Origin: Coptis chinensis
Lineage: Eukaryota > Streptophyta > Magnoliopsida > Ranunculales > Ranunculaceae
Direction of reading: 5' to 3'
NCBI GenBank assembly: GCA_015680905.1
Contig: CM027380.1
Span: forward strand, 38,432,001-38,496,000
DNA length: 64,000 nucleotides
The notes under the pieces are model-generated. The model was not told the DNA's origin. It saw only the letters and a list, made by a program, of their open reading frames with translations, and did not search any database. The position numbers and the translations under genes were made by a program. Shown piece after piece: positions 1-64,000 of the stretch. How positions within the stretch are numbered: the first letter of the stretch is position 1; each line of letters opens with the position of its first letter.

Positions 1-276
1 AAACCTGACACTGGTACCCGTACCTATGGAACACAGCAGTGCAGAAAGGGTTGCCAAACAGGGTGACTCTTAATTTTCAGAAATATATTCTGAATTCCAC
101 CCTAAATTCCTGGTTGCCAAACACACCCTTAGTTGGGATGTTGACCTGGATCCATGATTTGTTGGCTCACGACAGCCCAAATGGGTGTGATACTGCTCAA
201 GCAGATGCCATTTCTCTTTTATCTTGATGCTAATAATCTTGTAATTAAATCAAAATGTTTAAATCTGTGATTTCAG
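1..276 (+). other. Intron sequence upstream of the LACS penultimate exon
   Basis: No coding sequence recognised. The stretch ends in an intron acceptor (tttcag, 271-276). Around 46-140 there is a small inverted-repeat structure: AGGGTG near 60 pairs with CACCCT near 100 around a TTCAGAA/TTCTGAA core, and the phrase ggttgccaaacac occurs on both sides. This may be a MITE remnant inside the intron, but no clean target duplication is visible. Confidence 0.4.
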
Positions 277-835
277 GTCGAAGCAGCTCTGATGACATGT
301 AATTATGTGGAAAATATCATGGTCTATGCAGATCCCTTCCACAGCTATTGTGTTGCATTGGTAGTCCCATCACGCCAGGCCCTTGAGAACTGGGCTCGAG
401 GTGCTGGCATTGAATACCAGGAATTTCCAGATCTGTGCCAGAAAAATGAAACTGTTTCTGAAGTCCAGCAAACCCTTTTAAAGGTCGGTATTTTTGGTTT
501 GTTCTAGAGAAGACTAAGCCTATCGGAGCTTTTCAAAATTTTAAACAGTTATTGCGCGGTACAGGAATTCATTCTCAAGTTTGACCGTATGGATATAAGT
601 TAACATGACTACATGAGTGCATTCTTTGTAAGGAATGTTGACATGATTTTCTTTCTTGCTGTGCATGCAGGCAGGAAAAGATTCGAGACTTGACAAGTTT
701 GAAATCCCAGCAAAGGTTTTGTTGTTGCCAGATCCATGGACGCCAGAGTCTGGACTTGTGACTGCTGCTCTGAAGTTAAAGAGGGAGCAGGTGAAGGCCA
801 AATTCAAAGATGATCTACGCAAGTTATATGGGTGA
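277..835 (+). CDS. Long-chain acyl-CoA synthetase, last two exons (LACS8/LACS9 type)
   Basis: Long-chain acyl-CoA synthetase, which activates fatty acids to acyl-CoA with ATP. Only the C-terminal part is in the window: exon 277-483 after a tttcag acceptor and exon 671-835 after a tgcatgcag acceptor, joined in frame across a 187-bp intron with a gt donor at 484. The translation has the family's C-terminal signatures, [12 protein letters not shown] and [10 protein letters not shown], then [27 protein letters not shown] and the terminal KLYG followed by TGA at 833-835. The ALKLKR stretch lies where the adenylate-forming family keeps its C-terminal lysine motif. From memory of the plant family it resembles LACS8/LACS9 more than the peroxisomal or cuticular members. 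There is no internal stop or frameshift in the visible part. It is probably a functional gene whose body lies left of the window. Confidence 0.88.
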
Positions 836-1269
836 AATATTTGTTACAATTATTGTGCCTGCCTCCTTGATTTTGTATTACTCGAGGCAGATGAGTCATG
901 AGATCATAATGTTACAACCTTTATAGCTCAGACGTGAAAAATGGTTATGTTTCTGCTAGTAAGGAAGCGGTTGTAACTTGTAACCTCAGTTGAGAAACAC
1001 ATGAAATAGAACCTGTCAGGTGTGTATCCATGGGGATTTCTACTAGGTAACTATCCATTTTATATGGTGTTTGTTACTGCCGGATCCCAAAAACAAAAAC
1101 AATTATTACAAATGTGCTATTGGTCCCAAAAGTTGTTTTGTGTTGGGCATCTTCCAAACCAAAGTGAATTTGACTTGTTGCAATCTTTTCAGCCTTTTTT
1201 TTCTCTTCCACCATAAAAATTTTTAAACCCTTAAATCCTAAAGAAAATTATATTCTAACATTAATACTA
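836..1269 (+). other. LACS 3' flank / putative 3' UTR
   Basis: AT-rich sequence following the LACS stop codon. It plausibly holds the 3' UTR, but no unambiguous polyadenylation signal stands out. The two ORFs visible here have no recognisable content. Confidence 0.5.
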
Positions 1270-1480
1270 ATGGAAGAGCCTAACTTCATTTTAGAACATG
1301 AAAATGAAGAAGAAAATGTAATGTATCATGACCCCATTCAAGAAGAAAATGTAAAACAAGTTCCAAGTAATTCCATTCAAGAAGAAAATGTAGAACAAGT
1401 TCCAAGTAATTATATTTAAGAAGAAAATGTATAACAAGTTTAAAGTAGAGAAAATAGAGGAATGGATGATGATGCATTTA
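1270..1480 (+). repeat. Degenerate ORF remnant with a 39-bp tandem repeat (3 copies)
   Basis: From the ATG at about 1270 the plus strand reads an acidic, glutamate- and asparagine-rich peptide start. It contains a 39-bp direct repeat (unit begins caagaagaaaatgta, about 1338-1451) encoding the period QEENVxQVPSN. The first two copies are open; the third carries stops (TAA in place of a Gln codon). It looks like the start of a decayed coding sequence, perhaps from a transposase-like ORF. No family was recognised. Confidence 0.5.
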
Positions 1481-1559
1481 ATAAAAATAAGGTAAATCTA
1501 AATTAAACGTAATTATGCATGTGTAGAGTGATATATAAGACTTAAAAGAGAAAATTCGA

Positions 1560-1880
1560 GGCTGAAATGACCCGGCTAGGTCGTTCGTATTGCACACCAA
1601 ACGGTCTGGTCACACCGTCTGGACTGAGTCCAAAACGATGTGGCCATGTCGTTTGAGATTTGGACTTAAAAAAAAAATTACCGGTGTGGTCACACCGTTT
1701 GGACTAAGTCCCAAACGACTTGGCTACACAGTTAGGATGAGTCCCAAACGGTGTGTCCAAGTCATTTGGGATTTGAATTTTGAAAAAATATGAAGTTCTG
1801 TTTTTTGGCCTCTTGACTGGTGTGGCCACACTGTTTGGGAATCGGTCCAAACAGTGTGACCATGTCATCAAGAAATTGGG
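1560..1880. repeat. Dispersed direct/inverted short repeats, subterminal-repeat-like
   Basis: A phrase of the type gtgtggtcacaccgtttgga followed by ctaagtcccaaacg recurs at about 1605-1660, 1682-1730, 1735-1790 and 1812-1865 in both orientations. GGTGTGGCCACACC is itself palindromic. Clusters of short repeats like this are typical of the subterminal zones of CACTA-type DNA transposons. No terminal CACTA or target duplication was found, so the element class is inference. Confidence 0.4.
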
Positions 1881-2256
1881 CTAGAGAGTCTCATTTAAAA
1901 GAAAAACAACTCAAAAGCCCTATCCATAATTTTTTTGGGTTTTAATACCCCTACATTGTTTTTATCCGCCATAAGTGTTTTTTTATATAAAATCTTTAGA
2001 ATCTAAGCTTTTGACTCGAGACCAAAAAGCCACTGTTATTTTTAATATAAATTATTCTCTTTTTCACCCTTCCAAGATAACTACTTGTTGATAAGATAAC
2101 TACCAGAATAAGATTGAATAAGATAACTACTTTTAGATAAGATAACTACTAGAACAAAAATAGTAGATTTTGGGTTTGAATAGAATTTAGCAAAAAATAC
2201 CGTGTATTGCTCCAAAAGTTAAATTTGACACTACCTATTTTCATCCGAATGTGGAC
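1881..2256. other. AT-rich spacer, no gene seen
   Basis: No coding signal. A short phrase (agataactact) is repeated around 2075-2155. This lies inside the region bracketed by the repeat clusters at 1560-1880 and 3110-3232, so it may be the interior of a decayed DNA transposon. Confidence 0.35.
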
Positions 2257-2370
2257 GTTATAAACTTATACATTTTAAAATGCAGATGCACCATGTTATA
2301 AACTTATATATTTTAAAATGCAGATGCACCACGTTATAAACTTATACATTTTAAAATGCATACACACCAC
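2257..2370 (+). repeat. 38-bp tandem repeat, three copies
   Basis: Three head-to-tail copies of a 38-bp unit beginning gttataaacttatacatttt, at 2257-2294, 2295-2332 and 2333-2370. A partial fourth copy (cattttaaaatgcagat) follows. Copies 1 and 2 differ at only a couple of positions; copy 3 is more diverged at its end. Confidence 0.8.
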
Positions 2371-2435
2371 GCATTTTAAAATGCAGATACAAAATACATT
2401 TGATTATTTATTTTGTGGGTTTGATTAACTACTAT

Positions 2436-2640
2436 TAAATGAAACGGGTTGGTTTAGGGTTTAATGTTTATAAATTTAGGATATAGGGATTAGGATTTAG
2501 TGTCTTAAGGTTTAGGCCTTTATGATTAGGGTCTAGTTTATAGGGGTTAGGGTTTAGTGTCTTAAGATTTAGGGTTTAGGCTTAGGGTCTAGTTTATAAT
2601 GATTTTGGGTTTAGTGTCTAGTGGTTTGGAGTTTAGACTT
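2436..2640 (+). repeat. Degenerate interstitial telomere-like repeat
   Basis: About 200 bp dominated by variants of the plant telomere heptamer TTTAGGG (gggtttaatg, ttagggtttagtg, gatttagggtttagg and similar). A higher-order duplication is also present: the phrase around gggtctagtttata with gtgtcttaagat or gtgtcttaaggt recurs. It is degenerate, not a clean telomere array. Such tracts occur inside plant chromosomes and in introns. Confidence 0.6.
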
Positions 2641-3109
2641 AACGACTAGTGTCAAATGCCTCCACAAAATATTGGAGGCATAATATTTTTAGTTTTTTCA
2701 TTACCAAAAAGCTAGTGTGCATTGGGTGTACTTTCGGATATAGCATCTGGGCCACTCATATAGGCACGATCTTGGTGTATTGCAAAAAAGAAGTATTGTC
2801 CAAGGGCTCTCATTCCTCAAAGACTAATACACTCTGATGCACCCTAGATGTCCTCTTTTCATTATATGCATTTTTAAATGTGACGGCAGGTAGTTATAAG
2901 TGAATTTTTTGTTTTGTATCCCACTATGTTACTGGGTAGATAGTCGGTTATGTTTGTTTCCAAATGAGGATATTTTCGTTTATTTCTGGTAAAGTTGGAT
3001 AATAGGTGATTAGTTTTATATTCTGGTCAAATTGGGGTATTAAATTCTAAACAAATTTAAGAAGAGTCTTAGAACTACTAAATATTTATAACTAACTCTC
3101 TAGACTAAT
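2641..3109. other. Intergenic sequence, nothing recognised
   Basis: A 62-codon ORF at 2649-2837 has no recognisable domain and is treated as chance. The rest is AT-rich and featureless by eye. Confidence 0.4.
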
Positions 3110-3232
3110 TTTCTGCCATGTCATTTGGGATTTAAATTTAAATATGAAGTTCAATTTTTGGCCTCTTGACCGGTGTGGCCACACCGTTTGGACTAAGTCC
3201 CTAACGACTTGTTCACACCCTTTTGGACTTAC
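3110..3232. repeat. Second cluster of the 1560-1880 repeat
   Basis: Matches the earlier cluster in order: gtcatttgggattt, then atatgaagttc, then ttttggcctcttgac and ggtgtggccacaccgtttgg, as at about 1760-1840. Two similar repeat clusters about 1.3 kb apart would fit the two ends of one decayed DNA transposon, or a local duplication. Confidence 0.45.
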
Positions 3233-3413
3233 TATCTTTTAAAACCTTTTTTCACGGTTTCAACAATTTCACTCTTCTTCTAAAAGAAAACATAACCAAC
3301 ATTTTCTAAATTCTCTGGAAGAATTCGTTTTCCTTTAAATACTTGTTACGTTTCTCAATTAAACTTTTGATACTTCACTTCATTTCTGTGTAAACTTCAA
3401 GCTTGTTATTCTC

Positions 3414-3808
3414 ATGGCAAAAAAAACAACTACAAGTTTCCCCCCCCCCACGAAAACTTCGTCCGTCACCAGAAGCATTTGTTTCCCCGAAATTCTCGGA
3501 TTTAAAACTCATTCAATCCGTTTTTCATCTCACACAAGAAATATCCGCTTTAACACCACTGAATACTATTGTTCTTGTTCGGTAATGGGCAAATCAAAGC
3601 TTCTTGCAGTATTATTTGAAGAAATCCTCCGTAACCGCGTAGTGTTTCTTCAGAATCCGCAAAATTGTGTTTCGAAGAGATTCATATTGTATTACAAAGG
3701 ATCAAAGCTTTGCTTGAAGATTGTTGTAGTGGAAGCAAGATGTGGCTATTGATGCAGAATGAATCGATTTCCAATAGTTATCATGAACTCACTGTGGATT
3801 TTTTGTGA
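3414..3808 (+). pseudogene. U-box E3 ligase N-terminal fragment (PUB16/PUB17-like), frameshifted
   Basis: Fragment of a plant U-box/ARM ubiquitin ligase of the PUB16/PUB17 type, covering only part of the N-terminal helical domain. Conserved phrases appear successively in all three plus frames: SPEAFVSPKFSDLKLIQSV and HLTQEISALTPL, then LLAVLFEEILRNRVVFLQNP, then IKALLEDCCSGSKMWLLMQN and YHELTVDFL. At least two frameshifts are therefore present, plus a TGA at 3806-3808. A run of ten C near 3442-3451 is a likely slippage site. The U-box and armadillo repeats are absent. No adjacent gene continues it. The family call is from memory of PUB16/17-type N-termini, and the order of matching phrases across frames is strong. 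Confidence 0.75.
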
Positions 3809-4312
3809 ATTTGAGGAAGGGTGATAACTGGCTATTGCCGGTTTCTCGGTTTGTTCTGTGTTTTGGTTGGGGGGTGTATAGTTCGAAGTTGCGCCCAACA
3901 CAATATGTAGACCCCGGCCCAACTCGGGTCTGCCTAACACAATATGGGTCTGGCAGTAACAGGACTCTTTTATATTAGCCATGCCCAGCGCGTGCCCACT
4001 TCCTAGTTTATTTGAAAACAAAAAGTTTTCCCTCCGTTTTTCTCTCTCCACTTTTCATTTCACTTGAGACGATCTAGTCGTCATTGCTGCTGCAAATTCT
4101 CCCATCATCGCTTTAAAGGAATTCTTTCCAGTCAGTTCTGTTCCACCTTTTTTGTTCTTTTTTTCTCATTCTTTTAAATTTAAATTTTTACGTTTCATTT
4201 CGAATTTTAGCTGAATTCGTTGCGAAGGAACCAGTGATGGGAAAACAAACAAACCATTCCAGAAACGATTATATCTCTTCAAGTTCGCATTGTTGAAATC
4301 AAAGGTTGATAT
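3809..4312. other. Intergenic, no gene seen
   Basis: Follows the U-box fragment. A small duplication is visible: caacacaatatg beside gcccaac at about 3895-3925 recurs at about 3935-3960. A pyrimidine-rich tract (tttttctctctccac) near 4035-4055 resembles a 5' UTR, but nothing coding follows. Confidence 0.4.
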
Positions 4313-5060
4313 ATATATTAGCTTGTAGGCCCGTGCATACGCACCAGTTCTTTTGGAACATTTATATTTTTTTGAGAAAATTGGGACTATCGCAACCAAT
4401 TTTAATTTTCTAACAAATTGTTTTAAATAAAGTTTTAATTAAATTTTAAAAATCCGTTTTTTCAATTGGGAGAAAGATCCTGTTTTAATAGGAGAATAAT
4501 TTTCATTTTAATTAGATATGCTAAAATTTTCCTTTTCAATAGGAGAGAAATTCCCATTTTAATAGGAGAATAATTCCCGCTTTAATTAAGAGTGTTAGAA
4601 TTTGTTTTTAATAGGAAAGGAATTCATGTTTTTCAAATAAGAGAGAAATTTTAGTTTTAATGGAGATGACATGGAATTTTAATAGAGCTCGAAAAATATC
4701 CTTGTGGGAGCTTTAATATTAACTAGCTTGTAGGCACTGGTTCTTTTGAAAACATTTAGATTTTTTTTAGAAAATTAGGACTACCGTTTTAAAATTGGGA
4801 TTACCGTTTTAGTCGCTAACCTGTTTTAATTTTCTAACAAATTGTTTTTAATGAAATTTTAATTAAGTTCTAAAAACCCATTTTTTCAATTGGGAGAGAG
4901 ATTCTGTTTTAATAGGAGAATGATTTCCGAGAGATATTCCCATTGTAAAAAAGATTTCCGTTTTCAAATAGGAGAGAAATTTTTGTTTTAATAAGAGATG
5001 ACGTGAAATTTTAATAGAGCTCGAAAAATACTCCTTGTGGGAACTTTAATATATATATAT
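4313..5060. repeat. Tandemly duplicated AT-rich noncoding repeat (two ~350-400 bp copies)
   Basis: Copy 1 (about 4313-4715) and copy 2 (about 4716-5060) share a start (agcttgtaggc, then gttcttttg, then a fragment near gaaaattgggac), a middle (ctaacaaattgtttt, then tcaattgggag, then gttttaataggagaa) and an end (agctcgaaaaatat, then ccttgtggga). Inside each copy a shorter motif, ttttaataggagaa, is repeated several times. The copy-1 head contains cccgtgcatacgcac. It is a noncoding repeat family; the class is not known to me. Confidence 0.65.
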
Positions 5061-5752
5061 ACTTAGATATATATTATAGTTGTACCTTCTTGGCTCTATT
5101 TTTCGAGCATTTAGAGAGTGTCCACGTGTCCAGACTAATTACAATAAATCCGGAGGAAAACTTGCCGATAGAAAAACTGCTCCAACTCAAACTCAAAATG
5201 AAAACCCAACAAAACCCACGACTCTCATACGAACTGTTCTCTCTCTCCCACTATCTCTTCTCTACCACCCAACCTAAATCGTCATCTATTAATTAACAGG
5301 TAAGGGCTTTCAACCGTATATCAAAGTGAGAATAGTTATTTGATGCTCCTTTTACCGGGTTGTTCTAAAAAACCCCTTTTTTCTCCCATCAATGCAAGAA
5401 GATTTGTACAATTGCAGACTTTTGATTAAAGAGAATCTGCTTCGATGTCACAATTACCGTTCGGAAGTTTTGTACTTAATGACAAATATTTTAAATGTTG
5501 TCTAAAATGAAGGGTTTGGACATTTTAGATTTCCTCCCCATCACTGCTAATTGGAACGAAAACCAGAACGAAGAGAGTATACAATAAACTACCTCCACAT
5601 GCTCCTCCTATGAAAATCAAGGTATATTTCTCTTCACTACACACTTTATTTACAGTTTTCACACTGTTGTGGTATAACTCGAACAAGGTATTTGATTGGT
5701 TACAAGTCATTTATGAGCCTTCTATAGAAATCCCATTTGATTTTGTTACTGA
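5061..5752 (+). other. Helitron-like 5' end plus UTR/intron-like sequence (H1)
   Basis: The segment at about 5067-5135 (tatattatagttgtacc, then ctatttttcgagc, then gagtgtccacgtg) aligns by eye with the starts at 6588 and 8175, which look like Helitron 5' ends. It is followed by a C/T-rich leader-like tract and a good splice donor (cag|gtaag at about 5297-5303). This resembles a captured 5' UTR exon. No coding sequence was recognised up to the LINE insertion at 5753. Confidence 0.35.
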
Positions 5753-6228
5753 AATGATCCATTGGCTACGTTTTTTTTGCTAAGTAAGTTAATAATTCTA
5801 TTAAAGGAAAGTATTATACAAGTACATTAACAGGACATCACTCCCCCTAATCTACTTGGTTCAAGCAAATCGCGTAAAGGTTTGGTAAGGCACCTCCCAT
5901 TTATGAATCCATGGGGGTTTCTCATTACAAACAATTAACTGATCTTTCTCTAGGTTTGAGGCTTTTTTGGCTATGGCATCCGCCACGGTATTCCCTTTCC
6001 TCCATATGTGAGAGAGGTAAAAGAAATGTAGTCTCTTCATGCAATTCTGCCATCTGTACTTCATCTGCCACGGCATTGAATTGGAAGTGTAAGCAGAAAC
6101 CGCAGCGACCATGTCGATCTCCATTCCACCCACACATTCAGCCATCCTTGCTCAATAGCGATTTCCACACTTTCCAAGATACCCATGCTCTCTGCCCAAT
6201 AACTTGTAGCCAATGATCCATTGGCTAC
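5753..6228 (-). mobile_element. 5'-truncated L1-type LINE with perfect 17-bp target-site duplication
   Basis: The insert spans about 5770-6211 and is flanked by the identical 17-mer aatgatccattggctac at 5753-5769 and 6212-6228. A poly(T) run directly after the left copy (5771-5778) is the complement of the element's poly(A) tail, so the LINE lies on the minus strand. Only the 3' end is present, about 440 bp carrying part of the RNase H domain. Its 3' terminal sequence resembles that of the larger LINE at 9662, so they belong to related families. This is a textbook target-primed reverse transcription product. Confidence 0.93.
5861..6145 (-). pseudogene. LINE RNase H domain, C-terminal fragment
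   Basis: The minus-strand reading ends with the typical plant L1 RNase H tail: LSHIWRKGNTVADAIAKKAS, then PPWIHKWEVP and a terminal YQTFTRFA stop. The LSHIxREGNxxAD block holds the last catalytic aspartate of the RNase H fold and matches LSHIWREGNFSADAVARKG in the full-length LINE nearby. The upstream RNase H motifs were lost to 5' truncation at insertion, so this fragment has no activity. Confidence 0.85.
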
Positions 6229-6587
6229 AACACAATAACATTCAATAGTATACAGTAATTCAAGTAAGTGATAAGGGAAAGTTTATTGAAATGGTTTGGA
6301 AGTGCAACATTTGTATTGTGATGGTTCCATTTAGGACAAGTGTACAAGATAAGGGTTTAAAATTTTGAGTTATTAGAAGATTTGATATTTGATAGGGATG
6401 AATAGAGGTACTGACTTTTTTCACTAACCCCCACCCCCACAAATATTTAGTACAAGGCTTAGTTATTGTAGGTAGAAAGATATTTAGTCGAGGTGCAGTG
6501 ACTGAGTCCCTATGAGTCTCCATTTGATAATTATGGAGTTTGTTTTTATGGCTCAATCATTACATGCCTAATTTGAGTCTTGTTGAA
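6229..6587. other. Continuation of the H1 segment, no gene seen
   Basis: This sequence was contiguous with 5061-5752 before the LINE inserted. No coding or RNA feature recognised. Confidence 0.4.
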
Positions 6588-8170
6588 ATCTTTATATATA
6601 TATAATAGCAGTCTCTTTTGGAGCGCTCTGAGGGTGTACACGTCAACGGGGGATTACGAGAAATTAGGGGATATTCAAGGACCAAAAAATCGTGAAAAAC
6701 CCAACTTCTTAAAAAACACTCTTCCTCCCAAAAACTCTCAAATCTTATCACAAAATATCATGAATATCCTTCGCCCTTTATCTCCTCATTTGCTTTCCTA
6801 CTATGTTTTCGTTGAATTTGCACCGATCCAAATACCTTTTTTATTTTCTTCCAGAAAGAAGTAAATTCGCTGAACATTAAGATTCATGCTGCCTAGAGGA
6901 GGAGAGTTTGTATCATAATTATTATTATTATTAGGACAATAATCTATTATACATGGGGGTGAGCATAATGTCGTCATTGTTGGATGCAAACACGACAGAA
7001 GGTAGTTGCGATTTGATGATGGAAAACTTTAATATTGATTTATTAGGGGAAGAAGCCAAACTAAATGACGAGGATGAACAGCGGAAACTGTTATTGAAAG
7101 AGAAGGAAGAGGAAGAGATGATGGAGAGACAAAGAAAGGAATTCCAAGAACGCGAGAGGTTGTGGTTGGAGAGAGCTGCCCAAAGGACCCAAGAAGAAGA
7201 AGCTCAAAGGAAGATTTTCCAAGAATAACAGGTATTCTTCTATCAACAACTTATCACATTTTCATACTTTGTAGTTGTCAGAATTGTTTTAGGATTATTG
7301 CTTTTTTTTTTCATTGCTATTATGAAAATTTGGAAAACTAGCTCATAGTCCCGTCTACTGAATTTTTTAGTTGGAAATTTTTGTCAACTAAGTGTTCGTA
7401 CTGGTGTTCTGTTATGCAGGTTGATAATGAGAATGAGTTGGAGGAAGACAGTGACTGGGAATACATTGAAGAAGGCCCTGCATAAATCATTTGGTTTGGT
7501 TTGACCTTTGGTACTCAGATAGCAATCATCAAGGTTTGCTTTTTATTTTATTGTTTTGGATTAGTTGTGCTTAAATCTTTTATTTTGATTGTTGGCTTGA
7601 TATGAATGATTTGATCGTCACATGGAAACCTTGAACACACACTCTCTAGCTCAATGATTAGATTGTATACACAATCTCCATTGCTGAGTTCAATGTAATT
7701 GGGTCCGTTTTGATTGCACGGGTGATATATAGAGCAGAATAGCATATTGTATACCCTTTCATTATATAGTTATTGTTACATTGTGGTGTTGATTTTTTTA
7801 TGCATATTAAGGTCCGCATGGGTGTGTTCTGTGTGTCACGTGTTTTACTGTTGGTGTTATATATGATCCACAAGAAAATTGCAATTATATCATCGACAAT
7901 CTTCAAATGAAGTCAGTTACAGCCTACGACAAACTTAATTGGGTGTTTAGGCTTTGCCTTTATGGTGTTTCGTGAATATTGCATTCAACACGTACGTAAG
8001 GTAAAACATATCAAAACATTGATGAATGGATATTGATTAAATAGAACATTACAATGAAAGTTGGGAGTGAAGTACCAATAACATCTTGGTATGTGAGAGC
8101 AAGTTTTTGTTAATTTGGCATAGAGAAATCTAGACCCTTGCTAACTAAAGAAATGTAATACATGGAGAGG
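6588..8170 (+). mobile_element. Helitron-like segment carrying captured exons (H2)
   Basis: The proposed 5' end is TC followed by tttatatatatataatagcag, then ctcttttggagcgctctgag and gtgtacacgtcaac. It is similar in order to the segment starts at 5067 and 8175 (for example tagcagtcctctttcgagct at 8177). A leader-like region and two splice-compatible exons of a host gene follow. No convincing 3' CTRR with its hairpin was located, so the right boundary is only where the next similar start begins. The Helitron assignment is inference from the repeated 5' ends and the gene-fragment cargo. Confidence 0.4.
6953..7485 (+). pseudogene. ZRSR2/U2AF35-related splicing-factor fragment (plant CCCH zinc-finger type), two exons
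   Basis: The intact parent would be a U2AF35-related protein of the ZRSR2/Urp type, involved in 3' splice-site recognition. Exon 6953-7231 encodes a highly charged helical region (EEAKLNDEDEQRKLLLKEK, then ERERLWLERAAQ). Intron 7232-7419 has gt and ag borders. The exon from 7420 continues in phase with WEYIEEGPA, then IIW. The plant family has the phrase WEYxEEGPxEIIW just upstream of its first zinc finger, so the match runs through the stop. Both stops (TAA at 7226-7228 and 7483-7485) sit where a GAA glutamate codon is expected. Zinc fingers and RRM are missing. It is probably a captured gene fragment. Confidence 0.65.
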
Positions 8171-8174
8171 ATTA

Positions 8175-9351
8175 CTAATAGCAGTCCTCTTTCGAGCTCT
8201 CTCAAGGAGTCCACGTCAAATTTTACTCACTACAATTTAGGAGAAAAGGAAGGTATATTTACTGTAAACTTGGGATTTAAAAAAAAAACCATATCAAACT
8301 TTGCTTTCTACACTCTGTAGCTTTCTCTTCTACTTTTTGGTTTCTCGGCACACCAGATCCATCGCTCTGTTTACACTATATCAGGTATGGTCTTTCTTTT
8401 TTCTTTTTATTATTATTATTGTTTTCAATTTCTCTCTATTATTAATTTATCGTTTTTCTTCTGAACAGATTGTGTATCTAATTTATCCGTGGATGACTCC
8501 CTCTCTCATCACCGGTATGTCACCTCTTCCACATAATTTTTCTGACCTATTCTTTGTATACAATAGAATTATGCTACTCTATCTACCGTGTTTTTCAATT
8601 AAATAGTAGAATAACATTTTTTATATTAAGTAATTATCAATGAGAATCACATGACAACATTATCGAATACCGAGTACTTATCAATGAGATCACATAACAC
8701 AATTTGTTATAAAGACATCAATGTTGTTACACCCTACGTGTTTGCTTTCTGTTTAAACAAAGTAGGTTGTCTTTTACAAAAATTCTTTTATACTAATGGA
8801 ATTTACTTATGGTATCACGAGTTTTTATAGCTTATAATTCTGGGGTAAAGCCACTTATCCAAAGCAAAGGATTATTGAATTACTAGAAAGACATATACAA
8901 GCCGCTAATATTCGATATGGACTACACCATTATTCATAGGATAATGCTTGGGAAAACAATGCAACATCAAGCCCATTTTCTTTCTATACTCCAACAAGAT
9001 GTCATCAATTGAACCACGTATAGTTTGCTATACATCTGCTGAACTATGTAGAGCAACTCTCAACATTAAAATTTAGTGAGCCATGTCTTGGTATTGTAGG
9101 TAAACTAATGGACCCAGTTTCTATGCATGGCATGTTTTTGAGAACAAGGACCCTTTCTTTTTTCTTCAATATATTTAAAATGGAATTCTACTATTGCAGC
9201 CAAAGTAGCCATGTGGCCATGGCCAACTTTTTGTCTAACATATTCAATTAGATAATTTTTTTTTATCATCCATGGCGTTTCTTATTATTTAAGTTCCTTA
9301 TTCTTATAAGAATATAGCAATTCATTGTGTTTTTTTTTTTTTTCTAAACAG
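8175..9351 (+). other. Helitron-like 5' end and upstream exon-like sequence of the RING gene (H3)
   Basis: Begins with an end-like sequence (aatagcagtcctctttcgag, then gagtccacgtcaaatttt) similar to 6588. A leader-like stretch follows, ending in tatcag|gtatgg at about 8384. A possible start-codon exon (gaacag|attgtg to caccg|gtatgt, about 8469-8515) contains an ATG. The stretch 8520-9351 is AT-rich intron-like sequence. Whether these are true 5' exons of the RING gene or captured leaders is not decidable by eye. Confidence 0.35.
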
Positions 9352-9739
9352 GTCATCTCTTATATCTTAACCTCTAATAGACAGGAAGTCTCTGCAGCTC
9401 TAAATCGCTCAGCTGGTGGGACAGGTCTGTAATGATAAGCGAGTATTTATTTTATTTTTTTGTCCGAACTTTTATTTGCAAATATCCTATCTTAGAAAAT
9501 GGTTTCTGAAGTTTCTAATTGGTTACAAAGGTTGGTGTGGAGACATCAGAGGACTGATCATTGTGAGAAAAGGGACATGTTGTGTCTGTTGTGATAGTCA
9601 TATTGATTCTTTGTTGTACAGGTACGTATCCTTATCTGCTTCCCGCCTATATGCTATTGAGATTTTTTTTTTTTGCACGCAAGTAAGGAAATTTATTAAT
9701 GAAAGGAGTTGTCAAAGACAATACAAGTTACATGCTTTA

Positions 9740-12700
9740 TCATCCAAATTGATAATAGGTCCTAAAAGGGCTTTCTATCTTAGAGACAAAGTCTGGTCTT
9801 CTAGTGCACCATATTGAAGTGTCAGGCAATAAGGTGGATCCCTTTCTTGCTACTGCATCCGCGCTGAAGTTGCCTTCTCTCCAAATATGTGAGAGCTTCC
9901 AGTGTTGTAATAGTGCAATTGCTCGCTTCCATCTCGCTCTAAACCGCCATGGAATTGCATCGCCATTGAAGGCCTTCACAGCAGCTTCTGAGTCGACTTC
10001 AATCCATATGTAGCCCCAATTCATCTCCACTGCTTTCTCGGCTGCCATGACTATGGCTGTGCATTCAACATGATAACTATCTACCCGACCCAGACCCACA
10101 GCCAGAACCCCAACCACAGCTAAATCCTTATTCCGGCATACCATACCAGCTCCGCCATTGCTAGGAACTCCTTGGGCTGATCCATCGGTATTGCATTTGA
10201 TGACATTGCCCACTGGAGCGACCCAGTGCACTTCTTGGATCAACTGCACTGGTGCACTTTTCACATGTACATCAAGCCTATCAAGAATGCGAAATTCTTT
10301 CATGTCATTGCGTTTTTTGCCTTGTGACAGCCAGCCCAAAACCTTGATCCCCTTCAGAACTTCTCTCGCAATGTAACTCAAGTGGATAGGAATGTCATCA
10401 AAGTGTTCGCGATTCCGAGTTTTCCATACCTGCACCATAATATGGACTATGGCAGCGTTCCACAAGTCTTGAATAATAGAACTTCTACCTTTTGCAATTC
10501 GCTGTAAAGCTTTAAAGTTATGATCCAGAATCTTTAGTTCGAACAAGGTCACGCGCCCATGCCCAAATATCTCGAACCTTGCTTGCAATCCCATAACATG
10601 TGCCGTGCGCGTTTTTCCTCCTCTTGATGGCGTAAGGGCAACGGAGGCAAGAGATACCCCTACCTGCTTCACCCTGTCATCTGTTGGTACCGCCTTGTGC
10701 AAAAGCTTCCACACGATACAAGCTGTTCTGGGGTGTAAATGCACTGCCCAAAGCTTCCAATGCCAGGAGATCTTGTTCTTCTTTTGTCGAGTAGCTTCAA
10801 ACACGGACTGAACCGAGAATGTTCCATCAGTTTTTGGTTTCCAGATCCGAATATCCTCTTCCCCACTAGGTTATGGTATGGAAGACAAGTCTATTCCCAG
10901 ATGATTGAACACTTCAGCTACTGCCTCTGGGAATTTCCATTTCTTGTCTTCTATAACATCTGCTACCTTTGCCTTGAAACCAGCCTAGTTCCTCTCGGGG
11001 AGCAGCTCCATGACTGATTGCCCTGCCCAATTATCTCTCCATAGATCCACCTTGTCGCCTTTTCCTATGATCCATTCGGTGAAAGGTTTTACTTCATGCA
11101 AAACACCTCTAAGGCCTGGCCAAACCAATGAGGGCTTGTGGTAAGTGAGGAAGCTTCCATCCTTTTTTGTGAATTTCCTATTCATGAAGATACTCCAATC
11201 ATTTTGTTTATTTAAGAAGCACCAAGCTAACTTGATGAGGAGAGCTTTGTTCAGTTCCCCCAACCTACGTATTCCAAGCCCACCTTCATCCTTGGGTTTA
11301 CAAACACTTTCCCATTTAAGAGTGATCATTCGTCTCTTAGTGGGATCCCTTGACCATATAAAATTTCTTATTGCCGCTTCTCCTTCCTTGATGCTTTTCT
11401 TGGGCCATTTATACACCGACATATTGTGTATCGGTATACTTGATATGATAGCCTGTGCCATGACCACTCGCCCTTGAAAAGATAACAACCTGCCTGCCCA
11501 CCCAGAAGCTTTCCTTTTGATTCTGTCGACAAGAGGTTGGATACATCTACTTGTAACTCTGCCTTTAAAAAGTGGAACTCTAAGATATTGTTCCGGAAGC
11601 TCCCCTTCTTTAATATCCAAAAGCTCCTCTACTTTCCTTTTCTTAACACCTGTCATGTTCCCCAGGAAAATTTTGCTTTTCGCGGTGTTAAAAAATTGTC
11701 CAGCTGCTTGTTGGTACTCTGAAAGGGCCAACTTCAGTCGTCTAAGCCCTCGGATGTCACCATTTGCAAACAGAAAGAGATCATCTGCAAATAGAAGATG
11801 AGTAGGCACCGGAGTATCTCCGATGGTCACCATCTGCTTCACAAGGCCAGCCTGAAAACAGTGATTAATTCTCCTGCTTAGAACATCTTCAGCCAAGTCG
11901 AAAAGGAATGGTGACAGAGGGTCTCCCTGCCTCAATCCTCTTCCAGCCACAAAGAACCCACATGGTCCTCCATTTATCATAACCGAAAGCTTTGCACTGC
12001 TAAGAATAGTCTCAATCCAATCACACCACCTTTTGGAGAAGCCAAATCTCTTCATAACCTCAGCAAGGAACTCCCAAAATTTCAGTATCAAACGCTGCGC
12101 TATGTCCAAAATTTCACCCAATGTTACCACCCTTTCTTTTATGATCAAGCTCATTCATAATTTCTGACGCTAAACAGATGCCCATGGAGCTATTCCGGCC
12201 TTTGATAAAACCTAGCTGTTCACTGCTAATCAACTTGTTTGCCATTAGTTTAACCCTTATAGACAAGATTTTTGTAATAATTTTAAAAAGGAAATTACTC
12301 AGGCATACCGGTCTATAATGATTTACAGATTTGGCATTTGTTACCTTTGGTAGGAGCACCAGAAAATTTGAGTTCATACCCTGCGGAAGCTTGTTGTCTT
12401 TGAAGAAAGAGATAATGGCATTTGCTGACATCCAGTCCCACTATGTCCCAAAAAGTTTGGTAAAAAGTTCCTTGAAATCCATCCGGCCCTGGTGAGCTAT
12501 TAGCGTCCATGTTAAACACTGGATGCCTTATCTCTGTGAAGTTAGGAAATTGCTGAGATAGTTACATTATCGTCATCAGTCACAAGCTTCGGTATGAGCT
12601 CCATCAGTCCAACATTGGGTCTGACTGTTTGCGGCTTGTACTTGGCTTCAAACACTGAGACAATGTGCTGTTTGATGTCTTGCTGCTGCTTAAGAATGGT

Positions 12701-13942
12701 TCCATCACTTTTCTGAATCTCCAGGATCAAGGCTTTATTCATTTGCAGCTTGTGAAGAGCATGGAAATAAGCTGTGTTCCTGTCCCCTTCAAAGGCCTCA
12801 CTAACTCTAGCTTTCTGCCGCCATTGTGCCGCTTCTATGTCCAAAATGCCATTTAGTTCCTCTTCTTTATTCCGTTCCATTGCTTGAAGCTGAACATTAA
12901 AAGGATCCTCCTCTTGCTCCTTCATTATCCGTTCCAGATCCTCTGTCGCACTCTTTTTCTTTTTGCTCAAATCCCCGAAAGTTTCCCAGCTCCATGTTTT
13001 TAGAGCTTCCTTCAACCTTTTGAGTTTTTTCATAACTTTTCTGATGGGCATGTCCTCGAGGCATTCTTCCCAGCTCTGTTTCACGACCTCTTTGAGGCTC
13101 TCGTGCTTTATCCAATGCTTTTTGAACTTGAAAGGAATATTATGAGGCTTCGGAATAGTGGTGAACCATCCTACAATAGGGGAGTGGTCAGAAAATCTCC
13201 GTTGTAGGATTTTGCTTCGCCATCCTGTGGCTGCATCTATCCATTTCTGATTAACCAAAATGCGATCAATTTTCTGTACCATTCTTCTATCTCCGCGTCT
13301 TTTGTTTGACCATGAAAACTGGAAGCCGAGACTTGTAGTATCCATGAGAGCATTCCCATTTATAAACTCAACAAACTTATTTACTGCTGTTTGACAAGGA
13401 AGCCTCCCCCCTTTCCTTTCTACATTCGAAGTAACTATATTAAAGTCCCCTGCCACTGCCCAAGCTTCCGCATTCAAACCCAGCTGCGACAACTCTTCCC
13501 ATAGTGCTCTTCTTTGCACATAAGGTGATCTAGCATGAACCAGTGATATATGAAGATCACCAGTTTTAATAGTAATTTGCTGATGTGACATATCAACAAG
13601 ATTTATTACAATTCCCTTCCTCCAAAAAACCCAGATATTCCCTATCCTATTGGGAATATTATTGTGTACAAAGTCCTCATTGAACCCCAACTTGCAAAGA
13701 AACTCAGGCGTCTTAGAAGGCGGAGAAATGAGAGGTTCAGCCAAACATAGAATGTCTGGTTTATAACTAGCTATGACGTCCTTCAGGTAAGTGATTGATT
13801 TATCTTGTTTCACTCCCCTGACGTTCCAATAACTTATATTCATTGTTGAGTTCTGGAGGCGAGCCTGGCCCTTGTAGATGGAGGTGAGAGATCTTGCTCC
13901 ATCCACTTGGACTTTGTTGCCTTCTTCCTTTGTGTCCTCCAT
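9740..13942 (-). pseudogene. LINE ORF2: endonuclease, reverse transcriptase, RNase H
   Basis: Domain order on the minus strand: AP-type endonuclease at 13942-12542 (SYWNVRGVKQ near its start, AVAGDFNIV, QKIDRILVNQKW and the catalytic SDHSPI); reverse transcriptase at about 12519-10985 (SSPGPDGF, HYRPVCLSN, LRQGDPLSPFLF and the catalytic LFADDLFLF); a zinc-binding region (PRTACIVWKLLHKAVPTDDR); and RNase H at about 10230-9740 with the acidic set visible (CNTDGSAQG, VECTAIVMA, EVDSEAAV, FSADAVARKG). The frame is broken near 12540, 12400, 12130 (at RT motif A), 10985 and 10600. The start overlaps the end of ORF1. Function in the family: target-primed reverse transcription. Confidence 0.88.
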
Positions 13943-15410
13943 GGTCCTTCTTTCTCAGCTCTCTCAGACTCTTTTGCCTCCTCATCCATGTCTGCCCAAC
14001 AGGTCGATGCCAATAGCGAGTTCGCTTCATTTTGAGCTCTGAGAGTATTTATGGGTGACTTGAATGACGCTATGGGGTCCTTCTCTTCTGCAACTACCAT
14101 TTGTAAACGGTGTGAATCATCATATGAGCTTATCCCACAGCCAGTGTGCTCTCCTTCATGAAGAGTGCCACCTACTTGGTCTTCTATTTTGTCTAATACA
14201 ATAACTTGATCACCAGTATTAACGACCCCTATTAAAGTCCTTGCATTCTCCGCTGAGCCAAGAGTTCCGGTAGTTTGATTTGGACTATTTACAGCATCCA
14301 CTGTTTCCCCTACCTCGATATCAGCTGTGGTCTGAGTGGTCTCTTCCAGTTCCAAAATAGAGTCCTGAAAGATATCCCCCAGTTCTGTTGCGTAAGCCTC
14401 TATCAAACTCTCATGAGCGTCCTTCATGCCGCTCACTCCTGCGTTCAGGACTTGGGCATTATTAATCTTCTTCCTTCTATTTCTTTTATATTTTTTCCTC
14501 TGCCATGCCGGTTGATCAAGCACTGGTGCTTCCTTGCCTTTAGTACTCTCAGGCAATTGCTCATTTGGCTTAGATGCAGTGCTCCTGACCGTTGTTTCTC
14601 CATCCCTTATCTTTCTCATCACCGTACATTCAGCCATGATATGTCCTACTACTTTGCAGTGAGGGCAGAATTTTGGCAATTTATCCACCTCCACCTCTTG
14701 GAGAAAAGATTTTCCTTCCCCCTCATCCACTAAGATTTTTCCAGGGATAGGCTTGGCAAGATCTATTTCAACCAAAACTAACGCAAAGAAACCGAAGTTT
14801 CGGTTTAAAGTGTGCTTATCAACACCTACTGGGTTTCCAAGCCCTCTTGCTATGGACATCAGAATTTCATAGTCCCAGTATTGTTGTCCAAGCTTTGGAA
14901 ATTTCACCCAAACTACTGCTGTGGAAGTTCGGTGTACTGCTGGATCAAAATCAGGCGTCCATTTCGAAAGTCCCAGAATTTGGTCTCCAAACTTCCAGGG
15001 GCCTCCACCCCAAATCTTTCTCAAGTCTTCTTCACAAGTTAGGCGAATCATGAAAAACCCCTTGCCTAATGGAATGATTTTCCAATCCCCTTGCGGTTGC
15101 CATTTCTCCTGAGCTATTCTTTTAACTTCCTCTAGCTTTATCTTCTGGAACTCTAACCTCCCTATAAAGCAGAATTTACAGTAGAGCAGCCCTCTTTCAA
15201 CTGCTTTTTGTGGCAGTCTAATAGAAGGAGTGCTACCTTTCATCTCTGGGACAGGAAGATCAGCTACGTTTAGCTGTTGGGTGCTTTGTCTGCAAATGAA
15301 GCTTTAGAAGCCCCGGTCCCATCTTTCACTATATCTGGAGATTCATGAACCTTACTGGGACCTGCCTCACCAGAAGAAAAGGATGGATTTTCAAAAGCAT
15401 AAAGATCCAT
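13840..15410 (-). pseudogene. LINE ORF1 (DUF4283 + CCHC zinc knuckle)
   Basis: RNA-binding ORF1 of the plant L1 element. The likely original start is the ATG at 15408-15410 (reading DLYAFENPSFSSGEAGPSK). A frameshift near 15285 moves the frame to one that stays open from 15243 to 13840. The DUF4283 region carries RGLLYCKFCFIGRL, the GDWKIIPLGKGFFMIRLTCE stretch and WGGGPWKFGDQILGLSKWTP. A zinc knuckle follows: PKFCPHCKVVGHIMAEC, spacing C-x2-C-x4-H-x4-C. The C-terminal part is long, acidic and low in structure. Family role: binding LINE RNA in the ribonucleoprotein particle. Confidence 0.85.
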
Positions 15411-15862
15411 GCTTGTTTGTTTCCCTTTCTAAACTCACATGTCAGCAATGGAGGAGGATTTTACCAGAAAAGAAAAGAAACAAGAAGCTAGAAACGGATA
15501 AGAAAACCCTACCTAATGTTTTTTTTCTATTCTAGGAAAAAAAGAGGGCACTGGATCACTAGAGTAGGTTAAGTTATTTCACAACAAGTCCCCCCTAAGA
15601 GTGTCCCCATTAAAGACCATAAAAATCCCCAATACATGATGCCTTATCCATGGTGGGTAGATTAAATATAAGAGTAAATGAGTTCTGCCTCTATGTTAGA
15701 TAACTTGATTAATTTTCTTTTCTTTTTCTTTTTTTAAATTACAGATGTGGGCATATGTGCACCTGTGCAAAATGTGCTAACGAGTTGGTTTGTAGTGGAG
15801 GGAAATGCCCATTGTGTCGTGCACCAATCGTTGAGGTGATCCAAGCTTATTCTATATTGTAA

Positions 15863-16669
15863 AGAAGGAATAGGATAACAGAGTACAGGAAAATAAAAAG
15901 AGAAAACGGAAAGGTGAATGTTGAGCCTTCTCATTTTTGGGCTGTGGAATCTACTGCATCTACTCCATGTATTTGTCAATAATTTGTTTGGTTCTTTACT
16001 GCTATTGTTCTGATTATTTTTGGAACATATGCAATGTATGATTTGAATCACAAATGGAATTACGATTCTTCATTCATTTGTCAATAATTATGCTGAGGTT
16101 AAGTTCTTGCTGTCCTTTAGTTCAAATCTCCGTTTTCAAATGAGTTTTTTTGCTTTGAAGTACTCGGCACAACACTCTTGAGATGGCTTGATAGTTGTTC
16201 TGAGTAAGTGTTTGATTTGTAATTTGATACAGGAATGAGGTTTATTATTTATACTTAGGAATTAGGATGTTAATCTCTGTGCTACATGCAGGATTTTTGG
16301 TCTTATTATGTAAGCTTCTTTCGAATTGCTTGAAAACTTGAGCATTTGTTGAATTAGAAGCCAAACCTAGAAGAGCTTGATCCACCAAATATATTATCCA
16401 TCTAGAAACAAGGTTCACAAGAATTATCAGCAATAATGTATGTGAATAACAATAAACATAAGAGTGTTGGAAACAATTAATAGTATTATTCTTGCTTTAC
16501 AGAGATAGTTCATCTACTACACTAATTACCAAGCTAAGGTAAGTTAAACATACAATTTTGAGGAATTTGAAAATTATGTTCACATTTTATTACATGGAAC
16601 TGCAAAGGCTGTTCAAAGTTGGTTGAACACATGCATCTGCATGAACATGCAAAACTATATACTATACAT
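15863..16669 (+). other. RING gene 3' UTR-like sequence and spacer
   Basis: AT-rich sequence after the RING stop codon, plausibly the 3' UTR and then intergenic spacer towards the GT47 remnant. No further gene recognised. The 62- and 105-codon minus-strand ORFs here have no recognisable content. Confidence 0.4.
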
Positions 16670-16837
16670 ACACAGTTTTTTATCACAAGCTCACAACCGT
16701 AGTTTCTATGGGACACATTGTACTAAACGAGGTTCTGAATTTGTTGTTGGAGGATGCTGCTTTCATGGTTAATTAATTTATTATGGACAAACTGCGATTT
16801 GCGCAGATACAATACTTGTTGTTCTTCATGTGCTCGA
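16670..16837 (-). pseudogene. GT47/exostosin glycosyltransferase, 3' portion beyond the E1 insertion
   Basis: The minus strand immediately left of E1 reads HMKNNKYCICA and, further on, YGCELVIKN. These align with HMKxSKYCIC and YECVPVI of plant exostosin-family (GT47) glycosyltransferases, Golgi enzymes of cell-wall polysaccharide synthesis. The sequence between them is shifted and carries a stop. It continues the reading frame that ends with KANYVQ at 28858 on the far side of E1: joining across the 5-bp target duplication gives NYVQHMKNNKYC in frame. This is the downstream part of the pseudogene at 28858-30036. Confidence 0.75.
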
Positions 16838-18596
16838 TGATAAGTACGTAAATGTTACATATTTACGCCCAATTTTATATTAGTTAGTCCGTTTATTTTA
16901 TTTGTTTGATTAAATTAGTGCATTTTCGGTGATTTTGTAGGAAATCGAAATAATATATGAAGGTGTGGTAAAAGCGTAAATTGTTCACTGAATACATGTG
17001 TTGAAGCAGTAGAAGGTTGGACCACCCTTAGTTGGGCCTTAGTAATAGTGAAGTGAAGTAGAGCCGTGACCAGTAAAGGGTGGATGTTTTAAATTTAAGC
17101 CTAAACTTTAGTTTTGATCCATGAACCTTTATGAGCCCATTTCCTTAGAGCAGTCCATATACACACACTAAAAAGCCGTACCTACTAATTACTGGTCACA
17201 CCATTTCTTGTCTAGCCGAGAAGCACCGTAGGAACCCATCTTACCTTCTCCAAATTCATTCCATACGAACAGCAAACAATCCTTCAAATCCCGCCTTTAC
17301 AAATTCGAACCAAGAGATTAAAAGCCCACATCGCTACCACCGAAGGAGGAAATCTTTAGTTTCCTTCTCCATTCATTCCGGCGAAGAGGAAAGAAAAAAC
17401 CCAAAAACAGAAACTTTCCAAAGAGAACCAAAACTGCCGATTCCAGACCCGAACCAAAGGAGTTTCTTTTTCAGAGGGATTCTCGCGAATAAAGGGAGGG
17501 GGCGACAGCAAATGAAGCCTCTTGGTTGGAGAACGAGAAAAACAAACCAAATGAAGGAAGTCATTGGGCCGGAAAACGCATGAAACAAAGCAGTGAAGGA
17601 GGTTCTTGGCTGGTTCTGGAACGCAAGGGAAGCAGAGAATAGAGGGCGGCTCTTGGCTGAAAAGGCAGGAGGAAATCGTGAGCAAAAGGGGGAGAAGAGA
17701 AAACTAGACGAATTGAGGCCAGCGCTCTAGAATCCGGAATCCAGAAACGCATTAAAGAAAGAGAGAACAGAACACCAAACCCCGACTCGCGACAGTATCG
17801 GTTTTTGTTAATGGCTTTATTTTCTTTTGATATCATTGTTTACGCTTGCTTTATTTCCCATGTGTAACTAAACTATTTCTAGGGCGTAGATGAAACCTTA
17901 GATTGATGTGGATGTTAGCGATTTGATTTTTGGTATTCCTGAATTGTGATTAATGATTAAATTCTTCTTTGAACTCGTGATTAATTTATCTAGTATTTCT
18001 TTCGCCGATTCTGTGATGCATTTTCGGTAGTTCGAATAGGTGATTGTTAATCGAGCTTGGAATAATTGTTAGTATTAAATCGTTTGATTGTTTGTGCTGT
18101 AAGAAGACAAATAATGCTTTGAGTTTGATCTTTAGCTGAGTAAGAAGATAATTTTGCGAAGAAAGTACAACAAGAATTATAACGATAATATCATCGAGAA
18201 AGCAATTGATTATCATCGATTGCTACTCAGAAATATATAACTGGAATACCAAAGGTTAAGTCGATAGTGTCTATAGAGATTTAAGGTGGATTCGATAGTC
18301 CTAGAATTCTCTCCACTTAGCGGACCCCTATTATTTAGTTTATTTATTTCTTAGATCGTAGTTAAATAAAATAGATTTAGTAGTAATTAATTCCAAATTT
18401 CTATAAAACAACATTATCGAATTAGGATAAGTAATATTTTAGTATTCAATTGTCCCTAAACAGCCCTGTGGGATCGACCTCGTTCTTGCGCACCTATTAC
18501 GATAGACCTCGTGCACTTGTGAGTATTAGTATAAGTAAAATAAGATTTAATTAGCCTGTTTATTTAGGCTGGTTAATTTCCTATCAAGTTTTTGGC
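16838..18596 (+). repeat. E1 5' LTR (1,759 bp)
   Basis: Starts TGATAAGTACGTAAATG and ends TTTCCTATCA; matches 27109-28857 along its length. Most of the LTR is nearly identical between copies. About 17505-17640 is clearly more diverged and contains imperfect tandem units of the form gtgaagg, then tcttggctgg. An independent retrotransposition date cannot be read by eye. Confidence 0.95.
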
Positions 18597-18602
18597 GCCG
18601 CT

Positions 18603-18620
18603 GCCGGAGATTGTAGTAGT
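18603..18620 (+). other. E1 primer binding site (tRNA-Asp-like)
   Basis: tggcgccgctgccggaga, six bases after the LTR end. The plant tRNA-Asp 3' end gives a TGGCGCCGTTGCCGGGG-type primer site; this sequence agrees except for an internal T-to-C change and the distal bases. The same site begins E2 and E3. Confidence 0.85.
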
Positions 18621-19178
18621 ACAATTGAGTTTTAAAGTTTTATTTATCGTGATTCGTAGTTTAAGTTTAGTCGTAGATATATTATTTCATAGTTTACATG
18701 TCTAATTTTAGTTATTTTTGCAGATAATTAAGCATAGATTTCTTCTTACAAGGGATAGTCGTGACTTTGTGTGGACGTTGTGAAGTTGCTTGTTGTCGTC
18801 ACCCGGCGTCGCAAGTAGCCCTCGAAGGCTCATGCCGGAGGTACGTCTTTTTCCTTTGTGGGGTTGAATTTTGTTTGTTTCGTGGGTTGTGCTTGTTTTA
18901 TTGTTTCTTGCATTTAGGAAGGTTAAATCACATTGACCAGCCTTAGGCATCTTACATTAGGACAGGTTTTAGCCCGCTCACTAGGAAAACTTTTTTTTAC
19001 GCGTGGATCGAGTGACGGTGCTTTTTGCACAAGAACTGGGAATCGTGTGATTTGGGTTTAGGAGCAAATATATATTAAACAAGTTTTAAAATTCAATCTG
19101 GGTTGTAATTTTTGTTTGGTATTGTTTGTGTGAATTGTCTGCATCTCTTATTAGAGTCTTAGGTTTTAGAAGTAGTTT
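18621..19178 (+). other. E1 leader between primer site and gag
   Basis: Noncoding leader of the genomic RNA, with a possible acceptor (tttgcag at about 18717-18723) before gag. No ORF recognised. It would be expected to hold packaging signals, but none is identifiable by eye. Confidence 0.5.
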
Positions 19179-20562
19179 ATGGTAGTAACTCGGTCTGATA
19201 ACACACCTGTTACACCATTTGATCCTGAGATTGAATGCACTCTCCTTAGGAGAAGTAGGCATCCCGAATTAGAGGTACCCGAAACTTTTGTTGGCAATAC
19301 ACCAATTTTTGCTGACATGGAGGGTAATAACAATAACGTGGTTGCCCAAGTACCTAGATCTATTAAGGAATATATATATCCTACTAGAACAACCCGACCA
19401 TCTTGCATCGTTCCCCCTGCAACCAATGCTAATCACTTTGAGTTGAAGCCCAATCTGGCCGGGCTCCTTCCTAAGTTTAGGGGAACGAAAGGGGAAACCC
19501 ATATCTTCATGTGAGGGAATTTGAGGATATTTGTGGGACTATTAAACTTCAACAATTTAGTGACGAAGCTATAAAATTAAAATTGTTCCCATTTTCTCTT
19601 AAAGAAAAAGCCAAGAGTTGGTTTCACACTCTCCCATCGAATTTAATAACGGGATGGGAAAAGTTATGCATTGTCTTTTTAAAGAACTTTTTCCCTAATC
19701 ATAAGGCGACTGCTTTTAGAAAAGACTTGTCATCTTTTTTTTAAGGACATGCTCTTGCAGTGTCCTAACCACGGCCTAGAGAACGGTAGGTTAGTGCATA
19801 TTCTCTATGAGGGTCTCGATTTTAATTCTAAGGCTATGATTGAGACCATGAGTACCGGGATTTCTGTGATAAGATCAGAAAGAAGCGTGGACCTTTTAGA
19901 AGAAGTCTCCGAGAAGGTCCAAAGAATGGGAAACTAGTCGTGAGCCTAAGAAGGTGGCTAGTAGTACTACTACACGTATGGGTTTGTTCCAAAGCGTTGA
20001 CAAGGAATTCGACACCTAACGCTAGGATGGCCACTTTAATTAGAAGAGTTGAAGCTCGAAGCTAGAAAAAGAGACAAAGTCTCTAGCTCCAGCTTACAAT
20101 GTTGAAATCCCCGGGTGTCTGTTGTTGTGAAAGTCTAGATCACGTTATAGATAATTGCCCCGGTGTAAATGCACAAGTCAATGCTTTTAATTCATACCAA
20201 AAGCCGCAATAATCCTTTTTCTAACACGATAACCCCTGGATGGCGAACCATCTCAATTTGTCTTGGTCTAAAGGTATACATCGGGGAGGCCCCGTGGTTA
20301 ACTCAAACCCAAGTACCACAAAGATGCACCTCAACCACCTAAACTTTCACCTATAGAAGAGGCCATTGCTTAATTAACACAAAACACCATGAAATTCTAG
20401 GACACAACGCAACAGTTTATGCAAGCCAGTCAAACGGCTACTCAGGATAATGCTCAAGCCATTAGGAAGATTGAAATCACCATAGGTCAAATTGCTAATA
20501 CTTTGAATGAGAGGGACAAGGGCAGGTTTCCTAGTCAACCAGTAGCTAATCCGAGGAGTTAG
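19179..20562 (+). pseudogene. E1 gag (capsid-like), frameshifted
   Basis: Structural gag region. The first reading (19179-19514) contains an N-terminal linker, then HFELKPNLAGLLPKFRGTKG. A single-base shift near 19500 moves it to the frame beginning REFEDICGT and running through KLKLFPFSLKEKAKSWFHTL, the retrotransposon gag core. A second shift in a T run at about 19735-19742 leads to DMLLQCPNHGL. Further stops follow, including TAG at 20561-20563 just before LEISSNLNQ where glutamine would fit. A zinc knuckle (CCESLDHVIDNCP-like) can be traced near 20120-20160. The product would be non-functional. Confidence 0.85.
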
Positions 20563-23312
20563 TTGGAAATAAGTTCTAACTTAAACCAGGCTCACCAGGA
20601 GCAAGCCAAGGCTATCACTGTTCTTAGGAGTGGAAAACGTGTTGATAATGGGGTTGAGATGTCTAAGGACGCTGAGGTCAGATCTGATCCTATAGAGTGT
20701 GAGAAGGAGGAAGGTGAGGTGAGTGAATCTAATAGTCATAATACTTCTAGGAAGGGTGTAAAACCTCCTACTGCTATGGAGACTAACCCTGTGCCATCTT
20801 ATATACCTAAAGCTCCTTTTCCCCAACGTTTGATTCCGGCTAAGAAAGGTTCTAATCTTAATGAAATAATGGAAATGTTTAAACAGGTTCAAATAAATAT
20901 TCCGTTACTTGATGCTATAAAACAAGTTCCTTCCTATGCCAAGTTTCTTAAAGATTTGTGTACACAAAAACGTAAGTTGAATGTGCACAAGAAAGCTTTC
21001 CTAACTGAGCAAGTGAGTTCTATTATCCAAAACCAAACTCCACCTAAGTTTAGAGATCCAGGATGCCCTACTATTTCTTGTGTTATTGGTGATCATATGA
21101 TTGAGAAAGCATTACTTGATTTAGGAGCTAGCGTTAATTTGTTGCCTTATTCAGTTTATTTACAGCTTGGTCTTGGTAAGTTGAAACCTACATCAATTAC
21201 TCTTCAATTGGCAGATAGGTCTATTAGGATTCCATGTGGTGTTGTTGAGGATGTTTTGATTCAGGTTGATAAATTTTATTTCCCTGTTGACTTTGTTGTT
21301 CTGGATACACAACCTGTTCAAGATCCTAAACACCATATTTCAGTCATTTTAGGTCGTCCCTTTTTAGCCACTTCTAATGCTATCATTAATTGTCGTAATG
21401 GAGTGTTAAAACTTTCTTTTGGTAATATGACTACAGAACTTAATGTATTTAATGTGGGTCAAGAACCTCCTGAACCTGATGATTTTTGGGATGTTAATCT
21501 TATTGATAGTATAGTTCACGAGACTTTCTTGGAGAGTTATTCTGATGACCCTCTTGAGTCTTGTTTAACTAATTCTGGTAGTGGTTGTGATGTAGATGAT
21601 GTAATTTGTGAAGTTAATGCGTTGCTGGATGCAACCCCAATTTTAGAAACTGATAAGTGGAGAGCCACAATAGAGCATCTGACTCCATCTGAGTCTACCC
21701 CAGTCTCTTCTATAGAGAGTCCTCCTAAGCTAGAGTTGAAACCATTACCTGATACTCTTAAGTATGTTTTTCTGGGACCTGATGATTCTTTGCCGGTTAT
21801 TATTGCTTCTAATCTAGATAATGAACAAGAAGGTAAATTGATTAGGGTTCTTAAAGAGCATAGAGCAGCTTTAGGGTGGAATATTGCTGATATTAATGGT
21901 ATAAGCCCAACTGATTGTATGCATCATATTCATCTTGAGAAGGATGCTAAACCAACCCGTGAGTTTCGAGACGGGCTTAATCCTAACATGAAAGAGGTAG
22001 TGAGAGCCGAGGTTCTCAAGTTGTTAGATGCGGGTATCATTTATCCCATTTCCGATAGTAAATGGGTGAGTCCTGTTCAGGTTGTCCCTAAAAAGTCTGG
22101 GCTTACAGTTGTTGAGAATTCAAAGGGCGAGTTAGTGCCCACCCGTATGACTACCGGATGGCGTTTTTGCATTGACTATCGTAAGTTGAATTTGGCCACT
22201 AGGAAAGATCACTTTCCTCTTCCGTTTATTGACCAGATGCTCGAGAGGTTAGCCGGTCATAAATACTATTGTTTTCTTGATGGTTATTCCGGGTATTACC
22301 AAATATGTATTATCCCTGAGGATCAAGAAAATACTACTTTTACTTGTCCTTTTGGAACTTTTGCCTATCGTCGTATGCCTTTTGGATTATGTAATGCACC
22401 TGGGTACCTTCCAAATGATGCATGCTTAGTATTTTTTCTGATATGGTAGAAAGGTTTCTTGAGGTGTTTATGGATGACTTCTCAGTGTTTGGGGATTCTT
22501 TTGATGAAGGTTTGCACCGTTTAGAATTAGTGTTAATTAGGTGCAAGGAGAAGAATCTTGTGTTGAATTGGGAGAAGTGTCATTTTATGGTTCAACAGGG
22601 TATTGTTCTTGGTCATATTGTTTCTAGTAAAGGAATTGAGGTCGATAAGGCCAAGGTTGATGTCATTTCTGGCCTTCCACCACCTAAGACTGTGAAAGAT
22701 ATTAGGTCATTCTTAGGTCATGCTGGATTTTATAGGCGTTTCATTAAAGACTTTAGCAAGATTTCTCGTCCCTTATGCAATTTACTTGGTAAGGACGTCG
22801 CTTTTGTCTTTGATAATGATTGTTTGAAAGCTTTTGAGAAGCTTAAGCATTTATTGACTACCGCTCCTATCATACAACCTCCTGATTGGAGTGAGCCTTT
22901 TGAGTTAATGTGTGATGCGTCTGACTATGCAGTTGGGGCTGTTTTAGGTCAACGGTTTCACAAGTTGCCCCATGTTATTTATTATGCTAGTCGAACCCTT
23001 AATGATGCACAGATGAACTACACTACAATTGAGAAAGAGTTGTTAGCTGTTGTGTTTGCTTTAGACAAATTTAGGTCTTACGTCATAGGGTCTAAGGTTG
23101 TCGTGTTTACTGATCATTCGGCTTTGAAATATCTCCTTACTAAGAAGGATGCTAAAGCGCGTTTGATTCGCTGGGTACTCTTGTTGCAAGAGTTTGATAT
23201 AGAGATTAGGGATAAGAAGGGTACGGAGAACGTGGTCGCTGACCACTTGTCTAGACTTATAGTAGAATCTTCTACTGATATTTTGCTTGTAAATGAATCT
23301 TTTTCCCGATGA
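20563..23312 (+). pseudogene. E1 protease, reverse transcriptase and RNase H
   Basis: A long open stretch (20563-22449, then 22422-23312 after one frameshift near 22400). The aspartic protease has LLDLGASVNLLPY and VILGRPFLATSNA. RT begins with WVSPVQVVPKKSG, then FCIDYRKLN, FLDGYSGYYQ, FGTFAYRRMPFGLCNAPG and, past the frameshift, [12 protein letters not shown] with the catalytic DD. RNase H follows with [15 protein letters not shown] and a tail ending [10 protein letters not shown]. Apart from the shift at the RT palm, catalytic residues look preserved, so this is the best preserved pol in the window. Confidence 0.92.
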
Positions 23313-24613
23313 GCAACTTTTGTTATATCACAATCGCCTTGGTATCGATATTGTTAATTATCTTGTAACGAAACAGTTTCCCTCTCATTGGAGACAACAG
23401 GATAAATCTAAGTTTCTTGCTGAGGTTAGGAATTTTTTCTGGGATGATCCATACTTGTTTAAGTCATGCCCTGACCAGATTGTTAGGAGATGTGTCTCCG
23501 AGTGAGTCTCATAGTATTCTCTCTTTTGCCATGACCATGCATGTGGTGGTCACTTTGGTCCTAAAAAGACGGCTGCGAAGGTTTTGCAGTGTAGTTTTTA
23601 TTGGCCTACTCTATTTAGGGATGCACATGAGTTTTGTTTGAATTGTGATAGATGCCAGCGTACAAGTAATATTTCCCATAGGAACATGATGCCTCTTTCC
23701 CCTATTTTAGTTGTGGAGCTTTTTGATGTATGGGGTATAGACTTCATGGGTCCTTTCCCTCATTCCTTTGGTTATCTTTATATCCTTGTTGCCATAGACT
23801 ATGTTTCTAAGTGGGTTGAGGCGGTGCCATGTAAAACGAATGATTATAAAGTCGTAGTTAACTTTTTAAAATATAATATATTTTCTCGTTTTGGTACGCC
23901 TCGTGCAATTATAAGTGATAATGGTACTCATTTTACACACCGAGCATTTGAATCTTTAATGAAAAAGTACTCTATTACTCATAAGCTTGCTACCCCATAT
24001 TATCTTCAAACTAGTGGCCAAGTAGAAGTATCTAATAGGGAGATTAAGCGGATTTTAGAAAATCTTTACCCGACCGACCGTAAGGATTGGTCTCAACGTC
24101 TTAATGATTCTCTTTGGGCTTATAGAACTGCTTATAAGACTCCTATTGGTATGTCCCCTTATAGGCTTGTGTTTGGAAAGGCATGTCATTTGCCTGTAGA
24201 ATTGGAACATCGTGCTTTTTGGGCCATTAAAACGTTTAACTTCGATATGCGTAAGGCTGGTTCACAATGTAAACTTCAGTTGAATGAGTTAGCTGAGTTA
24301 AGGAATGAGGCATATGAGAATGCCAAGATTTACAAAGAGCGGACTAAGATTTTTTCATGATAAATCTATTCTTCGAAAGTCTTTTGAACCTAATAAAAAA
24401 GTCTTGCTATATAATTCTCGTTTGCGTCTTTTTCCTAGTAAGTTACATTCTAGGTGGACTGGTCCTTTCATTGTTAAAACTGTTTTTCCTCATGGTGCTG
24501 TTGAGATAGAAGATCCTACGGATGGTCGTGTGTTTAAGGTAAATGGTCAACGTTTGAAACCATACCTTGACGGTTTGGCCGGGCGGGATGTGGAAGAGGT
24601 AAGTCCGCTTTGA
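23313..24613 (+). pseudogene. E1 integrase
   Basis: Follows RNase H after two or three frameshifts (near 23300, 23510 and 24350). The zinc-binding region is partly readable ([13 protein letters not shown]). The DDE core is intact: GIDFMGPFP for the first aspartate, IISDNGTHF for the second and [16 protein letters not shown] for the glutamate, followed by [20 protein letters not shown]. The C-terminal part has [16 protein letters not shown], then RWTGPFIV and a stop after VEEVSPL. Role in the family: insertion of the cDNA into the chromosome, giving the 5-bp duplication seen. Confidence 0.9.
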
Positions 24614-26085
24614 TCCTATTTATCATGAGTGATTGCAGATCCGGCTTTGATAAAGCCCACATAGCATTGTCGGGTTGTGTGAAGCATTCGTCTGCTAGAG
24701 ACGTTAACTGTAGCACTTGTGGGAGGCAACCCATGTTTTTAGTATTTCCGGAAATTGCCATAAAAACATTTTGGCAACTTCCCGATTCGTTTTAGCAACT
24801 TAAAACCTCTAAAAACTTCATTCATTCTACACTCACAACCCACACTACACCTAACTTCCATCTCTCACCTTTCACTCCCACGTTTCCCGTTGTTCTTCAC
24901 CATTTTAGCACATTAAAAAAAAAAAAAAAAAACTCGAAAAAAAAGTGGAGCGCTCATCTAAACGATGTCGAAAATTCAACTCGAAGCCACGCCCCTAAAG
25001 TTGAGCGACTTCGCGCCAAAAACTGTAAATCCAAAACTCGAAGCACCTTGCGCCCTGTGGAAGCGCACCCGCGCCCTGACCTCCGTGGACAAGAAATTTT
25101 CCAGTTTTCTGAGGACTGGTCAGGTCGAACCCCACTGAACTAAGCGAAGACAACCAAAAAGAGTTCGGTGAACAGGATGGAGCAATGAATATGGCCATAA
25201 TAGTTGGGAATTTATTTTCCATTTTATTGTTCCCATTTGCTTATATGCATGTTTTTATTTTTGAGTCATGTGTACCTTTCGCATATCTCATACATTCCAC
25301 TTTAGCACCTTTTCTCCATGTTTTTGGAGACGTGTAACTCTATGGAATGAGATATGTGCCACAGGTTAGTCGTCATAGTAAATTGGTTCCTTTTCTATTT
25401 TATCGATATTATTTCTTTAGTGAGGTACTAATTTCTACAGGTGACTCGAGTTTTATTTTTCATTCATGGAGCTATTGGTAACTTCTTTCCTTATTCTTTT
25501 ACTTGTCCATGTTATTACTTTTTGGAATTAAGCATATCTGTCAACATTGAGGACAATGTCTAAACTAAGTGTGGGGGTGGGAACAAAATGTTTTGTTTAG
25601 CGAAAAATAAAACTTATGTATACTATGCACTTAGGGGTAGTGGTATTGTTTCCTTTTTTATGATGATAATAGTCTAGAAATCTCAGTTAGCATTAGAATT
25701 AAGAGTAGTTATTAAGAAACTTAGGTTAAGATATAGGTAATAGTCTCTACATCTTTTCATAAATATCTTGCATGAACGTTATATTTGTACTTGGCAGTAC
25801 TTTTCTGAGACCTAGGTTAGAGTGCTTAATTTTACATATCCGGTGATAATCTAGCCTAAAAGCCTCATATGAGTTGATATCTGAGTGATGACATAAGGGA
25901 GAAGTTAATTCCGAGTAGAGAAAACACACGTTCACTTGCTTGATCACCATACCATATCCTAAAAGAGAATTTAGGCAATCTTTGGATCGATATAGCCAGA
26001 AATTCAAACCTAAAGAATATTGTTTCCGCTAGTCGCCCCACTGAGCCTTTTATTAGCCTTTTCATAAACCGCAAATTCCTTACCC

Positions 26086-26089
26086 TATA

Positions 26090-26122
<33 letters not shown>

Positions 26123-26136
26123 AATAAATAAAAATA
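26086..26136 (+). repeat. Microsatellite (AAT)n followed by (AAAT)n
   Basis: A run of aat units passing into aaat units inside the E1 3' noncoding region. It explains the poly-isoleucine/phenylalanine minus-strand ORF over it. Confidence 0.9.
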
Positions 26137-27091
26137 GCCTACCCATTTGATAAGTTTGAGAAATATGATGAAATGAAGAAAAGAAATGAGAAAGACCTGT
26201 AGAAAATCAAGAATTTGTTAGTTGCTTCAAAAGAAAAATAAAGAAAAGAAAGTTTCCATCCAAGAAAAAAAAAATGAATAGAAATAAAATAAAAAAGTTA
26301 GAACTCCAAAAATAGAATCAAAGGAGTCAAAAAGCCAAAACAAAAGGGCTAAGGATGGAAACAATGCAGAAGCCAAGTAAGAACAGGACTTTCTCTAGTT
26401 ACGGAATTTGAAGACCTTATTTTCTCAGACTTGTCTATTTTGTTTATCCATTCCATTTATTCTTAAACTATCACCTAAGCTATACATAACACCTAATAAA
26501 GACCTTTAAATTAGCTCAATTAGGAATAGGTTGGTGTGATAGTAAATGGCAGATGTGTTTGATCGACCTCGGCTCCTTTGGATGTCATTGAGATTGAGAG
26601 GAAAAGTGTGCTCACCGCACACTGGAGTGAGCGAAACTTGAGCGAAAAAATCAGAGTATTTTTGTCTTGACATATTTGTGAGGACCTACTTAGGGACGCT
26701 ATTCCGAAGTTTCAGAACCGGACCTGCCACTGCATTTCATAGTTTTGTTCATTGCATGTATGTTTATTTGTAGATGATTTGATTATTATGCATGTATTAA
26801 CTTAGGTTTTAAAATGAGTATTATTTATTCCTTACTAGTGAGAAGTATGAATATCTGAGATAAATTAAGGAAACATTACTATTATTTCTTAGTCATTATA
26901 GTTTAGATGAAGTTTGTGAGTAACTTCTCTGAAAACTCTCACGAGACTAAACTCGTCCACTAGCATAAACCTAGGGGTTTAAAAGGCTTGTTGCACATGC
27001 TAAGTGTAATCGTGATTCCTACGAAAATGAGTTAGGATTTTTAATTTTTGTTATTAGTTTAGTTTTAGTTTTGCTCGAGGACTAGCAAAAT

Positions 27092-27108
27092 ATAAGTTTG
27101 GGGGTATT
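27092..27108 (+). other. E1 polypurine tract
   Basis: aagtttgggggtattt directly before the 3' LTR start (27109). It is preceded by gctcgaggactagcaaaa, the same arrangement found before the E3 3' LTR. A second similar motif lies at 25568-25582. Confidence 0.8.
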
Positions 27109-28857
27109 TGATAAGTACGTAAATGTTACATATTTACGCCCAATTTTATATAAGTTAGTCCGTTTATTTTATTTGTTTGATTAAATTAGTGCATTTTCGG
27201 TGATTTTGCAGGAAATCGAAATAATATATGAAGGTGTGGTAAAAGCGTAAATTGTTCACTGAATACATGTGTTGAAGCAGTAGAAGGTTGGACCACCCTT
27301 AGTTGGGCCTTAGTAATAGTGAAGTGAAGTAGAGCCGTGACCAGCAAAGGGTGGATGTTTTAAATTTAAGCCTAAACTTTAGTTTTGATCCATGAACCTT
27401 TATGAGCCCATTTCCTTAGAGCAGTCCATATACACACACTAAAAAGCCCGTACCCACTAATTAATGGTCACACCATTTCTTGTCTAGCCGAGAAGCACCG
27501 TAGGAACCCATCTTACCTTCTCCAAATTCATTCCATACGAACAGCAAACAATCCCTCAAATCCCGCCTTTACAAATTCGAACCAAGAGATTAAAAGCCCA
27601 CATCGCTACCACCGAAGGAGGAAATCTTTAGTTTCCTTCTCCATTCATTCCGGCGAAGAGGAAAGAAAAAACCCAAAAACAGAAACTTTCCAAAGAGAAC
27701 CAAAACTGCCGATTCCAGATCCGAACCAAAGGAGTTTCTTTTTCAGAGGGATTCTCGCGGATAAAGGGAGGGGGCGACAGCAGTGAAGGCGCTCTTGGCT
27801 GGAGAACAGAAAACAAACCAGTGAAGGAAGTCATTTGGGCTGAAAAAAGAACAGAACACGTTGAAGGAGGTTCTTGGCTGGTTCTGGAATGCAAGGGAAG
27901 CAGAGAATAGAGGGCGGCTCTTGGCTGAAAAGGCAGGAGGAAACCATGAGCAAAAGGGGGAGAAGAGAAAACTAGACGAATTGAGGCCAGCGCTCTAGAA
28001 TCCGGAATCCAGAAACGCATTAAAGAAAGAGAGAACAGAACACCAAACCCCGGCTCGCGACAGTATCGGTTTTTGTTAATGGCTTTATTTTCTTTTGATA
28101 TCGCTGTTTCTGTTGCTTTATTTCCCATGTGTAACTAAACTATTTCTAGGGCGTAGATGAAACCTTAGATTGATGTGGATGTTAGCGATTTGATTTTTGG
28201 TATTCCTGAATTGTGATTAATGATTAAATTCTTCTTTGAACTCGTGATTAATTTATCTAGTATTTCTTTCACCGATTCTGTGATGCATTTTCGGTAGTTC
28301 GAATAGGTAATTGTTAATCGAGCTTGGCATAATTGTTAGTATTAAATTGTTTGATTGTTTGTGCTGTAAGAAGACAAATAATGCTTTGGGTTTGATCTTT
28401 AGCTGAGTAAGAAGATAATTTTGCTAAGAAAGTACAACAAGAATTATAACGATAATATCATCGAGAAAGCAATTGATTATCATCGATTGCTACTCAGAAA
28501 TATATAACTGGAATACCAAAGGTTAAGTCGATAGTGTCTATAGAGATTTAAGGTGGATTCGATAGTCCTAGAATTCTCTCCACTTAGCAGACCCCTATTA
28601 TTTAGTTTATTCATTTCTTAGATCGTAGTTAAATAAAATAGATTTAGTAGTAATTAATTCCAAATTTCTATAAAACAACATTATCAAATTAGGATAAGTA
28701 ATATTTTAGTATTCAATTGTCCCTAAACAGCAATCCCTGTGGGATCGACCTCGTTCTTGCGCACCTATTACGATAGACCTCGTGCGCTTGCGAGTATTAG
28801 TATAAGTAAAATAAGATTTAATTAGCTTGTTTATTTAGGCCGGTTAATTTCCTATCA
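27109..28857 (+). repeat. E1 3' LTR (1,749 bp)
   Basis: Pairs with 16838-18596. The main length differences fall in the diverged tandem-unit block (about 27780-27905). Its right end lies exactly at the interrupted GT47 reading frame. Confidence 0.95.
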
Positions 28858-30036
28858 CTGGACATAATTTGCCTTGCTTTTGGTTCCATGACCCATATGG
28901 CTAGAGATTTTCATATCAGGGTCTTTGTTTTCCTAGTACTGTAATAGGATAGGACGGAGATACCGATGCATGCCCCCAGCAAAAAACGCGAGAATCTGCC
29001 TCTTAAAAGGAGGTTTTCCACCAAGATCTCTGAGAGGATTAGTTGCTCTACGCACATTAGTCTCTGGAAGAGACGCATCTTTGCTAATTACAAAGCCTTT
29101 ATTAACATCAGCATTGCAGAGTGTTCTAATGCATCTACTCATATGTCGCACCGTTTCATGCGGGGCTTGGGAAATACACAATTTATCAGAGACTACACAA
29201 GAAATTGGAGTCTCAACTAATAAATGGTGAAATTTAAGTCTGAATGAGGCACGAGAAGTGTACCCAATCATGACAAGCAAGGCAGGGATCGGGTCGGATA
29301 TGGCTATATACGAATCCGAATAGTTTCATAATATCCGAACCCGAACCCGACTATATCCGAAATTTAATATCCGAATCCGACCTGAACCCGACTAACCCGA
29401 TCGGATAACACTAAAAATTCAAAAAAAGCCCAAAAAATATATCCGAACCCGAACCCGACAGACCTGAACCCGAACCCGAATAAATAAACGGATATAAAAA
29501 TCAACCCGAACTATTTGGGTTCGGGTCAGGTCAGATTCGGGTCAAACTCGACCCGATTCCCTGCCCTAATGACAAGCAACAAGAAAATGATTAGCTCCAC
29601 CAGTTCTATTCCAAAGAGCTGAAAGAAGGCACATGAAAATCCAGAGTCTGCAGTTAAACTACAGGCTGTGACTCAGAGGGTAGTCAGCTTTACAGTGAAA
29701 TATTTGAATGCAAAATGTGACTCTGCTTATAACTGCAAGTCTGTCATGGTTCAGGTTCAACTGGAATGTTAACAAAACAGTGTGCAGTGACCCGTAAATT
29801 CAGATTCCATCTCCAGCATTGAAGCTTCAAAGGACTCTAATATGCATTCATTCTATACAATAATGCTGAGCATCTTATCAAAAACTTTTTCAATGTCTAT
29901 CCTTAAGCACCAAATTGCTTCCCTTGGTTTTTGGCTGGTGGAAGACGGGTCTTGCACCTTCCCTGTAGGTGTATACTTTGAGCGTCTGTTCCATCAGTTC
30001 ATAGCTCCTGCAAATATTTATCATATTGAAGTTTTC
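28858..30036 (-). pseudogene. GT47/exostosin glycosyltransferase, 5' and middle portion
   Basis: Minus-strand remains of a plant exostosin-family (GT47) glycosyltransferase. About 30025-29905 reads RSYELMEQTLKVYTYREGAR, then PVFHQP. 29618-29569 reads WNRTGGANHFLVACH after a ctttcag acceptor. 29280-29263 completes ACHDW, and 29200-28858 reads APHETVRHMSRCIRTLCNAD, NPLRDLGGKPPFKRQILAFF, YLRPILLQY, a TAG where tryptophan is expected, ENKDPDMKI and KANYVQ. Besides the TAG there are stops and shifts in the 5' exon (about 29900). The frame is interrupted by the MITE at 29281-29568 and by E1 at 28857, and continues at 16837. Confidence 0.85.
29281..29568. mobile_element. 288-bp MITE with 10-11 bp target duplication
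   Basis: Flanked by atgacaagcaa at 29270-29280 and 29569-29579. The ends are inverted: GGCAGGGATCGGGTCGG on the left against the complement of CGACCCGATTCCCTGCC on the right, one base of indel apart. The interior is full of cgaacccgaacccg and its complement, so it can fold strongly. There is no coding capacity. The target length is closest to Mutator-type elements (9-11 bp), but the terminal CAGGG resembles hAT ends, so the superfamily is undecided. It inserted into a GT47 exon. Confidence 0.85.
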
Positions 30037-30333
30037 AAGTAAAGAACTCTTCCCTGGGGTAATTTGATTATCGAAACAAAATTCCCTGGGGTAATCATTG
30101 TGTATTTGGGGTTGTGTGAGATATGCGTATCTTTTGAATCAACAAAACTCTCTAAAAACTGTAGCCAAATAGCTTAATTCTATAAAATAAGAAAGGATGA
30201 TTGATGCGAAATCCAAAAGACAAAAACTGACTTGGTCCTAACCAAACTGCAATAAAAAAAATGAGAATTTTTTTTTTCCTAGAGTGCCACGTCAATTTCC
30301 TAAACACACCCAATTTGAACTTATATAGTGTCC
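30037..30333. other. Left flank of E2, including the probable Helitron 5' end
   Basis: The phrase ccctggggtaat is repeated at about 30051-30062 and 30083-30096. At about 30262-30300, tttttttcctagagtgccacgtcaatttcc resembles the Helitron-like starts elsewhere in the window (gagtccacgtcaaatttt at 8208). The last five bases, tgtcc, are the E2 target duplication. Confidence 0.45.
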
Positions 30334-31849
30334 TGATAAAGATAAAAATTGATAATTTTACTTATGAATAAAGCGATGAAACACTAAACGTAAGTAAACT
30401 AAAACTAATCTATGTGCCTATATTTTATCAAAGATTCTACTCTCAATCCTATGAGATATAGTGGAGTAGGAAGTTCGTTCCACTCCTAGTCCTTCCGCAT
30501 GTTAATGTTCTCTAAGTATAAGTACTTTTGACACTAAAGTCTAATGAGAGATTTACGAAGTGGCAACTAGACTACGATGCAACTACCCACAAGATGCAAT
30601 TAGTCGATTGTCAAAATAACTATGGTTATGCTACGTTGATTCGATGATAAGGAGTTAGAGGGGGATTGATTCCACCTTAACTCCACTTAATCCTATTAAC
30701 AACGAATCGTCGAAATCCGACTTGAATTGCTTCGCAGAACAATTGGTTCTTCCTAATCCCTAATTACACATGGCATTTCTACCAATTCATAATTAGCATG
30801 TGAATGATTAAACCCATTCTCATGGTAAACTAATCATTTCTAGAGTGGAAAGGAAATTACGACGACTCTACGATAATCGGAATCAAGCTTTCATCAAGGC
30901 TTCTTGACCCCCTCTAATGGAGGTTTAGCCGAGAATCATTACGCAATCATTTCCGATTAAAATAAAACTAAACATAATATAAAGAATTGAATTTACTAAT
31001 CTAAATTAAACAATAATTAAAATCTAATTAATAACTAAGAATTGAATAACAAGTAATAAATGAAATCAGATCTAACACAAATGTAAATGACAAGAATCGA
31101 AATTAACAAACTATTTTATTAATCAAACTAATTAAGAGTAATGATTCTAAGAGTTTATTCTAAAACAAGAATTGGATTTGAAACTAAACTTAATTAAAAA
31201 CAATTAAATCTAGATCTAGAAGCTATTCTAATGGCTACTTTCTATTCTAAGCTACTTTTATTTTCTAACCTCCTATCTACCATTAACAAAGAGCTAAGCT
31301 TTGGTTTTTATACTTTCAGATCCAAAAATCGTGCATGGGCTTGGAGCCATGGTTTGGGCCAGAGAATCAGGCCCAAAACCCAATTCTTTCGGTCCAAAAA
31401 GGCCTCTTCAGCTGCAGTTGGCTTCAACAGACTTTTCATCCACTTCTGCTCCTCTGATTGGATCACGGCTTAGACCATTGGAAAGCTCTTTCTGAGCTGG
31501 TCGTTTTGACATAAGATAGGCCCCATTCCGAGGTCTGAGTCCAAAGATACGGCCTTCGGAAGTTCTGCTGACTTGTGTGATGGTTCTGCCCGCGTCGACT
31601 TTTCAGCTTTTGACCGGGCTTTAGAAAGACTTTATCTTCTTGAAACTTGGCCTTTAATCACGGAACTCCTTAGTAACCAACCTTTGCTCCTTTATCTCGC
31701 TAAAGTGGCACATTTCTGCACATAATGGACTTTGAAGCCTGAAATGCATAAAAATACGTAATCAGTGTTAACTCTTAATTATTACTCACAATATTGGTCT
31801 AATAGTATGACTGTTAGAGGGTTAAAACTACAGTTTTGGGCTCTTATCA
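30334..31849 (-). repeat. E2 3' LTR (1,516 bp)
   Basis: Starts, on the minus strand, TGATAAGAGCCCAAAACTG and ends TTATCA. Nearly identical by eye to 41436-42956, with scattered single-base differences and a short indel. A TATA-like gtataaaaacc lies at complement 31303-31313. Confidence 0.95.
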
Positions 31850-33675
31850 AACCACCCCCAAACAGCATTTTGCTTGTCCTCAAGCAAAGATGAGATATTA
31901 GAATAAGTGACCAAAAATGGAGTTCTAACTACTCTCGTTTCGCTGAGTGCGATTGCATTGACCATATGCAACAAGGCCTTAAACCACTAGGAATTCCCTA
32001 GTGGACGAGTTATAGCCTCGTGAGAGTTTTCCAGTGAAAGTACTCACAAACTTCATCTATACTACAATGAATAAGAAATAAAACTATTGTTTCCTTATCC
32101 ATGCTCTAAATTAACTATACCTCTAACTAGCAATGCATATAGAGTAATCAAGTCGAAACCTAAGCTAATATATGCATAATAATCAATAATCTACAATAAC
32201 ATATATACAATGAGTAATACTATGAAATGCCTAGCAGGTCCGTTTCTGAAACTCGGAATAGCGTCCTTAAGTAGGTTCTCACAATAATAGTCAAGATACA
32301 ACACTCTGATTTTTCCACTCATGTTCATTTACTCCGATTAATGCGATGGGCACACTTTACCTTAAATCTCAATGACAACAAGGAAGCCGAGTCGATCAAA
32401 CACATCTGCCACTTACTATCACACTAACCTATTCCTAATTGAGCTAGAGGTCTTTAATAGGTGTTGCGGGGATTAGGGGATGGTTTAAGAAGGAAGGAAA
32501 TGGATATTCAAAAAAGACAAGTCTGAGATAATAGAGTTTTCAAATTATGTAACTTAGAGAAAACCTTGTTATTTTCTTTTGCTTCTATACTTTGTTTCCA
32601 TCCTTAGCCATATTTTTCTTTTTCTTTTCTTTGGCTTTTGACTCCCTTTTATTCTATTTTTGGAGTTTTTCTTTATTTCTATTTTTTTTTCTTTTCCTTG
32701 GATGGAAACTTCTTTTCTTTTTCTAAAGCAACTAACTAATTTTTGTTTACACAGGTTTTTCTCTTCTTCTTTCTTCACTCATTCTATTATCAGACTTATT
32801 CTAGATTGGGTAAGTTGAATTTTTTTATTTTGTTTTGTTTTTGTAACAGGGTAAAGGATTTGTGGTTTATGGAAGGCTAAAGAAAGGCTCAGAGGGGCGA
32901 CTAGCGGAAAATAATTCATCGGGTTGAATTTCTGGCTATATCGATCCAAAGAGGGCCTAAATTCTCGCTTAGGATATGGTTTAGTGATCAAGCAAGTGGA
33001 CGTGTGATTTCTCTATCCGGATTTTACTTCTCCCTCGTGTCATTTCTCAAATGTTTCGCTCATATAAGGCTTTAGGCTATATTCTCACAGGATTTGTAGA
33101 ATAAGTACTCTAGCCTAGATTTCAGAAACTTACTGCTAACAATCATAGATACTCATGTAATATATTTATAAATAGATGCAAAGATTATTATCTACATATT
33201 AACCTAAGTTTCTAACAATTATTCTAATGCAAAAGCTACGTGAGACTTCTAGATTGTTAAGAGCATAGAGAAAGAAAACAATACCACTATTCCTAAGTGT
33301 ATAGCATAACTTATTTATTTATATTTTTGAATTTTTGAAATTTTAACTAGAAGACAAATGCATATTATACATATCTATATCCTAACAGATGCCTTAATTA
33401 CACGTGTTTCTATGCCCCCCCCAAACAAGAAGCATGCTTTGTCCTCAAAGTATTGTAAATAAAAAGGGTAGGAAAAATACCATTGAAACGTGTGAAATTC
33501 AGGAACATCTGCAAAACAAAGTTAGAACGTACTAATATAGGAAATAAAACCGACGAACTCTATAACGAGTTCTACCCATTATGGGGTTAACAAGAATGAA
33601 ATTGCTTGGGACATAAGCGGACACTAACTAGAATGAAAACTTACCTTATCTCCCCGCGATTACTCATCATCTTCC
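31850..33675 (-). other. E2 3' noncoding module bounded by polypurine-tract-like motifs
   Basis: The terminal polypurine tract (complement of aaccacccccaaacagc) touches the LTR. A second copy with the same GAGGACAA companion lies at 33414-33450. Between them is sequence conserved in E1, E3 and E4, including a block around 32930-32980 (complement of atcgatatagccagaaattc) and a long A/T-rich tract. The small basic ORFs here come from low-complexity sequence. Confidence 0.75.
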
Positions 33676-34594
33676 TCATCCTCTTCTTCCATAAAGAAGT
33701 GAGGTTCCTTTAAGGCTGCCATGCCATGATAATTTGCCGGCTTCCCACCATTTATCATCTATTATTGCTAACCTATTAAGAGCCACTTGTGCGACAGGGT
33801 GTAGGGTGCAACCTGATGAGGTTGTATCCTCCACCCTTTGCCAAGTCATTACACGGAAGGATCGAATAATACTATTGGTGGGTCGCATGCGATTAATGTC
33901 GACCGTAATCCAATCCGTGAAACGTGTACAAAAAAATGGAAAGAAACATAGCATAATACGGAAACTAGAACAGGCATAAGAAGGAACTTATGCCTCATGC
34001 TATGGGATCGAGCTAAACTAGACATCAAGGTTCGGGAAGGTCATGACACATACGTCCCGAGTGGCTAAAGCAAGGAAAAACGCCGCAAGTGGCATCATTC
34101 ACGTAAGAAAAAAGCGCCATTCCCTAAAATGTTTAGCATGATCCAAAACATAACAGTTCCTATGTTCATGGACAAAGCTACCAAAAGCGGCGTTATAGTC
34201 CCCTTGGTCCTCGATATTTAAAATGCCCGCCCCCATACTGACTCATGCAAAACTCATAAGTGTAGACATACATATTATCTACCCAATAACACCATGGGTC
34301 TTGTATTTCAGCGGGCATAGCAATTCCAAGAACAAATGCTAGCAAGAACACGGTAATTTCCATTGGTTCATTATCAATGTTGATGGAGAACACTTGTTCT
34401 CCATCCGGTCTTTTAAAGAAAATGCGATTACCGTAAAAATAAGATGCTAGTGTTGGAGAATAAAGTGCATCGTCTTACCATAAGCGGCTCCCAACCAACG
34501 TATGTGATAAACGCCAGCGAAACCAAGCACCATAAGTAGTGCTTTGGAACAAATCTTCGAAAGACTGTTCCGGTATCAATGTTGGAGATGTCAT
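33676..34594 (-). pseudogene. E2 ORF4: conserved unrecognised ORF, decayed
   Basis: Starts at the ATG at 34592-34594 (MTSPTLIPEQSFEDLF) and can be followed through shifts and stops: DGEQVFSINIDN, YTYEFCMSQYGGG, a methionine- and arginine-containing stretch, then FTDWITVDINRMRPTN, IDDKWWEAGK and a final SLLYGRRG. The same order is readable in E3 at 55559-56440. No domain is recognised. Sharing between two elements whose other parts differ implies it was once a functional gene of this family. Upstream lies a TATA-like promoter and a GC-rich leader. Confidence 0.6.
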
Positions 34595-34900
34595 CTCAAA
34601 ATTACGCTCTGGAATAGCTGCGAATGATCCGGAAACTACCTGCAGAAAACTGGAATTTTTCAGGTCCACGGAAGTCAGGGCGCGAGTGCGCTCTCTTAGG
34701 GCGCGAGTGCGCTCTGAAGAATTGGAATTCCAGTGTTTGAGCGCGGGTTGCGCTCACACCACCTTGGCCGCGAAAAGGCCTCGACAAAAAACTGAAAAAA
34801 ATTGCGAGGCGAGTGCGCCGAGTTGCGTAAACTTCGGAAAATGAGGCAAAACATGGGATTCGTGGGAGTGAACGGTGAGTTATGGAGGTTAGGTGTATTG
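34595..34900 (-). repeat. GC-rich leader repeats before ORF4 (E2)
   Basis: The plus strand shows agggcgcgagtgcgctct twice in tandem (about 34676-34714), then a related gagcgcgggttgcgctc at about 34739-34756. The minus strand reads aacactggaattccaa between them. Similar gagcgcaacccgc and aacactggaa phrases occur in the RNA leader of E3 (46630-46690), and related motifs in the E2 leader. Confidence 0.65.
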
Positions 34901-34908
34901 TGAGTTGT

Positions 34909-34936
34909 GAGTGTAGAATGTATGAAGTTTATATAG
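34909..34936 (-). promoter_or_regulatory. TATA-like internal promoter upstream of ORF4 in E2
   Basis: The minus strand reads aaaacctatataaacttcat followed by acattctacactcac. A plant-type TATATAA box thus lies about 25-30 bases before a pyrimidine/adenine start-like sequence, and about 310 bases before the ORF4 ATG. The flanking block is also present in E1 (about 24745-24870) and E3 (about 55115-55240), where the TATA is altered (ctctaaaaac, ctatttaaac). Promoter function is inference. Confidence 0.5.
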
Positions 34937-35404
34937 GTTTTAAGTTGCTAAAACGGATCGGGAAGTTGCCAAAAGGTTTTTACGGCAGTTTCCGGAAATA
35001 CCAAATTTTCAAACCCGAAAACGGAAACAACTCATTTTCTTGATTCTAAAACAAACCTAGTATCTTTTAGGTTGAATTAATGATAGAATCTACCTATTTA
35101 ATCGATATTTCATCCTACCATGATACTTATTCATAGATATGCCTAAACGGCCATATTTTCACCTTGACTCCGCAATAAATTCTAAGACGAGGGTCATATA
35201 AAAATCATGCTGGAATAGATAAAACCACCCCCAAACAATTTGGGAAGGTGGGATCAATATTAAACAACCACGCATAATGAAAATAACCGCATTATATTAA
35301 AAATTTCATTCGAAGTACATTTCACTACAAAATTCAAATTACGGAAATAAAACTTACATGAAAATAAATGACAATAATGAAACTACAAATAAAAATAGAG
35401 CATC
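34937..35404 (-). other. E2 spacer between the env-like ORF and the internal promoter
   Basis: No ORF. Contains the sequence shared with E1 and E3 just upstream of the promoter block, and a further polypurine-tract-like motif at 35224-35240 (complement of accacccccaaacaatttgg). Confidence 0.6.
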
Positions 35405-36578
35405 AAACGATACTATCCCTAATCACTCCTGTACTGGTAGCGGAGGGCACACGCTTAGGAGATGGCTCCTGAGCTCCCGATGGGCCAGCACCATTCGTCC
35501 TTCGGCGACGACGCTCGTGCCTCGATGGTGTGTCCTCAGAAGGAGAGTCCCCGTGAGGTGGGAATCGTGCGAGCATGTCGGTCCGGAATTAGCGCTGAGC
35601 TTCTAGCTCGGCCCTCATCTGTTCCCACCTCTCATCCTCTCTCGGTAATGGATCTCGGTTATGATGGATAGTTGCCTGTCGAATCCGGAGGTCTTCACAG
35701 ATGGTGTTGAGCGAACGAATGCCACGATGAATTACGGCCATGCGTTCTGCGTCTGACCAGCACCTCTCCAGGGCATCCACATCAAAACAAGTCAAATCCT
35801 CCTCATCCTCCTCAGCATTCTCGTTTCCCCCATCTTCCTCAGCATTCTCATTTCCCCCATCATACTCCTTGTCCTCTACCCGATCCTCAGGCAACATTCA
35901 AACTCGTTGGACACACTCCTTATAGATGCGAGGGTTTCGGTGTAGGGTGATGTATGTCCTATCAGACGCCTGAGCTGCTCTCAACTTCAGCATGATCTTG
36001 GTTATCAACACAGGGAGAGGTGCAACAGACTTCCCTACTCCCCTAATCATGCTAAGTAAAAACTCCAAGATACAGAGCTGGTACTTCTGCTCCTGGAGTA
36101 ATTATAAGATGTGGAGGCAGTTCAGGCCGATGTCGCTGACCTTCTCCTTCCCCAGGATGTTCCGACCAATCCATCGAAATGCTGCGGCCGGTTGTTGGTC
36201 CTAAGATGCTGGGCGAACACAATGCGATCTCGCATTGTAGTTCCCTTCTGTAACCGTCACGTTCATCAATGGCTCTACCCCATTATATTGGGACTCCTGC
36301 AACATGACATCCAGATGGATTCTAGGCGGAATGCCTAGAATCTCAGCCAACAACCCCGTCGTCACTTCGTTCCTCCTCTTCGCCACCATAACAAAAATCC
36401 TAGTCCCTTCCAATTCCCTCGTATTGTAGAACTGTCGGACTAAGTCCTCGTGGTAATAGGCTTCAGTCGAGTACCACAAGCTATTCCAGTCTCTACTGAT
36501 CATTTCGTCATCGTAAAATGGCGCGAAGTGGTCACCAGTAAAAGCTTGCTCTGGCAAAATTCGACGTTGTTGAGCCAT
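35405..36578 (-). pseudogene. E2 env-like/third ORF (Athila type), interrupted
   Basis: Begins MAQQRRILPEQAF (ATG 36576-36578) and continues HFAPFYDDEMISRDWNSLWY, then LVRQFYNTRELEGTRIFVMV and LLAEILGIPP, the pattern seen in the ORF that follows integrase in Athila-type elements. After frameshifts near 36200 the frame resumes at 35897 with an acidic stretch containing a duplicated GGNENAEED. It then has a predicted coiled-coil region (RGIRSLNTICEDLRIRQ), a stop, and a basic tail (RHERRRRRTNG). No hydrophobic transmembrane segment is apparent. E3 carries the homologue at 53617-54765. Confidence 0.7.
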
Positions 36579-37631
36579 TTTAGTGTTTTGAATGTAGTGG
36601 GGGTTTAAATGGGATGTGGTGGTGGAATTTGTATCGACCGACTGAAGCAAACAGTGGTGGTGGCGCGACAGCACCAAAATTTTTAATTTAATTTGATTTT
36701 CCGGTGGTTTTTGTTGATGTAAATCGGTGTAGGGTGTGGGGCTCGCGGTTGAGTCGATTTGGTTGGGTCTTGATTATGGGCGGGTAAATTTAGTTTTCTT
36801 TTTAATTTTATTTTGTTTTAGGTTTTTGGAGCTTTGGTGGCGTTAATGGCGGTTTTGAGAAGATGATCGCGACTATTGGGCTAAGGTAAAAAGGCGAGTC
36901 TCGGTGGGCTGGTCAGGTTGCCCCAGCCCAATTCGAAATTTGTGAATTTTTTGATTTTTTCACGAAACTTCAAATCAAAATTGCCACTTCGTTACCGGTC
37001 CGATTTTTGCGAATGAGATATGGAAATGATCAGGAGAGAATTTCCAATCCAATGATCCATAAAACACTCTATTCCGACCGTGAATGACATATAAGATAGT
37101 ATAAAACGCCTCGAAGTGCGTGCATGATGTACGTTATGCGAACGACTGAACTCTAAATTCATAGATTATGTCAACCCGAATTGGAATACAATTAAACGGC
37201 CTAAGCAATTCTAATGGGACATAAAACATTTTAGGACGGAAACACGAACACCCCACCCCCAAACAAATTTTTTACAACGAAGCTTAGAAAATTTGTTTTT
37301 AGTAGTGGGTCTTTTAAAGTCAGATTCCCGAGACTTCCTAGAATACTATGTTTATTATTTAATATTTTTTTCTTTTATAAGGAAAAACAATAAGCAAGAA
37401 AGACATAATTCACCCCGTAGAGAAACATGACTCAAAAATCCGAGAAAAACATGCAAGAGTGGAAAACGTGAATTATGTTAATCGTGGACTTAGGATCCGG
37501 TACTTACAGCCACACACTCCGTAGGGAGGGCCAGGTTACCTTAATGGTGCACTCACCAATATATGGAAATGAAAGGAAATGCACCAAACACAAAAGTTGA
37601 GTCGTTTATAGTCAGATACTCGAGACTTTTT
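36579..37631 (-). other. E2 noncoding sequence before the env-like ORF
   Basis: No ORF. Corresponds to E3 at about 52610-53616: shared phrases include tggaaattctct, gatcatttcca and aatcggacc. A polypurine-tract-like motif lies at 37250-37266. A pyrimidine-rich stretch just before the ATG could supply a splice acceptor, but the site is not certain. Confidence 0.6.
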
Positions 37632-38423
37632 CTAAACATATGTATGAACATACAGTTTATCATATATCAACAACCGAAATAGTTGTGGATCATTCCATAA
37701 ATAAATATCACAAAAAACATATCCAAACACAATCAAGCACCAAGATTTCCTATGACGCAACCTAGAAAAATGAAAGCGAAGTCGGATAACCCTATTACTT
37801 AACCTAGCATGCACCTTCTTTTTCATTTTTGAACGAGAGGGTGTCCTAGTGAATAAGTGTGGAAGAGTGAATGGTTGTGTAGAATATGGTGGATATGGGT
37901 AAGTTGTAGAAGGAAAACATGGAAAAAATGAGGATGTGGGTTTAGCACAAAACTCATTCATAGTGTAGGTAGGGACTGTCTCAAGTCTGAAAATAAAGGT
38001 GTCAAACGCTTTTGTCTTCTGAAGTATTTGTTTTCTAGGTGAATTTAAAAAATTATAAAACACAGAAGAAACAACCGGATCGAGTGCAAACTCGAGATTC
38101 CTTTGAAAGGGTGGAAGGAGGGGAGTCGAGGTGGATGTTGTGCAAAGTAGTTCTTGATAGGGTGAATCATCACCTGCTCTAAGAAACTCATCGAATTGCT
38201 CATCTAGATTGGTCATATCCTCGTTACTATGATAGTCCTCTACATCTTTGAGAAAGTCATCTATCTCATCCTCATCCGTAATATGTGTATCGACTAGTGT
38301 AGGGATGGAAATGTTGGAGTCTGAACTTCCAAAGGAAAGAAATTTGGGAATATGATTATCAGGGAACGTGTTGTTGAAATAATCTCGAGCAAAGCTCTCG
38401 ATCATGCTAACCTTTCCATCCAT
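37632..38423 (-). CDS. E2 pol-replacing ORF (263 codons), unrecognised
   Basis: Open reading on the minus strand after the protease, starting MDGKVSMIESFARDYFNN. The first 30 or so residues match the protease-RT linker of E3 (KIESLAQDYFNN). Beyond FLSFG the two part: E3 goes on into RT, while E2 has an acidic stretch (DEDEIDDFLKDVED), then PPFQRNLEFALDP, a serine/proline/tyrosine-rich part, a basic part (SKMKKKVHARLSNR) and a hydrophobic stretch ending near DPQLFRLLIYDK. E4 has a related ORF in the same place. There is no enzyme motif. Being open for 263 codons in otherwise decayed surroundings is notable. Function unknown. Confidence 0.6.
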   Translation of the reverse strand: MDGKVSMIESFARDYFNNTFPDNHIPKFLSFGSSDSNISIPTLVDTHITDEDEIDDFLKDVEDYHSNEDMTNLDEQFDEFLRAGDDSPYQELLCTTSTSTPLLPPFQRNLEFALDPVVSSVFYNFLNSPRKQILQKTKAFDTFIFRLETVPTYTMNEFCAKPTSSFFPCFPSTTYPYPPYSTQPFTLPHLFTRTPSRSKMKKKVHARLSNRVIRLRFHFSRLRHRKSWCLIVFGYVFCDIYLWNDPQLFRLLIYDKLYVHTYV

Positions 38424-38471
38424 AGATAGCGAATCGGGTAATCGCGTGTCTTTGTTTTAAAAACATTGACT

Positions 38472-39065
38472 TCAACAAAGAAGATGGCCAAAAGACATGG
38501 ACATTGAACCGTCGCGGCAATTAATGAGCGCATTGGCAGTTGCTAGGAAAGGACGCCCTAAGATGATCTGGACAGAGTTGTTAACGACTTCTGTATCGAG
38601 GATGACAAAATCAGCCGGATAGTAGAAATCCTGAATTTTTACCAGAACATTTTCGATGACACCCTTAGGATACTTAATAGACCGATCAGCTAATTGCAAC
38701 GTCATTTTAGTGGGTTGCATCTCGTCTAGACCTATTTGTCTATACAAATAAAACGGGAGTAAGTTAACACTAGCCCCCAAGTCTAATAACGCGGTCGTCG
38801 TATAAGAATCTCCTAAGGTGCATTGTACAGTAGGACGACCAGGGTCCTTGTACTTAACAATTCCATTATGTTCAGATAAAGTTGGGAATTGTTCTGTTAA
38901 AAAGGCGGCTTTTGGTATATTGGTCTTACGCCTAGTAGTACACAATTCCTTAAGAAACTTAGCATGGTGTGGTAGCTTTTTAATAGCTTCGAGGAAGGGA
39001 AGGTTTATAGTTAGATTCTTGAAAACATCCCTAATCTCCTCATAATTTGTATCCCAAGTTAACAC
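38472..39065 (-). pseudogene. E2 aspartic protease region
   Basis: Minus-strand reading of 197 codons with the gag-pro linker (FLEAIKKLPHHAKFLKELCT, then RKTNIPKAAFLTEQFP), the protease active site LLDLGASVNLLPF, then TLQLADRSIKYP and VQIILGRPFLATANALINC. The domain itself is open from about 39065 to 38472 and might once have been active. The frame to gag upstream is broken. E3 at 48590-49180 and E1 have the same domain. Confidence 0.88.
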
Positions 39066-39533
39066 GGCTAATTTTTGTGGAAACGGTGGTTTCGTCTATA
39101 TTTAGCAATGGTATCACCCTGGATGTTTAACCATGGCTTTCGTTTCTTAGGTTGTGTTGTGTAACCGGTACCTCTACGATTGGTAGGCTCTTCAGTTTCT
39201 ATTTTTCATTATCTAGTAAAATAGCGGTGTAGGGGTGATCGTGGGGTAACTATAGGCATAGTTGCTTTGTTATCAACCACTCTGCCCGAAGCGGAGAGTG
39301 GTGATGGCCTTTAGCTCACCTACATTTTCATATTCATTACTAGTATTATCGGTTACCTCAAAGGCTGTATTTGTTGTTTTAGGATTAGGTATTTAAGTGA
39401 CTTGGAAACACACCTTTGGGTTGGGCTTTATCTTGAGCCAACCTGTTGGGTTAAATTATTAACGGATTGTAGAAGCCGCTGGTTAGATTGAGCCATGGTT
39501 TGGAAAAGTTTTTGGCTTACTTGTATGAAGGTG

Positions 39534-40764
39534 TCAAGACAATCCGTTGTGTGTGGGTGTAGTAGTCACGGGTGGTGTGATTGGAACTATTTCACATGAA
39601 TTATTTATGGGTGGATTTTGATAGTTATTATTTACCGAAACGATACCTCTATTAGCAATATAATTATTATAACTACCTTGACTTTGTGCTTGACCTTGTC
39701 GAGGTTGCATTTGGTTGTTATAATTATTAAAATTACCCTGACCCTCGCCCTTGTCGTGGTGGAGCTTGGTTAAAACTTTGTGTTGGCCTAACATATTGAT
39801 TATTGTACCCTGGAGGTGTGACGTGTTGGTTATTTCTCCAACCGAAGTTGGGATTTTGTCTCCAAGGGGCGTTAGGTTCACTATTAATGGAACAAGCCTG
39901 TTCATAGGCAATAGGACAGTGGGAGTCGGGATGCTCAGGGCTCCAACAGAAACTACATGGATTTGAATTTATGTTCATGACGGGGATAGGCTTTTGTTGA
40001 ACAGAAATGGCCTCTACCTTTTTAGTGAGTGATTTGATTAGAGTTTTAAGCTCGGGATCGTGTTTAATTTCAAACATACCAAATGGCCTTAATCAGTATT
40101 TGATGAACTAAGCGGAGCGATGGATATCATCACTACCCCCCAGTTGTTATTTAAGCTTTAGTTTGATCCTCTAAAAATTTATAAGCCTCCTCGAGGCTCC
40201 TTTGCTTAAGAAACTACCCCATTCATTATGTCTAGGACTTCTTTATGGTGGTGTAGAAGTCCTTTGAAAAAGGCAAGAACTAACGTGTCTTTCGCTAAGT
40301 TATGATGTGGACACTCTATAAGGAGATCGGTGAAACAATTCCAAGCCTCTGAAAATGTTTCATGAGGATTTTGTCGAAAAAAATGAATCTTGGAAAGCAT
40401 CTCATCCGTCTTTAGGGGTGGGTAAAAATGTTCCATAAATAGCTGAACAAGTTTAGCCCACGAGTCCACAGAATTAGGCGTTTGGGCAATTAACCAAGAC
40501 GCCGCCTTATCGGCTAAGGTGAAAGGGAATACCCTGAGTTTAATTTGTTCCGCACCAACCGTAGGATGGTGGAATGTTGTTAGGACTTGTTCAATCCTAC
40601 GCATGTGCTGATAAGGTTTTTCATGGTCTAATCCATGAAAAACGGGTAACAAATTAAAAATATTTGGGGATTCGAAATCCCCACTCGGGTCTAGAACGAT
40701 GCAAGATTTAGGGCTATCGCCAAGGCTTTGTAGAAGTCGAGAGAGGAGTCTCTTCTTCGGGCAT
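39534..40764 (-). pseudogene. E2 gag with zinc knuckle, interrupted
   Basis: From about 40764 (MPEEETPLS) the frame shifts near 40680 to the gag core at 40652-40206: LPVFHGLDHEKPYQHMRRIE, LRVFPFTLADKAASWL, LFMEHFYPPLKTDEML, FRQNPHETFSEAWN. Stops and shifts follow. At 40077-39733 a CCHC knuckle is intact (CSFCWSPEHPDSHC: C-x2-C-x4-H-x4-C), then a Q/N/G-rich tail with repeats of NNYNNQ type. E3 carries the same core at 47129-47680. Confidence 0.85.
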
Positions 40765-41416
40765 TGTGTCAGGTGATGTGTGTGAAATAGTAGCTAGAGG
40801 TGTAGTGGGTGGTATACTAGATAGACTTATTTGTTGACGTTGTTGTGTAATTACGTTCGGTGTTTTTGTTCGGCCATACCTTAATCTCATACAAGGCTAA
40901 AACCAAATTTAGCTAAACACATCAACACTCCAAACAATTCTGATACACTAGTATAAACCTCTAACAGGAGATGCGAGGTGCGGAAGAAAGGAATACCTGA
41001 TTGCGTCCTTGCTTCGCTTATGAATAGCGTCTTGTTTACGCGTATTCAGTGTATATAACAAGTTAGAACACTGAAAAACTTGAAAAATCAAAGTTCGAGT
41101 CAAAACTGTAGAATTCCAGAAAAATTAGCAAAGGCGGTGCTCTCTCATAGAAGCGCCGATCGCTCCGTGTAATTTTCAAATTACAGTGTTTTTAGGGTGG
41201 TCCCAGCCACACAGGTTCGGGTCAAAAAAGCTCAAGGTTCCAGCTATAGGCGGTGTGCTCATTTCTTCCTTGAGCTGGTGCGCTTCGGTAATTTCTCGCT
41301 GAAATTTTCAACGATGAAACGGAAAAACCACAGTATGAATCAAACACGGGTGGGTGGGTGAAATGGGACTTTAAGAAAAGTACTTACACTATGAAAACAA
41401 TGCGAAAGTGCAACTA
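40765..41416 (-). other. E2 leader between primer site and gag
   Basis: Noncoding leader of the element RNA. It contains GC-rich phrases (gagcgatcggcgctt, gaagcgcaccagctc on the minus strand) and aacactgtaatttgaaa, resembling those before ORF4. No ORF. Confidence 0.6.
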
Positions 41417-41433
41417 AGATGGCAGCGGCGCCA
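41417..41433 (-). other. E2 primer binding site (tRNA-Asp-like)
   Basis: The minus strand reads TTATCA, aa, tggcgccgctgccatct; the first 13 bases match the tRNA-Asp-type primer site apart from one change. The two-base spacer (aa) is the same in E3. Confidence 0.82.
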
Positions 41434-41435
41434 TT

Positions 41436-42956
41436 TGATAAAGATAAAAATTGATAATTTTACTTATGAATAAATCGATGAAACTCTTAACGTAAGTAAA
41501 CTAAAACTAATCTATGTGCCTATATTTTATCAAAGATTCTACTCTCAATCCTATGAGATATAGTGGAGTAGGAAGTTCGTTCCACTCCTAGTCCTTCCGC
41601 ATGTTAATGTTCTCTAAGTATAAGTACTTTTGACACTAAAGTCTAATGAGAGATTTACGAAGTGGTAACTAGACTACGATGCAACTACCCACAAGATGCA
41701 ATTAGTCGATTATCAAAATAACTATGGTTATGCTACGTTGATTCGATGATAAGGAGTTAGAGGGGGATTGATTCCACCTTAACTCCACTTAATCCTATTA
41801 AAGACGAATCGTCGAAATCCGACTTGAACTGCTTCGCAGAACAATTGGTTCTTCCTAATCCCTAATTACACATGGCATTTCTACCAATTCATAATTAGCA
41901 TGTGAACGATTAAACCCATTCTCATGGTGAACTAATCGTTTCTAGAGTGGAAAGGAAATTACGACGACTCTACGATAATCGGAATCAAGCTTTCATCAAG
42001 GCTTCTTGACCCCCTCTAATGGAGGTTTAGCCGAGAATCATTATGTAATCATTTTCGATTAAAATATAACTAAACATAATATAAAGAATTGAATTTACTA
42101 ATCTAAATTAAACAATAATTAAAATCTAATTAATAACTAAGAATTGAATAACAAGTAATAAATGAAATCAGATCTAACACAAATGTAAATGACAAGAATC
42201 GAAATTAACAAACTAGCTATTTTATTAATCAAACTAATTAAGAGTAATGATTCTAAGAGTTTAATCTAAAACAAGAATTGGATTTGAAACTAAACTTAAT
42301 TAAAAACAATTAAATCTAGATCTAGAAGCTATTCTAATGGCTACTTTCTATTCTAAGCTACTTTTATTTTCTAACCTCCTATCTACCATTAACAAAGAGC
42401 TAAGCTTTGGTTTTTATACTTTCAGATCCAAAAATCGTGCATGGGCTTGGAGCCATGGTTTGGGCCAGAGAATCAGGCCCAAAACCCAATTCTTTCAGTC
42501 CAAAAAGGCCTCTTCAGCTGCAGTTGGCTTCAACAGAATTTTTCGTCCACTTCTGCTCCTCTGATTGGATCACCGCTTAGACCTTTGGAAAGCTCTTTCC
42601 GAGACGGTCGTTTTGACATAAGATAGGCCCCATTCCGAGGTCTGAGTCCAAATATACAGCCTTCGGAAGTTCTGCTGACTTGTGTGATGTTTCTGCCCGC
42701 GTCGACTTTTCAGCCTTTGACCGGGCTTTAGAAAGGCTTTGTTTTCTTGAAACTTGGCCTTTAATCACGGAACTCGTTAGTAACCGACCTTTGCTCCTTT
42801 ATCTCGCTAAAGTGGCACATTTCTGCACATAATGGACTTTGAAGCCTGAAATGCATAAAAACACGTAATCAGTGTTAACTCTTAATTATTACTCATAATA
42901 TTGGTCTAATAGTATGACTGTTACAGGGTTAAAACTACAGTTTTGGGCTCTTATCA
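41436..42956 (-). repeat. E2 5' LTR (1,521 bp)
   Basis: Pairs with 30334-31849. A TATA-like gtataaaaacc lies at complement 42409-42419. Followed on the plus side by the target duplicate tgtcc (42957-42961). Confidence 0.95.
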
Positions 42957-43095
42957 TGTCCACTTTTTCCTAAACTCTTACACCGATATAAGTTTAAAAA
43001 CTTAGAAATTAATACATATTCTATATTCTTTATCTCCAGTTCACGTAGTTTACAATAAATCTTCATCACATTCATCTTTATCCCTCTCTTCCTCC

Positions 43096-43332
43096 ATGTC
43101 CATCATGAAGCGCTTGACACCAAAACCAATTCAAAAAAAGTTTTTGAATGAAATCTTTGATGGAGAGACCTGCAATCCATGTAAAGATAGAATACAAAAT
43201 ATTACCAATGATCTCATACAACATGGTCCTATTTATGAAAAACAAATAAATAATTGGTTAAAAAACAAGAGAACTAATTTGAAAAGAAAACAAAAAGATA
43301 TGGTCACATGCCCAGAAGAAGCAAACAAGTGA
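43096..43332 (+). CDS. Small homeodomain-like ORF inside the Helitron
   Basis: 78 codons, MSIMKRLTPKPIQKKFLNEI onward. The spacing fits a homeodomain: QKKFLNEIF (helix 1), CNPCKDRIQNITNDL (helix 2), then EKQINNWLKNKRTNLKRKQ for the recognition helix (the family pattern is V/I-x2-W-F/L-x-N-x-R) and a basic end. It lies about 140 bp downstream of the E2 target site, in the 5' part of the Helitron and upstream of the replicase-like sequence. Further basic peptide-like sequence follows an intron-like stretch near 43508. It could be a captured host homeobox exon or a DNA-binding domain belonging to the element. The homeodomain call is from the pattern only. Confidence 0.5.
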   Translation: MSIMKRLTPKPIQKKFLNEIFDGETCNPCKDRIQNITNDLIQHGPIYEKQINNWLKNKRTNLKRKQKDMVTCPEEANK

Positions 43333-43699
43333 AGTATGTATGCTTTTATAGATTGAATTCTAAAGCTTGGAAGTAAACTCTACCTTATGTTGTCTATGTA
43401 CAGAAATTAGTAGCCCTTTCTATTTTGAAGATTAAACAAATTGTTTCTGCATTTATTGGGCTACAGACTCCTTTTTTGATCAAGTAATTTTTTTTGTTGT
43501 TGTACAGCAACGAAGGAAAAGGCTGGAAAGAAGACGAAAATAAATCCATCTGGCAAGATTAATCCAAAAAAAAAAAAAAAAAAAACAGAGGTATGATCAA
43601 AATATCACATAATTTACCTTTTAGTTTATTATTTGTGATTGATTAAAATTTTTAAACAGTTATTACTAAAGAAAGATCTAGAGAACGACGGTTTAAATG

Positions 43700-44954
43700 A
43701 AGTCAAATATTAAGAAATAAGAGACTTGGTATTTCTCCAAATCAGTTCCATTCATATCAACTGGATGATGTTGATATACATGACGACAATTACCTCTCAC
43801 AGATTAGTGGGACTGATTCTGAAGATGATGATGTCAATGATTTTAAACCAGAAGTGCCATGTATTTGTGATTTGGAAGTTTCACATACAAGTAAGTGTTC
43901 TGACATTAAATTATACCATATTGCTATTTTAGTGTATGCAATAAAATAATCTAATAATTGTTTTGCAGGAAGTTGTTTTGAGCCTTTAGATATTGGTTGT
44001 CCAACTTCAATATGTTCTCATTGTGGAGCTATTGTCTGGTATGAAGAAAGGAATGATATGAGCAAAAAACCTACAAATCCTAAATTCTCAATATGTTGTC
44101 AGAACGGCAAGGTTCAATTGCCTCTTCTAAAAGAAACTCCTGAATTTTTGAGAAATCTATTGGATTGCAAAGCTGGACATAAATCTTCAAATTACATGGA
44201 AAACATCAGCATCTACAACTCCATTTTTGCGTTCACATCCACTGGTGGTGCAGTACAGAGTTCAATTAACGATGGAAAGGGGCCCTTTGTTTATAAAATA
44301 AAAGGACAAAATCACCATAAAATAGGAACTTTGGTTCCACCGGAAGGAGGCGTCCAAGGTTTGCACAGTTGTACATACATAATACAGAAAATGAAGTCTC
44401 ACACAGGTTGAACTCACTCAGTAAGAAAATTGTAAAGAAGAGGGCAAGAGACGAGTTAGATCCTAGAATTGTTCAAGGACCGATAGATATGTTGAATGTT
44501 ACCAACAAACTCACTGAGACTTACAAAATGGCAAGGGATAGATTTAAAGAATGTCATGTAGCAGACATTAGCATAAAACTGATTAATAGAAGACAAAAAG
44601 ATGGAAGACTTTATAATTTACCATCATCAACAGAGATTGTTGGTTTAATTGTTGGTAATGGTGATGAATTTAATGAGCACAGAGATGTTATTGTGGACAA
44701 GAAAGGATTTGGATTGAAGAGAATCAATGAATTACTTCCAAGTTTCATGGCAATGCAATATCCACTTTTGTTCCCCCATGCTGAAGATGGATATAGAATT
44801 AACATTCCATATAGAAACAATAAAGTAGTTGGAAAAAGAAAAAATATTAGCATGAGAGAATTTTATGCTTTTAGATTGCAACTGAAACACAATGAAGGCC
44901 AAACTGTGGTTCGTGGAAAGAAGTTGAGACAACAGTTTTGTGTAGATTCTTATA
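43700..44954 (+). pseudogene. Helitron replicase/helicase N-terminal region, truncated
   Basis: Start of the Rep/helicase polyprotein (Helitron-like N domain). An upstream exon reads DDVDIHDDNYLSQISGTDSE, then VPCICDLEVSHT, followed by a gt/ag intron (about 43891-43968). Next come PLDIGCPTSICSHCGAIVWY with a CxxC, FSICCQNGKVQLP, LLKETPEFLRNLLD and IYNSIFAFTSTGGAV. A one-base shift near 44360 leads to QLYIHNTENEVSHRL, then GNGDEFNEHRDVIVDKK and MAMQYPLLFPHAEDGY. The reading ends at 44954 at the E3 LTR (last residues RQQFCVDSY). The HUH nuclease and helicase parts are absent. Confidence 0.85.
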
Positions 44955-46427
44955 TGATAAGAGCCCAAAACTGTAGTTTTAACCCTGTAACAGTCATACT
45001 TTTAGACCAATTATGTGAGTAATAATTAAGAGTTAACACTGATTACGTGTTTTTATGCATTTCAGGTTTCAAAGTCCATTATGTGCAGAAATGTGCCACT
45101 TTAGCGAGATAAAGGAGAAAAGGTCGGTTACTAAGGAGTTCCGTGATTAAAGGCCAAGATTCAAGAAGACAAAGCCTTTCTAAAGCCCGGTCAAAAGCTG
45201 AAAAGTCGACGCGGGCAGAAACAGCACACAAGTCAGCAGAATTTCCGTAGGCCGTATCTTTGGACTCAGACGTCGGAATGGGACCTACCTTATGTCAAAA
45301 CGACCGGCTCGGAAAGAGCTTTCCAATGGTTTAAGACTTGACCCAATAAGAGGAGCAAAAGTGGACGAAAAGTCTATTGAAGACAACTGCAGCTGAAGAG
45401 GGCTTTTTGGACTGAAAGAATTGGGTTTTGGGCCTGATTCTCTGGCCCAAAACATGGCTCCAAGCCCATGCACGATTTTTGGATCTGAAAGTATAAAAAC
45501 CAAAGCTTAACTCTTTGTTAATGGTAGCTAGTTAGACCTAAAAAATATATATAATTCTAGATCTAGTTTTCAGTAGAGTAATTAAGTTTAAGTTCCAATT
45601 TCAATTCTTGTTTTAGATTAAGTCTTGAATCATTGTTCTTGATTGATTAGATAAATAAAATAGTTATTTTTATCAATTTCGATTTTTGTCATTTCAATTT
45701 ATAGATCTAATTTTAATTCTTGTTGATTATCATTTTGTAGTTTAAGTAGATTGAAACATTGTTAGTTAAATTAGTTAAGTTAGAATTTTAATATGATGTG
45801 TAGTTATAATTCAATGGGAAATGATGGGTTGATAACTCAAGGCTAAAACCTCCATTAGAGGGGTTGATGAAGCCTTGATGAAAACTTAGTGGTATAGTGT
45901 AGACGCGTTGTAGAATCTATTCCACTCTAGAAGGTCTTGATTCGCCATGAGAATGGGTGGACGACCTCACATGCTAGTTAGTATTTGGTAGAGATGCCAT
46001 GAACACTAGGGATTAGAACTCGAAATTCTTGCCGTAAAAACGTGAGAATTTCGAGATACAAGAATCTATGCTAGGTTATTAAGTTGGATTCGAGGTGGAT
46101 TCAATTCCCTTCTAATCCTTTATCTAGATTAAAAAACAATCATATTTCCATAGCATTCGTAGTTTAAATTCAACATAATCAATTTTATATTGTATCGTAG
46201 TATAACACCCTTCGTAAAGCTCTCATTAGACTTAAGACCGATTAATTAGATTAGAAAACATTCCATGCTAGAGAACTAGGAGTGGAACGAATTTGTTACT
46301 CCACTCTATTTCGAAAGAATTGAGAGTAGAAACTTTGATAAATATAGACACGTAAATAGTTTTAGTTTACTTACGTTTTGAGTTCATCGTTCATTTCGTA
46401 GATAAATTATTCATTTTATGTTTATCA
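44955..46427 (+). repeat. E3 5' LTR (1,473 bp)
   Basis: Starts TGATAAGAGCCCAAAACTG and ends TTTATGTTTATCA; nearly identical by eye to 58307-59783. A TATA-like gtataaaaacc lies at 45491-45501. The first 550 bp or so match the LTR of E2 and E4; the rest does not closely match E4. Confidence 0.95.
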
Positions 46428-46429
46428 AA

Positions 46430-46446
46430 TGGCGCCGCTGCCATCT
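46430..46446 (+). other. E3 primer binding site (tRNA-Asp-like)
   Basis: tggcgccgctgccatct, two bases (aa) after the LTR end, identical to the E2 site. Confidence 0.82.
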
Positions 46447-47063
46447 TAGTTTCACTTTAGCATTGTTTTCATAGTATAATTAGTCATTTTTAAGTCCCAT
46501 TAAACCCACCCACCCTTGTTTGATTCATACTGTGGTTGTCCGTTTCAGCGTTGAAAAGCTCCTCAAAAATATACACGCTGACGATCATCGCTTCCTATCC
46601 GGCGCATTCTACCAAAAAGCCTAGAACCTTGAGCGCAACCCGCCCGAAAACACTGGAACTTCAAGTTACACTGAGCGACCATTCTAAGTGAAGCGCACCC
46701 GCATACTAAGCTAAATTTTCCGATTTCTACAGTTTGTTTTGAACTTCAATTTTTAAGTTTTTCAGTGTTCTAACTTGTTATTTACACCTTTGAACACACG
46801 TAAACAAGACACTATTCATAAGCGAAAGCAAGGACGCTTATCGTATTCCTTTCTTCCATACCTCGCATCTCCAGTTAGATGTTTATACTAAAATATCAAG
46901 ATTGTTTGGAGTGTTGTCGTGTTTAGACTTAGACTTGCATGAGATTAAGGTGCAGTCGGACAAAACACCGAACGTAATTAACCGTCGGCGTCAACAAACA
47001 AATCTATCGAGTATACCAATCACTACACCTCTAGCTACTATTCCACCAACCACACCTGACATA
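46447..47063 (+). other. E3 leader
   Basis: Noncoding leader before gag. It contains gagcgcaacccgccc (about 46630) with aacactggaacttcaa, and gaagcgcacccgc (about 46690), the GC-rich phrases also found before ORF4. Confidence 0.6.
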
Positions 47064-48491
47064 ATGGCTGAAGAAAGAGAGACTCCTCTCTCCGATTTTT
47101 ACAAATCCTTGAGCGATAGCCCTAAATCTTGCATCGTTCTAGTAGCGAGACCCGGTGGGGATTTTCGAATTCCCCAAACATATTTAATTTGTTACCCGTT
47201 TTCCATGGTTTAGACCATGAAAAACCTTATCAACACATGCGTAGGATTGAACAAGTCCTTACAACATTCCATCATCCTACGGTTGGTACGGAACAGATTA
47301 AACTGAGGCTATTTCCTTTCACCTTAGCCGATAAGGCATCGTCTTGGTTAACTGCCCAAGCGCCTAACTCTGTGGACTCGTGGGCTAAACTTGTTCAGCT
47401 GTTTATGGAACATTTTTACCCACCCCTAAAGACGGATGAGATGCTTTCCAAGATTCATTTTTTCCGACAAAATCCTCATGAATCATTTTCTGAGGCTTGG
47501 AATCGTTTCACCGATCTGCTTATAGAGTGTCCACACCATAACTTAGCAAAAGACACGTTAGTTCGTGCCTTTTTCAAAGGACTTCAACATCACCATAAAG
47601 AAGTCCTTGACATAATGAATGGGGGTAGTTTCCTAAGTAAAGGAGCCTCGAGGCTTACAAATTTTAGAAGATCAAACTAAACGAAATAACAATTGGGGGG
47701 TAGTGATGATATCCCCCGCTCTGTTAGTTCTTCTTCAACAGTTAAGGCCGCCGGTATGTTTGAGATGAAACCCGATCTAGAACTTAAAAATTTAATCGAA
47801 TCTCTAAATAAAAAGGTTGAGGCTATTTCTTACAGCAACAAAAGCCTATCCCCGTCATGAATGTCAACTCCAACCCATGTAATGTCCGTTTGAGTCCCGA
47901 GCACCACTGAATCTTATTGTCCTCTAAGCCTATGAACAACAACAATTAGAGCAAGACAATGTTTGCTCCATTAATAGCTATCCTATTCCTAATGCCCCAT
48001 GGAGACAACATCCCAACTTTAGTTGGCTTAAACAATCAACAAGTTTCACCTCCGGGGTTCAATAACCAAAATGTTAGGCAAAAGCAAACAACTATAATCA
48101 AGCTCCACCTAGGCAGGGACGGGGACAAAGTCAGGGAAATTATAATAATTATAACAACCAAGCACAACCACAACAAGGTTTAGCACAAGGTCAGGGTAAT
48201 TATAATAGTTATAATACCAATAGAGGTATCATTCCGGTTAACAATAGTAACTATCACAACCCACCCATAAATAATCAGCAGAGATAGTTCGGTCGCACCA
48301 CCGTGACTACTACACCATCACATCTGGATCGTATAGACGCCTTTATACAGGTTACCCAACAACTTTTCCAATCAATGACTCAATCAAACCAACAGATCTT
48401 ACAATCCATAAATCAGGGCATACAACAGTTAGCCCAAGAGAAAGCCCAACCAAAAGGCGTGTTTCGGGACAAAAGCGATACCAAACCTTAA
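47064..48491 (+). pseudogene. E3 gag, interrupted
   Basis: Begins MAEERETPLSDFYKSLS at 47064; a shift near 47140 leads to the core frame (47129-47680: LPVFHGLDHEKPYQHMRRIE, LFPFTLADKASSWL, HFYPPLKTDEMLSKIH). The zinc-knuckle region near 47870-47920 is broken (serine/proline/glutamate/histidine remain but the cysteines are displaced). The Q/N-rich tail is readable to 48491 with shifts (QSMTQSNQQILQSINQGIQQ). Confidence 0.85.
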
Positions 48492-48589
48492 AACAAAGAA
48501 ACCACACCTTTGAGGTAAACGGTAATACTAGTACGGAAACTACAATCGTAGGTGACCTTAATGCCATCACCACTCTCCGCTCTGGAAGA

Positions 48590-49408
48590 GTGGTTGATAA
48601 CAAAGTAACTATGCCTATAGTTACCCCATCAGTACTCCCTACACCGGATATCGAACTAGATACCGAAGTAGAAACTGAAGAGCCTACCACTGTAGAGGTA
48701 CCAGTTAAACAACAAACAAAGAAACAGAAAGCCAAGGTTACACATCAAGTCGAGCCATACGCTAAATATAGAGCGAAACCACCATTCCCTCATAAGTTAG
48801 CCATGCTAACTAGGGATACAAACTTTGAGGAGATTAGGAACGTTTTCAAGAATCTAACGATAAACCTTCCTTTTCTCGAAGCTATTAAAAAGCTACCTAA
48901 CCACGCTAAGTTTCTTAAAGAGTTGTGCACTACTAGGCGTAAGACCAACATACCTAAAGACGCCTTTCTAACTGAACAGTTCCCAACTTTATCCGAAAAT
49001 AATGGAATTGTTAAATACAAGGACCTTGGTCGTCCTACTGTAAAATGCACCTTAGGAGATTCCCACACGACGACCGCTTTATTAGACCTGGGGGCGAGTG
49101 TTAACTTACTCCCGTATTACTTGTATAAACAAATAGGTCTACAGGAAATGCAACCTACAAAAATAACGCGTTGCAATTAGCGGACAGTCAATTAAGTATC
49201 CTAAGGGTGTAGTGGAAAACGTGCTTGTTAAGGTTCGGATTTTTACTATCTTGCTGATTTTGTTATCCTCGATCTGAGGTCGTCAACTAACGACTCTGTA
49301 TGCCGATCATCTTAGGGTGCCCCTTCTTGGCAATTGCCAACGACTTATAAATTGCGCGATGGTAAGATGTCCTTATCTTTTGGCCATCTTACGGTTGAGG
49401 TAAATGTT
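48590..49408 (+). pseudogene. E3 protease region
   Basis: 48590-49180 includes the linker FLEAIKKLPNHAKFLKELCT and active-site LLDLGASVNLLPY, then a shift after MQPTKIT (about 49165). The rest of the domain is traceable only in pieces to 49408 (ILGCPFLAI-like and a final LSFGHLTVEV-like stretch). A near copy of the E2 protease. Confidence 0.85.
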
Positions 49409-49413
49409 TTAAA

Positions 49414-51487
49414 ATGATGAAACAGTTACCAGATTCGTCTATAGATGGGGAGGTTAGCAAGATCGAGAGCTTAGCTCAAGATTATTTTAACAACACGTTT
49501 CCCGAAAACAATATGTACAAATTCCTTTCTTTTGGAATTTCAGATTTTGTAAATGACTCCTACTTAGAGGAAGTCAACACCATCCTTGAGTCCACACTAA
49601 TTGTAGACCCTTCGGTTGCTCCATATATTGAATATGAAGACTTGCTACCTAAGCAAGTATTCATTATGCAAAATGAGGACCCTGACGAAACATCTATTGA
49701 TTTTCCTTCCACCCCAGTGCTTAAACCTCTTCCCCCGGAGTTAAAATATATTCAACTTGATCCGGATGGTAATCATCCGATAATTATATCTTCTCTGTTA
49801 TCTAAGAATGAAGAGACACGTTTAATTCGGGTGATTAGGGAACATCGGTCGGCGATTGGTTGGTCCCTAGCCGACATTAAGGGAATTGACCCTAATGTTT
49901 GCACTCATCGTATCCATTTGGAGGATAACGCGAAGACTTCTCGTGAACCTCAGCGTCGCTTGAACCCTACCATGAAAGAGGTGGTTAGGGAAGAAGTCTT
50001 ACGATTACTCGATGCGGGTATCATATACCCAATCTCTGATAGCGAATGGGTAAGCCCCATTCATGTAGTTCCTAAGAAATCGGGAGTTACCATGGTACAT
50101 AATGGGAAGGGTGACTATGTTATCACACAAGGTCTTATGAAATGGAGGATCTGTATTGATTATAGACGTTTAAATGCTATGACATGAAAGGATCACTTTC
50201 CATTACCTTTTATAGATCAAATGCTCGAACGCCTAGCTAGTCATGCTTTTTATTGTTTTCTGGATGGCTACTCAGGCTATTTTCAGATTATTATTGATAT
50301 TGATGACCAAGAAAAGACTACCTTCATATGTCCCTTTGGAACGTATGCCTATAAATGAATGCCTTTTGTCCTTTGTAATGCTCATGGTACCTTCCAGCGG
50401 TGTATGCTTCATATATTTAGTGACATGGTAGAGCACTTTATGGAAGTTTTCATGGATGATTTTTCTATCTATGGAGACTCCTTCACAGACTGTTTGTCTA
50501 ACCTGTCTAAGGTTTTGACGGTGTGAAGAAAAGAGCCTCGTTTTAAACTGGGAAAAGTGTCATTTCATGGTGAAAAAGGGCATAGTACTAGGTCACATCG
50601 TATCTAGTGATGGCATCGAAGTAGATAAGGCCAAACTAGATAAAATAGTGACCCTACCTAAACCACGGACTGTCCGTGATATTAGAGCCTTTCTAGGCCA
50701 TACAGGTTTTTATAGGCGATTTATTAAAGACTTCTCGAAAATAGCTAGGCCTTTCACTAATCTGCTTTTGAAAGATGCAATCTTTGATTTTAATTTTAAC
50801 TGTACGCAGGCTTTTGAAACTTTAAAAGCCGCCCTAACCTCTGCACTAATTATACAGCCTCCCGATTGGTCTAAACCTTTCGAACTCATGTGTGATGCTA
50901 GTGACTATGCAGTTAGTGCAGTCTTGGGACAAAAACTAGATAATAAGTCCACTGTTATTTATTATGCTAGTAAAACCTTAAACGATGCTCAACGGAATTA
51001 TTCAACTACCGAAAAAGAATTCTTAGCTGTCATTTATGCTTTAGATAAGTTTCGTCCTTATCTTGTTGGTTCTAAAACTTTAGTTTACACGGACCATGCA
51101 GCCCTTAAGTACCTTCTTGCAAAGAAGGATGCTAAGCAGAGATTAATCCGATGGATCCTTCTCCTACAAGAGTTCACATTAGAAATAAAGGACAAAAGAG
51201 GGGTCAAAAACGTAGTTGCCGACCACTTATCTAGACTCACAAACGACGATCAGAGTGATTTTGAGTCCATACCGGACTATTTTCTTGATGAGCATCTGTA
51301 TGCGATTTTTTCAGCACCATGGTATGATGACATTGTAAATTATTTAGCAGCTGATGTTATGCCTTATAATTGGTCAAGAAATGAACGTAAGAAGTTCTTG
51401 GCCAAAGTTAAGTTATACTATTGGGATGAGCCATACCTTTTTAAGTATTGTGCGGATCAGATTATTCGTCGTTGTATTCCCCAGTGA
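49414..51487 (+). pseudogene. E3 reverse transcriptase and RNase H
   Basis: 49414-50187 holds the linker and the N-terminal RT (WVSPIHVVPKKSG, RICIDYRRLNAMT), ending at TGA 50185-50187 where CGA (Arg) is expected. The palm continues with FLDGYSGYFQ, FGTYAYK, another TGA at 50356-50358, then VFMDDFSIYGDS. A shift near 50525 precedes the frame 50567-51487, which holds the end of RT ([20 protein letters not shown]) and RNase H ([15 protein letters not shown], tail [10 protein letters not shown]). The catalytic aspartates are still visible, but the two premature stops and the shift abolish the product. Confidence 0.9.
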
Positions 51488-52609
51488 GAATATAATGAAG
51501 TTCTATCATTCTGCCATGACAAAGAGTGTGGTGGCCATTTTAGTGGGATGAAAACAGCCGCTAAAGTTCTTTAATGTGGATTTTATTGGCCTACCATTTT
51601 TAAGGATGCCCAAGTGCATTGCAAGACGTGTATTCGTTGCCAACAACTTGGGGCGAATCACTTAAACGTAATATGATGCCATTAAATCCAATCTTGATAG
51701 TAGAAATTTTTGGCGTTTGGGGCATTGATTTCATGGGTCCCTTCCGGTTTCCCACGGTTTCATTTATATTCTAGTTGCCGTGGACTACGTCTAAATGGAT
51801 AGAGGCCCTAGCTTGCCGTAGCAATGACCATAAGACCGTTGTATTTTTTATTAAAGAATATATTTTCTGTCGGTTTGGCATTCCTAAAGCCATCATTAGT
51901 GATGGTGGAACACATTTTTGAGTTGTTGCATCCATCCCTAGTGAAAAAGTATGGAGTTACACACAAAGTAGCAACTCCTTATCATCCACAAATTAGCGGA
52001 CAAGTAGAAGTTTCTAATAGGGAAATCAAAAAGATTTTAGAAACAACTGTAAACCCTGATAGGAAAGACTGGTCGAAGCATCTATCGGATGCCTTATGGG
52101 CGTATGGAACTGCTTTCAAAACTCCTATAGGTATGTCTCCCTTTAGACTTGTATTTGGGAAACCATGTCATTTGCCCGTTGAATTAGAGCACCGTGCTTT
52201 ATGGGCTATAAAAAGCCTTAACTTCAATATTGATGAGGCAGGTGTCAAACACAAATTGCAATTGAATGAGCTTGAAGAAATTCGTAGCGATTCTTACGAT
52301 CTCGTGAAGGATTATAAAGCTAACATGAAACGTGTTCATGATAAGCAAATCTTGCGCAAAGAGTTTGTGGTCGGTCAAAAGGTCTTGCTTTACAACTCCC
52401 GTCTACATATTTTCCCAGGGAAACTAAAAACCCGTTGGTCTGGTCCTTTTCTGGTTACTGAAGTCACCCCTTACAGGGCAATCACCTTGGTAAATCCCAA
52501 TGACAACAGTACCTTTCAAGTTAATGGTCAACGGTTAAAACATTTTCACGAACTTCTGCCCCCTGATGTAGAGGAAGTCCTTTTACAGGACCCTGTCTAT
52601 GAGGATTGA
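51488..52609 (+). pseudogene. E3 integrase
   Basis: Zinc-binding and catalytic start (51488-51900) are broken by shifts: GIDFMGPF is readable at about 51721, but [12 protein letters not shown] sequence at about 51896 has lost the usual asparagine (GAT GGT GGA). The frame 51824-52609 has [17 protein letters not shown] with the glutamate, [40 protein letters not shown] and a terminus [13 protein letters not shown]. Clearly the same integrase type as E1. Confidence 0.88.
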
Positions 52610-53616
52610 CCTTTGTCATTGGTGTACTTCCTTCCACTTCCATATAGTGGTAAGTGCACCATTCAGGTAACCGGGCCCTCCCTAGGGAGTGTGTGGCTGT
52701 AAGTACCAGAACCTAAGTCCACGGTTAACATAATTCACGTTTTCCACTTTTGCATGTTTTCTCGGTTTTGGAGTCATGTTCCTCTATGGGGTGAATTATG
52801 TATTTATTGTTTTTCATTTTTCTTATAATAAACTAATAAAAAAAAATAAATAATAATAAAAAAATTTAATAATAGAAATAACAATCCAACAAGTCTTGGG
52901 GATCTGACTTTAAACGACCCACATTAGAACAAATTTTGTGTTTAAAACTTTGTTTGGGGGTGGGCAATCAATCTTTCCATCTGGATTGCCCGAACTTTCC
53001 ATTTGTGTTGCTTAGGCCCATTACTTGTAGTTCAATAGGGTTGACGTTATCTTAAACTTAGATTCCTTCGTTCGCATAACTTACGTCACACACGCACTTC
53101 GAGGTATTTTCCACCTTCTTATACGTCACCCATGGTTGGAATTGAGTGTTTTATGGATCATTGAATTGGAAATTCTCTACTGATCATTTCCATAACTCAT
53201 TAAGCCAAAATCGGACCCGATAGAAGTGCCAAATTGAATTTGAAATTAGCGAAAAATTGGAAAACTTCGAATTCAAATTGGGCTTGGGCCCAAACCCGCG
53301 ACGCGCCGTCGCGTCTCCTCTCCCTTCCCAAAACACCGCGGTTCTTTCCCTTTCAATCCCGCCCGGTTACCAAGTTTAAATCAAACCTTGAACACCAAAA
53401 TAAAAAAAAAAGAGAGAGAAAGAAAAACCTAACTATACCCACGCCAAGAAAATCAAATCCAACTAAAATCTTCTCTAAACCATTACCACCACCACCCCAA
53501 CTCCGAAAACAGCCACCAATTCAAGTAACCACCGCCACCACCACCGTTTTTAGTTGTTTTTCTTCAAACTTCGCCTCCCCACAGTCTACAAAACCATTAG
53601 TTGTCTCGAAACTTCA
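52610..53616 (+). other. E3 spacer between integrase and env-like ORF
   Basis: Noncoding, about 1 kb. A polypurine-tract-like motif (tttgtttgggggtgggc) lies at 52949-52965. A pyrimidine- and CCACC-rich stretch before the env-like start (about 53480-53600) could be a leader. Confidence 0.6.
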
Positions 53617-54765
53617 ATGGCGCTGACGAAGAATTTTGTCGAGCACACGTTTATTCGACAAACGACTTAGCACCATTTTACGACGCAGAGATGATTAGGA
53701 GGGATTGGAACGGACTGTGGTACTCGACTGAGGAGTTCTATCACTATGATTTGGTAGAACAGTTTTATAAGAAGCGAGAATTGGAGGGGGATAGGATTTT
53801 CATAAAGGTAACAGGAACGAGGAGGGAAGTAATGAGACAGTTGTTGGCTGAACTGTTAGGAAACCAACTTAGTAACGATAATTCAGGAATCCCAGTATAC
53901 TGGAGTTCCTGCTTTGATGAAGGATACTATCGTGGAGGGTGAATACAATCCGACATCTCATTCGTCCAGATCCAACCACGAGAACCAATCAACCGGGTCA
54001 GTAGCTCGGTGGATTGGTAGGAACGTCCTCAGGAAAGACAAAGTCAGTGATATCGGCCTGCAATGTCTGCACGTTCTCTGGATTTTGCAAACAAATAAGT
54101 ATAATTTCTGCATTCTCGATTTAATGTTTAATGTGATTAGAGGAGTGGGAAAGAGCTTGGCGCCTCTTCCCGTATTGATCACTAAGATCATGCTCTCCTT
54201 TAGAGCTGTCGCAAGATCTTCTCCTATTAAGATCAAATTGTATTCTAATGCAAGTATCTATACGGATTGCATCCAAGAGACTTGGCCGTTGTCTGAAGGA
54301 AAGGTGGTTGAGTCGGAAGATGAAAGGGAGGATATGACATGTCTGGATGATGATGCATTAGATAATTGTAGTTCTAATTTAGAACGCATACAAGTGTTGC
54401 AAACTGCCTTGCGTTGCGTTTATGGTATTTGTGAAAATATTCGAGATAGACAGATTGTAGTTCGAAATAAGCAAACGAACCTTCAGACGAGACTTGAAAT
54501 GCTTGAAAGGGGTCAGGACGATATCTTGTCTAACTTGGAGACTATCCACCAGCATCACCAAGCCCAGTATGCAGTACTCAGGAGTGAGATGGAAGCACAA
54601 CGCTTGTTCCGAATAGAGATGCTACGACGCATGCCACCCGTGGAGGATTCTGTTTCAGCCGAGTCTGACAGGCATGAGTGTCGTCGCCGAAGGACAGACG
54701 GTTCAAGCCATTCTCCATCCCAGGGCCAATCTCCATCTCAGGGTCCATCTTCATCACATAACTAG
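53617..54765 (+). pseudogene. E3 env-like/third ORF
   Basis: Homologue of the E2 ORF. From ATG 53617, a one-base shift soon leads to DLAPFYDAEMIRRDWNGLWY, then LVEQFYKKRELEGDRIFIKV and LLAELLGN. A stop at 53940-53942 is followed by the open frame 53914-54765, containing acidic EDEREDMTCLDDDALDN, a long heptad-like stretch (IRDRQIVVRNKQTNLQTRLE, then MLERGQDDILSNLETI), a basic HECRRRRTDG and repeated SPSQGQ/SPSQGP before the stop. No transmembrane segment is evident. Confidence 0.7.
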
Positions 54766-55558
54766 GTGTTCACCATCAGTTTGTGTTCGCTGTTATTTCA
54801 TGATTTTGTTTTATTAGTTGGATTTTAATTCAGTTTTTAAATTTAAATATTAAGGTGTTTGTTTTATGTTGTGTGGTTTTAAATTTAAGTTTTAATATAA
54901 TTCGTTATATGATCATCTCCTGTAAATTTGTCTTGGAGGAAAGGTTGAGAATTTGGCCGATATCGGCATTTCTATGAATTGTGTGGTGGTAGCATGAAAT
55001 GTAGGAGAGTTTAGCAGTTACTATTCTAAATCTAGTATAAAAGATACCAGGATTTTTAGAAAATCAAGAAGATGGTTTGTTTCCGTTTTCGGGTTGGGAA
55101 TCTTTCTATTTCCGGAAATTGCCTTTAAACAATTTGGCAACTTGCCGATTCGTTTTGGAAGCACATAACCTATTTAAACCCCCTTCATTCTACACTAACA
55201 AACCACACTACACCCCACCATCATCCCTCACCTTTCACTCCAAGTTTTTCCTTCTTTTTCTTTTAAACTCCCTAAACTCTGTTTTTTACGAACGGCCGCC
55301 TGCTACTTGTACACTTTTCACAAAGTTAACTTCGAAGGCGACCCACCACTCCTCGGCGACCGTGCCCAAACTCTGTAATTCTTAAAACTTCGAGCCGCGA
55401 CCAGCCCTCCTTGGCGCGACCAGCGCTGAAACTCTGTAATTCTAAACACCCACGAGCGACCAGCGCTTCAAAGCGGCGCCACCATCATCTGTGAACACGG
55501 AAATTCCAATTTTTGAGGGTCATTCTAGGATTTTTGAACTGTTCAAGGAGTCGTTGAG
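54766..55558 (+). other. E3 spacer with degenerate internal promoter and GC-rich leader
   Basis: 55115-55240 matches the promoter block of E2 (ttccggaaattgcc, cttgccgattcgtttt, then ctatttaaaccccc and cattctacacta); the TATA is degenerate here. 55320-55490 holds GC-rich repeats (gagcgaccagcgctt, ggcgcgaccagcgct) with the phrase aactctgtaattct twice. ORF4 follows. Confidence 0.6.
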
Positions 55559-56440
55559 ATGACATCTCCTATAGTCATACCTGAACAGTTTTCGAAGATG
55601 TGTTGGGAACCGAGACCTATGGACATTGGTTCCGGCTAACGGATCCTACCCGATTAGGATGGCGTCATCTAATAAAGTGATGACGATTCATATTCACCAT
55701 AGCTTCTTGCTTATTTCTCGACCACGTTAAATTCTATTGTAATCAGGATGGAGAACAAGAATTCTCCGTCGTAGTCGATGACACGACACATAAATTCAAT
55801 AAAAATGTGGTCGCTTTAGTTTCAGGATTACCAATACCTGAGCCTGTTCACACATGGGCATATATTAAAGATAATGCATACCTTTATGATTATACATATT
55901 TCCATGAGTATTATGGGGGAGGGGTATTTCGAGTAATGGACTAGGGGCGATATAGCATTGCCCTTGGTAGCCTTTCCCTAAATGTAGGCACCACCATGTT
56001 ATTCATCCTGATAAATATTTTGGGGGAATGGCAGTTCATTTCTGCAAACAGTACTGCGGGTGACATTTTCCTCGCTTTAGCTGAGGGACGTCGCCGATAT
56101 GACATTCACCGAGTTTTAGTCGCTAGTCTTAAGAGAGCCCAAAGCATGAGGCGTAAGTATCTTCTTATGCCTATATTTTGGTAAGCCGCATCATGTGTAG
56201 TTGTTTACCTGTATTCTGTGAACAATTCACAGATTGGAAAAGGGTTGAAGTCATGAGACCCACCAATTAGTGGTTAAGCTCATTCGCGAATAATGACTTG
56301 GCGGGATGGCAGGTGCGACCTCATTTGGTTGCCCGTACATCCCATCGGACATAATAACACTTAACAGGTTAGCATTAGTAGATGATAAATGGCGGCAAGC
56401 TTGGCAAGTTATAATGGATTTGGCGGGATCTTGAAGGAAC
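55559..56440 (+). pseudogene. E3 ORF4: conserved unrecognised ORF, decayed
   Basis: Begins MTSPIVIPEQ at 55559; later readable pieces are DGEQEFSVVVDD (about 55748), HTWAYIKDN with YTYFHEYYGGGVF (to about 55930), GDIFLALAEGRRRYDIHRV with QSMRRKYLLMPIF (about 56060-56180), FTDW and RPTN (about 56230-56265), and VDDKWRQAW (about 56378). The order matches E2 ORF4 step for step, but stops and shifts are frequent. No recognised domain. Confidence 0.6.
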
Positions 56441-58306
56441 CTCATCTCTTTTCTTGAGGAGGAGGATGTTTAAAGCGGGAGATAAGGTAAGTTTTTTAGT
56501 TTTGTTATTGTGCGCTTATGTCTCAAGCAAATTAATTACATTAGCCCCATAATGGGTGGAACTCTTATAGAGTTGCGTCGGTATTTTATTTTCCTATATT
56601 AGTATGTTCTAACCTTGTTTTGCAGATGTCCCGAATTTCACGCGTTTCCATGGTATTTTTCTACCCTCTTTATTTAAATGCTTTGAGGACAAAGCATGCT
56701 TTTTGTTTGGGGGGCATAGAAACACGTGTAATTAAAACATCTGTTAGGATATAGAAATGTATAATATGCATTTGTTTCCAAGTTAAAAATTTTCAAAAAT
56801 ATAAATAAATAAGTTTATGCTATACACTTAGGAATATTGGTATTGTTTTCTTTCTCTATGCTCTTAACAATCTAGAAGTCTCCGTAGTAGCTTTTGCATC
56901 GGAAATAATTGTTAGAAACTTAGGTTAATATGTAGGTAATAATCTTTGCATCTATCTATAAATATATTACATGAGTATCTATGATTGTTAGCGATAAGTT
57001 TCAAAGCTAGGCTAGAGTACTTATTCTACAAATCCTGTGAGAATATAGCCTAAAGCCTTATATGAGCGAAACATTTGAGAAATGACACAAGGGAGAAGTA
57101 AAATCCGGATAGAGAAATCACACGTACACTTGCTTGATCACTATGCCATATCCTAAGCGAGAATTTAGGCCATCTTTGGATCGATATAGCCAGAAATTCA
57201 AACTTCTGAATTATTTTCCGCTAGTCGCCCCTCTGAGCCTTTCTTTAGCCTTTCATAACCCACAAATCCTTTACCCTGTTACAAAAACAAAACAAAATAA
57301 AAAAATAAAAAAAAAAAAAAAAATCAACCTACCCATCTAGAATAAGTCTTAGAATAGAATGAGGAAGAAATAAGAAGAGAAAAACCGGTGTAAACAAAAG
57401 TTAGTTAATTGCTTCAGAAAATAAAGAAAAGAAGTTTCCATCCAATGAAAAGAAAAATAAAATAGAAATAAAATAAAAACTCTGAAAAAATAGAATAAAA
57501 GGAGTTAAAAGCCAAAGAAAAAGAAAAAAATATGGCTAAGGATGGAAACAAAGTGTAGAAGCAAAAGTAAATAACAAGGTTTTCTCTAAGTTACATAATA
57601 TGAAGACTCTACTATCTCAGACTTGTCTTTTTGAATATCCATTTTCTTCCTTCTTAAACCATCTCCTAATCCCCGTAACACCTAATAAAGACCTCTAGCT
57701 CAATTAGGAATAGGTTAGTGTGATAGTAAGTGGCAGATGTGTTTGATCGACTCTGGCTTCCTTGTTGTCATTGAGATTGTAAGGTAAAGTGTGCCCATCG
57801 CACAATTGGAGTAGCTTAAAACTTGAGCGGAAAAATCCGCGATGGTTTTAGATCTTGACATTTATGTGAGGACCTACTTAAGGGCGCTATTATGAGTTTT
57901 CAGAAAACTAACCCTGCTAGGCATTTCATAGTATTACTCATAGTATTTATATTTGTATCATAGATGATTGATTATTATGCATATATTAGCTTAGGTTTTG
58001 ACTTGGTTATTCTTATTCATTTGCTAGTGAGATGTATAGATACAATGGGACATGAATGAGGAAACAATAATTTTATTTCTTAGTCGTTGTAGTATAGTTG
58101 AAGTTTGTGAGTACCTTCATCGGAAAACTCTCCGCGAGGCTATAACTTCGTCCCACTAGGGAATTCCTAGTGGTTTAAAGGCCTTGTTGCATATGGTCAA
58201 TGCAATGCATCACTAAATACACGAGTAGGTAGAACTCCATTTTTGGTCACTTATTCTAATTTCTCATCTTTGCTTGAGGACAAGCAAAATGTTGTTTGGG
58301 GTGGTT
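56441..58306 (+). other. E3 3' noncoding module and polypurine tract
   Basis: Homologous to E2, E4 and to E1 25546-27108. A PPT-like motif with its GAGGACAA companion lies at 56683-56717, and the terminal copy (gaggacaagcaaaatg, then gttgtttggggtggttt) abuts the LTR at 58307. Between them is the conserved block around 57150-57210 (atcgatatagccagaaattc) and an A-rich tract. No gene. Confidence 0.8.
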
Positions 58307-59783
58307 TGATAAGAGCCCAAAACTGTAGTTTTAACCCTGTAACAATCATACTTTTAGACCAATTATGTGAGTAATAATTAAGAGTTAACACTGATTACGT
58401 GTTTTTATGCATTTCAGGTTTCAAAGTCCATTATGTGCAGAAATGTGCCACTTTAGTGAGATAAAGGAGCAAAGGTCGGTTACTAAGGAGTTCCATGATT
58501 AAAGGCCAAGATTCAAGAAGACAAAGCCTTTCTAAAGCCCGGTCAAAAGCTGAAAAGTCGACGCGGGCAGAAACAACACACAAGTCAGCAGAATTTCCGC
58601 AGGCCGTATCTTTGGACTCAGACCTCAGAATGGGACCTACCTTATGTCAAAACGACCGGCTTGGAAAGAGCTTTCCAATGGTCTAAGAGTTGATCCAATC
58701 AGAAGAGCAGAAGTGGACGAAAAGTCTGTTGAAGCCAACTGCAGCTGAAGAGGAATTTTTGGACTGAAAGAATTGGGTTTTGGGCCTGATTCTCTGGCCC
58801 AAAACATGGCTCCAAGCCCATGCACGATTTTTGGATTTGAAAGTATAAAAACCAAAGCTTAACTCTTTGTTAATGGTAGCTAGTTAGACCTAAAAAAATA
58901 TATATAATTCTAGATCTAGTTTTCAGTAGAGTAATTAAGTTTAAGTTCCAATTTCAATTCTTGTTTTAGATTAAGTCTTGAATCATTGTTCTTGATTGAT
59001 TAGATAAATAAAATAGTTATTTTTATCAATTTCGATTTTTGTCATTTCAATTTATAGATATAATTTTAATTCTTGTTGATTATCATTTAAGTAGTTTAAG
59101 TAGATTGAAACATTGTTAGTTAAATTAGTTAAGTTAGAATTTTAATATGATGTGTAGTTATAATTCAATGGGAAATGATGGGTTGATGACTCAAGGCTAA
59201 AACCTCCATTAGAGGGGTTGATGAAGCCTTGATGAAAACTTAGTGGTATAGTGTAGGCGTTGTAGAATCTATTCCACTCTAGAAGGTCGTGATTAAGCCA
59301 TGAGAATGGGTGGGCGACCTCACATGCTAGTTAGTATTTGGTAGAGATGCCATGAACACTAGGGATTAGAACTTCGAAATTCTTGCCGTAAGAACGCGTG
59401 AGAATTTCGAGATACAAGAATCTATGCTAGGTTATTAAGTTGGATTCGAGGTGGATTCAATTCCCCTCTAATCCTTTATCTAGATTAAAAAACAATCATA
59501 TTTCCATAGCATTCGTAGTTTAAATTCAACATAATCAATTTCATATTGTATCGTAGTATAACACCCTTCGTAAAGCTCTCATTAGACTTAAGACCGATTA
59601 ATTAGATTAGAAAACATTCCATGCTAGAGAACTAGGAGTGGAACGAATTTGTTACTCCACTCTATTTCGATAGAATTGAGAGTAGAAACTTTGATAAATA
59701 TAGACACGTAAGTAGTTTTAGTTTACTTACGTTTTGAGTTCATCGTTCATTTTGTAGGTAAATTATTCATTTTATGTTTATCA
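58307..59783 (+). repeat. E3 3' LTR (1,477 bp)
   Basis: Pairs with 44955-46427. Ends TTTATGTTTATCA at 59783 and is followed by aatgtcatt, then the E4 LTR in opposite orientation. A TATA-like gtataaaaacc lies at 58843-58853. Confidence 0.95.
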
Positions 59784-59792
59784 AATGTCATT

Positions 59793-60903
59793 TGATAACC
59801 GTAAAAACAATAGAATCCTAAATATTAATGTTAACAACACTAATACGTAATTCTACCGTTCTTACGTTTAAATCAATTCTTCTTACTCTCAAAACATAAT
59901 CATGCAATATAATGAGTAAGGATTCGTCCACTCTTAACTCTCTAGGCTTGAATCGAATTCAACTAATCAAACCCAAAAGGAACAATGGTGAGAGTAATGA
60001 TTTGATGTGAAATTTCTATACTACCATTCCCAACACAAGAACAATAATAACAATAAGACATAATTAAATTAAACTGAAATTAAAACTAATTTAGAATTAA
60101 GATTGTGAATAACTAATTATGAATTTAAGACAACTAAATCTAAATAAGAATTTAAGCAATAATCTAAATTGAAATGAAGAACTAATACTTTATTCTAAAA
60201 ACTAAAATATGACTCTAAACTAACTAATTGAATGAATGTAAAAAAACTAGATCTAGATCTAAAAACTAATCTAGATCTATCTTTTTCTAACCCTAAACTC
60301 TATTAACATTAGCTTCCTAACCTAACTACATCCTAACAAAAAGTCAAGCTTTTGTTTTTATACTTTCAGATCCAAAAATCGTGCATGGGCTTGGAGCCAT
60401 GTTTTGGGTCGGAAAATCGGGCCCAAAACCCAATTTCTTTAGTCCAAAATGGCCTCTTCAGCTATAGTTGGCTTTGACAGATGTTTCGTCTACTTTTGCT
60501 CCTCTGATTGGGCCAAGGTTTGGACCATTGGAAAACTCTTTTCGAGCCGGTCGTTTTGACATAAGGTAGGCCCAATTTCGAGGTCTGAGTCCAAAGATAT
60601 GGTCTTCGGAAGTTCTGCTGACTTTGTGCACTATTTCGCCGCGTGGACTTTGACTTTTCAGCTTTTGACTGGGATTTACAAAGGCTTTGTCTTCTTGAAA
60701 ATTGGCCTTTAATCACAGAATTCCTTAGCAACCGACCTTTGCTCCTTTATCTCGCTAAAGTGGCACATTTCTGCACATAATGGACTTTGAAGCCTGAAAT
60801 GCATAAAACACGTAATCAATATTAACTCTTACTTATTATTCACATAATTGGTCTAAAAGTACGATTGTTAAGGGGTTAAAACTACAGTTTTGGGCTCTTA
60901 TCA
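59793..60903 (-). repeat. E4 3' LTR (1,111 bp)
   Basis: The minus strand starts TGATAAGAGCCCAAAACTG at 60903 and ends TACGGTTATCA at 59793. The partner LTR lies outside the window. U3 (about 60350-60903) matches E2 and E3, including a gtataaaaac TATA-like box at complement 60354-60364; the U5 half is unlike theirs and shorter. Confidence 0.85.
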
Positions 60904-63234
60904 AACCACCCCCAAACAGCATTTTGCTTGTCCTCAAGCAAAGATGAGAAATTAGAATAAGTGACCAAAAATGGAGTTCTATCTACTCTCGTTTTGCTGA
61001 GTGCGATTGCATTGACCATATACACAAGGCCTTAAACCACTAGGAATTCCCTAGTGGACGAGTTATAACCTCGTGAGAGTTTTCGATGAAGGTACTCACA
61101 AACTTCATCTATACTACAACGACTAAGAAATAAAACTATTGTTTCCTTATTTATGTCTCAATTATCTATACATCTCACTAGCAATGAATACAGAATAATC
61201 ATGTCGAAACCTAAGCTAATATATGCATAATAATCAATCATCTACGAATAAACATATATACAATGAGTAATGCTATGAAATGCGATATGTGTCCGTTTCG
61301 AAACTTTGGAATAGTATCCTTAAGTAGGTTCTCACATAAAAGTCAAGACAAAAATCACTCTGATTTTTCCACTCAAGTTTTGCTACTCCAAAGTGTCAAA
61401 CCGGGCATACTTTACCTTACAATCTCAATGACACACAAGGAAGCCGAAGTTGATCAAACACATCTGTCTTTACTATCCCACTAACCTATTCCTAATTGAG
61501 CTAGATGTCTTTATTAGGTGTTCATGGGGATTAGGAGATGGTTTAAGAATGAAGGAAATGGATATTCAAAAGGGACAAGTCCGAGATAATAGAGTCTTCA
61601 TATTATGTAACTAGAAAAACCTTGTTATTTACTTTTGCTTCTAAACTTTGTTTCCATCCTTAGCCATATTTTTTTTTTTTTTTTTTCTTTGGCTTTTGAC
61701 TCCTTTTATTCTATTTTTTTTTTGGTTTCTTTTATTTTATTTCTATTTTTATTTTATTTTCTTTGGATGGAAACTTCTTTTCTTTATTTTAAAAGCAATT
61801 AACTAACTTTTGTTTACACGGGTTTTTCTTTCTTTCTTCCTTATTCTATTCTCGGACTTATCTAAATTGGGTAGGTTGATTTTTTTTTTAATTTGTTTTG
61901 TTTTGTAACAGTGTAAAGGATTTGTGGTTTTATGAAAGGGCTAATGAAAGGCTCGATTAGGGGCTTAACTAGCGAAAATATACTTAGGTCGGAATTTCTA
62001 GCTATATCGATCCAAAAAGGGCCTAAATTCTCTCTTAGGACATGGTATAGTGGTGAAGCAAGTGGACATGTGATTTCTCTATTCGGAATATACTTCTCCC
62101 TTGTGTCATTTCTCAAATGTTTCACTCATATAAGGCTTTAGGCTATATTCTCATAGGATTTGTAGAATAAGTACTCTAGCCTAGATTTCAGAAACTTACT
62201 GCCAAACAATCATAGATACTCATGTAATATATTTATAGATAGATGTAAAGATTATTACCTACATATTAACCTAAGTTTCTAAAAACTATTCTAATGCAAA
62301 AGCTACGTAAGACTTCTAGATTATTAAGAGCATAGAGAAAGAAACAATACCAATATTCCTAAGTGTATAGCATAAATTTTTTTTATTTTTATTTTTATTT
62401 TATTTTTATTTTTCTTTTTAAGACAAATAATACGTAATATACAACCTAATATGCGCTTAACATTTACATCGTGTTTTTATACCACCCCCAAACAATTTGG
62501 GAGAAGGGGGGTTCATGAAACAATTCAATAGCACAATTAAATTATGTAACTTACTAATTTTTATAATTTTTAACATTTTATAAATAAAAGTGCGTAATTT
62601 ACATCCTAAAAGTGTCTAATTTTTGAAAATGTTTCTATCCCACCCCCAAACAATCAAACGCTTTGTCCTCAAAGTGTAAAAAGATAAGGAAAGAATTTAC
62701 CATAGAAACGTGGCAAAAATTGGCGTGCACATGAATGAGAAATATTGTAAAGATGATATGATAATATGAAGTACAATTAAACTAGTACGTACTAACTAAC
62801 ACAAACTCTACTGAAGTAAACATGACAGGCTTAGGGTGGCAACATGATTTAAAATAAATACCAAAATACGCCACCCCCAAACAAAATTGGAAAACTCTTT
62901 TTAAGTTTGAAAATTTTGTTTGGCCTATACTCCAGAAAGTTGGTATTGTACGAAAACTTGGGTCTTTTAAAGTCAGATTCCCTAGACTTACTAATATATA
63001 TGTATTAAAATGCAGTTTACCATATATCAACAATCGAAAAAGTTGTGGGTCTTTCCACAAATAATTAACATGGAATGCACCATCAAACAGAATTAAGCAC
63101 CAAGATTTCCTAGGACGTAGCTTAGTGGAATGAGAGCAAAGCCTTATAGATCTAAAACCTAATTGAGCATACAGTTTCTTCTTTGTCCTCTTACGAAGGG
63201 GATGCCAAGTAAATGAACGTGAGAAAATTGATGG
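60904..63234 (-). other. E4 3' noncoding region
   Basis: Polypurine-tract-like motifs at 60904-60940, 62481-62500, 62641-62673 and 62871-62885 (complement strand). 61900-62100 contains the block shared by all four elements. The ORF at 62782-63060 shows the tail DPQLFRLLIYGK, the counterpart of the end of the E2 pol-replacing ORF, separated here by stops. Confidence 0.7.
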
Positions 63235-63645
63235 TTATGGAAGATACGTAGGATGTGGATAATTTTGAGAAGGAAAAAATGGAAAAAATGAAAATGTGTC
63301 AGGTGGCTTGTCCTTGGGTGTTATTTCTTCACCAGTTGGTTTTAGATAGTTATGAAGCATAGGAGAAATGCCAAGGTCAAGTACAAACTCAATGGTTCTT
63401 TGAAAAGGTAGAGGGCGAGGAACATTCGTGATGGAAGGTGAATGAGTGACATGAGGATGTGAGGTGGGTGAATGGTGTTCAACTAGTGTTCTTAGGTCTA
63501 TATCATCAGAGGCCTTGAGATATGCAAGACATTCCTCAATAGGTGGGTAAGAAGAATCACTGGGATAGAGGGCGAAAAATTCTTCTTCCGTCATGGCGTC
63601 AAGAGATGAATGGATGTCAATAGGAGAGAACTCGCGAGGTGGCAA
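63235..63645 (-). CDS. E4 pol-replacing ORF, second part
   Basis: 136-codon minus-strand reading beginning MPPREFSPIDIHSSLDAMTE. The portion PRPLPFQRTIEFVLDLGISP and HNYLKPTGEEITPK corresponds to PPFQRNLEFALDP and YNFLNSPRKQI of E2. It is preceded by a stop (end of 63664-63939) separating it from the protease frame. Proline- and acid-rich; no enzyme motif. Function unknown. Confidence 0.55.
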   Translation of the reverse strand: MPPREFSPIDIHSSLDAMTEEEFFALYPSDSSYPPIEECLAYLKASDDIDLRTLVEHHSPTSHPHVTHSPSITNVPRPLPFQRTIEFVLDLGISPMLHNYLKPTGEEITPKDKPPDTFSFFPFFPSQNYPHPTYLP

Positions 63646-63663
63646 ATAAGGGTTGCAAAAGAG

Positions 63664-63999
63664 TCAAAGGAAATCCTCCTTGATGTTATCTACATCTAGG
63701 GAGTAGAAATTGTGATCCTTGTCTTCTTCCATAAGAGGGGTATCTACTAGTGTGGGGACTAAAGTGTCAGCCGCACTAATGTGAGGTACAAAACTCTCAA
63801 TGGACTTCACTTCCCCTTCTACAGGCAAACCTAGTTGTCCCTGTTTTTGTCTAAACATGTTAACATCTACAGAAAGATTTCCAAAAGAAAGAGTCATTGA
63901 GCCATCCCGACAATTGATTTGGGCATTGGCGGTTGCCAAGAAAGGATGCCCTAAGATGATGGGAATGGAATCATGAGCAACTTCTGTGTCAAGAATAGC
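63664..63999 (-). pseudogene. E4 protease C-terminus and linker
   Basis: The minus strand, open from the window edge, reads AILDTEVAHD, then SIPIILGHPFLATANAQINC and GSMTLSFGNLSVDVN, the end of the aspartic protease, followed by a linker with VEGEVKSIESFV and TLVPTLVDTPLMEEDKD, matching the E2 linker (TLVDTHITDEDE). The active-site part lies beyond the window. Confidence 0.85.
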
Positions 64000-64000
64000 A

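What the first reader, a model, noticed from the sequence alone, without database searches (positions are those of the whole stretch)
37632..38423. Family of gag-protease elements (E2, E4) with a new ORF in place of RT, RNase H and integrase
Seen: E2 and E4 share LTR U3, protease and 3' module with E3, but straight after the protease both switch to an ORF with no RT motif. The two replacements are related (PPFQRNLEFALDP in E2, LPFQRTIEFVLDL in E4) although each copy differs elsewhere, and E2's is open for 263 codons. Known: non-autonomous LTR elements that keep gag exist in plants. Inference: a lineage that swapped its enzymes for a retained protein of unknown role, mobilised by E3-type relatives.
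Basis: partly seen in the sequence, partly recalled or inferred. Interest (0 to 1): 0.78.

Follow-up and report, generated by a model that had tools for sequence, protein, structure and literature searches.

The report
Plant retroelement family missing its enzymes
This is a common plant jumping element that has lost its copying and inserting enzymes but kept its shell protein, protease and an extra protein tail of unknown role; it probably moves by borrowing enzymes from a close relative, a lifestyle already known from other plant elements.

Summary
E2 (30334-42956, minus strand; LTRs 97% identical; perfect 5-bp target-site duplication) has gag and protease, then a frame (ORFx) with no relative found. 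In E2, 722 nt of ORFx stand where E3 has 3,064 nt of RT, RNase H and integrase; E4 carries a diverged ORFx. ORFx continues the protease frame, and its first 46 codons match E3's protease-RT linker. The genome (935.6 Mb) holds many copies: 141 scored matches of E2-type ORFx and 40 near-full-length E4-type matches. In 32 of 32 E2-type and 30 of 30 E4-type loci the protease lies 148-166 nt upstream of ORFx on the same strand, with no pol detected within about 1.5 kb. ORFx was probably translated once: its length far exceeds shuffles, and E2-type copies keep its stop codon (47 of 51). Protein-level selection is weakly supported (pooled p=0.04; not significant in either family alone), and frame-keeping of E2-E4 gaps depends on the aligner. 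Best reading: non-autonomous Athila-type families, mobilised in trans by E3-type relatives. Wheat RLG_Quinta (GAG plus unknown domain) and pol-less Arabidopsis Athila families are close precedents. New member of a known kind.

The parts
30334..42956 (-). E2, a non-autonomous Athila-type LTR element with both LTRs
   Evidence: LTR pair 97.3% identical, K2P 0.0242, about 0.9 My at an assumed 1.3e-8 per site per year; TSD TGTCC on both sides
30329..30333 (.). Left target-site duplication TGTCC
42957..42961 (.). Right target-site duplication TGTCC
41436..42956 (-). E2 5' LTR
30334..31849 (-). E2 3' LTR
41421..41433 (-). E2 primer binding site TGGCGCCGCTGCC, same as in E3
31852..31863 (-). E2 polypurine tract GTTTGGGGGTGG next to the 3' LTR
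40206..40793 (-). gag core frame of E2; neighbouring gag sequence is frameshifted in this copy
   Evidence: Pfam PF03732 E=2.4e-17; frames
38472..39095 (-). E2 aspartic protease frame
   Evidence: Pfam PF13650 E=1.1e-5
38320..38456 (-). Protease-RT linker shared with E3, start of the 274-codon frame
37632..38319 (-). ORFx: tail in place of RT, RNase H and integrase, ending in a TAG kept in 47 of 51 other copies
37598..37643 (-). Repeat motif, copy 1, at the end of ORFx
37352..37597 (-). Spacer homologous to the sequence just after the E3 pol stop
37306..37351 (-). Repeat motif, copy 2 (one copy found in E3 at 52887-52921 and in E4 at 62959-63003)
36201..36773 (-). Downstream extra-ORF region, partly homologous to E3 53631-54194
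   Evidence: only a weak Pfam hit (DUF2336, E=0.27, below cut-off)
62995..63680 (-). E4 ORFx, diverged relative; this copy has two stops
60182..60903 (-). E4 3' LTR portion alignable with E2; the LTR probably ends near 59795, and E4 runs past the window end
   Evidence: the end is my reading
44955..59783 (+). E3, autonomous-type relative; this copy is broken
   Evidence: LTRs 97.2%; RT_RNaseH PF17917 E=1.5e-38; frames
49545..52608 (+). E3 RT-RNase H-integrase stretch that E2 lacks and that was not found beside ORFx in E4-type loci

Best explanation
E2 and E4 belong to two high-copy, non-autonomous Athila-type LTR retrotransposon families. They carry gag, protease and the ORFx tail, and no RT, RNase H or integrase beside it. 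Shown: this architecture and its repetition across the genome, a perfect TSD for E2, and a PBS and LTR start identical to E3 with a near-identical PPT. Inferred: their RNAs are packaged with Pol from E3-type elements, copied and integrated in trans, while they supply Gag and protease. ORFx was probably translated as the tail of the polyprotein, at least in the past. The cassette spans from the protease-RT linker to the pol stop codon and fits template-switch recombination; who gave it to whom is unresolved. The role of ORFx is unknown; my guess is a disordered accessory tail that helps the element use a partner's enzymes or RNA packaging.
For: E2 replaces 3,064 nt of E3 pol by 722 nt between two colinear blocks. 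Perfect TSD; shared PBS and LTR start; PPT differing by one G; 589 nt spanning U3 94% alike. Own genome: 40 of 40 scored DNA matches at 96-100%, 141 of 141 scored protein matches at 88-100% identity with at least 255 of 274 residues covered, 40 near-full-length E4-type matches. Protease 148-159 nt upstream of ORFx on the same strand in 32 of 32 E2-type loci and 158-166 nt in 30 of 30 E4-type loci, and 0 pol protein hits at E<=1e-3 in the 62 loci; E3 pol DNA absent too. TAG kept in 47 of 51. Free of stops and frameshifts: 17 of 39 DNA-chosen E2-type copies over codons 11-274 and 12 of 30 E4-type copies over codons 58-280. 7 of 31 flanked loci hold the protease motif and the ORFx end in one open frame. 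E3-type pol is also high-copy: 40 scored DNA and 124 scored protein matches.
Against: Selection on the protein is weak. Singleton versus shared variants: E2-type DNA-chosen p=0.36, all 51 p=0.12, E4-type p=0.19, pooled p=0.039; with a cut of 5 copies p=0.51. Pairwise omega 0.44 and 0.46, but redistributed substitutions reach that in 55 and 249 of 1000, and another frame scores as low (0.39 antisense). Codon-position mismatches are flat (29/28/30). Frame-keeping of E2-E4 gaps looked like 5 of 5 on a trimmed stretch, but over the whole of ORFx it is 6 of 6, 5 of 7, 4 of 7, 6 of 6 and 6 of 6 under five aligner settings, with most gaps in poorly alignable sequence. Over the whole 275-codon frame only 3 of 30 E2-type copies showed neither stop nor frameshift relative to E2, because many indels fall in codons 1-10 where E2 itself looks damaged (21 of 30 from codon 11). 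No test of trans-mobilisation was possible; E3 itself is broken and I saw no TSD. Of two further copies sampled, one has a 4 of 5 TSD match and the other's 3' LTR ran off the stretch.
Confidence: 0.72

Rival explanations
1. The same non-autonomous families, but ORFx is no longer, or never was, a useful protein: a neutral stretch left in frame that spreads passively.
For: Flat codon-position mismatches; singleton-versus-shared tests not significant family by family; frame-keeping of gaps depends on the aligner; no domain, homolog or confident fold; many E4-type copies have stops and frameshifts.
Against: Open length far beyond shuffles; the frame relation between E2 and E4 is the same at the starts of the three blastn blocks (my reading); stop codon kept in 47 of 51; pooled shared variants poorer in nonsynonymous changes (p=0.039).
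Confidence: 0.28
2. ORFx is a decayed remnant of pol: the protease-RT linker joined to integrase by deletion of RT and RNase H.
For: YLW(N/K)DPQLFR in both copies resembles YYWDDPYLFK upstream of the integrase zinc finger (ranks 17 and 20 of 2006 sequences, 2000 of them shuffles). A Papaver protein and an unnamed one show protease-linker joined to the integrase C-terminus (P0206, P0228).
Against: The profile scores are about 4 bits, below the best shuffle at 7.5; the linker profile ranks E4 92nd and E2 772nd of 4002; tblastn with E1 and E3 pol pieces finds nothing better than E=0.32.
Confidence: 0.1
3. ORFx is a captured host gene fragment or an unrelated inserted transposon.
For: No similarity to E1 or E3 pol and none found elsewhere, so an outside source is possible.
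Against: Two diverged families carry it just downstream of the protease in 62 of 62 loci examined. The repeat search of 37250-38480 shows no inverted repeat with arms at the two ends of the segment. No protein at E<=1 among 300 word-sharing candidates.
Confidence: 0.08

Closest known systems
RLG_Quinta (partner RLG_Cereba), einkorn wheat (PMC11302176, abstract and passages seen)
   Same: Non-autonomous LTR element whose single ORF encodes GAG plus a domain of unknown function (DUF1), without RT and integrase; shares PBS, LTR ends and PPT with an autonomous partner; recombination between lineages.
   Different: Centromeric family; the passages seen give no protease; the DUF1 sequence was not at hand, so homology with ORFx is untested.
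Pol-less Arabidopsis Athila families (Marco and Marin 2008, PMC2410132; parts 1, 2 and 4 of 6 and passages seen)
   Same: Athila families with gag or gag plus env and no pol, replicating for up to about 2 My, with gag under purifying selection (omega about 0.2-0.4), proposed to be mobilised in trans and recombining with pol-bearing families.
   Different: The word protease does not occur in the main text and the parts seen describe no extra domain. Some gag ORFs there are long (family Va, 2808 nt); I did not pursue what they encode.
RLG_Sabrina_SA, wheat (PMC9744471, passages seen)
   Same: Semi-autonomous element with GAG and protease and no RT or integrase.
   Different: No extra tail in the SA form in the passages seen; other variants carry unique short coding segments instead of GAG-Pro.
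TR-GAG elements (PMC8704663, passages seen)
   Same: LTR element keeping gag; one observed to transpose in Arabidopsis ddm1.
   Different: A single ORF for GAG only; the reported mover is Copia.

Membership tests
Athila lineage (OTA Ty3/gypsy) | No additional archaeal-type RNase H (aRH), which marks Tat (PMC6317226, passages seen) | tested here: met
   No second RNase H Pfam match in the E1 and E3 frames scanned; limited because E3 frames are broken. E2 and E4 lack pol, so this rests on E3 and E1.
Athila lineage (OTA Ty3/gypsy) | RT tree placement | not tested
   No tree was built. The best database hit of the E3 RNase H frame is unnamed (69%); named hits are plant proteins, e.g. Persea 65%, Vitis 64%.
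Athila lineage (OTA Ty3/gypsy) | Athila ORF-1 domain pfam03078 (found in 16% of Athila, PMC6317226) | tested here: not met
   No match in the ten frames; the domain is optional, so not decisive.
Quinta-type semi-autonomous partner elements | ORF with GAG but no RT or integrase, plus a domain of unknown function | tested here: met
   (gag, protease); 62 of 62 loci without a pol hit in about 1.5 kb either side of ORFx
Quinta-type semi-autonomous partner elements | Same PBS, LTR ends and PPT as an autonomous partner | tested here: met
   E2 versus E3; the E3 PPT has one G fewer and the base before the last seven of the LTR differs
Quinta-type semi-autonomous partner elements | Functional GAG supplied in trans | not testable with these tools
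   Sequence only; the window copy of gag is broken
TR-GAG | Single ORF for GAG only | tested here: not met
   E2 also has protease, ORFx and a downstream extra-ORF region

The most novel reading that the evidence does not exclude
ORFx is a selected accessory protein, orphan in the searches made here, fused to Gag-protease in place of Pol in two old, high-copy Athila families. It actively helps these elements capture the enzymes or packaging of E3-type partners, so that loss of pol was an adaptive trade rather than decay.
Probability: 0.18. Interest if true: 0.65.

Novelty: new member of a known kind. Interest (0 to 1): 0.42.

Why it matters
It adds a case in the Athila lineage in which a pol-less element keeps gag-protease and an extra unknown domain, next to the GAG-DUF1 design of wheat RLG_Quinta. 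Two diverged ORFx families and a high-copy pol-bearing relative in one genome make it possible to test, by sequence and transcripts alone, whether such tails are selected and whether pol-less and pol-bearing families are co-active.

Tried and rejected
Pol-remnant reading: profiles of the RNase H-integrase linker (97 database proteins) and of the protease-RT linker (9 database proteins plus E3), and tblastn of E1 and E3 pol pieces, gave nothing beyond chance-like scores. A first profile was invalid because it contained P0001 itself; it was rebuilt without it. An early idea that E2 alone arose by inserting an E4-type cassette into an E3-type element was weakened: 2 of 30 E4-type loci also match the E2 spacer and 7 extra motif rows appear, so the motif-spacer-motif order may be older than E2. 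The protease piece favours E2 with E3 (1903 of 2000 bootstraps on 165 columns), which conflicts with shared ORFx and points to recombination somewhere.

Structure prediction of ORFx failed (mean pLDDT 40), so no fold search was run. PDB by sequence: nothing below E=2.9. Viral-contig scan: 3 pattern hits, none confirmed. Literature search for 'gag-protease' with five other terms: 0 papers.

Full report
What is there. The window lies at C4:38432001-38496000 of an unnamed 935.6 Mb genome and holds several LTR elements. The best database hit of E3's RNase H frame is unnamed; named hits are plant proteins. E2 (30334-42956, minus strand) has LTRs of 1516 and 1521 nt at 97.3% identity, K2P 0.0242, about 0.9 My at an assumed 1.3e-8 per site per year (rate recalled), and a perfect TGTCC target-site duplication. 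E3 (44955-59783, plus) has LTRs at 97.2%; I saw no TSD. E4 (minus) runs off the window at 64000.

The observation. E2 is colinear with E3 from the 5' LTR through gag and protease to 38320 (79.6%). It then carries 722 nt without detectable similarity to E3 pol, and is colinear again from 37597, which pairs with 52609, the last base of the E3 pol stop codon. E3 has 3,064 nt of RT, RNase H and integrase in that interval. The E2 frame 38456-37635 is open for 274 codons, 263 from ATG 38423; its start matches the E3 protease-RT linker at 71% over 42 residues. It shares the frame of the protease, with two stops between them in this copy. In E4 the corresponding frame runs on from the protease, with two stops. 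ORFx is therefore a tail of the gag-protease frame.

Is it coding? 38320-37635 stays open for 228 codons, which 0 of 2000 dinucleotide shuffles reach. On a stretch trimmed at E2 38300, E2 and E4 ORFx (63% identical) differ by 5 gaps, all multiples of three, under five MAFFT settings, against 1 of 29 gaps in the 3' module of the same pair. That stretch left out the badly alignable start; over the whole of ORFx the same five settings give 6 of 6, 5 of 7, 4 of 7, 6 of 6 and 6 of 6, and most of the gaps sit where local identity is about 0.45-0.6. The frame relation is the same at the starts of the three blastn blocks, although one block has frame-changing gaps within it. NG86 omega is 0.44 (100 codons) and 0.46 (39 codons), but redistributing the same substitutions reaches those values in 55 and 249 of 1000 trials, another frame scores as low, and mismatches by codon position are flat.

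Copies in the genome. DNA search with E2 ORFx: 40 scored of 3184 first-look candidates, all 96-100%. Protein search: 141 scored of 22926, 88-100% identical with at least 255 of 274 residues covered; 92 of 141 have no stop inside (my count of the table), with open frames up to 817 aa. E4 ORFx: 40 near-full-length matches at 96-100% plus 7 rows of a second motif copy. E3 protease-RT junction: 40 scored of 5342 at 96-100%; E3 RNase H: 124 scored of 27879. These are lower bounds by the tool's own statement. I checked 32 E2-type loci (window copy included; 30 protein-chosen and 2 DNA-chosen) and 30 E4-type loci. Protease lies 148-159 nt upstream of ORFx on the same strand in 32 of 32, and 158-166 nt in 30 of 30; E1 and E3 RT, RNase H and integrase pieces find 0 hits at E<=1e-3 in the 62 loci, which span about 1.5 kb either side. 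Spacer and downstream region are present in 31 of the 32; in L021 the spacer breaks off into other sequence.

Selection across copies. In 51 E2-type copies other than the window one, the ORFx TAG is kept in 47 and the other 4 have a deletion there. Of 39 DNA-chosen E2-type copies (39 of the 40, window included), 25 have no frameshift, 24 no stop and 17 neither over codons 11-274. Of 30 E4-type copies 12 have neither over codons 58-280, and 10 over codons 1-280. Counted over the whole E2 frame only 3 of 30 copies have neither, because indels crowd codons 1-10 where E2 itself looks damaged. Singleton variants: E2-type 45 synonymous, 107 nonsynonymous, 4 stops; E4-type 33, 92, 9. Variants in at least 3 copies: E2-type 24, 38, 1; E4-type 7, 12, 0. 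One-sided Fisher p: 0.12, 0.19, pooled 0.039; DNA-chosen E2-type alone 0.36; with a cut of 5 copies 0.51. The direction fits purifying selection during spread; the support is weak. Median identity to E2 is 96.5% for ORFx, 94.6% gag-protease, 94.6% spacer, 89.2% the downstream region (31, 31, 30 and 30 loci), but loci were chosen by ORFx similarity.

What ORFx is. No Pfam match, no convincing PDB relative, no confident fold (mean pLDDT 40). No protein at E<=1 among 300 word-sharing candidates from 5.8 billion (only proteins 0.55 to 1.75 times its length are candidates). A search with protease plus ORFx returned 881 proteins; the 120 listed cover at most 41% of the query region, and ORFx codons 47-274 against those 120 give nothing better than E=2.1. 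Profiles and tblastn do not make it a pol remnant. The conserved YLW-DPQLFR string is the only hint.

How it likely moves. E2 shares with E3 the PBS, the LTR start and the PPT (E3 has one G fewer). A 589-nt stretch spanning U3 is 94% alike (150-nt windows 88-96%), while the rest of the LTR is about 69-85%. The perfect TSD shows E2 was integrated normally although it lacks integrase, so enzymes came from elsewhere; E3-type elements are the obvious source (inference). The patchwork of identities between E2 and E3 (gag core 92-95%, flanks 80-87%, 3' module mostly 92-97% with dips to 83-86%) and the conflict between protease similarity (E2 nearer E3, 1903 of 2000 bootstraps on 165 columns) and shared ORFx point to recombination, as expected if RNAs share particles.

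What is known. Marco and Marin (PMC2410132; parts 1, 2 and 4 of 6 and passages seen) describe pol-less Athila families with gag under purifying selection, trans-mobilisation and recombination. RLG_Quinta encodes GAG plus an unknown domain and is paired with RLG_Cereba by PBS, LTR ends and PPT (PMC11302176, abstract and passages). RLG_Sabrina_SA keeps GAG-Pro (PMC9744471, passages). A TR-GAG element has been seen to transpose (PMC8704663, passages). The present families are a further member of that kind, in the Athila lineage, with a tail I could not match. I did not see these particular families in the six literature searches made, which cover open-licence papers only and used general terms; I saw only listings for most of the papers.

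Noticed in passing
31852, 33415, 35225, 37253 (E2); 60906, 62482, 62640, 62871 (E4); 52952 (E3): The polypurine-tract string GTTTGGGGGTGG recurs inside the elements: 10 places in the window within one mismatch against 0.18 expected (the tenth is 25569, beyond E1 pol). Several follow a small hairpin (CTTTGAGGACAAAG or CTTGAGGACAAG). Possible extra plus-strand start sites.
   Followed up: partly
30334-31849, 41436-42956, 44955-46427, 58307-59783: LTRs are mosaic: the U3 side is 88-96% alike between E2 and E3 while the rest is about 69-85%; the adjoining 2-kb 3' module is mostly 92-97% alike.
   Followed up: partly
40155-40743: A gag-core patch is 92-95% identical between E2 and E3 inside flanks of 80-87%: strong constraint or recent recombination.
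   Followed up: no
P0206 and P0228: A Papaver protein and an unnamed protein join a protease-RT linker directly to the integrase C-terminus: Athila-like deletion derivatives elsewhere.
   Followed up: no
9740-15303, minus strand: Frames with DUF4283, endonuclease/exonuclease/phosphatase, RT and RNase H domains: a LINE-type element.
   Followed up: no
16838-28857: E1, a second pol-bearing element of Athila type (RT, RNase H, integrase core), LTR K2P 0.0336, with LTRs that did not align with those of E2 or E3.
   Followed up: no
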